Positions 1 to 53,003 of a stretch of 53,003 nt of DNA are shown here, in pieces. Location: positions 1 to 53,003 of the IMG/VR virus record IMGVR_UViG_3300012009_000060; one strand, given 5' to 3'. Source of the stretch: a virus. Made by a program: the position numbers and the translations under genes. The notes under the pieces were generated by a model, which was given only the letters and a program-made list of their open reading frames with translations, made no database searches and had not been told where the DNA came from. The stretch's first letter is position 1. Every line of letters starts with the position of its first letter.

Positions 1-2006
1 CGAACGCCCTGCTGGCGGGCCCGCTCGGTGGTCGCGCGCAACTTCGTGTCTTCGCGTACCCGTTTGGCGCGACGCGCGGCGCGCGCATGAATGAGGGTTT
101 CTTCCGATGGGATTCGCGCTGCGGCCGGATCCGCCAGAAATTCACCCGTCCGTACTCGGTCGAGAATGCGGGTGGCTTCGGCCAGGAGGTCGTCGCGCAC
201 CACCCGGCCTTGCTTGGACACGCCCAGAAGGCGGGCGAAGAAGTCGCGGAGACGCTGCATGATGCTGCGCGCCTGGTGCGCAGACTGGGTCTGGACATCG
301 TTCAGGCCGCCGCGCAGGAACGGCATGTACACGTCACGCAGTAGCGCTTCCTGGAACGCACCGCTGCGCAGCCCGTTCCGCGGGGGGCCAAAGCCCAGTT
401 CCTCGCGGAACGTTGCCAAGGTCTGCAGCGATGCCGTGTCCAGCTGCCGCCCGAACGCGATATGCGCGGTTTCGTGCTCGATAACCTCTGCCACGTCTAC
501 CGCGTCGGATGACAGGTACACCAGGGTGTCGGTTCCCGGGAATAGCGGGTCATTCGCAGGTTCCGGGTCCATGACAATAGAACCCTGCACACTGCCTTCC
601 AGCTCGCGTGCGCGGCTCGCTTCTGACGCGCCCATCCAAGCCTTGAGGGAGTAGGTCTTACCGGAACGCCCCGTGAATACCCCACCCGGGCCAACCCCCA
701 GACTTTCCCACGCGTTGGCCGGATTCCGCGCCATCAGCCGGGCTGCTTCCATCGGGGACGCCACTACCGCGCTCAGCGTTCGCCCGGGCCCACCGTACGA
801 CACTCGGGCAGAGCCGCGGCCCACCAGCGACACCTTGGCACCGGGGAACCGGTCTTTGAGGGCTTCCACCGCCTCATCCCGGACTGCTTGAACTTGCCCC
901 TCTTCGACGCCCAGCGGCATGAGATCGGCCAGCGACACGGGCTGCGCAGAGGTGCGCGTTTCCGCGGGTTCGGGGGTGGCCGTGGCTTGTCCGGGTGCCA
1001 GCTTGTTTGCTACGGCTTCCACCAGGGCCCGTTGACGGGCTTTGAACTCGGTGTCGAACGAGGGCGGCGGACCGCGGCGGAAAGCGCTAACGCTGGCAGC
1101 CGGGCCAGAGACAATCGCGGACTGAATAGCCGTATCGATGAGGGTTTGCGCAAACTCCTGGGGAGTCGGCTGGGATACGCCCTGGTACCGGCTAAGCGTG
1201 TCCTGCAATACCGCTATCGATAGCTCTTCCAGCTGCTCACCAGACATCTCCAGCCCGGCGTAGGCCAGCCGTTTGCCCAAGTCCCGCGCGAAGACACGCG
1301 AACCCTCCAACGCGCTGCGCGCAAAGCCGCTTTCCAAGCCGCCCAAGCCTATGCGCTGGAACAGGGCCGTGACTGAGCCTTCGATTGCACCAGTGCCTAC
1401 TGCGTAGGTAATGGCATCCGCGGAGTCGAGGCCGGCGGCTTTGGCTTGGGCCAACGCATCGTTTGCCGACAACGCCGCTTGCCCGAGGATGATCCCAGCG
1501 CCGCCGGTGAGCCCCAGCGCCGCTACCGTGGTCGCAGACCCCGCAGCTCCTCGCAGCTGCCGGACTGTTTCTTTGGCCGCTTCAGGGATGGCAGAACGGC
1601 GCAGGATGTCGGCCTGCGCTTCGGCCATCAGGTTCCCCATGCGACTGAGTTCATCTGCACCAGCGCCCAGGGCGTCAGGGACTGCGTCGCCCCCTACCAG
1701 TGAAAGCGGGGATGTCACCAGTTGCCCGGCGCGCAGCCCGGCGGAAGCGAAGCGAGCACCCGTTTCAGGTATCACGGTGGCGCCCGGGGCCGATACCCCT
1801 AGCATCTCTTCTGTCCGCCGCGTCACCCGTGCTTGTTCGGCCTGCCGGGCCAGGGCTTCGCCAGCTTCACCGCGCAGGTCTGCCAGGTGCTGCTGCCAAA
1901 AGGTCATGGGTTCCGCTGCACGCGCGCGTTCGTGCTCGTCTACTCGTGTGCGCGCCTTCTTGCGTCTCCGCTCACGCGCTGCCAGCTGTTCCTGGAGCGT
2001 GGGCAT
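1..2006 (-). CDS. Giant injected virion protein, N-terminal part, with HExxH metallopeptidase motif (runs off the window start)
   Basis: The frame is open from an ATG at 2006 (TAATG overlap with the upstream stop) to base 1, about 668 codons. Near residues 511-515 it has HETAH in the context EVIEHETAHIAFG, a zincin HExxH signature. Glutamates 20-21 residues after the second His could be a third zinc ligand. Upstream is an Ala/Gly-rich part with hydrophobic helices, and downstream a very basic stretch (ARAARRAKRVRED). By position after the fibre genes and before the other half of the gene at the right end, it is a giant ejected protein of the T7 gp16 or polyvalent-protein kind. Family knowledge: such proteins enter the cell with the DNA and often carry peptidase or lytic domains. 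The catalytic claim rests on the motif only. The same gene continues at 53003-50323. Confidence 0.8.
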   Translation of the reverse strand, partial: MPTLQEQLAARERRRKKARTRVDEHERARAAEPMTFWQQHLADLRGEAGEALARQAEQARVTRRTEEMLGVSAPGATVIPETGARFASAGLRAGQLVTSPLSLVGGDAVPDALGAGADELSRMGNLMAEAQADILRRSAIPEAAKETVRQLRGAAGSATTVAALGLTGGAGIILGQAALSANDALAQAKAAGLDSADAITYAVGTGAIEGSVTALFQRIGLGGLESGFARSALEGSRVFARDLGKRLAYAGLEMSGEQLEELSIAVLQDTLSRYQGVSQPTPQEFAQTLIDTAIQSAIVSGPAASVSAFRRGPPPSFDTEFKARQRALVEAVANKLAPGQATATPEPAETRTSAQPVSLADLMPLGVEEGQVQAVRDEAVEALKDRFPGAKVSLVGRGSARVSYGGPGRTLSAVVASPMEAARLMARNPANAWESLGVGPGGVFTGRSGKTYSLKAWMGASEASRARELEGSVQGSIVMDPEPANDPLFPGTDTLVYLSSDAVDVAEVIEHETAHIAFGRQLDTASLQTLATFREELGFGPPRNGLRSGAFQEALLRDVYMPFLRGGLNDVQTQSAHQARSIMQRLRDFFARLLGVSKQGRVVRDDLLAEATRILDRVRTGEFLADPAAARIPSEETLIHARAARRAKRVREDTKLRATTERARQQGV

Positions 2007-3535
2007 TACTGGTTGGCCTCCCGCATGTCACGGAGCCATGAGGGCGCGTCAGGGTTCGGCGGGGGCGCAAGGTACGTGGTTGGTTCGCCTCGACTCCCGG
2101 GAGTCTGGTTGGCGCGCTCCCGCTCTGCTTCCTCCCGCTCGTCCTGGCGGTCGATAATTGCGGCGCGCAGCTCTGCCATGTCCCGGTCCTCGGCATTGCG
2201 CACTCGCTGGCCCTCCCGGCGAGCCGAGGTGAACTCAGACCGCAAATCCGGGCTACGCTGCCCGCCCCGGCCAAACGCAATGAACACGCGGTCCACCTGT
2301 GCTTGCTGCCGCGGAGTGAGTTTGGCCATGGTCCGGGCCACGCGGCCGCCTTCCAGCGGAGCAGTGACCAGCACCATCCGATCACCGTCTGCGATGTCAG
2401 GGGCGGCCATCTTAAGGGCCGCAATCATGTCGGCGTCGCGCTCCTCTACGCCCTCGGGCCGCAGCGAGATGAGACGCTGCACCCCGCTCGGGGTCGCATC
2501 CAGCCCGGCCTGGGCCAGATTCCTCGCGTACCCGTCAAAGCGCAGCTTGTTGTCTCCGGTCGCACGCCCGATAGCGTCCAACACCGACTCCCCGCCCACG
2601 ATGAAGCCTGCGGCGAGCTGGTCCCGCTCCAAGCGCGAGGCTTCGGGCATGTGACGCTTAAGTGCTTCGCGCTCGCCTGTTGTGGAGTTGTACAGCCCCG
2701 GGGGCGCTTCCTTGCCGGTACGCTTCTGGTACTCCGCGTCGATCATCGCTTTGGCGGTTTCCTCTTCCGGCATGTGCTCGTACACCTCGGTGAGTTTGTC
2801 GGTCACCGCCTGCTGGATGGTGCGGATGTTCGGGTCAAACCCTGGGAAAGCCTGCCTGGCGCGCGCTACGGCGGCCTGTTCGACTTGCTCGCCCTCCAGC
2901 CCCATCTCACTGGCCAGCTGCCGGGTGGCCTCCATGATGGATTGCGGGCCCGCGCCGGCGGCGTCCGCGCGCATTTGCCGGTCCAGCTGCTCCACCCGCG
3001 CGCCCAACTCCATGAGATCTTCTTCTTGGAAGTCAAACCGGCTCATGTGGTAGGCGTTGAGCGCGTCTTTCACCGCGGCAGCCGCTACGGGGAGCGTCGG
3101 ATCATTGGCAATCTGCCACATGGTGTTAACGACGCGATCCTTGGCTTCCTGCGACCCCTCCTGCGAGTCCATGTCAGCAATCGTCTGGGCCTCAGGCGGG
3201 AGCACGGTATCTTGAACGAATGCCGCGGGTTCTGGGGGGTTCTCTCCCTGCTTCCGGGCTGCGGCCGTCTCTTCGAGCTGCTGCGCGTAGCGCGGGTTGA
3301 CGCGGGTTTTGGTGTTCGGGTCGCGGCCGGGGGTTTGCCGGGCCGTTTCCACCTGGCCCTGCAGGTCCACCTGAAGTTCCGCAATCCGCTGGTCTTTCGC
3401 TGCCGCTTCCCGTGCTTCTTCGTCTTCGCGCTCAGAACGTAGTTCCGCCCGGCGGTCGAAGCCATCTGAGATATCCCGCGCCAGCCCGGCCAAACCGGGG
3501 ACGACTCCACGGGTGAATACTACTGGATCAGCCAT
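2006..3535 (-). CDS. Putative internal virion protein (509 aa)
   Basis: A 509-residue protein starting at an ATG preceded by TGGAGGAAACAC. It is mostly predicted helix, rich in Glu, Arg, Ala and Gln, with long charged N- and C-terminal segments and a Pro-rich tail. It has no signal peptide or transmembrane segment and no catalytic motif I recognise. It lies between a 229-aa helical protein and the giant injected protein and shares one base with the latter (TAATG), so they should be translationally coupled. In T7-like podoviruses this slot holds gp15-type core proteins. The assignment is by position, size and composition, not by detected similarity. Confidence 0.6.
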   Translation of the reverse strand: MADPVVFTRGVVPGLAGLARDISDGFDRRAELRSEREDEEAREAAAKDQRIAELQVDLQGQVETARQTPGRDPNTKTRVNPRYAQQLEETAAARKQGENPPEPAAFVQDTVLPPEAQTIADMDSQEGSQEAKDRVVNTMWQIANDPTLPVAAAAVKDALNAYHMSRFDFQEEDLMELGARVEQLDRQMRADAAGAGPQSIMEATRQLASEMGLEGEQVEQAAVARARQAFPGFDPNIRTIQQAVTDKLTEVYEHMPEEETAKAMIDAEYQKRTGKEAPPGLYNSTTGEREALKRHMPEASRLERDQLAAGFIVGGESVLDAIGRATGDNKLRFDGYARNLAQAGLDATPSGVQRLISLRPEGVEERDADMIAALKMAAPDIADGDRMVLVTAPLEGGRVARTMAKLTPRQQAQVDRVFIAFGRGGQRSPDLRSEFTSARREGQRVRNAEDRDMAELRAAIIDRQDEREEAERERANQTPGSRGEPTTYLAPPPNPDAPSWLRDMREANQ

Positions 3536-3553
3536 GCCGTGTTTCCTCCAGCG

Positions 3554-4243
3554 TTATTTGCCCATGCCGCCGCCCAGCAGCCCACCGCCGACTTGCTGCG
3601 CGAGGCCGCCAAACGCGTTGAGGATAGCGCCACGCTGCGACGCCTGTTTCAGATCGTTCTGGAATTCGAACTCGGCCTTCTGCTGCTCAGAAAACAGGCG
3701 CATCCGGTCTTGCTCAAAGAGCATGCGGGCTTCTGCCAGGTCGGGGGCCCGCAGCTCCTTCAGATTGCCCTCACGCATGGTTTCACGCTGGGCCTCCTGC
3801 GTGGAAGCCTGCCCCGCAAGCTGTTCCTGTGTGGCTACGGCCGGGGCTGTCTGCTGTTGCACTTCGGCCGCGACCCGGTCCTGGACCCCGCCACCCGCCA
3901 TCGCCCCCGCGGGGGCAGTCGGAGCTGGGGCCATAGAGTCCAAAGCCGCTTCGGCCCCGGCCATCTCGGCCCGGAACATTTCCACCCCCTCTTCCCGGGG
4001 GTTCTCTTGCGCCAGCTCGATGCCCAGTTCTTTCAGGCGCTGCGTCTTCGCCGCGTCGGCATCAAACAGCATGGCCAGCTCGCGCTCTCGTGAGTCCACC
4101 CGCTGGCCCAGTTCGGCCTTGGCAGCCCGTTCGCGGTTCGCGGTGGTGCGGCGGATCGCGTCTTCCTGCTGGCCACCGGCTACCTCGCGCGCGCCGGTAC
4201 CGGCAGCGATGAGCGCAGCACCCGCAAGCTGTTGCAATACCAT
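3554..4243 (-). CDS. Putative internal virion protein (229 aa)
   Basis: A 229-residue protein with a hydrophobic Ala-rich start (residues 1-17), a long Glu/Gln/Arg helical middle, an Ala/Pro hinge near 100-125 and a glycine-rich C terminus ending GGGLLGGGMGK. The start shares one base with the stop of the upstream gene (TAATG), a sign of coupled translation. Glycine-rich tails and helical bodies are common in small ejected core proteins of the T7 gp14 type, which insert in the outer membrane. That role is inferred from context. I cannot show similarity. Confidence 0.5.
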   Translation of the reverse strand: MVLQQLAGAALIAAGTGAREVAGGQQEDAIRRTTANRERAAKAELGQRVDSRERELAMLFDADAAKTQRLKELGIELAQENPREEGVEMFRAEMAGAEAALDSMAPAPTAPAGAMAGGGVQDRVAAEVQQQTAPAVATQEQLAGQASTQEAQRETMREGNLKELRAPDLAEARMLFEQDRMRLFSEQQKAEFEFQNDLKQASQRGAILNAFGGLAQQVGGGLLGGGMGK

Positions 4244-4905
4244 TACTGCTTCTCCTCCGCGCCAGCGCCACTGTTGCCAATGGCGTTCTTCACCCCCGGG
4301 CCCACCGCATCGAACAAGGACCGAATGTTCTGCGCCCGGCCCTGCGCGCGGGCATCGTCGGCCGCTAGGTTGATGCGGCGGGACTGGTTTTCGATGTCGT
4401 ACATCCCCAGCTGTTCTTGGGCAATGCCCATGCGGGCGCGGTCGATGTCGCTTTGGAAGGTTGTGGGCTGCTCCAGCTGTTCTTGCACCCGGAACAGCGG
4501 CGCCAGCTCGGCTTCGCGCTGCTGAGTGGCGGTCTGCTGCGCCTGGTTAATGACTTGCGCGCTTTCGACTTCCGCCTGGCCTTGCGCCTCCTGTGTGCGT
4601 TCAATCTGGCGGGAGCCGCCGGTCACCCCCCGCCGGGCCGCATCAAAGGCAGCCGCGCGCTGCGCCTGCCGCAAGCGTTGAGCTACGCCAGCCAGCCCTG
4701 CGTCTCGCAAGGTTTCGAACGCCAGCTGTGCGCGCAGCGTGGCCATGGTTTGTGCGCTGTCGAGCACGTCCCCGAACTCGGCCTGCTGTGTGGCCTGACT
4801 GGTTGCCTGCTGAGCGAGCAACGAGGACCGATCAACACGCCCGAGCCCCACAGCGAAACGCTGCCGGTCAATCTCAGCCAGTGCTTGTTCTTCGGGTGTT
4901 GCCAT
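4243..4905 (-). CDS. Putative internal virion or tail-associated helical protein (220 aa)
   Basis: The protein is nearly all Ala/Gln/Arg/Glu, predicted as one long coiled coil over roughly residues 10-185, ending in a small Gly-rich tail. I chose the ATG at 4905, four bases after the stop of the fibre gene; an in-frame TTG at 4938 would overlap that gene. There is no strong Shine-Dalgarno sequence, so it may depend on coupling to the fibre gene. It is the first of four consecutive genes that look like the ejection/core set. Function is not recognisable beyond that context. Confidence 0.55.
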   Translation of the reverse strand: MATPEEQALAEIDRQRFAVGLGRVDRSSLLAQQATSQATQQAEFGDVLDSAQTMATLRAQLAFETLRDAGLAGVAQRLRQAQRAAAFDAARRGVTGGSRQIERTQEAQGQAEVESAQVINQAQQTATQQREAELAPLFRVQEQLEQPTTFQSDIDRARMGIAQEQLGMYDIENQSRRINLAADDARAQGRAQNIRSLFDAVGPGVKNAIGNSGAGAEEKQ

Positions 4906-4909
4906 AGTA

Positions 4910-7147
4910 CTAGGAGTCCCACGCGCCACGGGTGTCAAGGCATTGGAGCTGTGCGGCGGTGAGTGTGCGGGTGGTTGCAGTTCCCGGGCCCCCAGCGTCG
5001 CCGCCTTCGCTGCCCGCTCCTCCTGTCGCAGTGGTTACCGTGGTGCCGGCGGGGGCTGGAGCGAGCACGACAGCCAGCCCGCCGCCGCCTCCGGTACCTG
5101 GGTCGTCATTGGCCCCAGATACGCCACCGCGTGCGTACAGAGTCCCGCCGCCTGTGTGCGTGCCAAAGATGGTGATCCGGACCGAACCGGCCCCGGCGCC
5201 CGAGCCCGGGTGACTGCTGCCAGAACTGGAGCCGTCGCCGCCCGCTCCCCCGTCGACGAGGAATGTAGAGCCGGTAAGATCCCCGTCTCCACGGCACGTT
5301 ACGCGGATTACCCCGCCCCCCGTACCTTTGGCGCCACCAGTGCCTACGCTCCCGCCGTAGTACCCATCTTGGCCGTCTTGGCCCCCAACCAGCGGCCGCA
5401 GTTCCGGACGCGCCGCGCCGGCAAGCAGGTAATCACTGGTCGTCCGGTCACCGCCGAGGCCTCCACCGTGGGGGCCGTTACCGCCGGCCGGCGGGTCTTC
5501 ACCACCGGAAGCAATGGCTTCATCCGCACCGTCGGTCCCGCGTGCCCGGAAGTCACAGTTGATGATGGACACGTCGCCAGAGCTGTCGACAACGATTGTC
5601 CCCCCGCCGGAAGCCGTCACATCGGCCGAATCCGCGAAAGACACGCTGCCCGCATTCGCAGTAAACGAAGCGGTCTTGCCACTGCCAACGGTAACAGCCG
5701 CGCTGGAACCCGCAGTAATGTTCCCGGCGGTCGATCGCAACGTGACGTCGCCGGCCGCTGTCAAGTTGGCGGAGTAGGAAATGTTGCCGTTGGCGTTGAT
5801 AGTAAGGTTGTTCACGGACAGCGCGGCACTGATCGAGACATCGCCGTCAGATTCAATGTAGAGGTCGTAGGTCGCACCGGTAATCGCGCCGGTAACGGTC
5901 ACGTTGCCCGAGGAATACACCCAGGTGTCGTCCCCCAAGGTCGTGGCGCTGCCGATTTGCACGGCCGTCGCGTGGTACACGCCCCCGTCCGTGATGCTTG
6001 TGATGGCTCCCGACAGATTGCACGACCCGAATACCGTTCCTTCCGTGCTCTCAAGAAGCGCTGACAGACGCGCAATCTCGCTGTCCAGCGTGCGCTTGTT
6101 CACGACATGATCCGAGTCCGTCGGGTTGGGCACCCCGTAGAATGTCGGCACGTTTACATCAGCCGGAGCCCCGCCGCCAGTCTGGTCCGTGTCTGCATCC
6201 GCATCCGTGGTGGTGCCCATGCTGACGGGGCCGGTCAACGACCCTTCGGTAATTGATTTCTTCGTGCCGGTCAGGTGGAGACGCTGATCCGCGATCCCGT
6301 CGGTGTACTGCTTGTTGACGGCATCCTGGGGGTTGTCCGGATCCGCGAGGTTCCGAATGGAAAACAGCGACATGTTGATGTCGCCGGCCATCACGCCCCC
6401 GGACAGGGCCAGGAACGAGTTGCTCAGGTTCCCTAGCACGCTGGTAAGGTCGTTCAGCTGGGCGACGGTCGCCGGGTGGTGGGTTTCCGTGCCATCGGGC
6501 AGGTTCGTCAGGTGGTACCCGCCCATCGACTGGTCAGCTGCGAAGGTTACGGTGCCATCTGCCAGAATGGCGTCGCTGATGGCGGCCAGACTGGCAGTCA
6601 GCGTCGCAATGTCGCCGGCGCTCTCCGCCAACGCTCCCTCGACATCATCAGCGGTAAACAGCCCGAGCGCGTCTTCAATGCCGGAAAGGGAGGCCCCCAT
6701 GCCGGCAGCCGTAGACGCAAGATCCGCCCGCAAGCCCGCGGCACCGTTCGTCAGGTACACCACCACGACCGTCCCGGCGGTCTGAGCCGGGATTGTGACC
6801 TTGTCGGTATCCAGGGTGACCAGGGACGGATCGATGAGCGTGCCGCCTGAGAACACACGGGCGGTGTCTGTGGCCACCACCGCGGTCGTGCCAGAAGGAA
6901 ACTCGAACTCAGTCTGGCCGGCGGTCGCGCTATACCGCAGCTCCTCCACAATTTCCTGCGCCACCGCTTCCAGCGGCTTCCACCGGGTGTCAGCCGCGAA
7001 GCCGGCACGGATGAAGGTGCGAATCTGGTTTGTGGTTTCCGCGATGTTGGCCAATTCCAAAGCCAGCTTGCGCGGGTCGAAAGTCTCACCGCGGGCGGCG
7101 GCTGCCGCGAAGTCGTACACTGGGATGTAGCGCCAAGGGTAAGCCAT
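4910..7147 (-). CDS. Tail fibre / adhesin with beta-solenoid and glycine-rich tip (745 aa)
   Basis: The N terminus (about 1-110) begins WRYIPVYDF and looks like a virion-attachment domain. The middle contains DAVNKQYTD and a similar HVVNKRTLD element, typical of phage tail-fibre linkers. Residues about 380-540 are regular short beta repeats (VTVTGAITG, VSISAALSV, ITAGSSAAV), suggesting a beta-helix. The last 200 residues are glycine-rich with GGAGGDGSSSG-like loops, which resemble exposed receptor-binding loops of phage adhesins. It probably binds the host surface. It starts with SD GGAGGT and shares a base with the upstream stop. It is one of two large fibre genes in the window. Confidence 0.8.
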   Translation of the reverse strand: MAYPWRYIPVYDFAAAAARGETFDPRKLALELANIAETTNQIRTFIRAGFAADTRWKPLEAVAQEIVEELRYSATAGQTEFEFPSGTTAVVATDTARVFSGGTLIDPSLVTLDTDKVTIPAQTAGTVVVVYLTNGAAGLRADLASTAAGMGASLSGIEDALGLFTADDVEGALAESAGDIATLTASLAAISDAILADGTVTFAADQSMGGYHLTNLPDGTETHHPATVAQLNDLTSVLGNLSNSFLALSGGVMAGDINMSLFSIRNLADPDNPQDAVNKQYTDGIADQRLHLTGTKKSITEGSLTGPVSMGTTTDADADTDQTGGGAPADVNVPTFYGVPNPTDSDHVVNKRTLDSEIARLSALLESTEGTVFGSCNLSGAITSITDGGVYHATAVQIGSATTLGDDTWVYSSGNVTVTGAITGATYDLYIESDGDVSISAALSVNNLTINANGNISYSANLTAAGDVTLRSTAGNITAGSSAAVTVGSGKTASFTANAGSVSFADSADVTASGGGTIVVDSSGDVSIINCDFRARGTDGADEAIASGGEDPPAGGNGPHGGGLGGDRTTSDYLLAGAARPELRPLVGGQDGQDGYYGGSVGTGGAKGTGGGVIRVTCRGDGDLTGSTFLVDGGAGGDGSSSGSSHPGSGAGAGSVRITIFGTHTGGGTLYARGGVSGANDDPGTGGGGGLAVVLAPAPAGTTVTTATGGAGSEGGDAGGPGTATTRTLTAAQLQCLDTRGAWDS

Positions 7148-8577
7148 TAGAGGACCTCCGCTTCAAGAGCAATCCCGGTAAGTTCGTAACTGCCGGTTCC
7201 CGCTCCCTGTAAGGATACCGCTTCGCTGGTCGCAAACAATGGAATCTGCCCAAATGCGTCCGAATCCCCCTCTTGCACCCCCACGGTGGCGAAAGTGTCG
7301 GGGTCCCGCGGATTTACCGCGATGGATAGATCAGTCTTGCCATCTTGAACCAGGTGAAGGGTACGGAATTGTTTGCGGCGGAAGGGGTCGCCCCCGTTGA
7401 CGGCCTGGGTCTGCCATGTCCACGTGAAGGGGACAGAGGAATCAGCGCTCGAATCAAAATCGAATCGGTACACGCCATGGTCGGTGCCGCGGGCGTGCAG
7501 CACTCCGTCATTGATTGCCCACTGCTCCACGCTGAAGGGGAGGGTCCAGGTGGTCCAGCCGCGGACATCCTGATACGGGCTGGCGGTGAACGCGTAGACG
7601 GTGGAGCCGAAAGCTACTAGGTACTGACTCGTAGCTGGGAAGTAGATAGCGCGTGCTTGCGTCGCGGTTTCTGCTTCAGTCAATTCTAGCACCGGAGCCC
7701 CGACATTCAGTTCCTGAGACGACGCTACCGAGGTAGCCGCGCTCAGCGACGAGATGCCGCCGCGGGACACGAAGAACACGTCCCCTCGCACATTGGTCAG
7801 CGCTTCTTTGACGGTGGTGCCCACCCCTTCCAAGGTTTCGATCGAGTAGATGTTATCCGGGTTCGGGGCCACCGACCAGATTTGCACCGCGTCCCCAAAG
7901 AAGACCGCCAGCCAACGCCGGTACCGGATCACCCCGGTAATGGTGCGCGAACCGCCAATGTTGTTGAGCACTGGGATGAACCCAGCATCGGCGAGTTCTG
8001 TCCAGTTGGACGGGCCCTTGACCGTTGAGGAAAACCGCACCACCCCAGTAGCCTGGTCAGGAGTCCACAGCTTCTCTTCCAGCTTCTCCAGCCCTCCAGT
8101 AGGGATGAAGGGCAGCACCACGCGTGTGTCAACTGCTTCCTCCCCAGTGTCCGGGCGGTTGACAATGTAGTGGTGCTCTATGGAAGTTGCCCCGCCGCGT
8201 GTGACCCGGATTGCCAGGTACGGCGTGGCCTCAATGGCAGAAGCCCCGTAGACTTCGGCCCCCTCCAGGGCCTGCAGGCTGTCGCGCTCGTAAATCGTGC
8301 CGTCCCCGATGAAGTTGGTCAGCACGTAGGGGATGCGCCGGTACAAGTCCAAATGCCCGGCCGGCGCCACCGTTTGCAAGCTGCCGTTGGCCGCGAACAA
8401 GCCCACCGACTCAGACGGCAGCTGGGCAATCTTCGCGGTCCCGGGCCGGCTGCGAAGGGTCCCGCCAACGGATAGTGACAGGTTGTTGGCCCGCCACATC
8501 GTGTTCTCGTCGGCAAGACTGCGATCGCGGCGCCGGTCGATCCCGGTAAAGCGCTGAATGGTGTAGCGTCGGGGCAT
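7147..8577 (-). CDS. Putative tail/neck stabilisation protein (476 aa)
   Basis: A 476-residue soluble protein beginning MPRRYTIQRFTGIDRRRDRSL, chosen at the ATG four bases past the end of the preceding gene. It is beta-rich, with repeated aromatic blade-like strands (WTTWTLPF, FTWTWQTQ, GVYRFDF), consistent with a beta-propeller-like body. A start of the type FxGIDxRxxxSL is familiar from phage tail tubular and stabilisation proteins that sit between head and tail tip. This call rests on that start, the fold impression and the gene order. No enzyme motif is visible. Confidence 0.5.
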   Translation of the reverse strand: MPRRYTIQRFTGIDRRRDRSLADENTMWRANNLSLSVGGTLRSRPGTAKIAQLPSESVGLFAANGSLQTVAPAGHLDLYRRIPYVLTNFIGDGTIYERDSLQALEGAEVYGASAIEATPYLAIRVTRGGATSIEHHYIVNRPDTGEEAVDTRVVLPFIPTGGLEKLEEKLWTPDQATGVVRFSSTVKGPSNWTELADAGFIPVLNNIGGSRTITGVIRYRRWLAVFFGDAVQIWSVAPNPDNIYSIETLEGVGTTVKEALTNVRGDVFFVSRGGISSLSAATSVASSQELNVGAPVLELTEAETATQARAIYFPATSQYLVAFGSTVYAFTASPYQDVRGWTTWTLPFSVEQWAINDGVLHARGTDHGVYRFDFDSSADSSVPFTWTWQTQAVNGGDPFRRKQFRTLHLVQDGKTDLSIAVNPRDPDTFATVGVQEGDSDAFGQIPLFATSEAVSLQGAGTGSYELTGIALEAEVL

Positions 8578-8578
8578 A

Positions 8579-10996
8579 TCAGTACGGCGGGGGGAAGAGG
8601 GGACGGAGTTCGTCGGTGCCGGTGGCATCGTCCGGATCGGCCGTGGTATTTACCCGCAGCTGGTGGTACCAGGTACCGTCCGAGTAGCGGGCGTATAGTG
8701 CTCTGCGGATCGACTCGCGCGCAGTGAACGAAAACGTCGAGCCGTCACCCGTGGTGACGCCGTCCTGTGCTTCGTCGGCACTCAGGAAGCCAAACGCATC
8801 GGCTTCGAATTGCATGCCGGCGAGGTAGAAGCTGTCGCCAACCGCGAGGACTTCCTCCGCGTCGGAGTCGCTGGGCAAGCCAACGGCGGCCTCGTCGTGC
8901 AGCGTCCACCCCGTAGGATCGCCGATGGCGTCCTGGGTGAATATCCACGCATACACTTCAAACGGAGAACGTACCGCCACGCTTCCTAATGTGCGCCCGT
9001 CGGCCTTCCGCACCGCCACATATTGTGCGGTCGCAGTGCCCCCGGTGTCCGGGTCTTCAGCCTGAATCTCGCCAGCTGCCCCGGTGTAGGGCGTTACTAG
9101 GTAAGTGCCCCCCTGGAAATAAACATTCCCCGCTGCATCAGGAACCCCTACCGGGTCGAACACCAGGCCGAAAGCCTGCCGGTAGTACCCACGCAGCGTT
9201 GTGGGGTCGGCAGTATCCACTACATACGTGGTATCTGTATCTCCGAGCGACCGACCCCGGAAAATCAAGTACCCATCGTGCGTTTCGGCTAAGAGCACAA
9301 AGCTATCAAACACGTCGTCGGACTCGCGGGGGAATTCTACCGTGCCCAAAAGGGTCCAGTCGTCTTCGGTAAGCCCGTAAGTGCTGTTGCGGTAGAAACG
9401 CACGCGGTATACATCGTCGCCACCTTCTGTGGTAACGTTCTCGCCGCTGCTGTGGGCCATGGCCCCGCGAGTCGTGCCAAAAAACTTGTACCCTCCTGCG
9501 TCAGCGGGGCGTTCAAACCGTGCGGTGGTAAGGCCGTTGAAGTAGAACAAGTCTTCTGCGCTGCTCGCTGCCACAATGAAATCGTACGGGGGCTTCCCGT
9601 CCACCGGCGCGTCGGGGACAACCTCTGGATCACCGTTGGCCCGCACGATAGTCCGCTGAATGCGGAAAGCGTCGGCCTGGCGGGTGCTCTCCCACCCTGA
9701 ATCGCTCACTGCTGCCAGTGAATTGGTGCTGGACGATGAGGTAATTTCCCATCCCTCCGCGCCCCACTCGGCCGTGTACACGGATAAGATACGGAAATCG
9801 TCGCCTACCGAATGCGTCTGCTCGCTCTGGAGGCTCTCTGGCATGATGCGGCTTACCGCGCCCACCTGCGGATGGCAAATGGCATGGCCGCCGTCCACCC
9901 GCCGGTAGAAGGTGCGCGGCAGCCAGATACTGGGCACCGGTAAGTCGGTGTTGGGCCCGTCGGTGTGCCGAATAATGGCGCCCGTTTCATCCCGATCGGC
10001 ATTGCGCAGCGTGAAGGCCTGCGGGTCGTACCGGGCTTGTGAGCTGCGCGCGCTGTCCGCACCCGCCAGCGCGAACTCTTGCACCAGGTTGAAGAACGGC
10101 CCCGGCAGCACCACATCAGTGTCCACCGGCGCGGCCTCCGACGTCAGGTAGCGGGCTTGCCGTAGCGCGTTGAAGGGCTGGAAGGCGTCCTTCATGTTGG
10201 GCACGTCAAACTCTGCCGTCTGGCGCCGGACTACCAGCTCCCCGCTGTCAAGCGAGCGCCGGACGGTGTACGCGCGCGCTTTCGCGTCGGCGCTGAACAC
10301 CGTAGCTTGATAGGTCACAGACGCGGCCGTGACCGCCATCTCCAACCACACGCCCGTGGCATCCTGATGGGTAACCTGGAAATCCGTTTGCGCGGTCGTG
10401 CCGGCAGCATCCAGCTCCACCACGGCCACAATGCCGGCCCCGGCTACTACTACGGACCGGTACCCGGAAGAGACCTCAGGGACGGTTACTACCTGCCCGC
10501 CGGGTACCTGAACCGTTTCCACCAGCTCAGCTTCCAAGTCGTTCTCTCGGATCTGCAGCGCCCCGTCGCACAGCACAAAAAGGTGCGTGCTGTCAGAAGC
10601 AAGATCCTGGACCTGGGCGGCAAGCTCGTGAAGCGCAATCTGTTTCGGGGCGGCAAACCGCACAATGTCCGTCAACACCAGCCGGTTCTCTGCCGCTGCC
10701 CACATGCTTCGGCTGCCCGGGCCGTTGGCCCACGCCCGGGCCTCCAACAGCGCATCGTCCAAGTAGTAGGCAAAGCCTGGCCGGTATGCCAGGTAGAGCG
10801 CCGACAGCTCAAGCGACGCGCTGATGTTGTCCATCGTCGCGGTGATCGTCAGCCCAGACGTTGCTGTGTACGCGAGCGTTACCGTGGCGGTGATCTCGTC
10901 CATTACGGCCGCGACGCGCAACTGCGAAGCCACATCCCCGAAGGCAATGCTGGCTTCGATTGGCTCCATCGCTGCCGTAATAGACAGGCCCGTCAT
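8579..10996 (-). CDS. Large tail structural protein, candidate tail tube/nozzle component (805 aa)
   Basis: The N terminus carries three imperfect beta repeats of the form L-x-I-T-A-x-M-x-x-I-x-A (residues about 4-66). A long mixed beta protein follows, including YLDDALLEARAWANGPG and many Asp/Gly turns. There is no transmembrane segment. The size and place, between a head-tail adaptor candidate and the fibre genes, match the second large tail tubular protein (gp12-like nozzle) of T7-type phages, but I do not recognise the sequence. The N-terminal repeats could be a duplicated virion-binding or decoration motif. Confidence 0.5.
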   Translation of the reverse strand: MTGLSITAAMEPIEASIAFGDVASQLRVAAVMDEITATVTLAYTATSGLTITATMDNISASLELSALYLAYRPGFAYYLDDALLEARAWANGPGSRSMWAAAENRLVLTDIVRFAAPKQIALHELAAQVQDLASDSTHLFVLCDGALQIRENDLEAELVETVQVPGGQVVTVPEVSSGYRSVVVAGAGIVAVVELDAAGTTAQTDFQVTHQDATGVWLEMAVTAASVTYQATVFSADAKARAYTVRRSLDSGELVVRRQTAEFDVPNMKDAFQPFNALRQARYLTSEAAPVDTDVVLPGPFFNLVQEFALAGADSARSSQARYDPQAFTLRNADRDETGAIIRHTDGPNTDLPVPSIWLPRTFYRRVDGGHAICHPQVGAVSRIMPESLQSEQTHSVGDDFRILSVYTAEWGAEGWEITSSSSTNSLAAVSDSGWESTRQADAFRIQRTIVRANGDPEVVPDAPVDGKPPYDFIVAASSAEDLFYFNGLTTARFERPADAGGYKFFGTTRGAMAHSSGENVTTEGGDDVYRVRFYRNSTYGLTEDDWTLLGTVEFPRESDDVFDSFVLLAETHDGYLIFRGRSLGDTDTTYVVDTADPTTLRGYYRQAFGLVFDPVGVPDAAGNVYFQGGTYLVTPYTGAAGEIQAEDPDTGGTATAQYVAVRKADGRTLGSVAVRSPFEVYAWIFTQDAIGDPTGWTLHDEAAVGLPSDSDAEEVLAVGDSFYLAGMQFEADAFGFLSADEAQDGVTTGDGSTFSFTARESIRRALYARYSDGTWYHQLRVNTTADPDDATGTDELRPLFPPPY

Positions 10997-10997
10997 G

Positions 10998-11390
10998 CTA
11001 CGTCGCTCCGGGCGCCGTCATGCTGAAAGCGGTCAATTCCACAAAGCCGCCGGCCGATAGCGCGGTGCTGTCAATCAACGCATCCGCACCACTGCCAGCA
11101 ACACCTACTGAGCCTTGGATGACGGTGTCTTCGTCCTTGTCCACCGCAACAAACTTGGCAGCCGTCCCGCTGGTGCTTACAGTTGCGGTGATGGGAAGCC
11201 CGCTCGCCGCAACAGCCCCGGCAGAGGCCGCGGGAAAAGCTGGATCCGATAGCTCCAAAGTCGCCAACGTGGTGCCACCTGCGGTCTGGATCCACATGCG
11301 GGCCGAACTGTTGGTTGCCCCATCGTCGAGGTTGTCCACCAGCCCGTCCAGGATGTCGTTGCGGGCGTCGGCCGAGTAGGTCAGGGCCAT
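10998..11390 (-). CDS. Small virion-associated protein (130 aa)
   Basis: It begins MALTYSADARNDILDGLVDNL after a strong AGGAGG at the right spacing. The rest is Ala/Ser/Thr/Gly-rich beta-type sequence with no charge clusters. Short proteins with this kind of start sit among phage tail genes, and I read it as a small structural or decoration-type component. The stop lies one base from the ATG of the next gene, so the two are probably coupled. Confidence 0.55.
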   Translation of the reverse strand: MALTYSADARNDILDGLVDNLDDGATNSSARMWIQTAGGTTLATLELSDPAFPAASAGAVAASGLPITATVSTSGTAAKFVAVDKDEDTVIQGSVGVAGSGADALIDSTALSAGGFVELTAFSMTAPGAT

Positions 11391-11399
11391 GGAAGCCTC

Positions 11400-12155
11400 C
11401 TAATATCGAGGGTCGAAAGGATCGAAATCTGGCCAGAAGTTCCCGTGGTAGCGGCCGCCCTGGCGGCTGCCGTAGGACTGGAAGCGCCGGCTACGTTCGG
11501 GGCCAATCTGGATGATCTCCCCATCGCTCTGGGCCGCGCGCAGGTTGCGCAGATGCCGTTCGTAGAGCGCTATCGCTTCCGGCTTGCCGGGTTTCCCCAT
11601 CGCTCCCTTGCCAATGACTTCCGCGCCCAGCAGCAGCGCTTCGTCGTCCACGTTGGCGCGGTCCCCGTTCTCCCGCGGTTCGCGAGGAAGCGCTTTCCCG
11701 TATATCACCATCGTGGGGTAGGTCGAAGTGTCCGGGGCCGGGTACAGCGAAAGGACTCCGTTCTCAACAAGCCAACGCAAGGGCAGGGAAGCCGCGTTCT
11801 CGTCAACAGAGCCGCCGCGATCCACCCGGAAGGCGGACCGCTCGTAGGAGTTCACGCCGGGGTGGAGCGGGTACTCCCGGTTTTCGGTGTTCTGAACCGT
11901 GATCTGCGAGATGTTGCCGACGTCGATGTCATCGGGCACGTCGTAGGCGTGCTGCGCATTGACAAGCGCGATCTCACGGCGCACAACCAGGATCGCCCAG
12001 TCAGCGTCCCGGACCAGGATATGAAACGCGGAACGCAAGTACTCGCTCAGCAGCTCGCGCACCGACGCGCTGGTTTCCGCCTGCGCCCCCAGCTCCAGGC
12101 GCACAGCCAGCCGGCGGCGAACATCCTGGAACGTGGAGGACAGGGGAAGGGCCAT
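11400..12155 (-). CDS. Head-tail adaptor / tail tubular protein A-like (251 aa)
   Basis: A 251-residue protein with a helical N terminus (VRRRLAVRLELG...VRELLSEYLRSAFHILVRDADW), a beta middle containing YDVPDDIDVGNISQITV, and a helical segment ending ALYERHLRNLRAAQ. This order, with the short phrase YDVPDDI, resembles the gp11-like tail tubular A/adaptor family that closes the portal and connects the tail nozzle. It follows the capsid gene and a helix-hairpin-helix protein. The C terminus is rich in Arg, Gly and aromatic residues. The family call is by pattern. Confidence 0.65.
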   Translation of the reverse strand: MALPLSSTFQDVRRRLAVRLELGAQAETSASVRELLSEYLRSAFHILVRDADWAILVVRREIALVNAQHAYDVPDDIDVGNISQITVQNTENREYPLHPGVNSYERSAFRVDRGGSVDENAASLPLRWLVENGVLSLYPAPDTSTYPTMVIYGKALPREPRENGDRANVDDEALLLGAEVIGKGAMGKPGKPEAIALYERHLRNLRAAQSDGEIIQIGPERSRRFQSYGSRQGGRYHGNFWPDFDPFDPRY

Positions 12156-12157
12156 GC

Positions 12158-12922
12158 TTACACCTCGTCGCCGTCAGGGCCAGGGCCCGGGCCCGGGCCC
12201 GGGTCGCGCGCATCGAGCGCACTCTCGCTAATGGCCAACGCCGTGGTCTTACCCACGCGCGGCAACGTCATCAGCTCTTCGATGTCGGCCGCGGCCACAT
12301 CTTCCACAGTACGCAACCCCATATGGTAGAGCGTGCGCGCCCGGACCGTGTCAACCGCCACCAGAGCGCACAGCGCATCCTCTGCGTCTTCAGGTATCGG
12401 GTCCGGATCTGCGGAGTCGTCCGGTTTCTTCGCGGGTTCGGCGGGTTCCGCGGCTTGCGCTTCCAGATACTCGCGTTCCCCTGCAGTCAGCTCGACGCAG
12501 ACCTCGTCTTCTGCGGTGCCCGGATCCGGGAACGTGACTTCCTGCTCAAACAGGGCCGCGCAGTCGCGGCGGAAGATTTCTTCGAACTCGCCCGCGCGGT
12601 ACGCCATGTCAAAGGGGAACTGCTTGGTCTCGGGATGCGTCTTGTACGACGACTTGAGGCGGTTTTCCTCTAGCGCCATAACTTGCGAAGCTGAATCGGC
12701 TTCGTAGGTTCGGGAGCGCAAATCCGCGAAGGGATCACGCGACGCCACCGGCTTGGCCGGGAACGGCATCACTTTGATGGTGCGGCTTTCCCCGCGAACG
12801 TTGCTGTGTGCACTCCGCATGACAGCAACTTCATACCTGGGGACTAGCTTAGTGAATTCTGCATGCCGGCCGCTGGGGCTTTCGATGAGGGCACGCACGT
12901 GGGGAATCCGGAATATGGGCAA
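12158..12922 (-). CDS. Virion-cluster protein with C-terminal helix-hairpin-helix domain (254 aa)
   Basis: The first 140 residues are of unknown type (Arg/Glu-rich, with PFADLRSRTYEADSASQVMALE). After an acidic Pro linker, residues about 195-235 read LYHMGLRTVEDVAAADIEEL followed by MTLPRVGKTTALAISES. This is a clear (HhH)2-like fold with the hairpin LPRVGKTTA, which binds DNA non-specifically in repair and recombination proteins. The C terminus is DPGPGPGPGPDGD, from a GGGCCC repeat in the DNA. It is the first gene after the capsid terminator and lies three bases from the adaptor gene. A DNA-binding head-completion or connector role is possible, but this is inference. Confidence 0.6.
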   Translation of the reverse strand: MPIFRIPHVRALIESPSGRHAEFTKLVPRYEVAVMRSAHSNVRGESRTIKVMPFPAKPVASRDPFADLRSRTYEADSASQVMALEENRLKSSYKTHPETKQFPFDMAYRAGEFEEIFRRDCAALFEQEVTFPDPGTAEDEVCVELTAGEREYLEAQAAEPAEPAKKPDDSADPDPIPEDAEDALCALVAVDTVRARTLYHMGLRTVEDVAAADIEELMTLPRVGKTTALAISESALDARDPGPGPGPGPDGDEV

Positions 12923-12946
12923 AGATAATCCTCCTGGGTAGAGGGT

Positions 12947-12970
12947 AAAACGCCCCGCTTGCGCGGGGCG
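12947..12970 (-). terminator. Intrinsic terminator after the major capsid gene
   Basis: On the minus strand an 8-bp perfect stem CGCCCCGC / GCGGGGCG with loop GCAA is followed by TTTT. It lies 44 bases past the capsid stop. A second GCGGGGAG/CTCCCCGC stem occupies 12976-13005 just before it. T7 also places a terminator directly after the capsid gene. Confidence 0.8.
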
Positions 12971-13013
12971 CCCGAAGCGGGGAGACTACCCAGATGCCTC
13001 CCCGCTCCGAAAC

Positions 13014-14105
13014 TTACGAAGCGACAGTGTTGACGAACTGGGCGCGGGGGAACCGGCAGGCCAGCACGTACCGGCCGTCCAGGCTCAGACGGGTGAGACG
13101 CTGATCGCCCGGGTCGGGCGGAGCGCTGAACACCTTGTCCTTGCCGTGCTGGTAGGACAGCTCCCAGGCCTTGCTGGACAGGAAGTAGGCCCGCCGGGAC
13201 CATGGGGTCCCCGAGTATGCGCCGAGCGCGTCCAGAACCGAGAAGGTCGGAACGCGGACCACCGGGATGTTGTTAAAAGCTACCCCGGAATCCGGGATGC
13301 CCATATCCACTTTGGTGGGGCTGCCAGCCTGCGTCTGGTAACGCAAGCCGTTTGCAACGGCGAACTTCACGTACCGGTCAATCCACCCGTCACCAGCGAA
13401 GATGGTATCGATGCGGTATCCTCGCGACCCGCCCCAAGTTTCCGCTTGCCGGATGCCATGGTTACAGTCCCGCTCAATAGTGCCAGCGGCGGCATACGTG
13501 GAACCCGTGGCCACGTAGTGGCGGAACTGCACATCCGCGCGGCTCTGGCCGCCGATCGTGCCGGAAGTGTTATCCAGCGGCAGCAGAGCATCCATGCCGT
13601 CCGGTGCGCCGGTCGCACTGGTACCGTCACGCCAGTACAACTGATCGTACCGCTCGTCGTACGAGTGCATCATGTCTTCGATTTGCTCTTTGAAGTAATC
13701 GACCAGGATGTCACCCGCAGCCTTCGGGATGCGCGACGGGAAGTCCCGACCACGAGCGCTGTTGGGGACAACCGTAAAGCCACGGTCCTCAATGTCGCTG
13801 TGATACACCTTCAAGCCCATATGGGCCTTGTGCGGGCTCCAATACATCTCGTTGTCGAGAAAGGTCTCGTTGAAATCCAGAACGTCGCCTCGGTCGAAGA
13901 ACTGAAGGTCAAGGCCTCCGTTCTCCGCCAGTTTCTGGATGTACTTGCCCTGGGTGAAGGTCCTGGCGCGCTTCCGCTTCTGTAACCAGGAAAGGAGGGG
14001 CATCCCGTATCGATCGAAGTGATCGGGATTCATTTTGTTGACGACTTCGGCGTGGGCCGCGTAGATCGAAGCGCTCAAGGCGCGGGAGGGGACTTCAGCT
14101 ACCAT
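13014..14105 (-). CDS. Major capsid protein (363 aa)
   Basis: A 363-residue protein between the scaffold gene and the strongest terminator of the late operon. It has an N-arm with basic helix LSWLQKRKRARTF, a run with FNETFLDNEMYWSPHKAHMGL suggestive of the E-loop, and a mixed alpha/beta body ending FPRAQFVNTVAS. The length and composition fit HK97-fold podovirus coat proteins (T7 gp10 and P22-like relatives). The portal, scaffold, capsid order is the usual one. I have no alignment, so the fold is family inference, but the role is well supported by context. Confidence 0.8.
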   Translation of the reverse strand: MVAEVPSRALSASIYAAHAEVVNKMNPDHFDRYGMPLLSWLQKRKRARTFTQGKYIQKLAENGGLDLQFFDRGDVLDFNETFLDNEMYWSPHKAHMGLKVYHSDIEDRGFTVVPNSARGRDFPSRIPKAAGDILVDYFKEQIEDMMHSYDERYDQLYWRDGTSATGAPDGMDALLPLDNTSGTIGGQSRADVQFRHYVATGSTYAAAGTIERDCNHGIRQAETWGGSRGYRIDTIFAGDGWIDRYVKFAVANGLRYQTQAGSPTKVDMGIPDSGVAFNNIPVVRVPTFSVLDALGAYSGTPWSRRAYFLSSKAWELSYQHGKDKVFSAPPDPGDQRLTRLSLDGRYVLACRFPRAQFVNTVAS

Positions 14106-14114
14106 GGTAGGTCC

Positions 14115-15317
14115 TTACGTTGTGAACCGCCGGTGAAAAGCCGCGCGGGGGTCTTTGGAAGTGGAAGAAGGCGAGGGCGCCGACGCTCCGCGTCCGAGTT
14201 CCTGGGACCCCTTGGATACCGTCCGTCGTTTACTTTTCGCCAGGTGCTCTTTCTCAATCTCTTTGGCCACTTGCGCGTAGCGCTGGGGCCACAATTGAGG
14301 GGCAACCTTGCCCACCTTGGCATTCTCCAGGATCATCTGATCCCGGATTCGTCGTTTCATTGCCGGCCATTCCTTTTCCCCGTGCCGCTCAGCCAGGCGG
14401 TCTTCCATCTCCACGATGGTGCGAAGCGCAGCTTGCTCGACGAGCTGCGTATTGGCTTCTTGCGGGGGTGCCGGGGTGGCCGGGGCCGGGGCGGGAGGTG
14501 CAGCAGGGGCAGGAGTGCCTGCGTCTTCTGGTGCTGGCACAGCCTGCTTGATCTTTTGGATGATCTCGCGCGCTTCCTCGCGAGAAAGGGCCAAGTCGGT
14601 CACCATGGCATTTAGGTGATCTACCACCGGGTCAAGCTTCAGGGCCTGAGCCGGGGCCTGAGCCGGTGCGGTCAGGGCCACTCCAAGCGCCTTCGCGCGT
14701 TCGAGGACCGCGGTAGCGGCTTCCGCCTCGCCCGTCTGCATGCGCAGCCCCAGGTCTACCCATTCGGATAGCGCTTCGGGGGTCATGCGTGCCCGCTTAG
14801 CGTTTTCGAGCACGTGCTGCGCCCAGTTCGTCACCGGTTCCGCAGCTTCCTTCTCGCGAAGCAAGCGTTTGGTGTACTTTTGGTTCCGGGTTATGAACTC
14901 TTGCGTGCTCTTCGGGAGTTTCTTCCATTCCCGGCTTGGCAGCCCCTTCTTGGGGTTGTAATCCTCCGGGATGCCGTCGTCTTCGGGGGCTTCCACCAGG
15001 TCCGACAGGTCGGTGGCCTCGTCATCGCCAGGCTCTGCATCGTCAGGCTCTGCATCGTCAGGCTCTGCATCGTCAGGCTCTGCATCGTCAGGCTCTTCAC
15101 CATCAGCCTCTTCAGGCTCTTCACCATCAGCCTCTTCAGGCTCTTCACCGTCGGGGGCCATCGGTTCCGGCTTTTCCGAAAACTCAGAATGGAACGCGTC
15201 CCGCGGGTTGGTATCAGGGTCCACAGTATCGGAGGGCGTCAAAGAATCAGCGTCTGCGGACTCCGCGTGGGCCTCTGGATCGTCGGTTCCGCCACTAGCG
15301 GTAGACTTGTCGGTCAT
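14115..15317 (-). CDS. Capsid scaffolding/assembly protein with acidic repeats (400 aa)
   Basis: The N-terminal third is extremely acidic and repetitive (EEPEEADG and PDDAE units, residues about 55-105). A central helical region contains KLPKSTQEFITRNQKYTKRLLREKEA, followed by a Pro/Ala linker and a basic C terminus with KEHLAKSKRRTVSKG. An acidic body with a basic helical C-terminal tail is the usual design of podovirus scaffolds, whose tail contacts the coat protein. It sits directly upstream of the capsid gene and has a good SD (CAGGAGA). It should be lost from the mature particle. Confidence 0.75.
   Translation of the reverse strand: MTDKSTASGGTDDPEAHAESADADSLTPSDTVDPDTNPRDAFHSEFSEKPEPMAPDGEEPEEADGEEPEEADGEEPDDAEPDDAEPDDAEPDDAEPGDDEATDLSDLVEAPEDDGIPEDYNPKKGLPSREWKKLPKSTQEFITRNQKYTKRLLREKEAAEPVTNWAQHVLENAKRARMTPEALSEWVDLGLRMQTGEAEAATAVLERAKALGVALTAPAQAPAQALKLDPVVDHLNAMVTDLALSREEAREIIQKIKQAVPAPEDAGTPAPAAPPAPAPATPAPPQEANTQLVEQAALRTIVEMEDRLAERHGEKEWPAMKRRIRDQMILENAKVGKVAPQLWPQRYAQVAKEIEKEHLAKSKRRTVSKGSQELGRGASAPSPSSTSKDPRAAFHRRFTT
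15023..15150 (-). repeat. In-gene acidic tandem repeats (15-bp and 24-bp units)
   Basis: Four near-exact 15-bp units (minus-strand product PDDAE) are followed by two 24-bp units (product EEPEEADG) in the scaffold gene. The units are so alike at DNA level that recent slippage is likely. Confidence 0.85.
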
Positions 15318-15353
15318 AGTAAAAGATCTCCTGTCTGGGTCAAGAGGATAATG

Positions 15354-17471
15354 CTATTCGAGCTGAGGGCGGTTGGGCACGCTCTCAGGCGCCGGCACTT
15401 CCGGCTTTTCTGCGGTTGGCGGTCGGCCCCCTTCGGCACCGCGGCCGCCCTGGTCGCCGGGATCCGGCGGCGGGTTGTTGGTTGGGGTAGTGCCGGGGTC
15501 TTCCGGCATCATCAATGCGGCCACGTCCACGAAGGAACCGAGGTTTGCGCGCAAGCGCATCCGGCGCAGGAACTCGATGGCAAGCGCCAGGCGGTTAAGC
15601 GGAAGCCCGAGCTGCGCGATTACCCCTGCCATTTCCTTCCAGCTGTTGATCTCAGCCTTGCGGGCCGCCTCCCCGTTGGGGACGGATTCGACGGTAATCC
15701 GGTAGTTCCGGAGTACCTCCAGCCGTTCATCCGGACTCGTTAACCACGGCGCCCCGGGGCCCGCAAGGGCCCGGGCGTTGGCTTCGGGCATGCGCTGGGC
15801 CGTGATTTCCATCATGATTTGGTAGACCCGGGCCAACATCTCGTCGATGTGGTCCGTTCGGCTGTCGTTCTGCGTGGCATTGGCTTGGTTGGCTACCGCT
15901 ACCTCTGTCGCCAGGTCCGCGCCCGAGGTAATCCCCATCGACGCCAACGGGGCCCCGCCCATCGCTTCGAAGTCACGGCGGGCCCCGCTACCCTCGTACA
16001 GGGCGGGGTTGAAGTTCCCAAAGGGGAGGGGGAAGATACTCTTCGCAATGTCGTTATGGCGTTCCGCTTCGATGATGGAATACGGAATAGGCCGCCGCAT
16101 CGCACGCTTTTCGGTGGGATTCAGCAGCCCCTTTTCGACCATGAATCGCGGGTAGCTGGACTTGCGCGCCTCACGTTCGTGAGTCCGCAGCATGTTCATC
16201 TCTTCCTGCAACGGGGCAAGAAGGTCCGAATCTGCGGGCCCTATCAGCTTCCCGGTTACCCGGTTGAACTGCAGCGCCACGAACGGGTAAAACTGTGTGG
16301 GGAACGCTTCGGGTTCGAAATCATCGAGCAAGCGGCGGGAGCCGGCGACCCACCGGTACACACGGCCAGCGGTCTTGTCCCAGTATTCCCAGACAGCGTG
16401 CAAGTCTCCCCGCGTGCTCGCCTCCAGGCCGCTAAATTGCTCGCGTTCGGTTTCACCGGCATACTGCGCCGGCTTCCCCTCCCCTTCCTGGTGCTGGGTG
16501 CGAGCCCCGATCAGCTCGTGAACGTCCTCATCGGAGAGATTCCACGTCTGGGCAATTTCCTCCGAGTACATCCAAACCCGTTGCGCCATCCAGGTTGCTT
16601 CGTAGAGGTCCTCCATGCGGGTGACGCCCCAGTCGTACCGCATATCCTCGCCGCACACCCGATCGAAGGCAAACGAACGGAAGAACGGGGCCAAGGCCGG
16701 CAATTCTTCTTCGGACAGCAATGCATCGCTCTGCAGGTCCTGCAACGCTTCCACACGCGGGTCAGGGTCACCGGTGGGCACTCCAAACGCGTCCACCTGC
16801 GGTTGAGGGGGCGTGGTGGCGATGTCGGCGCCTACCGCTTCCACCTTGTCGTCCTTGAGCTGGCGGTTCAGCGAATGCAGCTCGTAGAACCGCGCGTCAT
16901 CTTCGAAGAACACTCCGGCTTCAAAGTCGCGTTTGAGCGCCCGGTACCGGGCCACCGTCGTCTGCTTATCTGCACCCACCATTCGCACGCCCAGCGGGCT
17001 CCGTGCCGGGTCTTCGACCCACCGGACTTTGAGCCAAGTAATAGGCTCCGTCAAGGTGTCCTGGATCATCCCCCGGACTTTGCCCTTCAAGCCCCCGGCT
17101 TCCTGCAGCTTGTTGGCAATGATCTCGTGGGCCCGGATATTCTGCAACCATTCGCTGCTGTGATCGCCTTCGGCCGATTCAGGGCCCGGCATCCACTCGC
17201 TGGGCAGCATGCGGGGCGACGGGTCGCGAGGGGAAAGCGCCGCGGTGGCCGCGTACTGAGCCCGAAGCACGTAGTTTGCCGCCACCGTGTCCGGGGTATC
17301 GCGCACAGCGCCGAGGGTGTGCACATACTCCCGCTTGTCAGCCCACGTCTCCATCTCATCCCGGATGTCACCGGGGAAACGGACCGTGCTCTCCAGCTTC
17401 TCGATCATGCCAGCTGCGGCATCGTCGTCCTCGTCCCAGGCGTCTTCGGTGTCTTCGTCATCCAGGGGCAT
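15354..17471 (-). CDS. Portal protein (705 aa)
   Basis: A 705-residue protein starting with an acidic segment and followed by a long helical/beta portal-type body. Recognisable stretches include ITWLKVRWVEDPARSPLG, FDRVCGEDMRYDWGVTRMEDLYEATWMAQRVWMYSEEIA and FYPFVALQFNRVTGKLIGPADSDLLAPLQEEMNML, which match the style of P22/podovirus portals annotated near terminases. The size fits the larger podovirus portals. A helical C-terminal region and an Asp/Pro/Gly-rich end follow. It overlaps the previous gene by 14 bases. It forms the dodecameric ring for DNA entry and tail attachment. Confidence 0.85.
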   Translation of the reverse strand: MPLDDEDTEDAWDEDDDAAAGMIEKLESTVRFPGDIRDEMETWADKREYVHTLGAVRDTPDTVAANYVLRAQYAATAALSPRDPSPRMLPSEWMPGPESAEGDHSSEWLQNIRAHEIIANKLQEAGGLKGKVRGMIQDTLTEPITWLKVRWVEDPARSPLGVRMVGADKQTTVARYRALKRDFEAGVFFEDDARFYELHSLNRQLKDDKVEAVGADIATTPPQPQVDAFGVPTGDPDPRVEALQDLQSDALLSEEELPALAPFFRSFAFDRVCGEDMRYDWGVTRMEDLYEATWMAQRVWMYSEEIAQTWNLSDEDVHELIGARTQHQEGEGKPAQYAGETEREQFSGLEASTRGDLHAVWEYWDKTAGRVYRWVAGSRRLLDDFEPEAFPTQFYPFVALQFNRVTGKLIGPADSDLLAPLQEEMNMLRTHEREARKSSYPRFMVEKGLLNPTEKRAMRRPIPYSIIEAERHNDIAKSIFPLPFGNFNPALYEGSGARRDFEAMGGAPLASMGITSGADLATEVAVANQANATQNDSRTDHIDEMLARVYQIMMEITAQRMPEANARALAGPGAPWLTSPDERLEVLRNYRITVESVPNGEAARKAEINSWKEMAGVIAQLGLPLNRLALAIEFLRRMRLRANLGSFVDVAALMMPEDPGTTPTNNPPPDPGDQGGRGAEGGRPPTAEKPEVPAPESVPNRPQLE

Positions 17472-17871
17472 TGAGTTTTGCCTTTTCGCGGCGCACCGCG
17501 TCCTTCGTGGGGCGGTCCATGGCCTTCGACAACTCCTGGTACAGCTGCACCACCTGCGTTTCGTCTACGGAGTCAACATACGCGCTGACACCGCGCACAA
17601 TCTCGGCCAGCTGCTTGCGCCCCTGCTTACGCTGGCGTTGCGCGTACACGGCCCCGGCCCCACCGACCAAGGTGCCAACGCCGCCAACGAGTGCGCCAAT
17701 CCAGTTCCCCGACGCCGCGTTCCCGACTGCGGTGCTGATGGCGTCTTGCATTGGGCTGGTGCCAGTGTCTTCCCGTGTGTCCGTGAGCACACACCCGGCC
17801 GCGCACAGGAAGAGAAGGCCAATTACCCCAGCGGCAAAGATGCTGGACCACCGGAGTCGTGTGATATTCAC
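17458..17871 (-). CDS. Small lipoprotein-like membrane protein (137 aa)
   Basis: It starts at GTG 17871 (GTGA overlap with the previous stop). It has a basic start, a hydrophobic core IFAAGVIGLLFLCAAGC and a cysteine at about residue 27, like a signal-peptidase II lipobox although the -3 residue is Ala. Residues about 55-78 form a glycine-zipper hydrophobic segment (WIGALVGGVGTLVGGAGAVYA), followed by a charged helix. This could be a lipoprotein, an outer-membrane spanin-like protein or another lysis/entry membrane protein. I do not recognise a family with certainty. Confidence 0.6.
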   Translation of the reverse strand: MNITRLRWSSIFAAGVIGLLFLCAAGCVLTDTREDTGTSPMQDAISTAVGNAASGNWIGALVGGVGTLVGGAGAVYAQRQRKQGRKQLAEIVRGVSAYVDSVDETQVVQLYQELSKAMDRPTKDAVRREKAKLNAPG

Positions 17872-18065
17872 GACCGAGGTCCCTTTTTGGACGCGGGTTT
17901 CTTGGCGGCAGGCGTCGCGGGCGTCTCGGGCGCGGAGCCCGGAACCGGTTGCAGACGGGACACCACGTGCCGCAGGGCGGTTTCCGCGTGGGTCCGGCCC
18001 TCACGGGTGAGGTGGCACGCCGCGACACATTGGTCCAGAGCGGTAAGGGCTTGCAGGTCGTTCAT
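17868..18065 (-). CDS. Small protein of unknown function (65 aa)
   Basis: A 65-residue protein with an excellent SD (TAGGAGGAAAAC then ATG) and a four-base overlap with the next gene. It has one helical segment (residues 1-38) with two Cys, then a Pro/Ala/Lys tail. No family is recognised. Its close coupling to the lipoprotein-like gene suggests that both belong to the same small cassette. Confidence 0.6.
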   Translation of the reverse strand: MNDLQALTALDQCVAACHLTREGRTHAETALRHVVSRLQPVPGSAPETPATPAAKKPASKKGPRS

Positions 18066-18091
18066 GTTTTCCTCCTAGGTATAGGTATGGG

Positions 18092-18409
18092 CTACAACAC
18101 AGCCTTAAATTTCACGATTTCCTTGCCCATTTCAATGAGCAAATCCCGCACTTGTCCGGGGGTGATAGTGACACCGACGGTGGCGGCAGCGGCGGTCACT
18201 ACTTGGACCAGGTCGTTTGTCTCGTCGTTGTCCAGGTCGCCGGACGTGAGCTTGACCTTGTTCCGGCCCCGAACTTTGCCATACGAGTGCTGCCCGACGG
18301 AATGCAGGGTGACCCCGCCGCCAGCCAGGCCGTCGACGATGAGGGCGTGGATGTCAGCGTCGTAGGTGGTGCCGTCAACGGTGTACTGATACTCGGTAGA
18401 GACTGTCAT
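18092..18409 (-). CDS. Small protein of unknown function (105 aa)
   Basis: A 105-residue protein with a beta-rich first half (EYQYTVDGTTYDADIHALIVDGLAGGGV) and a helical second half ending MGKEIVKFKAVL. It has no signal or membrane segment. It lies between the large fibre and the small membrane-protein cassette and may be a minor tail component. I do not recognise it. Confidence 0.5.
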   Translation of the reverse strand: MTVSTEYQYTVDGTTYDADIHALIVDGLAGGGVTLHSVGQHSYGKVRGRNKVKLTSGDLDNDETNDLVQVVTAAAATVGVTITPGQVRDLLIEMGKEIVKFKAVL

Positions 18410-18444
18410 GTGTGTTTCTCGCTATGCTGAAATGGTTTGTTTGG

Positions 18445-21400
18445 TTATGTCAACTCGACTTTGCGGGCTCCCTCGTCCGAGTCATTGTATAGCAAGTATG
18501 TCTTGTTGTCGTCGCTATCACGCCAGACCAGCATTTCGCCCGTTTCGGGGGTGGGTTGCGCCGACTGTGAAAGTCGTCGGGGTTTGAAGTAACCACCGTT
18601 TGTAGCACAGTCTACGGACTTGCCGCTTGCGAGTTCCAAGTCATCATCAAAGGTTATGCCGCTCCCGCTTGCGCTGTCTATCGTGTCTGTTTCTAATGTT
18701 CCAGTAGAAGACAAAGACAAATCTATGCCGCTCGCGAGTTCCAAGTCATCATCTACGCTAATGCCGCTAGAGCTTACGCTGTCGAGTGTGTCGGTTCTTA
18801 GCGTTCCGCTTGACGACAGGGTGAGGTCTACGTCTGTCCCTAGCTCAACGTCACCTCCTTCTACAGCGAAGACGCCGTCGTCTCCTCCGTTTTCCCCGCT
18901 GCCGAGAACGAACTTGACACCGCCGCCGTCGGCAGGGTCAACCGGGCTGTCCGCATCGGCCATGCGGAACACCATTTCAGGGACATCAAGACTGGTGTCG
19001 TAATCAAACGCACCGGGATCCCCTTCGTGAATCTTGGCGTATGTGCGACCCAAAAGCCAGCCCGAGTGGTGAAGGTTAATGCTAGTATCAAGATGGAACT
19101 CGGAGGAGTCGAACGCGTAATGCGGTATGGCTGTATAGGCTGCATGATCGCCAGCAGCAATTAGGAGCCCAGAGGGGAAGTTAACATCTTGGTACACACC
19201 GACGGAAAAGTCATCGACCCCGTTGTCGTAGTACGTCCACGCGCCAGCGCCGTCGGCACCGATAGTAGCGTACTCGCTTGACGTGTTCCCAAAAACCGTA
19301 ACGGGGACACTTATTTCAACGTCACTTCCGTCATCCGTAATTGAAGAATCGGACAAGCCGTCGGAGCCGTCAGCTTTTTGTAAGGTGTTAGCAGTTCCGC
19401 CTTGGAGCGATGTTAAATTAGAACCACCTAAATTTATTTCAGTGAAATAGCCGGTTCCAAACTTATTACCACTACTACCAATGTCAGGTGTATCACCACG
19501 GTTATACAGATTCTCACACCATACATCACCGTTAAAGTATCGGTCACCGTATTCAAGAATGTCTGCGCCGTCAATGACTAAGCTGCTGTTTACCTCCGGT
19601 ATAAGAGCAGTACTTGTGTTGACGTTGTAATACGCCAAGCGAAAAGGAGTAAACGGTCCAACGTATGTGCAATATTGTCTGGAGTGTTGAGAGGAGCTAA
19701 GATAATACTCTATTCCGCCGTACTTTGTGCCATTATATGTAAAGGTACATGGTCTTACGGGATCAGCATAAGCGCCTGTTTTGCTTAGTGTCGCGTACGC
19801 ATTTGTTGCGTTACGTTGCTTTTGGAAACAAAAGTTGATAACTACTGACGCAAGATACCCGCTCACACTATGTAAAGATATTGTTCCACGTGACCAGCTC
19901 TCTAATGTTATGTCGTCGTTGTCTAATTCGCAAAGAGCAATTACCTCTTTAGTGTAATCCCCTGGTGCACCAAAGTCAACAGCACGCAAGCCCGTAGATT
20001 CGTCAATAAAATGTGAGAAAGTCGGGCGATCATCAAGTGAGGTTTCAACGTCTGACCCGTCGAGACTGATGGATGTAAAATAGCCGGTTCCAAACTTATT
20101 ACCACTACTACCAATATCAGGTGTTCCGCCAGCGTTGGTGATACCTTTACCACTTGCAAGCGCCAAGTCGTCACCGACAGTTATCCCACCAGCACTTACA
20201 CTGTCAAGTGTATCTGCACTTAGCGTTCCTTCGACTTCAAAATCTCCGGTAAAGCTTCCATCACCGTCCACCGTAACTTCTGAACTAGTCGCTTCGATTA
20301 AAGGCGACATGGCACCGACGCGAACACTTAAGTTTCCTGCTGAAGGGTACCATATTCCATCGGTGAATGCGTCGTTCCAGAAAATACCTTTGTCGTAGTT
20401 CTTAAAATTCAAGAAATCGTCAAGGTCTAACGTGTCAGCAAGCAGCACGTTTCCGGTAGCGCGAGAGATTGAAATGGGGCTATCTTCGCGGGCTCCGCCA
20501 TCCGCATGGCGGCAAATTCTAAAGTTAGACCCTTCATTGCTTCCAGTTTCTGCTTCATCCGTTTTAGATATGCACCATCTATCCACTCCGTCGGAGCGCA
20601 AAAATATCACAGACTCAGAGGACGTATCTGGGGAATCAATCGCAAAGTACTGCGCGACGGCTAAAGAGTCATTCACAGCTAGTTTGTCATCAACGGTAAC
20701 CGTTGTCCCGTTTCCGCTTATTGTGTCACCCGAAAGTGTGATCCCGCCATCGACTCCTACGCTAGCGAACGTCGGACTGTCCCCTATGCCCAAGCCCAAG
20801 CTGGTGCGGGCCGTCGCGCCGGACTCGTAGGCAAAGGTTCCGGCCCCAGTACCAACGAGGAACTGGCCATCGGAAGCGACGGCACCGAGGGTGTTCAGGT
20901 CGTCCAGCACGTCACCGTGCGCTTGCACGTCGGTGCCAATAGCCAGGCCCAGGCTGGTGCGGGCTGTCGCGCCGGACTCGTAGGCAAAGGCCCCGGCCCC
21001 GGTACCGACGAGGAACTGGCCGTCGGAAGCGACGGCGCCAAGGGTGTTCAAGTCGTCCAGCACGTCACCGTGCTCTTGCACGTCGGTACCAATGTCGCCA
21101 TCAACCAGCAGCAGCGCCGTGTCAGCAATGCCGTGGACCCCGTCCGTATCGGCAACGTGTGCGGTCAAGTCCGCGTCCAGGGCCCCGTCTGTGATGCCGT
21201 ACCCGGCCAGTGTGGTAGGGGTGCCGGTAAGCAGCCCCCACGCCACCGTAGCGTTGAGGAGCGCGTTGCCGCCAAGCGAGAGGTCCCCAAGGACCGAAAC
21301 GGTGGCCCCATCGTCCGAGATCAAGCCATCTTCCCACGTCGTGGCCCCGACGCGGCCGTACCGGTTGGTCGTTAACCCCGAAGTGTCAATGGCGGCTGCC

Positions 21401-21777
21401 GGATGTGCGGGGTTGACGTCGCGAGCGATGAGCGTGTTGTGCGACAGAACGTTGGTCGTGGTTACCAGGTCCAGGCTGTCCAGCGACCCCAGCTGCCGAC
21501 TGATGACCACGGTGGCCGTGGCCCCGCGGTGGTGCGTAATGGTGACCAGGTGCGTTACGTCATCGGCGTTGTGGACGAACACCGAACGGACGATACGGGG
21601 GTCTGAAGCTGCCGACACCAACACCACGCTGGCATCGGCCACCAGCGCCGTGCTGGAGCCTTCCACGAAGGTGGTACCGTGATCACCGTAGCTTGCGAGG
21701 GCCGTCAAGGGTGACGCCGAAATCGCCTCTTCCACAGCGATTGTGAGCGTGTCGCCGGGCTCCAAGACAAGAGTCAT
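18445..21777 (-). CDS. Large tail fibre / tailspike (1110 aa)
   Basis: The first 200 residues are a virion-side beta domain. Residues about 225-330 hold two near-identical copies of a repeat containing DVLDDLNTLGAVASDGQFLV and ending ARTSLGL, a hallmark of phage fibre shafts. Later come repeated TLDSVS..GI.V.DDL.LASG units and two copies of PDIGSSGNKFGTGYFT. The C-terminal end has WRDSDDNKTYLLYN. It is probably the main receptor-binding fibre. The DNA for the middle (about 19,380-20,760) is clearly AT-richer than both ends, with AAATTTATTT-like words absent elsewhere in late genes. This suggests that the receptor-binding part was acquired by exchange. The start overlaps the 97-aa gene upstream. 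Confidence 0.85.
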   Translation of the reverse strand: MTLVLEPGDTLTIAVEEAISASPLTALASYGDHGTTFVEGSSTALVADASVVLVSAASDPRIVRSVFVHNADDVTHLVTITHHRGATATVVISRQLGSLDSLDLVTTTNVLSHNTLIARDVNPAHPAAAIDTSGLTTNRYGRVGATTWEDGLISDDGATVSVLGDLSLGGNALLNATVAWGLLTGTPTTLAGYGITDGALDADLTAHVADTDGVHGIADTALLLVDGDIGTDVQEHGDVLDDLNTLGAVASDGQFLVGTGAGAFAYESGATARTSLGLAIGTDVQAHGDVLDDLNTLGAVASDGQFLVGTGAGTFAYESGATARTSLGLGIGDSPTFASVGVDGGITLSGDTISGNGTTVTVDDKLAVNDSLAVAQYFAIDSPDTSSESVIFLRSDGVDRWCISKTDEAETGSNEGSNFRICRHADGGAREDSPISISRATGNVLLADTLDLDDFLNFKNYDKGIFWNDAFTDGIWYPSAGNLSVRVGAMSPLIEATSSEVTVDGDGSFTGDFEVEGTLSADTLDSVSAGGITVGDDLALASGKGITNAGGTPDIGSSGNKFGTGYFTSISLDGSDVETSLDDRPTFSHFIDESTGLRAVDFGAPGDYTKEVIALCELDNDDITLESWSRGTISLHSVSGYLASVVINFCFQKQRNATNAYATLSKTGAYADPVRPCTFTYNGTKYGGIEYYLSSSQHSRQYCTYVGPFTPFRLAYYNVNTSTALIPEVNSSLVIDGADILEYGDRYFNGDVWCENLYNRGDTPDIGSSGNKFGTGYFTEINLGGSNLTSLQGGTANTLQKADGSDGLSDSSITDDGSDVEISVPVTVFGNTSSEYATIGADGAGAWTYYDNGVDDFSVGVYQDVNFPSGLLIAAGDHAAYTAIPHYAFDSSEFHLDTSINLHHSGWLLGRTYAKIHEGDPGAFDYDTSLDVPEMVFRMADADSPVDPADGGGVKFVLGSGENGGDDGVFAVEGGDVELGTDVDLTLSSSGTLRTDTLDSVSSSGISVDDDLELASGIDLSLSSTGTLETDTIDSASGSGITFDDDLELASGKSVDCATNGGYFKPRRLSQSAQPTPETGEMLVWRDSDDNKTYLLYNDSDEGARKVELT

Positions 21778-22067
21778 GCAAGCATCCAGGTGTACGCGAA
21801 CTGCGAAGCCGTTGGGGCATCGCCACTTCGACTATACCGAGCATCGAGGAAATGCAAGTCCAGAGAAAACTCAAGCGGAGCACTGCCCACCGCACCGCCC
21901 CCGACCAGGCCGACTCCCGCGGCAATTTCTGCCGTTTCGAGGGCAGTGACGCGGGATTCAAAGGTCGCGCCGTCGGCAGTGCCTGACAGGGCCGGCAGCG
22001 TGTACGACATGACGTCCAGCTGCCCGTACTGCCGGGTGACAATCTTACCGACGGGGCGGTTGACCAC
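21774..22067 (-). CDS. Small tail/fibre-associated protein (97 aa)
   Basis: It starts at GTG 22067 and overlaps the large fibre by ATGA. The middle contains SRVTALETAEIAAGVGLVGGGAVGSAPLEF, a phrase type found in trimeric fibre necks, and the end reads ASQFAYTWMLA. It may be a short fibre segment or attachment partner split from the fibre gene. It is tightly coupled to the fibre in translation. Function is inferred from context. Confidence 0.55.
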   Translation of the reverse strand: MVNRPVGKIVTRQYGQLDVMSYTLPALSGTADGATFESRVTALETAEIAAGVGLVGGGAVGSAPLEFSLDLHFLDARYSRSGDAPTASQFAYTWMLA

Positions 22068-22070
22068 GGG

Positions 22071-22433
22071 TCACCCGAGGTTCAGCCGGGACACTGCCAG
22101 CACGATTAGCGACACCACCATTCCCACCCCAACGATTTTTAGCGCCGAGATGGCGATTTCTGCCAGCAACACACCGATGGGCTGATCCAATTTTGACCGC
22201 ACGGGGGCGTCAAACACGCACCGGCGTGCGTTGTGCTCCTTCTCGATCCGGTCAAGACGCGACATTGCCTGCGCGGTCTCGGCCGTGCGACGGTCAATGG
22301 CATGCAGCGTCTTCGCTTGCTGTTCCAGGCGCTCCCAAATCTTGTCCATGGTGGTCTTCACCTCCAGGAGCGCAGTTTCTTGGACGCGCTGGCGTGTTTC
22401 CAGCGCGCCCATCTGGTAATCTGGACTCGGCAT
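22071..22433 (-). CDS. Coiled-coil protein with C-terminal membrane segment, holin candidate (120 aa)
   Basis: Residues about 10-70 form a charged coiled coil (VKTTMDKIWERLEQQAKTLH...MSRLDRIEKEH). Residues about 88-114 form one hydrophobic segment (LLAEIAISALKIVGVGMVVS...). This is the architecture of XhlA-type haemolysin/holin accessory proteins, which puncture or permit puncture of the inner membrane. It has a strong SD (GGGAGG) just behind a hairpin. No endolysin gene lies next to it, so the lysis role is tentative. A membrane-anchored tail assembly protein is the alternative. Confidence 0.5.
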   Translation of the reverse strand: MPSPDYQMGALETRQRVQETALLEVKTTMDKIWERLEQQAKTLHAIDRRTAETAQAMSRLDRIEKEHNARRCVFDAPVRSKLDQPIGVLLAEIAISALKIVGVGMVVSLIVLAVSRLNLG

Positions 22434-22445
22434 AGTGTACCTCCC

Positions 22446-22473
22446 AAGAGCAAAGATTCAACACCTTGCTCTT
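22446..22473 (-). promoter_or_regulatory. Hairpin between stop codon and Shine-Dalgarno
   Basis: On the minus strand a perfect 8-bp stem AAGAGCAA/TTGCTCTT begins at the stop codon of the 200-aa gene and ends three bases before GGGAGG, the SD of the holin candidate. There is no U-run, so it is more likely an mRNA stability or translation-control element than a terminator. Confidence 0.5.
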
Positions 22474-23074
22474 AGTAGCGCACCCCGATCAGGCGCGAGG
22501 CCTGCGACGCCACGACCACATCGTTACACGTGAGCTGCGTAGCCAGGTCTTCGGTGATGGTGGTACTGTCGATGTCAGCCGCGTCCATGATCCAGACTTC
22601 GATCATTTCGCCGTCTGACCCGGCCGCACCGATTTCCAGAGTCTGACCAGACCCCGAAACCGTTTTGACCAGGAATTCGCCCGCGCCGGGGCCGCCGCTG
22701 GTGTCGCTTTGGACACGCTTGTAGATGCTTTGAACGATGCCTCCGACACCGATTTCCCGCACCACGACCCGCAGCCGGTTAGCATCGGTGAGCGAGCCAC
22801 TGTCGTCGTGCAGGTTGGCCAGGGCACTGTAGTCGCCCTCGTCCCACGAGGTGGTCGACCCGTCCAGGGTGATGCGCTGGTACTTGATGGAGGAAGACAC
22901 CGACGTGTCGATGCCGCCGCCTTGGCGCAGCGTATTCACACCGGGGTGGTTGACACCGTAGATGGTGCAGGAGGCGGTAGAGGTTTCGGCAATGGCCATT
23001 TGGCCGACGCCGAAGGGGTAGTTGCCGAGCTGCACTTCGGTGCTAGCGGCGAGGGCTTTGACGATATCCACCAT
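22472..23074 (-). CDS. Putative tail structural protein (200 aa)
   Basis: A 200-residue beta-rich soluble protein with SD CGGAGATC before ATG. It contains GVNHPGVNTLRQGGGIDTSVSSSIKYQRITLD and ends QASRLIGVRY. The even mix of Ser, Thr, Gly and Asp without membrane segments is typical of minor tail proteins. It lies between the GT-like gene and the holin candidate. I do not recognise the family. Confidence 0.5.
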   Translation of the reverse strand: MVDIVKALAASTEVQLGNYPFGVGQMAIAETSTASCTIYGVNHPGVNTLRQGGGIDTSVSSSIKYQRITLDGSTTSWDEGDYSALANLHDDSGSLTDANRLRVVVREIGVGGIVQSIYKRVQSDTSGGPGAGEFLVKTVSGSGQTLEIGAAGSDGEMIEVWIMDAADIDSTTITEDLATQLTCNDVVVASQASRLIGVRY

Positions 23075-23136
23075 GATGATCTCCGGGGTCCGGGGTTGAA
23101 GGTTCTACCACCAAGCAAACTGCACGGGTACCGGTG

Positions 23137-23646
23137 TCAACAGAAAACTTGTCCCATGGGCATGATGCGCCGGACCCGCCCTTCAAGGCGAAACTTCTCC
23201 ACCACCTTTGTCACGTCCCCGCGCAGGCGGTCCCAGTACGATGATGTGCGCTTGGGGCCATAGGTGCCCAGAAACGAATGCTCACCCTTCCAGTCCGCCC
23301 CGTAGATGTCAATGGCCTGGGCCTTGAACAGGGTAGCGCCGGCGATGGTTTGCGGGAGCGTGTACCGGTGGTGCGGCATGTGCAGCGATGGCCAGATGAC
23401 CGTCGGCTGTCGCTGCTTCCACAGAGTGAAGGCCCCCATGTACCCGATGCGCGGTTCGGGGGTAAACATGGTCAAGGCCACCAAATCTTGACAGCAAAAC
23501 ATGTCATGCGGCAGCTTTCCCGCCTCGTTGATGGCCAACACCAGGCGGTACTTGTCTGTGTCCGCCTTTTCCCACGTTGTGGTGAGACTGGGGCCGGAGC
23601 ATAGGATAGCAATGTCGGCCGGCAGCCGATAGGGATCGACAGTCAC
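23137..23646 (-). CDS. DUF115/glycosyltransferase-29-like nucleotide-sugar fold protein (169 aa)
   Basis: It starts at GTG 23646 (GTGA overlap, SD CGGAGGT). The N terminus reads PADIAILCSGPSL, then YRLVLAINEAGKLPHDMFCCQD, and later AIDIYGADWKG. This pattern (strand, G-P-S loop, then a strand with NEA and a D-x-x-F-x-x-D segment) is seen in DUF115/MptE-like and sialyltransferase-like phage proteins. The substrate is unknown. Similar genes occur near terminases and tail genes of other phages, perhaps modifying host or virion glycans. The fold call is moderate and enzyme activity is not shown. Confidence 0.5.
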   Translation of the reverse strand: MTVDPYRLPADIAILCSGPSLTTTWEKADTDKYRLVLAINEAGKLPHDMFCCQDLVALTMFTPEPRIGYMGAFTLWKQRQPTVIWPSLHMPHHRYTLPQTIAGATLFKAQAIDIYGADWKGEHSFLGTYGPKRTSSYWDRLRGDVTKVVEKFRLEGRVRRIMPMGQVFC

Positions 23647-23909
23647 GAGCAGTACCTCCGCAGAATGCCCCGTTCACAGGGGATGAGATTGGTGCGGCGC
23701 ATGTCCAGCATTTCCCCGTTGCGCCGGCCGCACTTGGAACGCACCAGTACTTCATCCAGCCGCCGCCACCGCTGCCAGCCTGCGCACTTGATGAGGGGGA
23801 CCCCATCTGCCCGCAGTTTCAGATGCGTGTAAGCCAGCATGGGTTCAAGATCTTCGAAATCCTCCCGGTCTACGAGGATAGCGACGTCTTCAACCTGGAT
23901 GCTGTGCAT
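23643..23909 (-). CDS. HNH-like protein with degenerate catalytic histidine, next to terminase (88 aa)
   Basis: The C-terminal half contains GRRNGEMLDMRRTNLIPC, which closely follows the HNH_3 pattern NG..LDNR..NL..C of phage HNH and AP2-linked endonucleases. The region where H-x-N/D should precede it reads RSKCGRR, so the usual catalytic His appears replaced by Cys. It begins two bases after the terL stop and overlaps the next gene by GTGA. HNH proteins encoded next to terminases can be required for packaging. Here either the activity is lost or only DNA binding remains. Confidence 0.5.
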   Translation of the reverse strand: MHSIQVEDVAILVDREDFEDLEPMLAYTHLKLRADGVPLIKCAGWQRWRRLDEVLVRSKCGRRNGEMLDMRRTNLIPCERGILRRYCS

Positions 23910-23911
23910 GG

Positions 23912-25537
23912 CTACCAGTCCGAGAACAGGGAGGGGATACGGGGACCGTCACCAGCCATTGCAAACTCATGTGCCCGCTCCAGATCTTCTTCGTAGATGC
24001 CATGCGGGTCCCGGAGCGTTCCCCCGTCACCTTCGATTTCATCCGAGAAATTCAGGCCGGTTGGGGTGGGCAACACCCGATGCTGTAGACAGCGCGCCGG
24101 AATGGAGATGGTATCCACGATGTCGTCGAAGTCGCCCTTGTCGAAGGCCAAGATTTCGGGTAGGGCAGTAAAGTTTACCTTGGGAGTATCTGGCAAATGG
24201 ATAAGGCCCATGCCACTTTGCGCCTGCGCAGCGGCCGCCTTGCGTCGTTTGTCCATGCCACACGCAGGTGGAACCACGATTTCGAAGTACTTGCTGCGTT
24301 TGCGCATTTCGCGCTCAAGCATTGGCCGAATGGCGCTGAGGATGGGGCCAGATTCAATGAGAATCTGGAATACGTTGTACCGTTCGGCCAGATCAATGGT
24401 TGCGATGACCGATTCGTAGATGTCCAGCTTGTCGTGGACAAAGTCTGGCAAGAAGTACTGGTGGTCATCGGCGGTAACTGCCATTGGCCACAAGCACGTG
24501 TAGTCGTTTTCTTCTTTGGTTTCCAGCGCGTAGTCTGTGGAAAGGTAGAAGTACAACTGGTCTGCAGGCGGGAGTTTGGCCGGATCGTACAAGTGGAAGT
24601 GCTTGCGCTTGAAGAAGTTACCTTCTTCCGCCACTGGCTGCTGCTGGTAGATAGCCAACCAGTCGCGCGGCGTCATGTTTTCTTGCAGCTCTTCGTAGAA
24701 CCCGCGTTGTGGGAAGCGGGCCGGGTGCAGCGCTTCCCCCTTCTTGCGGTGTTTCTCGTCTTTCGTGGCAATAGCGGGGAAGTCCACTGAAAACCACCGG
24801 CGTTTCTTGGCCGGCCGCTCCGCGTCTTGGGCTTTGATTTTGCCGATTAAGTCGTTAGTGCGCCAGCGTGTGTGCATGACCACCATAGCCCCGCCAGGTG
24901 CGAGCCGTTGCATAGCGGTGGTCCAAAACCACTGCCAGATTGCGGTGTTGACCGTCTCTGAATCGGCTTCCTTGGCGCTCGCATACGGGTCATCAAGAAT
25001 AAACAAGTGGGCGCCGCGGCCGTTGATGGTCCCGTCGCGGCCCACAAACCGCAACCCGCCCCCTTGAGCGGTGAGGAGCCGGGAGCGCGAATTGACTTCG
25101 GGATTGAGGGTGTAATCGGGGAAGATGGCCTTAAACCGGGGGTCTGTTGCCGTTTGCTTGCACCAAATGCCGTGGTCTTCGGCCAACTCTCCAGTAGCTG
25201 ACGCCACGATGACTTCCAGCTTTGGGTTGCGCGCACTGAAAAAGAGCGGGAACCCTTTCGAGTACGTTTGAGATTTAGCATGCCGGGGCGGCATGGTTAC
25301 CAGCAACCGGCGCAACAGCGCGCCAGCCTCGCTTGGCTTGCGAATTGCGTCTTCAAGCTGGGCCGCCCGTTGGCACATTTCGGTAATGTGCCACCCGGGT
25401 TGGAAGTCAGGGGTGAACACTGACAGGAAGGCTTCCAAGCTTTGGCCGGCCAACTTGCGCTGCGCTGCGACTTGCAAGGCCCGCCGCCGCCGCGCGTGGG
25501 CCTCCATTTGCTCACCGATAACGGCGAGGCTAGTCAC
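23912..25537 (-). CDS. terL: Terminase large subunit
   Basis: From the GTG at 25537 (541 aa): the packaging ATPase Walker A variant MPPRHAKS is at residues 82-89 and the Walker B FILDDP at 179-184. The nuclease domain has STDYA (D335), ILIESG (E395) and FDDIVDTIS (D471-D475), the three acidic clusters of an RNase H-like terminase nuclease. It powers DNA translocation through the portal and cuts the concatemer. The Gly of the usual GKS is Ala, as in several podovirus terminases. The GTG start overlaps the small-subunit stop by eight bases. An upstream in-frame start at 25672 lies fully inside terS and is unlikely; ATG 25507 is another option. Confidence 0.93.
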   Translation of the reverse strand: MTSLAVIGEQMEAHARRRRALQVAAQRKLAGQSLEAFLSVFTPDFQPGWHITEMCQRAAQLEDAIRKPSEAGALLRRLLVTMPPRHAKSQTYSKGFPLFFSARNPKLEVIVASATGELAEDHGIWCKQTATDPRFKAIFPDYTLNPEVNSRSRLLTAQGGGLRFVGRDGTINGRGAHLFILDDPYASAKEADSETVNTAIWQWFWTTAMQRLAPGGAMVVMHTRWRTNDLIGKIKAQDAERPAKKRRWFSVDFPAIATKDEKHRKKGEALHPARFPQRGFYEELQENMTPRDWLAIYQQQPVAEEGNFFKRKHFHLYDPAKLPPADQLYFYLSTDYALETKEENDYTCLWPMAVTADDHQYFLPDFVHDKLDIYESVIATIDLAERYNVFQILIESGPILSAIRPMLEREMRKRSKYFEIVVPPACGMDKRRKAAAAQAQSGMGLIHLPDTPKVNFTALPEILAFDKGDFDDIVDTISIPARCLQHRVLPTPTGLNFSDEIEGDGGTLRDPHGIYEEDLERAHEFAMAGDGPRIPSLFSDW

Positions 25538-25982
25538 TTGTTTCTCTGTCGTCGTCTTCGTCGTCTTCCAACAGCGCGTCCAACGACCCAGCTTCGGCCT
25601 GTGCTTCGGCTTCCTGCGGCACGTAAGTACCAGCGGCAATCTCGTGCAAGGTTGCCGTGTCCGCATGCTCAATGGCGTCCAGCGCCAGCTTCCGGCTGTC
25701 CACCGCGGTCGTGGTAACGGCCAAGCTGCGGGGGGAGGGCAGGAACTTATCCACGAGGTAGTTGACTTGCTTTCTCCGCTCCTCAGGGCTCAAGTCGTCG
25801 TAGAGCGCGTATCCCTCATCATCCAGCATCGGATGCCCGGTCAGGCTATCAAACTTGGTCATGCGCCCTTCCATGGCGCACTGCACTGCCAAAGCCAAAA
25901 GCCCTTCACGGGGAATGTTTGCCCGTAGCCGTTCGGCATGCTGATGGTCTGCGCACGGAGGGCGCGAGGGAAGGCGGAGCAT
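25530..25982 (-). CDS. terS: Terminase small subunit candidate
   Basis: A 150-residue protein immediately upstream of terL and overlapping it. It is helical, with PREGLLALAVQCAMEGRMTKFDSLTGHPML, then DDLSPEERRKQVNYLVDKFLP, and a very acidic C terminus (LEDDEDDDRE). The size and position fit a small terminase, which recognises the packaging site and contacts TerL through its tail. The ATG at 25982 lies at the predicted transcription start, so the message would be leaderless. A downstream ATG at 25862 with GGAAGG four bases ahead would give a 40-aa shorter protein. The sequence itself is not recognised. Confidence 0.6.
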   Translation of the reverse strand: MLRLPSRPPCADHQHAERLRANIPREGLLALAVQCAMEGRMTKFDSLTGHPMLDDEGYALYDDLSPEERRKQVNYLVDKFLPSPRSLAVTTTAVDSRKLALDAIEHADTATLHEIAAGTYVPQEAEAQAEAGSLDALLEDDEDDDRETSD

Positions 25983-25987
25983 GCGTC

Positions 25988-26016
25988 AGTATAACGCTAT
26001 TGGCGCTGTGTGTCAA
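25988..26016 (-). promoter_or_regulatory. Strong sigma70-type promoter for the late operon
   Basis: On the minus strand TTGACA (26016-26011), a 17-base spacer and TATACT (25993-25988) form a near-consensus host promoter. It is the only one of this quality I noticed in the window. The predicted start, 6-8 bases past the -10, falls on the ATG of terS. The spacer contains the word TAACGCTA (read on the plus strand), which recurs in the adjacent origin-like region. Confidence 0.8.
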
Positions 26017-26025
26017 GAAAGGGAG

Positions 26026-26172
26026 GTTTCAGTTTTTGCTGAGATTGGTAGAGATAAAACGATACAGGTAGTAGTGTTTCAGTTTTTGCTGAGATTGGTA
26101 GAGATGGTAACAGTACTGGGGAGTGACGAGGCTGGTAGTAGTGTTTCAGTTTTTGCTGAGATTGGTAGAGAT
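26026..26172. repeat. Three 30-bp direct repeats with internal dyad, upstream of the late promoter
   Basis: The unit GTTTCAGTTTTTGCTGAGAT plus ten more bases (TTGGTAGAGAT overlap) occurs at 26026-26055, 26076-26105 and 26143-26172 without a mismatch. Copies 2 and 3 share extra flanks (GGTAGTAGT before, GGTA after). Each copy contains a TTTCAG/CTGAGA dyad. The intervals are 20 and 37 bases. The first copy ends ten bases from the -35 box. They look like regulator-binding or origin iterons. Confidence 0.9.
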
Positions 26173-26364
26173 GGTACCGCCCCCACCCGTCCAATCCCCC
26201 GGCCCCCCGATTAACCCCATCCCCTATCCACGTAGCACCAACCCCTTCACAGCAGGGAGCGCCGCCAGGTATGCATCGATGCAGGGCCATGCCGTGTTCA
26301 CGGCATTGTGCCCCCTAGGAGGGCGACTCGTTTCTGGCCTGGTGGCCTGGTGGCCGGAGTTCGC

Positions 26365-26500
26365 GCCTGGTGGCCTGTGCTGCACGCCTGGTGGCCTGTG
26401 CTGCACGCCTGGTGGCCTGTGCTGCACGCCTGGCGCCTGTACTGCACGCCTTGTGGCCTGTGCGGCGCCTTGTGGCCTGTGCGGCGCCTTGTGGCCCTGG
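26365..26500. repeat. GC-rich 21-bp tandem repeats
   Basis: Three exact 21-bp units (GCCTGGTGGCCTGTGCTGC, then AC) run from 26365 to 26427. A 20-bp variant and shorter GCCTTGTGGCCTGTGCG units continue to about 26500. The run is open in several frames only because of its periodicity and is not read as coding. Confidence 0.85.
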
Positions 26501-26524
26501 TGGCCCAGAGCTCGCGCACCAGGC

Positions 26525-26623
26525 GCGCCAACAGTACCACTATCCAGGATTAGCGCCAACAGTACCACTATCCAGGATTAGCGCTATTTGCACCACTAGG
26601 ACTAGCGCTAATTGCACCACCAG
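26525..26623. repeat. 28-bp exact tandem repeat with decayed copies
   Basis: GCGCCAACAGTACCACTATC plus CAGGATTA is present twice without a mismatch (26525-26552, 26553-26580). Two shorter variants follow (26581-26604 and 26605-26623) that keep GCGCTA and TTGCACCAC. The spacing and decay resemble iterons. Confidence 0.85.
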
Positions 26624-26831
26624 CGCACTGCCAGCGAATAGCGTTAACTTGCAAATTGTATTTCAATGCCCCCTAGTAGACATAGGGTTATCTTGGTTCT
26701 TTCCTTATTGGGTCGGGGAAACACGAAATTACAATTAAGGGTTCAGTTGGTTTGCTTGTTTGTGATTCAACGTATTAACTGGACTTATGACGATAACGCT
26801 ATATTTATGGCCGTAACTATTTCTGATTGGT

Positions 26832-26869
26832 AAGAGCATATTAGGGTCGTCGTTGAACCCTATGCTCTT
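26832..26869 (+). other. Long imperfect hairpin in the AT-rich region
   Basis: AAGAGCATA (26832-26840) pairs fully with TATGCTCTT (26861-26869). An inner GGGT/ACCC stem follows a three-base bulge, and the loop is nine bases. Only CTCTTTC follows, so it is a poor terminator. It could be a small RNA, an mRNA leader structure or part of an origin. Confidence 0.45.
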
Positions 26870-27240
26870 TCAGAATCGTGAGAGGAATATGATTTTAAGG
26901 CTTTAATACTAAGATGTTCTAGTTTTAGTTACTATCTGAATTGGACGGTTGGGGGCTTTTGCACCCCCTGTGGGGCGCTGGACTTACATAACGCTAACAG
27001 ATAACGCTCAGAAAACATCCGTCAAAAGAAACTAATCGACCTCCTCTATTAACTGAAATAATTTTTAATCTCGTATTCCCGTAGTTGTATAAGCCCTTAA
27101 TATCGGCCCATTCTGTCCCATATACTGAAGCAGGGCCCTGACCATTGTTTGTTTGTATTGTGCGAACGCCTCGCAATAACTGGTGTCACACACATGCTAG
27201 CGCGCGTGCCCAGTTGTGCTCGCTGTGCTTCAAATAGCGG

Positions 27241-27246
27241 TATAAT
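27241..27246 (+). promoter_or_regulatory. Candidate early promoter -10 element
   Basis: A perfect TATAAT lies 42 bases upstream of the first early ATG. No good -35 hexamer is visible at 16-18 bases, so it may need an activator or be weak. Confidence 0.4.
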
Positions 27247-27287
27247 GAAAGCATACCACAACCAACCGCAGCCATGAAAGGGCCATC

Positions 27288-27530
27288 ATGCGCTTCGTCA
27301 CCGTTCGTTACCTGTCCGGCGTTACTGCTCGCCTCCCCGCCACCACACCCGTACATGGTGAGCCAGTTGGCGCCAGCAGGTTGCCAGCTTCCCCCCTTGC
27401 CTATCCGCTAGCCCCTGCTGGCACTCTTGGTGCCCTGCAGCCCATTGGCCGTTACCAGCCCGACACTGCGCCTGCGTTCACGTATTTCGTTGCGAGCGTT
27501 CATGGCTGGACGCCTGTCGAGATTCTGTAA
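27288..27530 (+). CDS. Early small protein, family A (80 aa)
   Basis: The ATG at 27288 follows GAAAGG. The C-terminal half, PAGTLG...PAFTYFVAS...EIL, matches the 91-aa gene at 28409-28684 (PAGTLG...PFTYYVAS...AILG) and a remnant at 29367-29465. These define a duplicated early protein family of unknown function. No membrane segment is present and the N-terminal half is Pro/Ala-rich. It is the first gene after the candidate early promoter, so it is likely expressed at once after infection. A host-takeover role is plausible but unproven. Confidence 0.6.
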   Translation: MRFVTVRYLSGVTARLPATTPVHGEPVGASRLPASPLAYPLAPAGTLGALQPIGRYQPDTAPAFTYFVASVHGWTPVEIL

Positions 27531-27553
27531 CCGCAACCATGAAAGGCCAACCC

Positions 27554-27898
27554 ATGCACCATATCCCTATTCACCTTTGGCCCGACGCGCTGCTAGGCGC
27601 AGTGGGCGCCGTCTCTGATACATGCCGATGCGAGACGCTAGCTAGCCAGCTGGCGCTGGCCCGCCTGCAGGAGGTGGCGCGTAACGCCCCAGCTGTGGAG
27701 GTGCACCCTATCCACGTGGGATCCAATACCTTTTACCTGGTGCCTAGCCTGTATTGCACGCTCGACGCAGAGGGCAACCGAATCTTGGCATCCCATCCAG
27801 ACGCCGCCGGCACGTGGCACGCATCCGATGGTCAGCTATGGGAGTGTGGGAGTAGCTGCGCCTCTTCCATGGCAGCATGGCTGTACCACTACGTGTAG
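27554..27898 (+). CDS. Early small protein, family B (114 aa)
   Basis: The ATG at 27554 is chosen; an ATG at 27539 overlaps the SD element (ATGAAAGG) and is in frame, so the protein could be five residues longer. The C-terminal 50 residues (CTLDAEGNRILASHPDAAGTW) align with the gene at 29084-29317 (CVIDHEGQQVLRVHPDVGGTW), and both finish with a conserved Trp helix. The N terminus is a His/Pro start and an Ala-rich helix. Function is unknown. It lies in the chain of early genes spaced by CA-rich linkers. Confidence 0.6.
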   Translation: MHHIPIHLWPDALLGAVGAVSDTCRCETLASQLALARLQEVARNAPAVEVHPIHVGSNTFYLVPSLYCTLDAEGNRILASHPDAAGTWHASDGQLWECGSSCASSMAAWLYHYV

Positions 27899-27958
27899 CA
27901 ACCGCAACCCTTTGAAAGGTCAACCCAACCCGTCCTTAAGCTATGAAAGGGCCCCATC

Positions 27959-28348
27959 GTGCACCATCCTCCTCCCTCGCGCTGCCGTCTCGTTTACGCG
28001 TCCGTCGACGATGAACGCGACCACGTACTTGGGCACCAGTACCACAATATAAACATTGTAGTAAGCCAGTGTTGCACATGCTATCGCTGTGAAGTCGTCG
28101 AGGAACAACGCGCTCGAGGCTACGACGAGGAACAACGCGCCATAGTCGTCGGCTGTGGCGCGTCGTTCCCCGACGCCTTTCGCCAGGCCACGTCACGCGC
28201 CTGCAGCGTCGGCATGAACTCTGGCCTGCTGGCCGAGGCCATCCGCCAAGCCTTGGGCACCCACGCTATGATTGTCATCAGGCGCACGCTGTACCTGGCT
28301 GCCGGTATCACGCCAACGGAAACAGAAACGCGCCCCCACACCCCTTAA
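27959..28348 (+). CDS. Early small protein, family C (129 aa)
   Basis: It starts at GTG 27959 with GAAAGGG eight bases upstream. Residues about 10-95 (RLVYASVDD...YRCEVVEE...GCGASFPDAFRQATSRA) match the 187-aa gene at 33284-33847 closely, including the spacing of YRCEVVE and GRGAS..DAFRQ.T.RA. The latter copy has a longer C terminus. The conserved Cys and aromatic residues suggest a small folded domain; function is unknown. Confidence 0.65.
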   Translation: MHHPPPSRCRLVYASVDDERDHVLGHQYHNINIVVSQCCTCYRCEVVEEQRARGYDEEQRAIVVGCGASFPDAFRQATSRACSVGMNSGLLAEAIRQALGTHAMIVIRRTLYLAAGITPTETETRPHTP

Positions 28349-28408
28349 AAGGCTAACCCAACCCAACCCAACCCAACCCAACACCTCCCAGCCAAAAAAG
28401 GTCAACCC

Positions 28409-28684
28409 ATGTCGACTCCTACCCATATCCTCGTTGAATTCCCCAGCGGCCATGTCGAAAGCCTGCCAGCTGACACGCCACTATTCGTGGAAAGCTGGGC
28501 CGATGCTCACAAGCCTCGTGAAGACGACAGCGGCTTGCGGCTGGTCAACGATTTAGTACCCGCAGGGACGCTTGGTGATCCTAATTGGCTCGTCCATGAC
28601 CGGGTTTTTGATCCAACTGTGCCCTTCACCTACTACGTGGCGTCCGACTACAGCACAGCAGAGCAAATTGCCATTCTGGGCTAA
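28409..28684 (+). CDS. Early small protein, family A second copy (91 aa)
   Basis: The ATG at 28409 follows AAAAAAGGTC and a (AACCC)5 linker. It shares the C-terminal PAGTLG...TYYVAS...AILG block with the gene at 27288 and with a fragment at 29367. The N-terminal half (ILVEFPSGHVESLPADTPLF) is unlike the first copy, so the family keeps one conserved C-terminal half. Function is unknown. Confidence 0.65.
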   Translation: MSTPTHILVEFPSGHVESLPADTPLFVESWADAHKPREDDSGLRLVNDLVPAGTLGDPNWLVHDRVFDPTVPFTYYVASDYSTAEQIAILG

Positions 28685-28735
28685 CAACCCACAACCCACA
28701 ACCCACAAGCCACAAGCCTTTGAAAGGATATCACC

Positions 28736-29020
28736 ATGCAAGCCATTACTACCAAGTTCATCGCCCTAACCGACCATCGCGGACCACGCGTCAAAGCCAA
28801 GTGCGAGCGCGGATCAATTACCATTCCCTGGCAAGATCGGTTGGAGGGAAACAAAAACCACCGCGCAGCAGCTCAAGCGCGGCTCGCGCGCTTCATCGCT
28901 GAAGATGTAGCCTGTGGCATCGTTCCTAGCTGTTGGGCTGGTGAATGGCATGAAGGCGGATTGCCAGCGGGCCTTGTGTTCGTACAAGCGCACAACAGCG
29001 TGGTTTTTCCTGCCAAGTAA
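28736..29020 (+). CDS. Conserved small early protein (94 aa)
   Basis: It begins MQAITTKFIALTDHRGPRVKA with GAAAGGATATCACC before the ATG. The pattern AITTKF(I/L)..T..RG.RIKA...GSI(T)(I/V)P, followed by a helix and a GGLP.G.VFV end, is one I know from small uncharacterised phage and plasmid proteins. It is soluble and likely a compact alpha/beta domain. Its function is not known. It lies between family A and family B copies in the early array. Confidence 0.7.
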   Translation: MQAITTKFIALTDHRGPRVKAKCERGSITIPWQDRLEGNKNHRAAAQARLARFIAEDVACGIVPSCWAGEWHEGGLPAGLVFVQAHNSVVFPAK

Positions 29021-29083
29021 GGGCAACCCACAACCACAACCTCAACCCACAACCCACAACCCACAACCCAGAAAGGGCACAAC

Positions 29084-29317
29084 ATGAGCGAACCAAGCGC
29101 AGTCGGCACCGTAACCTTAACGACTTACCAGTATCGTGATCGGGTGTTTCACATTTTCCGTGAAGCAAGCTGTGTCATTGACCACGAAGGCCAGCAGGTA
29201 TTGCGCGTGCATCCTGATGTTGGTGGCACGTGGTGGGCGCGATGTGCGTACCACAATTGGGCCTCAGGCCGCAACATGACGGACGCTGTGAAAAACTGGA
29301 TGAGCAAGCACCTGTGA
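29084..29317 (+). CDS. Early small protein, family B second copy (77 aa)
   Basis: The ATG follows AAAGGGCACAAC. The centre and C terminus (DHEGQQVLRVHPDVGGTWWA...W) match the gene at 27554-27898, with a shorter N terminus. The same leader plus start (AAGGGCACAACATGAGC) recurs at 31793 without a full gene behind it, suggesting further lost copies. Function is unknown. Confidence 0.65.
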   Translation: MSEPSAVGTVTLTTYQYRDRVFHIFREASCVIDHEGQQVLRVHPDVGGTWWARCAYHNWASGRNMTDAVKNWMSKHL

Positions 29318-29366
29318 ACGTACAATCCGCAACCCACAACCCACACCTACAACCCACAACCCACAA

Positions 29367-29465
29367 CCCACCTTCGTCGACGGCAGGGATCTCTCACCCG
29401 CACCCTACACCTACTATGTGGCGCCCTATGACGACTGTGCCGAGTCCGTCGAAATCGTGGGGTGA
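29367..29465 (+). pseudogene. Remnant of a family A early gene (C-terminal 32 codons)
   Basis: An open stretch without start codon or SD encodes TFVDGRDLSPAPYTYYVAPY followed by DDCAESVEIVG and a stop. It aligns with the ends of the two intact family A genes (FTYYVAS...E.IAILG). It follows directly on CA-rich linker sequence, as if the linker had joined to the middle of a third copy. Confidence 0.6.
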
Positions 29466-29529
29466 GGAAGCCCACCCACTACCACCCCCAGCGCCGCCGG
29501 TCGCTATCCACACCGGCAAGGAGTCTGCC

Positions 29530-29874
29530 ATGGACATGCCAAACAGAAGCACCCTCGCCACCGTCCTTGACGTCATGGGCGGCGAGTGGGACACCGACGA
29601 GCTGATACGCCTAGCCGTGGTGGTGGACACCCTGAGCACAGCTAGGCTATGCAGGGAGGTCGAGGACGCAATACGCGCGTCAGCCGAGGCTTACGCCAGC
29701 GACTGTGACTACGGCGGCGATGAGATGGACGCCGTGCTAAAACGCGCACCGTATGATAGTGAGCGGGAGGCCCTGCGCGGCCTGGCGGCAGCAGTCACCG
29801 TGGACAGTGACATCGCCATGTGCAGCGTAGCGTATACGTACCTCGAGGCGCTCGAAGCCGCCTCTGAGGACTAG
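29530..29874 (+). CDS. Early acidic helical protein (114 aa)
   Basis: The ATG follows AAGGAGTCTGCC and an upstream GCCGGT/ACCGGC hairpin shared with the gene at 30981. The protein is acidic and helical (MGGEWDTDELIRLAVVVDTLSTA...EVEDAIRASAEAY) with no known motif. The DNA here and in the next two genes is more GC-rich and less CA-repeat-rich than the neighbouring early genes, so this trio may be an inserted block. Function is unknown. Confidence 0.6.
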   Translation: MDMPNRSTLATVLDVMGGEWDTDELIRLAVVVDTLSTARLCREVEDAIRASAEAYASDCDYGGDEMDAVLKRAPYDSEREALRGLAAAVTVDSDIAMCSVAYTYLEALEAASED

Positions 29875-29971
29875 TCCACACCCCAACCCACCCCACGCAG
29901 GAGCCAGTCCTGCATTTCACCCGCCCCTGACCAGGGGCGCATCGATTCCGACCGGGATCAGGAGTATCATC

Positions 29972-30921
29972 ATGAGCACAGACACGCACATCTCTGTCAC
30001 CCTCGCTGCTATCGCGGATAGCCTGCGCGCCCAACTTGCAGCGCGGCGCGCGGACGCAGAGTCCGCAGAAATAGTCGAATATCGGCTGACTGTCGCAGAG
30101 ATACTAGCTGCAGCTGAGCAAGCGGGTGCGCTCGACACGGCAACCATGGAGGCGCTGGCCGAGGTGGCTGACCTGGCAGCGCAGGGCCGGGCAGAGCCGC
30201 GCGCCGTAGTAGACGGGTGGCGAGAAGGCTGCACGACACTGCCCACCCCTCTGCTAGCGCAGTGTCCTGCAGCGCGGGAGCGCGCGTTGCGAAACGCTCT
30301 CGATGTCATCGAGGACGCGCCTCGGTACCATCGCTGGGCCCCCAGGCGTATTTGCTCCCCGACGACGTCAGCGCGCAGATGGAGGACGCGCTTGCCGCCT
30401 TTCGCCGCCAGCAAAACGAAAGAGAGGAGCGAGCGCGGCAGGCGAGAGCGCGCGAGATCGCAGAGACTCAAGCCGCCGCGAAGCGCAAGGCATCGCACCT
30501 GGACGCACTGGCCCGCCACGTGCTATCGGGCAATGACGCGGCCCTGGCCGGGTGGGATGCAGGCGAGATCCGACCGCAGGAGGTCACTGGCCAGGTGCTG
30601 GCTGCGCTGCGCGCAGCAGCCGGTGATCTTCTGGGCGAGGCAGACACTTGCACCACGGTCCAGCGCGTCTCCGTCGCAGCGTATCGCGAGGGTCGCCAGG
30701 TACTAGACCGGCTCCGCGCGGCAGCGTCCGCCGTAGCTACGGCGCTGTCTATGCTCTGTGAGGTCCGTCGCGTGCGGTATGAGCGCCAGACCGTCGTGAA
30801 GTACAGCGACGAGTACGAGACCCGCACAGACCGGTACTGGACCGCCAGTTACGAGATCTCGATCGGTGATCTGAGATGGAGCATCGAGGGCGTGGTCCTT
30901 GACCAAACCCAGAACGCTTGA
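29972..30921 (+). CDS. Helical protein split by a frameshift at a C-run (about 316 aa if joined)
   Basis: Frame 1 starts at ATG 29972 after GATCAGGAG and codes a normal helical protein up to about 30,335 (VIEDAPRYHRWAP). Sensible sequence then continues in the -1 frame (QAYLLPDDVSAQMEDALAAF, a long Glu/Arg coiled coil, then TDRYWTASYEISIGDLRW) to the stop at 30921. The switch falls on TGGGCCCCCAGG: one extra C would restore one open frame. It may be a true mutation, a sequencing error in the C-run, or programmed -1 slippage, though the heptamer G GCC CCC is not a classic slippery site. Function is unknown. Confidence 0.55.
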
Positions 30922-30980
30922 TTCCCATTCACATCACCCCTGCGCCGCCGGTCGCACCCACACCGGCAAGGAGACACGTC

Positions 30981-31805
30981 ATGAGCGACACACTACTCAA
31001 CAACACGCCACTGATCGACATCAAGATCGGCGGGATCAGAGCCACCTACCACGCAGACGGATGGACGAACAACGGCAGAAACCTCTCCGACATCATGGCA
31101 GTCGCAGAAGAGGCGGTCGAGATACGGCCGCCGTGGGAGATATGGGACACCCGCCCTGCGCTCATGGATATGGCATGCGAGCTGCTCGGCGAACTCTTTA
31201 CCGCCGCGAGCGAGAGGCAGACCGCAGAGCAAGCCGCCACGGCGCTGCAGGCCGCAGCCGCAGAGGCGGACATTCCAGCCTACGTCGACGAGCTCCGGAT
31301 GATCACCGGTGCCGGGCGTGCAGCTCACCAGCACCGGTCTACGGCGCTGGCCTATGCGTCCCTGCTCTGGACCTCCGAGACGGCTTGGTCCCGAGACCGT
31401 GCCACCGACGGCCAGACGCTGGCCATGGCGGCGACACTCCTAGAGGTGTACCAGTGGGGCGATGGCGGTGGCTGGTCGTGCCCAGGCTCGGGCACTCAGC
31501 GTGGCACCGATCCTGATGTGCTGCAGGAGCTCGCGACGCTCGTCTGCCGCCTGGGCGTGCCCATGGGAGGGGGGTTTCATCGCCGATATGCCACAGGCGG
31601 TGACGCCTGGACGGCTGCTGCTGCAGCAGCACAGCAGAGGCTCGGGGTGAAGGCCGTCAGCTGGGCATACATAAAGCAGTTGCACACGGCCGAAAACGAA
31701 CACTTGATTGACCTAGTGGCGCCAAGGGACGCAAGGGACACTATGCGCCGGGCAGCGCTGCGGGAGCTCTACGACAGCACAATTGAAATTAAGGGCACAA
31801 CATGA
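30981..31805 (+). CDS. Early protein of unknown function (274 aa)
   Basis: The ATG at 30981 follows AAGGAG and the GCCGGT/ACCGGC hairpin module. The protein is Ala-rich and mainly helical, with IDIKIGGIRATYHADGWTNNG near the start, an Ala/Glu helical core and a Trp/Gly segment (YQWGDGGGWSCPG). It has no membrane segment or known catalytic motif. It shares its leader module with the gene at 29530 and probably its origin with the same inserted block. I do not recognise it. Confidence 0.6.
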   Translation: MSDTLLNNTPLIDIKIGGIRATYHADGWTNNGRNLSDIMAVAEEAVEIRPPWEIWDTRPALMDMACELLGELFTAASERQTAEQAATALQAAAAEADIPAYVDELRMITGAGRAAHQHRSTALAYASLLWTSETAWSRDRATDGQTLAMAATLLEVYQWGDGGGWSCPGSGTQRGTDPDVLQELATLVCRLGVPMGGGFHRRYATGGDAWTAAAAAAQQRLGVKAVSWAYIKQLHTAENEHLIDLVAPRDARDTMRRAALRELYDSTIEIKGTT

Positions 31806-31824
31806 GCAAACCAAGGGGCACAAC

Positions 31825-32121
31825 ATGTCAACCTATCCTATTCGCTTCGTAATTGAAGATCACAGCACAAGCAAAGCACCATGCGCCGTGGTGCGCAGCA
31901 CACGCACTGGGGCCACGCTAGCGTGCACAAAGGCTCCGCCTGAAAACGTAGCCATGGAGTTGCATCGTGCGCTTGGCGTTCCTCCTATTGAAGTCAAGCA
32001 TTATCGCATGCACAAGCAAGATCGGCAAAAGGCTGCTGACTTCTGGCCTCACGTGAGCCATGACTTTCCCCATACGCTGGAGGTAACCTTGCGTAACGCG
32101 TTTCTGTCTGACATTATGTAG
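31825..32121 (+). CDS. Small early protein (98 aa)
   Basis: The ATG at 31825 follows AAGGGGCACAAC. An earlier copy of the same leader and start (31793-31804) encodes only a short frame and looks vestigial. The protein has a beta start (YPIRFVIEDHSTSKAPCAVV) and a helix with many Lys and His, ending TLEVTLRNAFLSDIM. No family is recognised. Confidence 0.55.
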   Translation: MSTYPIRFVIEDHSTSKAPCAVVRSTRTGATLACTKAPPENVAMELHRALGVPPIEVKHYRMHKQDRQKAADFWPHVSHDFPHTLEVTLRNAFLSDIM

Positions 32122-32132
32122 GGCACCTTTAC

Positions 32133-32357
32133 ATGCGCATCCCTTTCACCTCCACCAGTGACATGTACGCCTTCGCTGTGGCACTACGCGCAACTGGTCA
32201 CCATCCAGACGGGTACTCGTACGCAAGCCGTGCCGACCATGGCTTGCCCTTCTCCCTAACTAACTACTTAACCAACTACTTAACTAACTACTTAACCAAC
32301 CACAACCGCAGCCACAAAGGAAAACCCTATGCCTACCCTCGGACAGTATCCCATTGA
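32133..32357 (+). CDS. Small early protein running into a repeat linker (74 aa)
   Basis: The ATG at 32133 lies 11 bases after the previous stop. The first 41 residues look like a normal small domain (FTSTSDMYAFAVALRATGHHPDGYSY). The frame then runs through a TTAACTAACTACT-type tandem linker and reads four LTNY-like units before ending inside the next gene. The original stop may have been lost when the linker expanded. Expression is uncertain. Confidence 0.4.
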   Translation: MRIPFTSTSDMYAFAVALRATGHHPDGYSYASRADHGLPFSLTNYLTNYLTNYLTNHNRSHKGKPYAYPRTVSH

Positions 32358-32898
32358 TTCCGCGTATGCACGCATGCAACGGGGAATGCACAACGAACCC
32401 GGTGCATCAATCCGCGAACGCATCGCTAGACTCGCAGCCAAAGGTGACACGGCAGCTGCTATGGCGTACGTCATGCACGATGCGTCATTGCCAGCGCGCC
32501 TTGCCAACGCATTCAACCTAGCTGTCGAGCTGGTCGAGTTGGGCCAAGCTCCAGCCATCGAAGATCTTGCAGCATTTGCCGCGCAACATGCCGGCGATCC
32601 AAGATTGTTGTCGCGACACGCCAAGCGTCCATCCAGCATGGTGCATGCCGTAGACCATCGAGACCCGCATCTTGTGCACAACTTTCGCTTGTACGCTCGT
32701 GGTACCATCTTCTACCATCTCACCACCTACCTTGTCCCATGCACGCCAGGTAAACCACCAGCTGGTGAACCATCGCATCGTACCCCGGGCGAACAAAAAC
32801 CCAAGTCGGATCCGGTATGCTGGGAGTATCTATTGCCAGTTCTTGATGGCGTAACTGCCAAAGACTTTGGTGCCGCAGGCCTTACCGTTTACGCGTAA
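32329..32898 (+). CDS. Early protein of unknown function (189 aa)
   Basis: The ATG at 32329 follows AAAGGAAAACCC. The N-terminal two thirds are helical (RERIARLAAKGDTAAAMAYVMHD, AFNLAVELVELGQAPAIEDL), then a His/Arg-rich middle and a Pro-rich loop lead to VCWEYLLPVLDGVTAKDFGA. There is no recognised motif. Its last codons form the left arm of a hairpin duplicated downstream. Confidence 0.55.
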   Translation: MPTLGQYPIDSAYARMQRGMHNEPGASIRERIARLAAKGDTAAAMAYVMHDASLPARLANAFNLAVELVELGQAPAIEDLAAFAAQHAGDPRLLSRHAKRPSSMVHAVDHRDPHLVHNFRLYARGTIFYHLTTYLVPCTPGKPPAGEPSHRTPGEQKPKSDPVCWEYLLPVLDGVTAKDFGAAGLTVYA

Positions 32899-32990
32899 GG
32901 CTCACACTTCACGTTTACCACACGGACACGGGCACGGCAGGCCTTACCGTTTACGTGTAAGGCACACAATTCACGTTTACCACGGAGTAT
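32875..32990 (+). repeat. Duplicated hairpin (GCCTTAC...GTAAGGC) and flank
   Basis: About 45 bases are repeated at 32875 and 32937. Each copy carries a 7-bp stem GCCTTAC/GTAAGGC (32879-32901 and 32941-32963) followed by a TTCACGTTTACCAC tail. The first copy includes the stop codon of the 189-aa gene and the second lies just before the next SD. There are no U-runs. Confidence 0.8.
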
Positions 32991-32993
32991 ACC

Positions 32994-33239
32994 ATGCAAT
33001 TGCAACAAGTCGTCGTCCCAGCGCTGCGCAGCGTGCGCAACCTAAGCCAGGCGGTCCGAGCAAAGCAAGTGGTGCAGCGGTGGGTACTGCGCAATCGGAC
33101 CCGCATCAACATGGACTGTGAACGGGTGACCATCCTGCTGCACCATGCCGGCCGTTACCGCTTGCAAGGGCGCCTGCTGCGTGCGCAAGTCTATGAGGAC
33201 CGCGCTCATCGCATTCTTGACACCATACCTACAACCTAA
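32994..33239 (+). CDS. Small basic early protein (81 aa)
   Basis: The ATG follows CACGGAGTATACC. The protein is strongly basic (AVRAKQVVQRWVLRNRTRI...HHAGRYRLQGRLLRAQVYEDRAHR), so nucleic-acid binding is possible. It ends IPTT. The DNA for this end, with the following linker, is repeated at 33940 behind a different short frame. Function is unknown. Confidence 0.5.
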   Translation: MQLQQVVVPALRSVRNLSQAVRAKQVVQRWVLRNRTRINMDCERVTILLHHAGRYRLQGRLLRAQVYEDRAHRILDTIPTT

Positions 33240-33283
33240 AGGGTACCATACTTACAACTTACAACTTCGTGAAAGGGCAATCC

Positions 33284-33847
33284 ATGTCTCTTGCCACTCA
33301 TCCTTCCTCGCATCACCGTCTCGCCTACGTGTCCGTCAGTGACACCGTAGGCCACATGCCCGGGCCCCAGTACCACGACCTAGACGTAGTGGTAAGCCGC
33401 CGTGGCAATAGCTATCGCTGTGAAGTGGTCGAAGTCCGGGGCAATACTCAAGTTTGTGTCAAGGACCACTGCCGACGCACAATCGTCGGCCGTGGCGCGT
33501 CGCCTCTCGACGCTTTCCGCCAAGTTACGGCACGGGCCCACGACGTCGGCATGGATCTTGGCCTGCTGGCCGCGGCCGTCAGCGAAGCCCTGGAAGCCCT
33601 GGCTGCCAGCCCGTGTTTGTCCTGGCTGCCTGACCTACCTGTCTCCGAAGCCAACGAAAGCGAGTCCGCGTATAGTGCATACGATGCTCGGTCGGGCTGG
33701 TCAGGCCCGGAGCGAGCGACGCAAGAGGAAGCAGCGGAGGATGCACGCATCTACAATATTGGTGGTAGCCGCGGCAATGCTGTATACGGTGTTACGGTGC
33801 GTGCCGGCGATCCGCTGGTGTGCCGTGGCTGGCGGGGGATTATGTGA
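33284..33847 (+). CDS. Early protein, family C long copy (187 aa)
   Basis: The ATG at 33284 follows GAAAGGGCAATCC; a GTG at 33269 overlaps the SD and is in frame. Residues about 12-105 match the gene at 27959 (YRCEVVE, GRGASPLDAFRQVTARA, GLLAAAVSEAL). The extra C terminus is Ser/Glu/Ala-rich and ends with VTVRAGDPLVCRGWRGIM. This longer copy may be the ancestral form and the other truncated, or the reverse. Function is unknown. Confidence 0.65.
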   Translation: MSLATHPSSHHRLAYVSVSDTVGHMPGPQYHDLDVVVSRRGNSYRCEVVEVRGNTQVCVKDHCRRTIVGRGASPLDAFRQVTARAHDVGMDLGLLAAAVSEALEALAASPCLSWLPDLPVSEANESESAYSAYDARSGWSGPERATQEEAAEDARIYNIGGSRGNAVYGVTVRAGDPLVCRGWRGIM

Positions 33848-33852
33848 TAGTC

Positions 33853-33957
33853 ATGGGAGGGCGATGCCGTTGTCCCGTGCACCGGTCACTGCTCATTGCC
33901 ACCACTAAAGCCTATCGCGACGCGTGGCCGGACAGGCACGCCATACCTACAACCTAA
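33853..33957 (+). pseudogene. Short frame with duplicated IPTT end (34 codons), possible gene remnant
   Basis: ATG 33853 lacks a clear SD. The frame encodes a Cys/Arg-rich peptide ending HAIPTT, and its last bases plus linker (CCATACCTACAACCTAAAGG) duplicate the end of the gene at 32994-33239. It is probably a remnant joined at the linker, and expression is doubtful. Confidence 0.25.
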
Positions 33958-33992
33958 AGGGTACCTACAACCTACTAACTAAAGGGCAAAAC

Positions 33993-34472
33993 ATGTTCAA
34001 TTCTTCTAAGGCAGTGTGGCTGTTGCCCCCTGCCGTAGGCCTTCTTGCTTTCTTGGCGCTGCTGCGCGGCCACACACAACCTACACAACCTACGCAACCT
34101 ACGCCGCAAGAGCGCGAAGTTGTCACTGCGTATGTATTTGACTGGCCCCGGGCGCGCGCCCTCATCGAAGAACACCAGCCCAAGCGTGCATGGGCAAGCA
34201 TTGAGCAGCGCTACCCAACCAGCGAAACGGCAGCCAAGCTGACTTGGAGCACCTATGCGGTGCTCATTTGGCTTGACGGGCCCGTACCGCGGTACTCAAC
34301 CCCTCACGCCATGCGCCCAACGCTTGACATTCCGTCACTGCGCTTTGATGGCACAACGTATCCATGCTACCGGGCCGTAAACTGGCACGAATGGCGAAAC
34401 CGCCAAAACTACCCTTGGACTCGCCGCGAGTTGCCAGGGCTATTAACTACACAACCTAAGGGGCAACAATGA
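33993..34472 (+). CDS. Membrane-anchored early protein (159 aa)
   Basis: The ATG at 33993 follows AAAGGGCAAAAC. Residues about 5-24 (KAVWLLPPAVGLLAFLALLRG) are a single signal-anchor helix. A TQPTQPTQPTP linker follows, produced by in-frame ACACAACCT repeats of the intergenic-linker type. The rest is a soluble domain with several Trp (WPRARALIEEHQPKRAWASIEQRYP, VNWHEWRNRQNYPW). The C terminus LLTTQPKGQQ again comes from linker sequence. It would face the periplasm or cytoplasm from the inner membrane. A superinfection or host-envelope role is only a guess. Confidence 0.6.
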   Translation: MFNSSKAVWLLPPAVGLLAFLALLRGHTQPTQPTQPTPQEREVVTAYVFDWPRARALIEEHQPKRAWASIEQRYPTSETAAKLTWSTYAVLIWLDGPVPRYSTPHAMRPTLDIPSLRFDGTTYPCYRAVNWHEWRNRQNYPWTRRELPGLLTTQPKGQQ

Positions 34473-34762
34473 AACCTATGAAGCTATGCTTACTACTCCC
34501 GGCCCAGTATGTCTGCGGAATGGAAGTGACCAAGAGGACAGGGACCAAGCTACACACCGCCCAGCGATCGGTGAAGATCTACGCGGCAAAGGACTGCCCG
34601 CAGGCCTCGCAGACGATTGAGTGCCCAGGCGTGGTTTTCCTCATTGACGCTGTTGGTCATATCTCCGCGGTCACAGAGGACACGTTGGTCTCGGTGGAAT
34701 TCTGCAACGCCAACGAGGCGAAAGAATTCCTCCAAGAGCTCATTGACGACGAGGATAAGTGA
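34469..34762 (+). CDS. Small early protein (97 aa)
   Basis: The ATG overlaps the previous stop (ATGA) and follows AAGGGGCAACA. It encodes a protein with four or five Cys (CLLLPAQYVCGMEV, DCPQASQTIECPG, EFCNANEAKEF) and an acidic C-terminal helix ending DDEDK. The spacing of the Cys does not match a known zinc motif. Its leader and first codons (GGGGCAACAATGAAACCTA) are repeated at 34763 before the next gene. Confidence 0.6.
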   Translation: MKPMKLCLLLPAQYVCGMEVTKRTGTKLHTAQRSVKIYAAKDCPQASQTIECPGVVFLIDAVGHISAVTEDTLVSVEFCNANEAKEFLQELIDDEDK

Positions 34763-34807
34763 GGGGCAACAATGAAACCTACCAAACCACAACCTAAAGG
34801 ACAAAAC

Positions 34808-35722
34808 ATGAACGGGCACAAACCTTTGTATCACATAGTAGACGGACAGCAGATTCCCGGGCCGCCCCCCGGAATGCGCGGGGACACGTCGGGCGTATGG
34901 GGCAATGCAACTGGCTTGTGGGGGGACGTGTCTGGCGACCTGACGGGCGACCTGTCGGGCGTATGGGGCGACCTGTCTGGTGTGCGGGGGAAAGTGGAAA
35001 ACCTGATGGGGTTCCTGACGCCTGTGCGGGGCGACTTGTCGGGGTTAGAGGGTGACCTGTCCGGCGCCCTGTCTGGCCTGGGCAGAAACCTACCGGGCGT
35101 GGCAGGAGACGTGACACATGTGTGGGGCGACCTGACGTATGTGCGGGGGGACCTGACTGGCCTTTGGGGCCCCATAACGGGCACGTGGGGGGACCTTTCC
35201 AATGTGCGGGGGGACCTGTCGGACGTAGTAGGTGAACTGATGGGTGTGCGGGGCGACCTGTCGGACGTAGTAGGTGAACTGATGGGTGTGCGGGGCGACC
35301 TGTCGGAGGTGTCGGGTAACCTGACGTACGTGCGAGGCGACCTTTCGCATGTGTCGGGTAACCTTTCTCACGTGTCGGGTAACCTTTCTCACGTGCGGGG
35401 GGACCTGTCGGGCCTAGTGGGTGACCTATCCAGCGCCCGGCGCCCTGTTGATAAACGTGTGATGAAGCAATGCCCGCACTGTGTGTGCGTGATTGATGCC
35501 AGGGCCACCGTGTGTCCGTGGTGCGACAACGCGGTGCGTGCGCCTGCTACCAACCACCGTACCGTGCACCTGGCTTGTCTTGCGCTTGCCCTGGAACTCG
35601 TGCTAGCAGTACTGTATTGGTATTACCCGCACCCTATCCTAGCCATGACTGGCCTATTTGCGGCCGTCGCAACCTTTTGGCTGGCCCTTTGCGCCATTCG
35701 GGCCCGGGCCCGGTCCCGGTAG
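34808..35722 (+). CDS. Heptad GDLS-repeat / zinc-ribbon / two-TM protein (304 aa)
   Basis: The ATG at 34808 follows AAAGGACAAAAC. Residues about 25-210 are more than 20 copies of a seven-residue unit of the form V-x-G-D-L-S-x, an obvious solenoid. Residues about 217-236 are a zinc ribbon (CPHC...CPWC). Residues about 248-300 hold two hydrophobic helices (LACLALALELVLAVLYWYY; ILAMTGLFAAVATFWLALCAI), and the end is Arg-rich. G-D-[LV]-S-type heptads are known from uncharacterised phage and bacterial proteins. Fusion to a zinc ribbon and membrane hairpin is not one I know. The repeats may form a solenoid rod displayed at the inner membrane. It is the last early gene before the terminator. Confidence 0.75.
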   Translation: MNGHKPLYHIVDGQQIPGPPPGMRGDTSGVWGNATGLWGDVSGDLTGDLSGVWGDLSGVRGKVENLMGFLTPVRGDLSGLEGDLSGALSGLGRNLPGVAGDVTHVWGDLTYVRGDLTGLWGPITGTWGDLSNVRGDLSDVVGELMGVRGDLSDVVGELMGVRGDLSEVSGNLTYVRGDLSHVSGNLSHVSGNLSHVRGDLSGLVGDLSSARRPVDKRVMKQCPHCVCVIDARATVCPWCDNAVRAPATNHRTVHLACLALALELVLAVLYWYYPHPILAMTGLFAAVATFWLALCAIRARARSR

Positions 35723-35732
35723 TAATAAAATA

Positions 35733-35756
35733 CCCCTGCCGGATAACCGGCAGGGG
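35733..35756 (-). terminator. Perfect 10-bp terminator hairpin, best for the minus strand
   Basis: CCCCTGCCGG/CCGGCAGGGG with a four-base loop is followed on the minus strand by TATTTTATTA. It lies between the convergent ends of the plus-strand early genes (stop 35722) and the minus-strand 36-39 kb genes (stop 35841). A second stem, CCCGCACACAC with GTGTGTGCGGG (about 35784-35823), adds to the barrier. Confidence 0.8.
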
Positions 35757-35840
35757 CGGTGCTGCAGGGAGAAAGGGTAAGGCCCCGCACACACGCAACC
35801 TTAGTGGGTGTGTGTGTGCGGGTGTCAAGTTCCTTTCCCG

Positions 35841-36104
35841 TTACTCAACCATGATCCAATCGTCCTCGAACTGCTTCTTGGGGACCCATGTGACGTACCC
35901 TTCGTGGCGCGGGTCGTCGTGGTTGGCACCGTCGTGATGGGGCACGCCAGGGTCGTGGTCCTCGACGAGGTATCCGTCGGCGGCCAGATCCTCGTCTAGC
36001 GCGGCTGGGGTACTCCAACCGCGGTAGTGGATGTACTCGCCCCGAGTCATCGGGCGAGCCTCGACGATCTTCACGCCGACGTAGGTTTTGGTTTCAGTAG
36101 TCAT
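35841..36104 (-). CDS. Conserved phage protein of the TRGEY..YRGW type (87 aa)
   Basis: The ATG at 36104 is chosen because AAAGGA lies at the right distance and a longer frame upstream runs through other genes. The sequence VGVKIVEARPMTRGEYIHYRGW, then GYLVEDHDPG, then HEGYVTWVPKKQFE, matches a small acidic protein family common in tailed phages, whose function is unknown. The SD is inside a TGGTTC/GAACCA hairpin module also present at 49356. A five-codon mini-frame (ATG 36118) ends in TGA overlapping this ATG, which could couple initiation. Confidence 0.75.
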   Translation of the reverse strand: MTTETKTYVGVKIVEARPMTRGEYIHYRGWSTPAALDEDLAADGYLVEDHDPGVPHHDGANHDDPRHEGYVTWVPKKQFEDDWIMVE

Positions 36105-36114
36105 TTGGTTCCTT

Positions 36115-36312
36115 TCATGAACCAGGGTGTTTACAGGCTTCAAAAATTGTGCACCCGAAAGCCAGGGCGGCATCAGTTTCGGCTGCGGCCGCTTCTGCTT
36201 CTTCCCGGGTGTTGAATGCCTCTGCGTCAAAGGGCTCCAGCCCTTCGTCGGGGAGTGAGAGAAGCGCGACCGTCGTCGCATCAGGTGAGTGGATAGCCAC
36301 AAAGAATGGCAT
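36115..36312 (-). CDS. Small acidic protein (65 aa)
   Basis: The ATG follows GAAAGGAAGCAAGAC, a leader identical to that of the methyltransferase gene. It encodes FFVAIHSPDATTVALLSLPD, then a helix EAFNTREEAEAAAAETDAALA and a short end with two Cys. A beta-hairpin plus helix layout is likely. The function is not recognised. Confidence 0.6.
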   Translation of the reverse strand: MPFFVAIHSPDATTVALLSLPDEGLEPFDAEAFNTREEAEAAAAETDAALAFGCTIFEACKHPGS

Positions 36313-36378
36313 GTCTTGCTTCCTTTCATGGTTGCGTGCCCACGGGCACTATTTAGGTACTGGGTCAATGCCGGCAAG
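36308..36378 (-). repeat. 71-bp intergenic module, copy 1 (gene end, palindrome, SD, start)
   Basis: Only about five bases differ between this segment and 36878-36948. In minus-strand order each holds the last codons of a gene (LAG.DPVPK, stop), the palindrome GTGCCC-NN-GGGCAC directly after the stop, then GAAAGGAAGCAAGAC and the next ATG. Confidence 0.9.
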
Positions 36379-36882
36379 CTGAGCTTTGTCGTTGGGTGGC
36401 TGCATGAAAACAAGCCAATGCGTCATCCCTTGCCGTCCGCTGACCTGCCCAAACAACGGCGGGTATGGCGATAGCGGCAGGATCTCAGAGAGTCGGAGCT
36501 GTGTTTCATTCCATTTGAATACCAGCGTCCCGTCGGGTCGCAGGACGCGGAAGCACTCACGAAAACCGGCGGCAAGGTCATCCTGCCAGGTATCGGACAG
36601 CTTCCCGTAGCGGGCTGCGATCCAGGAACGAGGACCGGCGCGTTTGATATGCGGCGGGTCGAATGCGACCAAGGCGAACGAATTATCGGGGAACGGCAGC
36701 GCTCGAAAGTCCATAATCGCATCAGGCTCGATGTGCAAAACGCGCTGACCGTCCTGCTTACCATGGCTGCGATCGGTTACCGTGACGGTCTCTGATCGCT
36801 GATCACCATAGATCACATCGGGGTGATGGGGGTTGAACCACATGGATCGCGGGCCGCAGCAGGGGTCTAGGATTTGTGGCAT
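36349..36882 (-). CDS. Class I SAM-dependent methyltransferase (177 aa)
   Basis: The start MPQILDPCCGPRSMW has the motif I-like DPCCGPRS loop for AdoMet. ALPFPDNSFALVAFDPPH (FDPPH at 74-78) is the catalytic D-P-P-[YFWH] motif of amino-methyltransferases, and FRECFRVLRPDGTLVFKW is the following strand typical of the family. It probably methylates adenine or cytosine amino groups in DNA, perhaps to shield phage DNA. It has no target-recognition insert, so specificity is unclear. The last ten residues (AGIDPVPK) are shared with the unrelated ATPase upstream through a duplicated 71-bp module. Confidence 0.8.
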   Translation of the reverse strand: MPQILDPCCGPRSMWFNPHHPDVIYGDQRSETVTVTDRSHGKQDGQRVLHIEPDAIMDFRALPFPDNSFALVAFDPPHIKRAGPRSWIAARYGKLSDTWQDDLAAGFRECFRVLRPDGTLVFKWNETQLRLSEILPLSPYPPLFGQVSGRQGMTHWLVFMQPPNDKAQLAGIDPVPK

Positions 36883-36948
36883 GTCTTGCTTCCTTTCAGG
36901 GTTACGTGCCCAGGGGCACTATTTAGGTACTGGGTCAACACCGGCAAG
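36878..36948 (-). repeat. 71-bp intergenic module, copy 2
   Basis: This is the partner of 36308-36378, between the ATPase end and the methyltransferase start. The palindrome GTGCCC-AG-GGGCAC lies at 36906-36919. Confidence 0.9.
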
Positions 36949-39330
36949 TTGTGGCACGAAGTGCCAGGTGGTACCGCGCCGGCGCCAAATGTGTAGTAGG
37001 TCCTGGTATTCTACGGGTACGGTGACGTAGTCGGCACCGGTGCGGGCAGCATGCTCGGTAAGCATACGCTCCGCAGCTCCTATCAGCGAGCGCAGAGAAT
37101 CGAAGCGCGCGCCGGTCGTGTGGTGCCACCACCGTACGGTGGCGTCTGGGCTGAGGTCGTAGGCACCAGCTGAAGCCGGGGCGTCGCGGATGAATTTTTC
37201 GACCGTCATGCCGTCTTCCAGCTGCATTGCTGCAGACAGCCCTTGTGGGGAGAAGGCGCGCATGAAGGTTGCAAGGTGCATGCGCGGCGCGCGCGTCTGC
37301 TCCATGTCAGCTTCAACACCTGAGTGCACGGCCTGATCAGCGTGCGTGTTGATGCGGCACTGCGCCCACTCCATCGCCCGGTCAATGGCGTAGATGCTCT
37401 CGTTTGATCCAGCTTCAATGCCGGACCGCATTTCAAGACACAGCTGGGCAAGGGCGAAATGCGTAGAAAAGCGGGCCCGGCGGGTCGCTCCAGCACGCGT
37501 CTGGTTGATGATGTCCAGTACCGGTTGCGAGGATAGGATCGACCAGGCTGAGAAGCGAATTTCCATTGCGGCGCGGCCGCTGCTGATCTCGTCAAAGGTA
37601 TGAGTGCCGCGCCCCAGGCGTTGGTCGTCCGTCAACGGTCCCAGCCATACCGGGTAGGTGCGAGTCAGCATGTCTGGCCCCCACCGCGTAATTGCTTTGG
37701 CGGATAGGACCAGAGAATGGCGCAGGCTGACCCGGCCATCATTCTGCCTTGCCAAGCCGCCGTTGTAGGTGCCGCCTGTGGCCAGCGTCTGCAGGTGCCG
37801 CTTGGCTAGTGGGTGGTCCTGGCGTGGTGCGACAAACTCGTCAAGCACAATGGTTCCGTGTTCAAGCAGCTGTGTCACAATCGTCCGCGTGTCCGGGGCA
37901 GAGTTGCTATCCGGGCTTGACGAGGCCTGCAACGGCAGCGACGGGCACAGGGCCCGCCCCCACGTCACCGCGGCGGAGGTTTTGCCCGTATTGGTCGCCT
38001 CTTCCACGCTGGCGCTCCACGGCAGAAACACCACGATTGGGAACTCGCGGGTGAGCGAGGGTATTTCATGGCGCAGCAGCGAGGCGAAAACCGTGGTGTC
38101 CATGACAGCCCGGTAGGCGTCTATGAGCTCGGGCGGCAGGGTGGATTCTGAGATATTAGGGAAGTAGCGTTGCAGCACGTCGAACGGCATCTCAGTTACC
38201 GCGTAGGTGTCCGGCAGGGTGTCCCATAGGACTTCACGCTCAATGCGCCGCATTTCCGTGCGTGCGTCGTCCAGATTCCAATGGTACCCCAAGATCAGCT
38301 CGTCGGTGTCGCGCACGTCCACCACCACTCCCCGCATGGGGTCGCCTCGGTGTGGCCGGGCCAGCTTCACGCCGCTGAGCTCCGCGCCGTGCTGCACCCA
38401 TGCATCAGGGTCAGGCGCGGGGGCTGGAACGAGCGTGGACCAGGGCCCGGCCACAACATCCGGCGGCAGGCTTGAAAGCGGGCGCAGCTGGCACAAATCA
38501 CCGAACGACATGGCCATAAGCGCAGAGTGAAGAGCGTCGTACCAGCGGCGAGCTGGGTCTGAATCACCCAAGCGCGGGACGCGGAGGCCGCGAGTCACCA
38601 TTCCCAGTGAGGCCGCAGTGAGGCCAGCGAAGCCCGTGGACATGCGAGTGTCAACCAGGTGGCGGGTGCCGCCGTATATGATGGCCAATCGGGCGTCGGG
38701 CGCGCGCCGTGCGTATTTAAGAACGTGCAGGAAAGCAAGCGCCCGCAGCCAGTCCGGAGCAAAGTGCTCGGGAAACGCCAGCTGGCGCAGCTGCGGGTAT
38801 TTGAGCGCGGTCAGCTGCGCCGGCCACCCGCACTGCACGTGTGCGCGTTGGTTCTCACGTTCCCACGTGTCCCGGTCCTCCTCTGGATTGAATGGGCAGC
38901 GCGGGTCGCGCGTGAGGGCAGTAACCAAGGGTCGCCAGTAGCCGTACCCACACCCGGCAAGCAACATGCGCACCGGCGCCCACCAATAAACGTCATGGTG
39001 TTGTGGATACGTGTGTGGCAGTGGGAGCCAGTGCGCCGCGAGCCGTATCCAGGCGCGCAGTATGTCTTCGTGCGCTGGGTCGTTAGGTACGGTGTGGGCC
39101 CCGCGCACAAGTAGTGCGTCCATTGTTTCTTGGGATTCGGTGCATACATCCAGCCCGGTGCGGGCCCCGTCGTCGCGTGGGTAAATGGCGGTATGTATGT
39201 CGTGGGCAGCCTGGGCGGTGTTTATAACAGAGTCGATGTATGCGGTAAATATCTCCCACGTGTCGCATTCAGACGCGAGGTCTATATATGGTCGGTACTT
39301 CTCCGGTACGTTTGCGGGTTCGTCTTTCAT
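36919..39330 (-). CDS. Large P-loop ATPase, candidate replicative helicase/primase-helicase (803 aa)
   Basis: The start at ATG 39330 follows AAAGGGGCTGC; an upstream in-frame start is less likely. The first 440 residues are unique, Trp/His/Arg-rich and contain no CHC2 zinc finger or Toprim motif. A P-loop ATPase follows: degenerate Walker A EATNTGKTS (GKT at about 449-451, first Gly missing), Walker B GTIVLDEF (D497-E498), then HSLVLSAKAITRWG as a sensor-like strand. This order resembles D5/SF3 and VapE-like phage helicase domains. It is the only candidate for replicative helicase or primase here. It is transcribed away from polA from a shared intergenic region. Confidence 0.65.
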   Translation of the reverse strand: MKDEPANVPEKYRPYIDLASECDTWEIFTAYIDSVINTAQAAHDIHTAIYPRDDGARTGLDVCTESQETMDALLVRGAHTVPNDPAHEDILRAWIRLAAHWLPLPHTYPQHHDVYWWAPVRMLLAGCGYGYWRPLVTALTRDPRCPFNPEEDRDTWERENQRAHVQCGWPAQLTALKYPQLRQLAFPEHFAPDWLRALAFLHVLKYARRAPDARLAIIYGGTRHLVDTRMSTGFAGLTAASLGMVTRGLRVPRLGDSDPARRWYDALHSALMAMSFGDLCQLRPLSSLPPDVVAGPWSTLVPAPAPDPDAWVQHGAELSGVKLARPHRGDPMRGVVVDVRDTDELILGYHWNLDDARTEMRRIEREVLWDTLPDTYAVTEMPFDVLQRYFPNISESTLPPELIDAYRAVMDTTVFASLLRHEIPSLTREFPIVVFLPWSASVEEATNTGKTSAAVTWGRALCPSLPLQASSSPDSNSAPDTRTIVTQLLEHGTIVLDEFVAPRQDHPLAKRHLQTLATGGTYNGGLARQNDGRVSLRHSLVLSAKAITRWGPDMLTRTYPVWLGPLTDDQRLGRGTHTFDEISSGRAAMEIRFSAWSILSSQPVLDIINQTRAGATRRARFSTHFALAQLCLEMRSGIEAGSNESIYAIDRAMEWAQCRINTHADQAVHSGVEADMEQTRAPRMHLATFMRAFSPQGLSAAMQLEDGMTVEKFIRDAPASAGAYDLSPDATVRWWHHTTGARFDSLRSLIGAAERMLTEHAARTGADYVTVPVEYQDLLHIWRRRGTTWHFVPQLAGVDPVPK

Positions 39331-39348
39331 GCAGCCCCTTTCTTGCTC

Positions 39349-39378
39349 ATAGTATTGCGCTTGACACCAGGATATCAA
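39349..39378 (-). promoter_or_regulatory. Candidate promoter/operator for the ATPase-methyltransferase operon
   Basis: TTGATA (39378-39373), 18 bases, then TACTAT (39354-39349) on the minus strand. The segment 39360-39379 is a CTTGA...TCAAG dyad that could bind a dimeric regulator and would also sit upstream of polA. Confidence 0.35.
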
Positions 39379-39496
39379 GTGGCATCCTTGTGGGTGTCGG
39401 TGGGGCACAGAGCACCTTACCACGGCCCGGCCGCGCGGCAACGTGCGGGAACACGGCATATGTGGTAGGGTCGAAACTGACCAACCAGGAGGGGCA

Positions 39497-41662
39497 ATGG
39501 ACTACCTCTATCTCGACTGTGAAAACCTGATGGACAAGCCGAACGGCTTTTCCCTTGGCGCCCTGCCGTTGCGCACGTACCTACGGGATGCCACTACTAC
39601 CGCGCTAGCGTACGCGGTAAACGATGACCCGGTGACGGTCATCTACGACCCCGAAGAGGACTTCACGTTCATCGAGCAGCTACGGGAAGCCTTGCTTGAT
39701 GAGGACGTGTGCCTAGTGGCGCATGAGTGGTCTTACGACGCGCGCGTATTGGTACACCGGTTTGGGTTGCCATACCCGTGCCATGGACACTGCACAATTG
39801 ACTTAGCGCATGCGGCCTGGCCCCAACAACCAGGCGGGTACGGGGCGGCCGCCTTGGCACATGTGCCTGCGGTAGCCAACATCCTACACCGGCGAGGGGC
39901 AGCACCAGACAAGCTCAGCATTGATTTGAATACCGGCTGCTATACGCACGAAGCACTGCACTCCTATGTTGCGCAAGATGTGGAGATATGCCGGGCCGTG
40001 CATGAGGCGGCGTGTGCGCGTGTCTCCGAGTTAGAAATGCGCATTGAAGAAACGACGACACGGTTCCGGCAGCTGGCCCTTCGCATTGATCAGGAGCGGC
40101 TGGCAGCGGCCGCCACGCAGTTCAATGCGCAGGCTCTAGAGGGTATGCGGGAAGCAATAGAGATCTTAGGGGCCGACAGTGAAGAGGCGTTCGGGTTTGA
40201 TGGGGAAAACATCAAGAGCGTCAAGCAAACCCCCCTACGGCAGTACCTGCTGGAAGTGTGCGCGTTTGATACTCCCACTATTTCACTGAAGAAAATTTCC
40301 AGTGCCAAGTTATCCAAAAACCGGCTGGCGTCCCGTGTGCTGCACGGCAGTTCGCGCGCCAACCGCATGCGCTGGCACCGGCAGAATGTGTCGAAGCTAG
40401 CCGGTGTCCTAGAAGTGGACTGCGAACTTGCCAATTTCCGCAGCCACACCGGGCGGAGTTCAAGCCCGGCAGTGGGAAAAGGCATTAACCTGTTAAACCT
40501 GCCCAAGCATGACAAGACAGTGGCGCGGCCTATTCGCGAAAGTTACCGGTTTCCTGAAGGAATGTGTGCGGTGCGCGCAGACGCAAGCAACCTGGAGTAC
40601 CGAATGGGTGTTCTCATGACCGGATGTGAGCACGGTATCCAGCTGTTTGGCAATGATCCGTTCGCCGATCCGTACCTTGCCTTCTGGTACGACTCCACCC
40701 GCCGTACCATCTCACGGTCCGATCCAGAGCGCCAGATGCCGAAAATGGCGGTGCTGGCTTTGGAATACTTGATGAGCGCGGGCGCCTGGTGCGGGCACCT
40801 AGCGCGCGAATTGGCCAAGCCGTATACGAAACTGCGCGAAGAAAATTTGATTCAGATTGCAGACGACCAAGGGTGGCGGTACGCGCAAGTGGACAAGTGG
40901 ACACGAGCGCGGGGGACTCAACTGGGGCTGTCGCAGGGGCTCGTTGCCGTGGGCTGGCATACGCATCGTATCTTCCACGAAGTACACCCGGAGTTTCTGG
41001 CATTTGCTAAATGGGTACTGCGCGCGATAAAAGCCATTGTTGGCGCGCCGGCTTCGTACCGCGAATGGGTATGCGAAGAAAAGATATGGCAGTTTCGGAA
41101 TGCTCCAGACCGGCAGTGGTTTGACATGCACCTGGATCCAGAGCTGGAGGGGGTGTCACTGGCGGTGACGGTAGGCCGGTGGTCGCGCACGGTTGTGTGG
41201 CGGGACTTGGGCGTTCGCGATACCCCGTATGGGTACAACATGACGTGCCTGCAGGCTGGCAATAAAGGGTACAGAGCACTGACAAAAAACCTCGTGATTG
41301 AAAATCCGTGCCAGAGCCTTGGCCGGAACGCGGTGGCGGCGTGCAAGCTCGCGCTGGAGGCCCGCGGACACCAGTACATAGGCGACGTGCACGACGAAAT
41401 TCTTACCGTGGTACCGCGAACCCGCGAGCACGTGCTGCGGGCGCATCAAGACTTGATGGAGACCGGGGGACCTGGCAATTCTTTGGGGTACGGCTGGGCG
41501 TTCCAGCTGGATGCCAACGAAGTTCTGTGCAGCGAAAGCTGGTATAGTGACGACATGGGCAAGCTGCTTCCGGAGATTGCACCTGGCAAACACCCGCACA
41601 ATACCGAGTGGTGGGAGCGCCTACGTGACGGCGATGACTCATTGCTTGAAACCCTTTGGTGA
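39497..41662 (+). CDS. polA: DNA polymerase I (family A) with 3'-5' exonuclease
   Basis: The ATG at 39497 follows AGGAGGGGCA; the longer frame from 39443 lacks an SD. The 721 aa are organised as follows. Exo I is LDCE (D7, E9), exo II SYDARVL (D81) and exo III YVAQD (Y157, D161), so proofreading residues are intact. Polymerase motif A is ADASNLEYR (D362), motif B R412-K416-L420-Y424 in RQMPKMAVLALEY, and motif C VHDE (632-634). The residue matching E. coli Phe762 is Leu420. In viral PolA surveys this position (Phe, Tyr or Leu) tracks with replication style. It replicates the phage genome and starts the replication operon. Confidence 0.96.
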   Translation: MDYLYLDCENLMDKPNGFSLGALPLRTYLRDATTTALAYAVNDDPVTVIYDPEEDFTFIEQLREALLDEDVCLVAHEWSYDARVLVHRFGLPYPCHGHCTIDLAHAAWPQQPGGYGAAALAHVPAVANILHRRGAAPDKLSIDLNTGCYTHEALHSYVAQDVEICRAVHEAACARVSELEMRIEETTTRFRQLALRIDQERLAAAATQFNAQALEGMREAIEILGADSEEAFGFDGENIKSVKQTPLRQYLLEVCAFDTPTISLKKISSAKLSKNRLASRVLHGSSRANRMRWHRQNVSKLAGVLEVDCELANFRSHTGRSSSPAVGKGINLLNLPKHDKTVARPIRESYRFPEGMCAVRADASNLEYRMGVLMTGCEHGIQLFGNDPFADPYLAFWYDSTRRTISRSDPERQMPKMAVLALEYLMSAGAWCGHLARELAKPYTKLREENLIQIADDQGWRYAQVDKWTRARGTQLGLSQGLVAVGWHTHRIFHEVHPEFLAFAKWVLRAIKAIVGAPASYREWVCEEKIWQFRNAPDRQWFDMHLDPELEGVSLAVTVGRWSRTVVWRDLGVRDTPYGYNMTCLQAGNKGYRALTKNLVIENPCQSLGRNAVAACKLALEARGHQYIGDVHDEILTVVPRTREHVLRAHQDLMETGGPGNSLGYGWAFQLDANEVLCSESWYSDDMGKLLPEIAPGKHPHNTEWWERLRDGDDSLLETLW

Positions 41663-41670
41663 GGACACAC

Positions 41671-41940
41671 ATGAAAACCGGATACATACCATTCGCAAAA
41701 TCCCTGCGCGAGCTGCGCAAGAAACACAAGCTATCTACCCGTGACGTCGCAGATGAGTTGGGGGTGTCAGAGGCTGCGATATGTGCGTATGAAAGTGCGT
41801 ATCGTTCCCCGTCTCTTGCCATATTGATGGATTTGGCCTCTCTGTTCCATACGTCACTTGATGTAATGGCAGGGCGCGAAGGCCTACCACCTGCGAAACA
41901 GTGCCCGCGGTGTCACGGGGCGGGGTTCGTGCATGAGTAG
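41671..41940 (+). CDS. XRE-type HTH regulator with C-terminal DnaJ-like zinc motif (89 aa)
   Basis: The ATG at 41671 is nine bases after the polA stop. Residues about 9-62 are a classic Cro/C1-type HTH (SLRELRKKHKLSTRDVADEL, then GVSEAAICAYESAYRSPSL and LMDLASLF). The last 12 residues are CPRCHGAGFVHE, a single CxxCxGxG motif of the DnaJ zinc-finger type, normally found in pairs. A dimer could supply two halves. It overlaps the helicase gene by eight bases. It is a good candidate for controlling the replication or late operons. Confidence 0.85.
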   Translation: MKTGYIPFAKSLRELRKKHKLSTRDVADELGVSEAAICAYESAYRSPSLAILMDLASLFHTSLDVMAGREGLPPAKQCPRCHGAGFVHE

Positions 41941-43618
41941 TATTACGTACTACCCAGAAGTACTGTGGCCAGAGCTGGGTATCAAGCCCCAAGCAGTGTC
42001 ATCCGCTGACCGCCCGTATTGCGCGTTGACGATGGCGTTAGCCTGCTGGCAAGCCGATGCGCGCGGGCTACCGCGTAAGGGCAGTCTGCGCGGACCAGAC
42101 TTGGCCGACATTACGGACCCGATGGAAGTTGGCAAAGTACTCTCAGCCGCTTTCCGCGAGCACGGGGTCAGCTGGATCCGTGCAAACCGGTGGGCTGAGA
42201 GTCTGCGCCGGCACAAGGTGCTGGACCCTGTCGAGCTGATCACCAGCGCGGTCGACGCTTCGGGACAGACCTACACCCTTGACCCGTACCAGATTGACGC
42301 CATTGCCCACATGACGCCGCACGGTGGCATATTCGACTTAGACACTGGGCTGGGGAAAACACTGGGGGCCGTGTGCTATGCGTTGACGGTAGTGGAACAG
42401 GGGTTTGCGGCTGCGAGCCGCTGCTGGATCCTGGCCCCTCGTAATGCGTCGGAGGCGTGGAGCCATTGGCTGAAGCCCCTTGAGGAAGTGTTCGAAGATG
42501 TGCGCTTCGTTTCAGTGGACAGTGCGCACAAACTTATCGGAGATAGCGGCGACGGCGGGGTGCTGATCCTGGACGAAACGCACATGCTGGGGGGAGCGTC
42601 GACGCGTCGCACCCGTTCGGTACTTGAGGTGCGCAAATCCTTTGACAGCGCCCTCAGTGCAACCGGCACGTTCCTGCATGGAGGGATTGAACGCACCCTG
42701 TCCGTGCTGGACATCGCCCTTCCGGGCGCTGCGGTATTCTCAAGCCGGTGGAAATGCGGAGACCGGTTCAAATGCCTAGTGCGCAAGAACATTGGCCCTC
42801 GCACAGTCACCGAACTAGAAAAACCCCACGGCACCCTGCGCGCAGAGTATTTTCAGTACCTATCGCTGTTTGTGGTGTCACAGGATAAATCCGACGAGAG
42901 CATTCGCGCCCAGATTGGCTTAAGTGGCGTGGACCAGGATGTAGTGACAGAGAAAATCGGCACCGCGTTCGGCCAGAAAGCGGCCCTGGACCTGTGGGTA
43001 GCGTCAGCTATCGAGCTGGCTGGTGGAGATCCGAGCCAGTCCCCGGAAGCGGCATGCAACGCCAAGCTAGAATGGCCACACGCCTCCGCTGTCATGCACG
43101 CCATGGCGCGCCAGGGAATCGAACAGAAAATTGAATGGTTGGCCACCCACATGGACGATACCGACCTGCCCCTAGTCATTTTTGCACATTCTCTTTACAG
43201 CTTGGACGTGCTTGAGGCCGCCTTTTTTGAGGCCGGTATGCCGACTGTGCGTGTTGACGGCGGAGTAACCCGCGGGCGAGATGACCTTATCCACAGGTTT
43301 CAACAAGGAGACGTGAATGTGTTTTTAGCACAGTGCGCTGCCGCAGGCGTGAGCATGAACCTGCAGTGCTCATGTCTGTCAGTAGCGTTTGACCACGGCC
43401 GCGACCCTACCGTATACTACCAGCTGCTGGGCCGCACCTACCGACGTGGCCAGACGCGCGATTGCCTGCACGTCGACCTGGTCACCAACGATTTGCAGGT
43501 TGGCATCGTCAAACGCCTGCGAGACGCGCAGGCGTTCGACGCAAGCTGTTCAGAATGGCAGCGCATGAAGTCCATCAACGACGACCTGCGTGCCCACTAC
43601 CATCACCTTGATGCATGA
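41933..43618 (+). CDS. SF2 (SNF2/DEAD-like) DNA helicase (561 aa)
   Basis: Motif I is DTGLGKT (137-143) behind a Q-like YTLDPYQIDAI. Motif II is DETH (214-217), motif III SAT (242-244), a motif V-like segment CAAAGVSMNLQ (468-478), and motif VI QLLGRTYRRGQTRD (497-510), whose QxxGRxxRxGQ form is typical of SNF2-family translocases. It is shorter than cellular SNF2 proteins, and the first 110 residues are unique. It probably translocates on DNA to open origins or remodel forks. The next gene encodes a HIRAN domain, which in eukaryotic HLTF/Rad5 is fused to a SNF2 motor. Confidence 0.92.
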   Translation: MSSITYYPEVLWPELGIKPQAVSSADRPYCALTMALACWQADARGLPRKGSLRGPDLADITDPMEVGKVLSAAFREHGVSWIRANRWAESLRRHKVLDPVELITSAVDASGQTYTLDPYQIDAIAHMTPHGGIFDLDTGLGKTLGAVCYALTVVEQGFAAASRCWILAPRNASEAWSHWLKPLEEVFEDVRFVSVDSAHKLIGDSGDGGVLILDETHMLGGASTRRTRSVLEVRKSFDSALSATGTFLHGGIERTLSVLDIALPGAAVFSSRWKCGDRFKCLVRKNIGPRTVTELEKPHGTLRAEYFQYLSLFVVSQDKSDESIRAQIGLSGVDQDVVTEKIGTAFGQKAALDLWVASAIELAGGDPSQSPEAACNAKLEWPHASAVMHAMARQGIEQKIEWLATHMDDTDLPLVIFAHSLYSLDVLEAAFFEAGMPTVRVDGGVTRGRDDLIHRFQQGDVNVFLAQCAAAGVSMNLQCSCLSVAFDHGRDPTVYYQLLGRTYRRGQTRDCLHVDLVTNDLQVGIVKRLRDAQAFDASCSEWQRMKSINDDLRAHYHHLDA

Positions 43619-43631
43619 AAGGAGGGTCACC

Positions 43632-43955
43632 ATGCCCTGGCATCCTATCTTCCGCAGCATCCCCGTAGTGGGGTGCTACTTCCGCTCCGAAGAGGAGCAA
43701 ATGGCGGCAAAAGCCCTGACGCACGGCGCACCCGTGGCTCTTGTGCTGGAGCCCGAAAACGAACACGACAACCGCGCCGTTGCGGTACACACCCCTGGCG
43801 GCCAGCATATCGGGTACATCCCGGCGCATTCGTCCGGGGCGGTGTATGCGCTGGCTGAACTGGTCGAAGCGGAGATTGACACCCACGCTTATGTGACCAA
43901 GGTGTCGTCGAAGGGCTGGCCCGTCATCACAGTTGTGGTGGGGGACGAGTCATGA
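43632..43955 (+). CDS. Stand-alone HIRAN-domain protein (107 aa)
   Basis: The ATG follows AAAGGAGGGTCACC. The full protein is one HIRAN domain: PVVGCYFRS, then VALVLEPENEHDNRAVAVHT, then GQHIGYIPAHSS. The EPEN..DN.AV.V and GYIP elements are the family signature. HIRAN of HLTF binds 3'-OH ends of single-stranded DNA and drives fork reversal, and bacterial and phage HIRAN proteins are poorly studied. It is coupled to the SF2 helicase upstream and overlaps the next gene by ATGA, so the proteins probably act together at 3' ends or stalled forks. Confidence 0.88.
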   Translation: MPWHPIFRSIPVVGCYFRSEEEQMAAKALTHGAPVALVLEPENEHDNRAVAVHTPGGQHIGYIPAHSSGAVYALAELVEAEIDTHAYVTKVSSKGWPVITVVVGDES

Positions 43956-44557
43956 CCCCTGCCCACCCAGACGAAGAGCTGCTGGAAGCGGCCCTTGAGC
44001 GGCTGGCAGCCGCCAAGACCCTGGACATTACCGATGACGAGAGCGCCGACGCGGCGCGCGAGATTCTCGTTCAGGTGCAAAAGCTGCGCACAAAGGCCGA
44101 GACGGCACGCAAAAAGGGCAAACAGCCCTGGCTGGCCGGGGGCCGGGAAGTGGACGCACACTTCAAACCCGTATTGGATGCGCTGGACAAGGCAAAGGGT
44201 AAGGCCAAGGCTGCCATGAATGCGTACCTGATGAAGGTGCGCACCGCCCAGCGCGAGGCCGCGCGCCGGGAGGAAGCCCAGGCTGCCGAGACTGTAAGCC
44301 TGCGCAAGGCCGCCGGCGCCGAGAGCATGAGCGACGACGGGCACCTGACCCCGCAGCTGCGGCCCGAGGAACTGGAAGCCCCCGAAACTCCCGCTTTCTC
44401 TACGACCCGTATCCCCACGCTGGTGCTGGGCGACGAGTCCAAGATACCGGCCGAATTCTGGTACATCGACAAGACGGCGGTTCGACGGGCCCTGGCCGAG
44501 GGGCGGAAAGTCGGGGAAGCCCGCATTGAGTACATTGAACAAATAGCAGCCCGATAG
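43952..44557 (+). CDS. Coiled-coil phage protein with conserved C-terminal motif (201 aa)
   Basis: It overlaps the HIRAN gene by four bases. The N-terminal 125 residues are Ala/Lys/Glu coiled coil (RKKGKQPWLAGGREVDAHFKP is a central break). The C terminus IPAEFWYIDKTAVRRALAEG...GARIEYIEQIAAR follows a pattern (IP.E....D..AIR.AL..G..V.GA......I..R) seen at the end of many phage coiled-coil proteins near recombination genes. The function is unknown. A role as nuclease inhibitor or recombination accessory is a guess from context. Confidence 0.7.
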   Translation: MTPAHPDEELLEAALERLAAAKTLDITDDESADAAREILVQVQKLRTKAETARKKGKQPWLAGGREVDAHFKPVLDALDKAKGKAKAAMNAYLMKVRTAQREAARREEAQAAETVSLRKAAGAESMSDDGHLTPQLRPEELEAPETPAFSTTRIPTLVLGDESKIPAEFWYIDKTAVRRALAEGRKVGEARIEYIEQIAAR

Positions 44558-44573
44558 GGCAGGAGATACCCCC

Positions 44574-44786
44574 ATGCAACACCCCATGCGACCACAGCTC
44601 GCTGAAGACATAGCAGAAAATTCCAAACCCGCACTTGCCGAGGAGCCGGAAAACTTTGTGTTTTCCCCCGCGCAAGTTGCCCACTACGTGATGACCCTTC
44701 CCGAGCATCACCGGGTAAAATGGCTACAGAGTCTGGCGTATCTCGTGAACGATGCCGCTTCTGGCTGTAAAGGAGGAAACCCATGA
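44574..44786 (+). CDS. Small protein of unknown function (70 aa)
   Basis: The ATG follows GGCAGGAGATACCCCC. The helical middle (AQVAHYVMTLPEHHRVKWLQSLAYLVNDAA) follows an acidic start. It overlaps the next small gene by ATGA. No family is recognised. Confidence 0.6.
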   Translation: MQHPMRPQLAEDIAENSKPALAEEPENFVFSPAQVAHYVMTLPEHHRVKWLQSLAYLVNDAASGCKGGNP

Positions 44787-44950
44787 CAGCCCTGACGGTA
44801 TTTGCAATGGCGCTAGCCGCGATGACCGCGGCTAACGCTGACCCGAAGGGCTCTGACAATAGGCACGAGCTACAAGCGACGCTTGCTGGGTGCCGAGCAA
44901 CAAGCTTGGCCACACTGGTGCTGCTCGTGCTCAACGAAATTTTCCGGTAG
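44783..44950 (+). CDS. Very small secreted or membrane protein (55 aa)
   Basis: The ATG at 44783 follows a near-perfect AAAGGAGGAAACCC and overlaps the previous stop. It encodes MTALTVFAMALAAMTAANADP, which looks like a signal peptide with an A-N-A cleavage site or a signal anchor. A short charged part and a second hydrophobic stretch (LATLVLLVLNEIF) follow. It could be a small holin-like or host-membrane-acting peptide. The SD and overlaps argue that it is real. Confidence 0.6.
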   Translation: MTALTVFAMALAAMTAANADPKGSDNRHELQATLAGCRATSLATLVLLVLNEIFR

Positions 44951-45018
44951 ACATCCTACCATTCCTAGATACCATGCGGTTTCGTACGGTATCTTTCACC
45001 CACACCCAGGAGCAAATC

Positions 45019-46152
45019 ATGGGAATCAAAGACCTGCGCGCCCCGCGCAAAGCCAAAGCACCACAAGAGGCCGCGACGCCCGAGGAGCCCGAAACCAAAC
45101 TGCCAGCCGCCCAAGAGGAGGAAGACGAAGAGGCCCAACTGGCGGCCCAGCTTGCACGCATTAAGGCCAAGAAGGCTGCGGCTGCCAAAGCGGTAGAACC
45201 CAAGCAGGAGCCCGAGCAGGAGCCCGAGCAGGAGCAGGAGCAGGAGCAGGAGCCCGAGCAGGAGCCCGAGCAGGAGCCCGAGCAGGAGCCCGAGCGGCGG
45301 TACGCACTGGCCGGCCGACTGCCCCCGTCTGGGGCCTTCCAAGCGCTCGTGCAAGCTGGCACGCAACAGACGGGTGCTGGGCTGGATGCGCTGTTGGCGG
45401 GCGACGATGACGACGGTGACTTTTCACTGTTTCCCGAAATCGCGGTGCATGGCGGAGACACCGGGGGCTCGTGGGTCCCTGCGGTCGGTGAAGAGGACGA
45501 GGCATACGACTCCTTGCCGCAGGGCCGGAAGCCAGTACCGGCTGTGTTGCTGTCAGTGCGCGCCGCGGTGACGGCATGGCGCGCGGATAAAGACTCGATG
45601 GGCGACGACAGCGAGAACACGCCAGCGTGGTCGTTCGCGGCCCCGCTCAGCGATTTGCGCACGTTGACGCTGCTGTCACAGGCCACCAAGAAATTCCAGA
45701 TGACAGCGAAAGAAAGCAAGGATAAGTTCGACTGGGATGGCGGCAACGGAACCGGGCGCCCGGTACCGCGTCTCGAACTGCTGGTATGGCTACCTGATGT
45801 CGGGTTGGCCGTGCTGGCTACCCCGCCCACTTACCAGTCGTTCATCGACACAATTCGCAGCTTGCGGCAGAACGTGTGCGACACCAACGGCAATGTCGTT
45901 GCCGGCCCAGTATCGGTCGCGATCAAAACCGATACCAAGCAATCGCGGTCGCGGTCCTGGAAGTCCTACTCGTTTGGGTTTTCCACCCCGCGCGATGGCG
46001 GGGCCGAAATGCTGGAAGCCTTCCAAGCATGGCGCGCCGAGGCGGAAGAGGATGACGAGGTCAACGACAAGTTCGAGCAGTGGACTTCGGCCACTGACCG
46101 CCCGCTGACTGAAGATGCGGTCATGCGCATGGAAATGGTGCGCAAGGCCTAA
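45019..46152 (+). CDS. Acidic repeat protein, candidate DNA-binding/recombination protein (377 aa)
   Basis: The ATG at 45019 follows CAGGAGCAAATC. The N-terminal 95 residues are low complexity: Lys/Ala/Glu, then a run of PEQE units. From about residue 100 a folded domain includes PVPAVLLSVRAAVTAWRADK, WSFAAPLSDLRTLTLLSQATKKFQM, LELLVWLPDVGLAVLATPPT and GPVSVAIKTDTKQSRSRSWKSYSFG. The layout and its place just before a Cas4-like nuclease suggest a single-strand-binding or annealing partner. I do not recognise the fold, so this stays a context guess. Confidence 0.6.
   Translation: MGIKDLRAPRKAKAPQEAATPEEPETKLPAAQEEEDEEAQLAAQLARIKAKKAAAAKAVEPKQEPEQEPEQEQEQEQEPEQEPEQEPEQEPERRYALAGRLPPSGAFQALVQAGTQQTGAGLDALLAGDDDDGDFSLFPEIAVHGGDTGGSWVPAVGEEDEAYDSLPQGRKPVPAVLLSVRAAVTAWRADKDSMGDDSENTPAWSFAAPLSDLRTLTLLSQATKKFQMTAKESKDKFDWDGGNGTGRPVPRLELLVWLPDVGLAVLATPPTYQSFIDTIRSLRQNVCDTNGNVVAGPVSVAIKTDTKQSRSRSWKSYSFGFSTPRDGGAEMLEAFQAWRAEAEEDDEVNDKFEQWTSATDRPLTEDAVMRMEMVRKA
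45203..45296 (+). repeat. In-gene 12-bp (PEQE) tandem repeat
   Basis: GAGCCCGAGCAG-type units repeat about seven times, encoding alternating PEQE and QEQE. A slippage-prone tract. Confidence 0.85.
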
Positions 46153-46243
46153 GACACACCCGGTCTGTCCTGGCCCGCGGCAGAACCACACCCGGACAAG
46201 CGGGCCCCAAACGGAACCAAGCCCCACGCCCGAAGGAAAACAC

Positions 46244-47125
46244 ATGGCTGAAACACAAACTCCGACGCAGAAACGGCACCGCGTTCACTGGCGCCCGCGC
46301 GCAAGCAGTCTGGGATACTACGCTGCGTGCGACGCGCGCGCCTTGTGGGACCGCGAACACGCCCTGGAACTTGAAGCGCTGGGGCTCGAAGAAGAGCGCG
46401 AGCACAAACCAGCTGCTGACCTTGGCACTGTGGAGCACTTTCTATTGCAAGATGGAGTGCGCGCCAAGTTCCCCGGCGACCCGCGGGAGTACGCCCCCGA
46501 TCGGGACACCGTGGAGTGTGCGGCCTCGCTCTTCGGCGGGGACGAGGAGGAGATGTTCCGCATTGCACGTAAAACCGTGACGGCGGCGGCTCCGTGCCTG
46601 CCCGTCCTCCCTGACAAGATTGGATGGCGTGCTGAAGTCGAAATTACTACCGCGCTTCTGTCTGGACACATTGATTTTCTGTCCAGCGATCGCGCTGTCA
46701 TTGTTGACCTGAAAACCACGTCGCGTCCCCCGGAAAACAAGCAAATTAAGCGTGAGCACCTGATTCAGATGTACGCGTACTACCTCTTGGTACGGAACAC
46801 GTGCAAGGTTGCTCCCCTACGCGGGGTGGTGATTTACGTGGACAGTCGCGGCGGCAGCTGGACGTTGCCTATCCATATTGACTTCACCACTCACGAGGCG
46901 GAGGCTTTCGCTGGGGTGGTTCAAGATTACATCCGGTATCTTCGCTCCCGGTCCTTGGAAAAATTCGCCTTCCCGAGGTTGTCCACCAAGTGCAAGGACC
47001 TGTTCTGTCCATACTTTGGCGACTGCCACAAGCTGTTCGTGCCACCGCCGGGTACCATGTCTGAAAAACCCGAGGCCCCCACCATTCGACGTTCGGGGCT
47101 CGCCAGCTTGAAGGAGATGCTGTGA
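46244..47125 (+). CDS. Cas4/RecB-like PD-(D/E)XK nuclease with predicted iron-sulfur cluster (293 aa)
   Basis: The ATG at 46244 follows GAAGGAAAACAC. RecB-family motifs are complete: GTVEH (H64), SGHIDF (D144), VIVDLKTT (D155, K157) and the Q175-M-Y-A-Y motif. Cys 29 plus C250-x4-C255-P-x4-C261 reproduce the one-plus-three cysteine arrangement that binds a 4Fe-4S cluster in Cas4, AddB and Dna2-type nucleases. It probably resects DNA ends for recombination-dependent replication. No cas1 or CRISPR array is near. It overlaps the RHH gene by GTGA. Confidence 0.88.
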   Translation: MAETQTPTQKRHRVHWRPRASSLGYYAACDARALWDREHALELEALGLEEEREHKPAADLGTVEHFLLQDGVRAKFPGDPREYAPDRDTVECAASLFGGDEEEMFRIARKTVTAAAPCLPVLPDKIGWRAEVEITTALLSGHIDFLSSDRAVIVDLKTTSRPPENKQIKREHLIQMYAYYLLVRNTCKVAPLRGVVIYVDSRGGSWTLPIHIDFTTHEAEAFAGVVQDYIRYLRSRSLEKFAFPRLSTKCKDLFCPYFGDCHKLFVPPPGTMSEKPEAPTIRRSGLASLKEML

Positions 47126-47310
47126 CCTTCCCCCTTCGCCTGTCTGCCGAGATGGAACACCAGCTGTCCAACGCAAGCCGCGACACGGGCATCCCGCGTG
47201 TGGTAATCGTGCGCCGCTTGCTGCGCGCGTACCTGGACGGGCGGCGCATTCCCGGCCTCCCGCAACTTAAAACCCCAACCACCGGTGCAAAGGCCGGCGC
47301 CACGACGTAA
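47122..47310 (+). CDS. Ribbon-helix-helix protein (62 aa)
   Basis: The GTG start overlaps the nuclease stop; AAGGAG lies at the right distance. FPLRLSAEMEHQLSNASRDT, then GIPRVVIVRRLLRAYLDG, is the beta-strand plus two helices of an Arc/CopG-type DNA-binding dimer. It may repress phage promoters or act in DNA organisation. It has a short Thr/Ala/Gly tail. Confidence 0.8.
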   Translation: MTFPLRLSAEMEHQLSNASRDTGIPRVVIVRRLLRAYLDGRRIPGLPQLKTPTTGAKAGATT

Positions 47311-47320
47311 GGAGTAAACC

Positions 47321-47542
47321 ATGCTGAACGTAGCATCCATCCCAACGCCCAACCCTGACATAGGGTCGCTGTGGTCGCGAAACGGTGTGCTCCTTTACTT
47401 GCACGAGATTTCTTCCGGGTACCAGCTTACCCAGCTGCGTACCGGGCATGCGGTCCGTGTAGGCACGTCCAAGACAGCCCTGGTCGATGGCTGTACGCGT
47501 GTGCGCACGCCGGTTACCGTAGAAAACAAAGCGGAGGCCTAA
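47321..47542 (+). CDS. Small beta-rich protein (73 aa)
   Basis: The ATG follows AAGGAGTAAACC. SLWSRNGVLLYLHEISSGYQ, then LTQLRTGHAVRVGTSKTALV, reads as a small beta barrel. I do not recognise it. It lies two bases from the next ATG. Confidence 0.6.
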   Translation: MLNVASIPTPNPDIGSLWSRNGVLLYLHEISSGYQLTQLRTGHAVRVGTSKTALVDGCTRVRTPVTVENKAEA

Positions 47543-47544
47543 GC

Positions 47545-47922
47545 ATGAAAGCGTTTTTCCGAGAGCTGTTGCGCCGCCAGTGGCACCTTGAAAAGCTCGT
47601 CGTAACAACTGCCATCAGAGAGATGCTGTGCCTCCATCGGTGGCACCTCGAAACGCACAACGTAACAACTGCCAGCGGCGTCACAATCACTCTGGCGTTT
47701 AAGTGGTGCGGTAAGTGCGGCGCGTTGCGGCAGGTGCTCGTGTACGATGAGAACAAACCCAACAACCGCCGCTGGTTTCTCCCGTCGCATCCGCCATCTG
47801 ACATGAAACCACCGGCGCTTGAGCGCTACAGCGGAAGGGAAGGTTCACCATGGGACTTGACACGACACACGACTGTTGGAGCGGACCATACACCGCGTTC
47901 ATGCAATGGCGCCGCACACTAG
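47545..47922 (+). CDS. Small protein with a Cys pair (125 aa)
   Basis: It starts at ATG 47545, just after GGAGGCCTAAGC. A basic helical N terminus with two near-repeats (RQWHLEKLVVTTAIRE and HRWHLETHNVTTASGV) is followed by a beta stretch with KWCGKCGALRQVLVYDEN, a possible half zinc ribbon. The frame ends 73 bases inside the next gene, an unusually long overlap, so the true C terminus may have been altered. Confidence 0.5.
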   Translation: MKAFFRELLRRQWHLEKLVVTTAIREMLCLHRWHLETHNVTTASGVTITLAFKWCGKCGALRQVLVYDENKPNNRRWFLPSHPPSDMKPPALERYSGREGSPWDLTRHTTVGADHTPRSCNGAAH

Positions 47923-48200
47923 CACACGCTGCCGGCATGCCACCGCTAGAGCGGATAGAAGGGTATACCCAGCACGATCCTATCCGCTGGGAATGGCTCC
48001 CGCCCTCCCCGCTGCACGTGCTGCTGAACCACAGCGATTGTGAGGGTGAAATACCGGCAGAAGCATGCGAAGAGCTGGCTGATGCGCTTGAGGCGCTGCT
48101 GCCAAACTTGCGGAAGGGCTACTGGCAGGAGAGAACACGGCGGTTTATCAAGGGCCTCCGACTCGCTGCTGCCGCGGGCGAGCCAGTCAAATTTCACTGA
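47850..48200 (+). CDS. Conserved phage protein of the MGLDTTHDCWxG family (116 aa)
   Basis: It begins MGLDTTHDCWSGPYTAFMQWR and later has LHVLLNHSDCEGEI...ALEALLPNL and RFIKGLRLAAAAGEPVKFH. This start, the HSDCDG-type centre and the end with F-x-GLxxAxxxGE...FH are hallmarks of a small protein common in tailed phages, function unknown. The SD is GGAAGGGAAGG. A 46-bp piece of it (AAGMPPLERIEGYT) is also found inside the chimeric gene at 48720. Confidence 0.8.
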   Translation: MGLDTTHDCWSGPYTAFMQWRRTLAHAAGMPPLERIEGYTQHDPIRWEWLPPSPLHVLLNHSDCEGEIPAEACEELADALEALLPNLRKGYWQERTRRFIKGLRLAAAAGEPVKFH

Positions 48201-48216
48201 ACACACGGAGAAGACA

Positions 48217-48714
48217 ATGAGCAAGAAGTTTTACACTCCCGAATCCCTCGACCTGCGAGGCTGCACGGTACGCCTGCGTGGGCAGGCTGGTGAAGAAAGC
48301 CCGGTCGTCACGATACCGAAGGACGCGCACCAGGAGTCAGGTCTTGGCTATGATTATATCGTTTACCTATGGAGCGGCGGCTCTGCGTTTCAGAATTTGC
48401 CCGGCTGCCGTGCGCTAAGCTCCGAGGACGTGGTCGAGATCCTGCCGTCCTCCCCGCCTGAGCCTAAAGAGGAGAAGAAGGCAACTGAATGGCAGTTTGA
48501 CTTTAGCAAGGAGCCATGCCCAGCATCTGGGGCCGAAGTTGCTGACTGGGCAGTAGAAACATGCAAAGAGCTGTTTGCCGTTCTGTTGCGGATCGCGCAA
48601 ATGGGATGCGACGGCGGGGTTTGCGCGAACTCCCTTGACGTATGCCTGGATATGCGGCAGGCGGCGGTAGACGCCGTCAGAACCTACGGCCGGCAACTTA
48701 CCGGCAACGAGTAG
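48217..48714 (+). CDS. Protein of unknown function (165 aa)
   Basis: The ATG follows ACGGAGAAGACA. A beta N-terminal domain (LDLRGCTVRLRGQAGEESPVVTI, YDYIVYLWSGGSAFQNLPGC) is joined by a Pro/Glu/Lys linker to a helical domain with five Cys (ETCKELFAVLLRIAQMGCDG, then VCANSLDVCLDMRQ). The function is not recognised. The next gene starts five bases after its stop. Confidence 0.6.
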   Translation: MSKKFYTPESLDLRGCTVRLRGQAGEESPVVTIPKDAHQESGLGYDYIVYLWSGGSAFQNLPGCRALSSEDVVEILPSSPPEPKEEKKATEWQFDFSKEPCPASGAEVADWAVETCKELFAVLLRIAQMGCDGGVCANSLDVCLDMRQAAVDAVRTYGRQLTGNE

Positions 48715-48719
48715 CAACC

Positions 48720-49022
48720 ATGCGCAGCGAAACGATAGCCATTGATTGTGACTTGCGCCGGCTTCATGCCTGGGGCACGGGGTGCCGGCGCGTGTGCTAC
48801 AACGCCCCGCTGGCCCAAGCTATCAAGCACCTGCAGGCGCGGCGCGCCGCTGTTACTGACCTGGTGGTGTTGTTTGAAATTGCATCCCCTATTGTTTACG
48901 ACGCTGCCGGCATGCCACCGCTAGAGCGGATAGAAGGGTATACCCACGATGGCACAACAAGGGTCGGGTGCGGCAAGTGGCCGTATCCTGCTAACACCGG
49001 CAATCAGCCGCCAAGCCCTTAG
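48720..49022 (+). pseudogene. Chimeric partial copy of the RuvC-like gene (100 codons)
   Basis: The first 60 codons and the leader (48713-48901) repeat 49450-49638 with about nine differences (MRSETIAIDCDLRRLHAWGT, LVVLFEIASPIVY). The frame then switches into a 46-bp copy of the gene at 47850 (AAGMPPLERIEGYT) and ends in unrelated codons. The C-terminal part holding HDLRE is absent. It may be expressed, but it cannot be a complete enzyme. Confidence 0.6.
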
Positions 49023-49087
49023 AATCACGGGCGCGTAGCGGCCCGTGCATTCGCTTGTTGGGCGGGAGCCCACGAAAGGAGTAAGGA

Positions 49088-49423
49088 ATGGAAAACAAAG
49101 AGCGCGAGGCAACCGAAGCGCGTAAGGCCCTCGGACTGCCGCTCCCACAGACCTGCGGAGCCTTGAGTAGGCTGATCGGCCCCCGAACGGAGAAAGACCG
49201 ACCGTGGAGGGAGTACCCTATCGGGACGAAGGCGCACGCCTTCATGGGCGGGTATTGGGTGCGAGTTGAACAAGGCTGGAAATGGCACGTAGGATCGACC
49301 TTCCCGCGGCCGGGCGATGACGCCATCGGCATGTGTATTGAGATGCCCAACAACCTGGTTCATGAAAGGAACCACACCATGGAAATAGCGAAGGACCCTC
49401 ACCCGGCGCGCCGGGTGACTTGA
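49088..49423 (+). CDS. Small conserved-type phage protein (111 aa)
   Basis: The ATG follows GAAAGGAGTAAGGA. The core YPIGTKAHAFMGGYWVRVEQ, then GWKWHVGSTFPRPGDDA, follows a pattern (P.GT.A....GGYW.R...GWKW) common in small phage proteins of unknown function. The last third overlaps a leader-like hairpin module (49356-49374) and a 20-bp palindrome, so the natural end may be earlier and the tail MEIAKDPHPARRVT may be a separate short frame from ATG 49379. Confidence 0.6.
   Translation: MENKEREATEARKALGLPLPQTCGALSRLIGPRTEKDRPWREYPIGTKAHAFMGGYWVRVEQGWKWHVGSTFPRPGDDAIGMCIEMPNNLVHERNHTMEIAKDPHPARRVT
49356..49374 (+). promoter_or_regulatory. TGGTTC-ATGAAAG-GAACCA leader hairpin
   Basis: The same 19 bases occur on the minus strand at 36124-36106 before the 87-aa gene. 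Six-base arms enclose ATGAAAG and include part of the SD, so the structure could mask ribosome access. Here it precedes ATG 49379. Confidence 0.6.
49399..49418. other. 20-bp perfect palindrome
   Basis: TCACCCGGCGCGCCGGGTGA is fully self-complementary. It lies at the end of the 111-aa gene and 39 bases before the RuvC-like gene. It could be an operator or a hairpin; no U-run follows. Confidence 0.7.
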
Positions 49424-49456
49424 TCGCGCCTGGACCAGGACAGGAGAATAGCAACC

Positions 49457-49912
49457 ATGCGCAGCGAAACGATAGCCATTGATTGTGATTTGCGCCGGCT
49501 TCATGCCTGGGGCACGGGGTGCGGGCGCGTGTGCTACAACGCCTCGCTGGCGCAAGCTATCAAGCACTTACAGGCGCGGCGCGCCGCTGTTACTGACCTG
49601 GTGGTGTTGTTTGAAATTGCGTCCCCTATTGTTTACGGCAGTGCGCAGGAAGCGCGAGAGCGCGCCTACAACACCATGCGGTGGGCAATTTATAACGCTT
49701 TCGCTGCTGGGCGCATTGCCGCGGTCTTTCCCGGCTTGCTCGTAGCCCCGTCGTCGGCCTGGACCGAGAGCCACAGCGAAAAACAACGCCACGCCATGGC
49801 TGCCACTACTGCCTCCAACCACGATTTGCGCGAGTGTCAGGCCATGCTTTCGTTTTACCGCCGTAATCCTGTAAAATGGGTACCATACCACGCGTACCTG
49901 GAGAAACTATGA
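49457..49912 (+). CDS. RuvC/RNase H-like candidate Holliday-junction resolvase (151 aa)
   Basis: The ATG follows ACAGGAGAATAGCAACC. The first strand ETIAIDCDLRRLHAWG carries Asp where RuvC-like folds have the catalytic Asp. LVVLFEIASPIVYG places a Glu at the second catalytic position, then a long helix (NTMRWAIYNAFAAG), a strand and NHDLRECQAML, where phage RuvC relatives have the final D-x-x-D/E. The length fits phage resolvases. The replication-module context supports it. The similarity is only at pattern level. Confidence 0.5.
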   Translation: MRSETIAIDCDLRRLHAWGTGCGRVCYNASLAQAIKHLQARRAAVTDLVVLFEIASPIVYGSAQEARERAYNTMRWAIYNAFAAGRIAAVFPGLLVAPSSAWTESHSEKQRHAMAATTASNHDLRECQAMLSFYRRNPVKWVPYHAYLEKL

Positions 49913-50322
49913 GCCATGGCGAACCACTACCTTCACACTCTGCGCGTTCGGCTCCTGGCCGTGCAACCGTAGACCCCGTGTCAACCGACTCCACGCCCCC
50001 CGCTGAAGACTTCGCGAGTATCGTTGCCAGCACTACCAGCAGACGGGGGAAGGACTACGGCACCCGCTTGGGCCACTTCGGGTGTTGCGGCGCCATGATG
50101 TCGATTTGGCGCCAGACCCGTGCACAGTACCTGCGCGAAGGGCGCGTAGAGCAGCTGCCCGACGATTTGGAATTCGCGCTAGAACATTGCGTGCACATCA
50201 TATGTGATAAGCTGGCACGAGCCGCGGCCAGTCCGCTTAAGCGGGACCATTGGGTCGATACCGCCGGGTACGCCGACTGCTTCACGGGGGCGTGCGAAGA
50301 AGCTGCCGTGGAGATGGAGTAG
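49909..50322 (+). CDS. DUF6378-like phage protein (137 aa)
   Basis: The ATG overlaps the previous stop (ATGA). After a Ser/Pro-rich start, residues about 43-125 read RRGKDYGTRLGHFGCCGAMM, LEFALEHCVHIICDKLARAA and RDHWVDTAGYADC. The order RG.DYG...F...., then a helix ending K.AR, then D.W.D.AGY, is that of DUF6378, a small helical phage domain sometimes compared with MazG-like folds. Its stop codon directly abuts the stop of the convergent virion gene. Confidence 0.7.
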   Translation: MSHGEPLPSHSARSAPGRATVDPVSTDSTPPAEDFASIVASTTSRRGKDYGTRLGHFGCCGAMMSIWRQTRAQYLREGRVEQLPDDLEFALEHCVHIICDKLARAAASPLKRDHWVDTAGYADCFTGACEEAAVEME

Positions 50323-53003
50323 CTACCGTATCCCTAGGGTCTTTGCCGGGCCTTCTTCGGTAAGGCGCAGCATGTCCCGGATGGGGGCGATGCTGTCCAT
50401 GAAGATCCGCAAGCGGTCTTCGCCTTCCTCCGCTTCGAACTGGTCCAGAAGGGCCCGGGCAATGGGGCTGGCCTTGAGGATTTCCGAAAGCTTGCCGCCG
50501 CGGTAGACCAGCGGCGTGACGAGCTGTCGCCCGGGCATCATGTCTCGCAACAGCATAGCCCCGGCATCGTTGAGTGCAGACGCGGCGCCCCCCGCATCGC
50601 CGTCAAACAGTGCCGTTGCCCAGCGCCCTTGCAGCGCCACCCAAGTGCCCAGTAACGGGATGCGGGCAAAGTTGACCCCGGCGAAGTCCCCGGCCGCCAG
50701 GCGCTCCAGTTCCTCATCGTCAAGGAAGGCGCGCAGCAGCGCCGGGACTACAAAGGTCATCGCGGTTGAGCGCGCCACCTGGTTGATGATGCGCCGGCGG
50801 TTTGCGGCCGAGGGTTCCGACGAAAACCGCGCGAGGTCCTGCAGGAGGGCCGCGTAGCTGACGGCGGGGGAGTACCGCAACCCCAGTTCACCGCCCCGGA
50901 TGGCGCCGCGAAGAACAGGGAAGAAGGTACCGCCCATGGCCCGCCCAAACGGGCCCTCAGAACGGCGCGCGGCATCCTCCAGTGTCGCAACCATTGCCCC
51001 TACCTTGGTTGTGCGGTTAAACGGGCGCTGGGCGCCGGCGTCTTTCAGCTCGCCGGCAATGAGGTCTTTGGTTTCCTGCGACATCGTGTCGACGTTAGAT
51101 TCCCGTGCTACAATAGCGTCATACTCCGACGTTCCCCGCGCAGCGGTGCGGGCGGCCACGGTGTGCGGGACGGTGGCCATCAGGTATGCCATCAGCGGCA
51201 CTTGGGCCACCTGGTCCGCGGCACCGTACAGGCGGCCGGCCAGCTCGGTCGTGGTGCGTGCCATGCGCGGGATTATGCTTTCGGACACCCCGAATACCGT
51301 TTCGGCGTCTGTCAGTGCCCGGCCCTGTTCCAGGGCCTCAAGCTGAACTCCCCGCGGATCCCCTACAATCTTGTTCAGCGTCCACGACCCTTGTCGGGCA
51401 AACGTCGTCAGCACGGCCCTCGGGATTGATGCCAGAGCGCGCGCCGCCGCAACATCCGCACGAAGCGCTTCGCGCAGTGACGGCACCCCCGGAATTGGGC
51501 GCCCAAGCGCCGCAGCGATTTCCCCGCTCACAGCCATAGAATTCTGGGTAAGGATTTCCATGGGGGCAACCGCGGCCGCCGAAAACGCGACACGGGTCGC
51601 ACCTACCGCGCCCAGTACCATGCTGCGCGATAGCAGGCTCACAGCCGCCGCTATCCGGTCCGCGGTGCCTATCTCGGCCATGGCCGCCGTGTTGAGTGCC
51701 AGCCCCCAGGCGCCGTCATCAGCACCCATTGCCAGCATGTCCCATGAAATGCCGTTGCGCTCCAGCGCTTCGGTGTAGCGCACCCACCGCCGGGCCCGCA
51801 GCTGCTCGCGAAGCTGGTCCCCGGCTTCGCTGCCCTGCTCCTGCGTGCGGCGGGCCACTTTCTGTTCTTCGCTCTGGCTCAGCCGTCGCACCTGGTCTTG
51901 AATGCGGTGTAGGCGGATTTCGGGGGCCTCTTCCATCAGGGCTTTGTTGGTCTGCAAGCCTTGCCCTTGCAACGAGGCGTTACGGCTCGCCAGCTCAGCA
52001 GCGGTTTCGACAAGTTCCCCCAGGCGGGTAGGATCGCCGCGTCCGCGACGCAGGGCCGAAGAGTGCCGCGTACTCAGCCGGGAACGTGCTTGGCCAAGGG
52101 CAAAGGTTTCTTGTGGGGTGAGGGCACGGCCCACCGTGACCATTTCCTGGACATACTCGACCATGGCTTCCGGGCCGCCGATGACTTCCAGGAACAGCGC
52201 CCCCTCTTCGGCTGCTTCCACGTTGCTGAGGTAGTCGACCCGGCCGCGCTCCACCGCGGGAGGCACCAGTATGGTTTCCTCCGCCGAATGCGGCAGCACC
52301 GACCGTACCGCAGCGAACACGTCCTCGCGCCCCACCGGCGCGTCAGGGCCGCCGCCATTCTGGGCCTGGTTGAACAAGTCCGCGGCGTCTTCGGCTGCCT
52401 TGGCTACGGCCGCATCGAACTTGGCACGGGCGAACTCGGGAGTGGAAGCCGCCAGCTTGCGCAGCTGGTGCAGGCGGGTCAGCAAGCGGCGCGCGTCTGC
52501 CCGTATAGCGGTCTGGCCAGCACCCTCTGCCAGTTCGGCGGTAGACCTGGCCACTTCCTGCGCGCGGTTAATCTTCAGGATCAGCTCGGCTTTTCCCGCC
52601 GTGTTGAGCCGCATATCCGCGTCTTCGGCTTGCTGTTCGGCGCGGGTCGCCGCGGCATCCTCCTGCTCGGGCACCCCAGCATCTTCGGACTGAATGGAAG
52701 CAATGTTGCGCGCCAGCTGCTTGCGGAAGGCCTTGGCTTCCTTGGTCCCTAATCGGGCCTCAGCCATTGCCAACCGGTCTTCGCGCTCGCGCCCCCGCGC
52801 TTCTTTCTCGCGACGCAGTTCGGCCTGCGCCTGGCGAGTCCGGGCCGCTTCCGCCTCCTTCTCTTGGGCGGTTTGCTCCCGGACTTCTTGCTGGCGGGCC
52901 CGTTCTGCAACAGTATCCAACCCCACTTCTTCGCGTAGGCGCCGAAGTTCGGCTTGCGCCTGGCGAGTCCGGGCCGCTTCCGCTTCCTTCTCCTGGTTGG
53001 TCT
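50323..53003 (-). CDS. Giant injected virion protein, C-terminal part (runs off the window end)
   Basis: The frame is open from 53003 to the stop at 50323 (893 codons). It begins with charged coiled coil containing two copies of EKEAEAARTRQAQAELRR, spaced 45 residues apart. Then come long helical stretches, hydrophobic Ala/Val segments (LLSRSMVLGAVGATRVAFSA; YAALLQDLARF; STAMTFVVPALLRAFL) and an acidic C terminus ending TLGIR. The hydrophobic segments could insert into or cross the host membrane during ejection. A GTG at 52926 could start a shorter protein, but the reading frame and repeat continue upstream, and the fragment at 1-2006 supplies the missing N terminus. The total would be about 1,560 aa. 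Confidence 0.8.
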   Translation of the reverse strand, partial: TNQEKEAEAARTRQAQAELRRLREEVGLDTVAERARQQEVREQTAQEKEAEAARTRQAQAELRREKEARGREREDRLAMAEARLGTKEAKAFRKQLARNIASIQSEDAGVPEQEDAAATRAEQQAEDADMRLNTAGKAELILKINRAQEVARSTAELAEGAGQTAIRADARRLLTRLHQLRKLAASTPEFARAKFDAAVAKAAEDAADLFNQAQNGGGPDAPVGREDVFAAVRSVLPHSAEETILVPPAVERGRVDYLSNVEAAEEGALFLEVIGGPEAMVEYVQEMVTVGRALTPQETFALGQARSRLSTRHSSALRRGRGDPTRLGELVETAAELASRNASLQGQGLQTNKALMEEAPEIRLHRIQDQVRRLSQSEEQKVARRTQEQGSEAGDQLREQLRARRWVRYTEALERNGISWDMLAMGADDGAWGLALNTAAMAEIGTADRIAAAVSLLSRSMVLGAVGATRVAFSAAAVAPMEILTQNSMAVSGEIAAALGRPIPGVPSLREALRADVAAARALASIPRAVLTTFARQGSWTLNKIVGDPRGVQLEALEQGRALTDAETVFGVSESIIPRMARTTTELAGRLYGAADQVAQVPLMAYLMATVPHTVAARTAARGTSEYDAIVARESNVDTMSQETKDLIAGELKDAGAQRPFNRTTKVGAMVATLEDAARRSEGPFGRAMGGTFFPVLRGAIRGGELGLRYSPAVSYAALLQDLARFSSEPSAANRRRIINQVARSTAMTFVVPALLRAFLDDEELERLAAGDFAGVNFARIPLLGTWVALQGRWATALFDGDAGGAASALNDAGAMLLRDMMPGRQLVTPLVYRGGKLSEILKASPIARALLDQFEAEEGEDRLRIFMDSIAPIRDMLRLTEEGPAKTLGIR

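Follow-up and report, generated by a model that had tools for sequence, protein, structure and literature searches.

A SNF2-like helicase gene directly followed by a stand-alone HIRAN gene in a phage replication module: an apparently facultative pairing

In human HLTF, a DNA motor and a DNA-end-binding HIRAN domain are fused in one fork-repair enzyme. Does a phage that encodes a helicase followed at once by a one-domain HIRAN protein carry the same enzyme in two pieces? The original prediction for this locus suggested as much: it described a split HLTF/Rad5-like pair within a replication operon and proposed fork remodelling or origin firing as its task. The window (the whole stretch of DNA that was analysed) is an IMG/VR virus record of 53,003 bases from an uncultured phage; no repeat of at least 15 bases is common to the outer 3 kb of its two ends.

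The first half of the record carries the structural genes (terminase large subunit at 23912–25672, portal, major head protein, and tail) on its minus strand. The DNA-transaction genes, including those for the helicase and HIRAN, form a plus-strand run from about 39.5 to 47.1 kb (Table 1). Genes for DNA polymerase A, an HTH protein, the helicase, HIRAN, and a coiled-coil protein follow each other in tight packing, with an exonuclease further on. The end of the HTH gene and the beginning of the helicase gene share 8 bases, and the coiled-coil gene overlaps the HIRAN stop by 4 bases (ATGA, 43952), so the description of these genes as coupled was correct. The replication setting holds as well.

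Table 1. Genes of the plus-strand run and the evidence for each
Feature	Coordinates	Strand	Basis
DNA polymerase A family	39497..41662	+	phrog_17 DNA polymerase 3e-31; weak PF01612 exonuclease match
Small HTH_3 (Cro/C1-type) protein, 89 aa	41671..41940	+	PF01381 44.7 bits
SNF2-like SF2 helicase, 561 aa	41933..43618	+	PF00271, phrog_62, PDB SNF2 chains, motif alignment
Stand-alone HIRAN protein, 107 aa	43632..43955	+	PF08797, AF2 model, Foldseek, start context
Coiled-coil protein, Gp157-like, 201 aa	43952..44557	+	PF05565 23.3 bits (below cut-off 28.6); phrog_10477 38.9 bits
PD-(D/E)XK / Cas4-like exonuclease	46115..47125	+	PF12705 45 bits; phrog_1706, phrog_69

The HIRAN start that is preceded by a Shine-Dalgarno sequence (AAAGGAGGGTCACC-ATG; AAAGGAGG just 5' of the start) is ATG 43632, 13 bases past the helicase stop. 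The mechanical ORF begins at GTG 43590 and would overlap the helicase gene by 29 bases; the Shine-Dalgarno sequence favours ATG 43632. Both genes are thus where they had been placed, with HIRAN immediately behind the helicase. The polymerase frame is open from GTG 39443, and the start context (AGGAGG) favours ATG 39497; the protein also has a weak match to the aminoadenine-incorporating DpoZ (NF038380, 18.7 bits against a cut-off of 500). The upstream part of the exonuclease frame may be untranslated, and "coiled-coil" is a by-eye judgement from the sequence. On the minus strand, the record encodes a DNA methyltransferase-like protein (36349–36882; phrog_954, 220 bits), an 846-aa ORF (36919–39459) with a Walker A-like NTGKTSAA and no Pfam or PHROGs match, which is a candidate primase/helicase, and a 1110-aa ORF (18445–21777), again with no Pfam or PHROGs match, in the region of the record with the highest AT content (GC about 0.50 at 18–21 kb). 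A 17-nt inverted repeat with a 5-nt loop (35784–35822) lies between convergent gene blocks and is a possible bidirectional terminator.

Is the first gene of the pair a SNF2 helicase, as had been claimed? The protein exceeds the threshold for Helicase_C (PF00271, 36.1 bits against 23.5) and matches phrog_62, "DNA helicase," at 124.9 bits (E 4e-36). Its SF2 motifs are intact: motif I is GLGKT (139–143), motif II is DETH (a DExH form, 214–217), motif III is TGT (244–246), and motif VI is QLLGRTYRRGQ (from 497). Among solved structures, the closest chains belong to SNF2 remodellers (Fft3, E 6e-10; Fun30; DDM1). The part of the claim that did not hold up is the match to SNF2-rel_dom (PF00176), which scores 13.7 bits, under the cut-off of 24.9, so the N-lobe is divergent. 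Because an AlphaFold2 model from four sequences also reached a pLDDT of just 45, the N-lobe and the N-terminal 110 residues are undefined. Judging by the closest solved chains, which are SNF2 enzymes despite the PF00176 miss, the protein is best termed "SNF2-like"; its motor activity is predicted from the families named here. Pfam gave no RING match in this helicase up to E 0.1, and it has no HARP match.

The identity of the second gene as HIRAN holds. The protein scores 44.1 bits against PF08797 (cut-off 24.7; 7.8e-13 in the whole-record search), and an AlphaFold2 model built from 46 viral HIRANs (pLDDT 85) has an OB-like barrel, as in HLTF HIRAN. With VIA-align, the model matches HLTF HIRAN (4s0n_A) at Z 10.7 over 97 residues with an rmsd of 3.5 (Foldseek E 2e-6). 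The closest solved fold is lp_0118 (PDB 3k2y, Z 15.0), which is a bacterial stand-alone one-domain HIRAN like the one in the record, and Rad5 from K. lactis scores Z 8.5. Rows beyond the HIRAN family begin at Z 7.7; at that value the model matches 76 residues of the C-terminal part of HamB from Hachiman defence (8vxy_B), a level that the tool describes as common for unrelated folds. A profile from phage HIRANs also retrieves the HLTF HIRAN domain (E 7e-13). The identification of the two proteins is not due to chance: the profile scores for HIRAN and Helicase_C are above their curated cut-offs, and both lp_0118 and HLTF HIRAN are matched by the HIRAN model. The HIRAN protein also matches the candidate-defence family PDC-M03B.

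We compared the 3'-end pocket of this protein with that of HLTF. In HLTF HIRAN, the bound dinucleotide is stacked between Y72 and Y93 (PMC4666394), the R71E substitution prevents binding of 3'-OH ends (PMC11366124), and an NN90,91AA HIRAN fragment does not restore fork reversal (PMC4666394). In our alignment, Y72 and Y93 correspond to Phe17 and His45, both kept in kind, and Asn91 is kept as Asn43; Asn90 is changed to Glu42 and Arg71 to Tyr16. Position 17 is occupied by F, Y, or H in 43 of the 46 phage HIRANs. It is the only independent sign of pocket conservation, because the pattern used in our survey fixed E40, P41, N43, H/Y45, D46, A49, V/I50, and V52. The pocket therefore looks usable, though not identical to that of HLTF. 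As prokaryotic HIRAN domains were termed "uncharacterized" in 2024 (PMC11090510), DNA-end binding is carried over from HLTF, and we infer 3'-end or junction binding from the named families.

How far does the likeness to HLTF and Rad5 extend? The record shares with them the HIRAN fold and a SNF2-like motor encoded together with it, and purified HIRAN restores fork reversal in trans to HIRAN-deleted HLTF (PMC4666394). But HLTF and Rad5 are single polypeptides, whereas the record has two separate ORFs with their own stops and starts; they also have a RING between the motor lobes that was not found in the record's helicase, the arginine at HLTF position 71 is absent from the record's HIRAN, and the two motors are only distantly related. 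SMARCAL1-like HARP-SNF2 proteins are a comparable pairing of a fork-remodelling motor with a DNA-structure domain; the record's helicase shows no HARP match. We know of no HIRAN partner for T4 UvsW or T5 D10. Both are SF2 motors of phages that work on branched DNA during replication and recombination, and they are a precedent for phage SF2 branch-migration motors (PMC5180179); with the record's helicase they share SF2 motifs.

The same components are present in cultured phages. With the record's HIRAN as the query, tblastn found matches in Pamexvirus and in Xanthomonas, Stenotrophomonas, Variovorax, and Janthinobacterium phages, whose annotated modules carry DNA polymerase, helicase, nucleotide-metabolism genes, and HIRAN on one strand. 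In the Bradleyvirinae module (Pamexvirus PaMx28, Xanthomonas phage Mallos, Stenotrophomonas QDWS359, AXL1, and DLP4), PolA, a phrog_62 helicase, and HIRAN are co-directional, as in the record, and every full-length Bradleyvirinae-type record that we searched by profile has both the helicase and HIRAN. In these phages, HIRAN lies 6.5–7.6 kb 3' of the helicase, past genes for thymidylate synthase, deaminase, and DHFR; in the record, no such cassette separates the two genes. The Bradleyvirinae helicases have no significant pairwise similarity to that of the record (best E 0.09). In the published descriptions of DLP4 and AXL1, the protein is already named as HIRAN and, with reference to Iyer et al. 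2006, stalled forks are mentioned (PMC6469090, PMC9206674). Because these modules carry the components and the papers name HIRAN, both the components and the general idea were already known. What sets the record apart from known phage modules is the direct adjacency of helicase and HIRAN. HIRAN is also found among lysogeny genes in a staphylococcal and a C. difficile phage. Roseobacter phage RDJL3 (L022) has two HIRAN matches: one is annotated downstream, and the second, at 17604–17894, is just before the DNA polymerase gene (18324).

To see how often the two genes are paired, we surveyed virus contigs with a degenerate DNA pattern for the HIRAN core, which gave at least 80 contigs as loci. 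Among the matches listed, 74 of the 80 pattern-selected contigs exceed the Pfam HIRAN cut-off, nine have a phrog_62 helicase, and in just two (L148 and L149/L033) is HIRAN within 1 kb of that helicase. In L148, the helicase is followed by two small genes and then HIRAN. In L149/L033 (L033 3357–5978; L149 4390–7071), HIRAN, a coiled-coil protein, a SNF2 helicase, and UvrD are in a row. The helicases of these close pairs are divergent. L033 has three gene kinds of the record (HIRAN, coiled coil, and SNF2) in another order, and we found no further relative of this triad. Among the 77 downstream neighbours of HIRAN (the record's own included), L033 alone has a coiled-coil protein like that of the record; it sits between HIRAN and SNF2 and resembles the record's protein only weakly (BLASTP E 2e-4 over 83 residues). 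In L150 and L151, HIRAN is about 4 kb upstream of the helicase on the same strand. These SNF2 helicases (L150 6402–8630 and L151 7102–9375) have long N-terminal extensions, and the L150 protein has a match under the cut-off (22.3 bits) to HARP, a domain of SMARCAL1.

Other phage HIRAN genes are next to UvrD (L034), a clamp-loader-like AAA protein (L104), an ERF annealing protein (L068), or a methylase. In L052 (79–1536), an N-terminal HipA_C and a C-terminal HIRAN form a single protein, which joins two domains otherwise known from neighbouring genes. Among six long HIRAN proteins that we scanned, none was a HIRAN-helicase fusion. In a scan of bacterial genomes, one of 12 HIRAN loci (L248) had a SNF2-like gene next door, and we rejected it as Pfam did not reproduce the HIRAN call. 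Searches for close relatives of the record's own proteins found none, whether by IMG/VR single-protein searches (helicase, HIRAN, and polymerase), by a DNA pattern for motif VI of the helicase, or by tblastn of the helicase against cultured phages at 1e-5.

As a control, we collected 28 contigs by terminase similarity, 14 of them at least 30 kb long. HIRAN is in none of the 28. Eight of the 14 longer contigs have a phrog_62 helicase (a ninth, with a partial 21.6-bit match, was left out), as compared to seven of the 47 HIRAN contigs of at least 30 kb among the matches listed; this difference (Fisher p 0.003) is opposite to enrichment and, the two sets being collected differently, argues only against enrichment. 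The survey shows no enrichment of the helicase in HIRAN contigs. Since few HIRAN contigs have the helicase and helicase-bearing terminase relatives lack HIRAN, the two genes occur independently. The survey suggested with the original prediction did find close pairs elsewhere, but not a conserved unit. Because the genes are apart in Bradleyvirinae and rarely adjacent in the survey, and HIRAN is absent from the terminase relatives, tight pairing is, judging from the sequences of these three groups, facultative.

What might the two proteins do? In one reading, they are a dedicated split HLTF/Rad5 that forms a stable or fork-assembled complex: HIRAN would capture the nascent 3' end and point the SNF2 motor to the junction, and the fork would be reversed. 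The 13-base gap, the in-trans rescue of HLTF, and the close pairs with divergent helicases argue for this, but the rarity of adjacency in the survey, the wide spacing in Bradleyvirinae, the terminase relatives that have the helicase and not HIRAN, and the lack of fusions among the long HIRAN proteins scanned argue against it, and we view it as a tentative possibility. A fuller version seems unlikely to us: the reader of 3' ends and the motor for fork reversal would be separate, co-expressed proteins that assemble on stalled forks, perhaps with the coiled-coil protein as a third member. Of the claim of a split pair, then, the domains, the replication setting, and a fair analogy (given the rescue in trans, PMC4666394) stand, and the pairing as a conserved unit does not. 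Alternatively, HIRAN could be an independent DNA-end binder, for end protection, counter-defence, or recombination, whose adjacency to the helicase is mere operon packing and whose closer partner is the coiled-coil Gp157-like protein or the Cas4-like exonuclease. Most HIRAN phages among the matches listed in the survey lack the helicase, HIRAN neighbours are diverse (from UvrD, clamp loader, ERF, and methylase to the HipA fusion and lysogeny genes), a similar coiled-coil protein is 3' of HIRAN in both the record and L033, and the match to PDC-M03B would fit as well. This explanation is doubtful given that HIRAN and the helicase always occur together in the full-length Bradleyvirinae-type records and that the coiled-coil similarity is so weak.

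An origin-firing or replisome-loading machine, as had also been proposed, is unsupported, and we consider it highly improbable. The genes do adjoin DNA polymerase, but SNF2-type motors act as translocases, not as replicative helicases or loaders, and the 846-aa minus-strand ORF is the likelier primase/helicase candidate. Also, the two stretches that we searched (35600–36450 and 39200–39560) contain no iteron-like array; their repeats are limited to a small number of inverted ones and a single 15-base repeat in two copies.

The most likely pair would be a UvsW/D10-like branch-migration motor and a stand-alone 3'-end or junction binder that act in the same replication/recombination pathway. More broadly, we consider it about evenly balanced whether the helicase and HIRAN are accessory factors that process forks and recombination intermediates within a phage replication module of the PolA type. 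The basis for this was computed: both domains, motif integrity, the HIRAN fold, gene packing, and recurrence of the set in other phage modules. The SNF2-like motor would translocate on duplex DNA and move branch points, as do UvsW of T4 and D10 of T5, in branch migration, fork regression, and the processing of D-loops and Holliday junctions. HIRAN would bind fork junctions, or exposed strands with a 3' terminus, that the phage polymerase and the Cas4/exonuclease-like enzyme leave behind; it might thereby mark or protect the DNA end on which the motor, the polymerase, or a recombination factor works. Co-expression from the packed gene run could keep the motor and HIRAN in one pathway without an obligate complex. 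The phage HIRAN genes that adjoin other DNA-transaction genes (UvrD, the clamp-loader-like AAA protein, and ERF) favour this reading; the changes at HLTF positions Arg71 and Asn90 and the divergent N-lobe of the helicase count against it.

Prokaryotic HIRANs, still "uncharacterized" in 2024, are nonetheless spread over many phages. Adjacent motor and HIRAN genes offer a simple two-protein test of 3'-end reading by HIRAN with a separate SNF2 motor. If there is no link between the two, then phage HIRAN would be a general DNA-end module that changes partners. If there is, such a two-protein set may represent a stage that preceded, or exists alongside, the fused eukaryotic enzymes.
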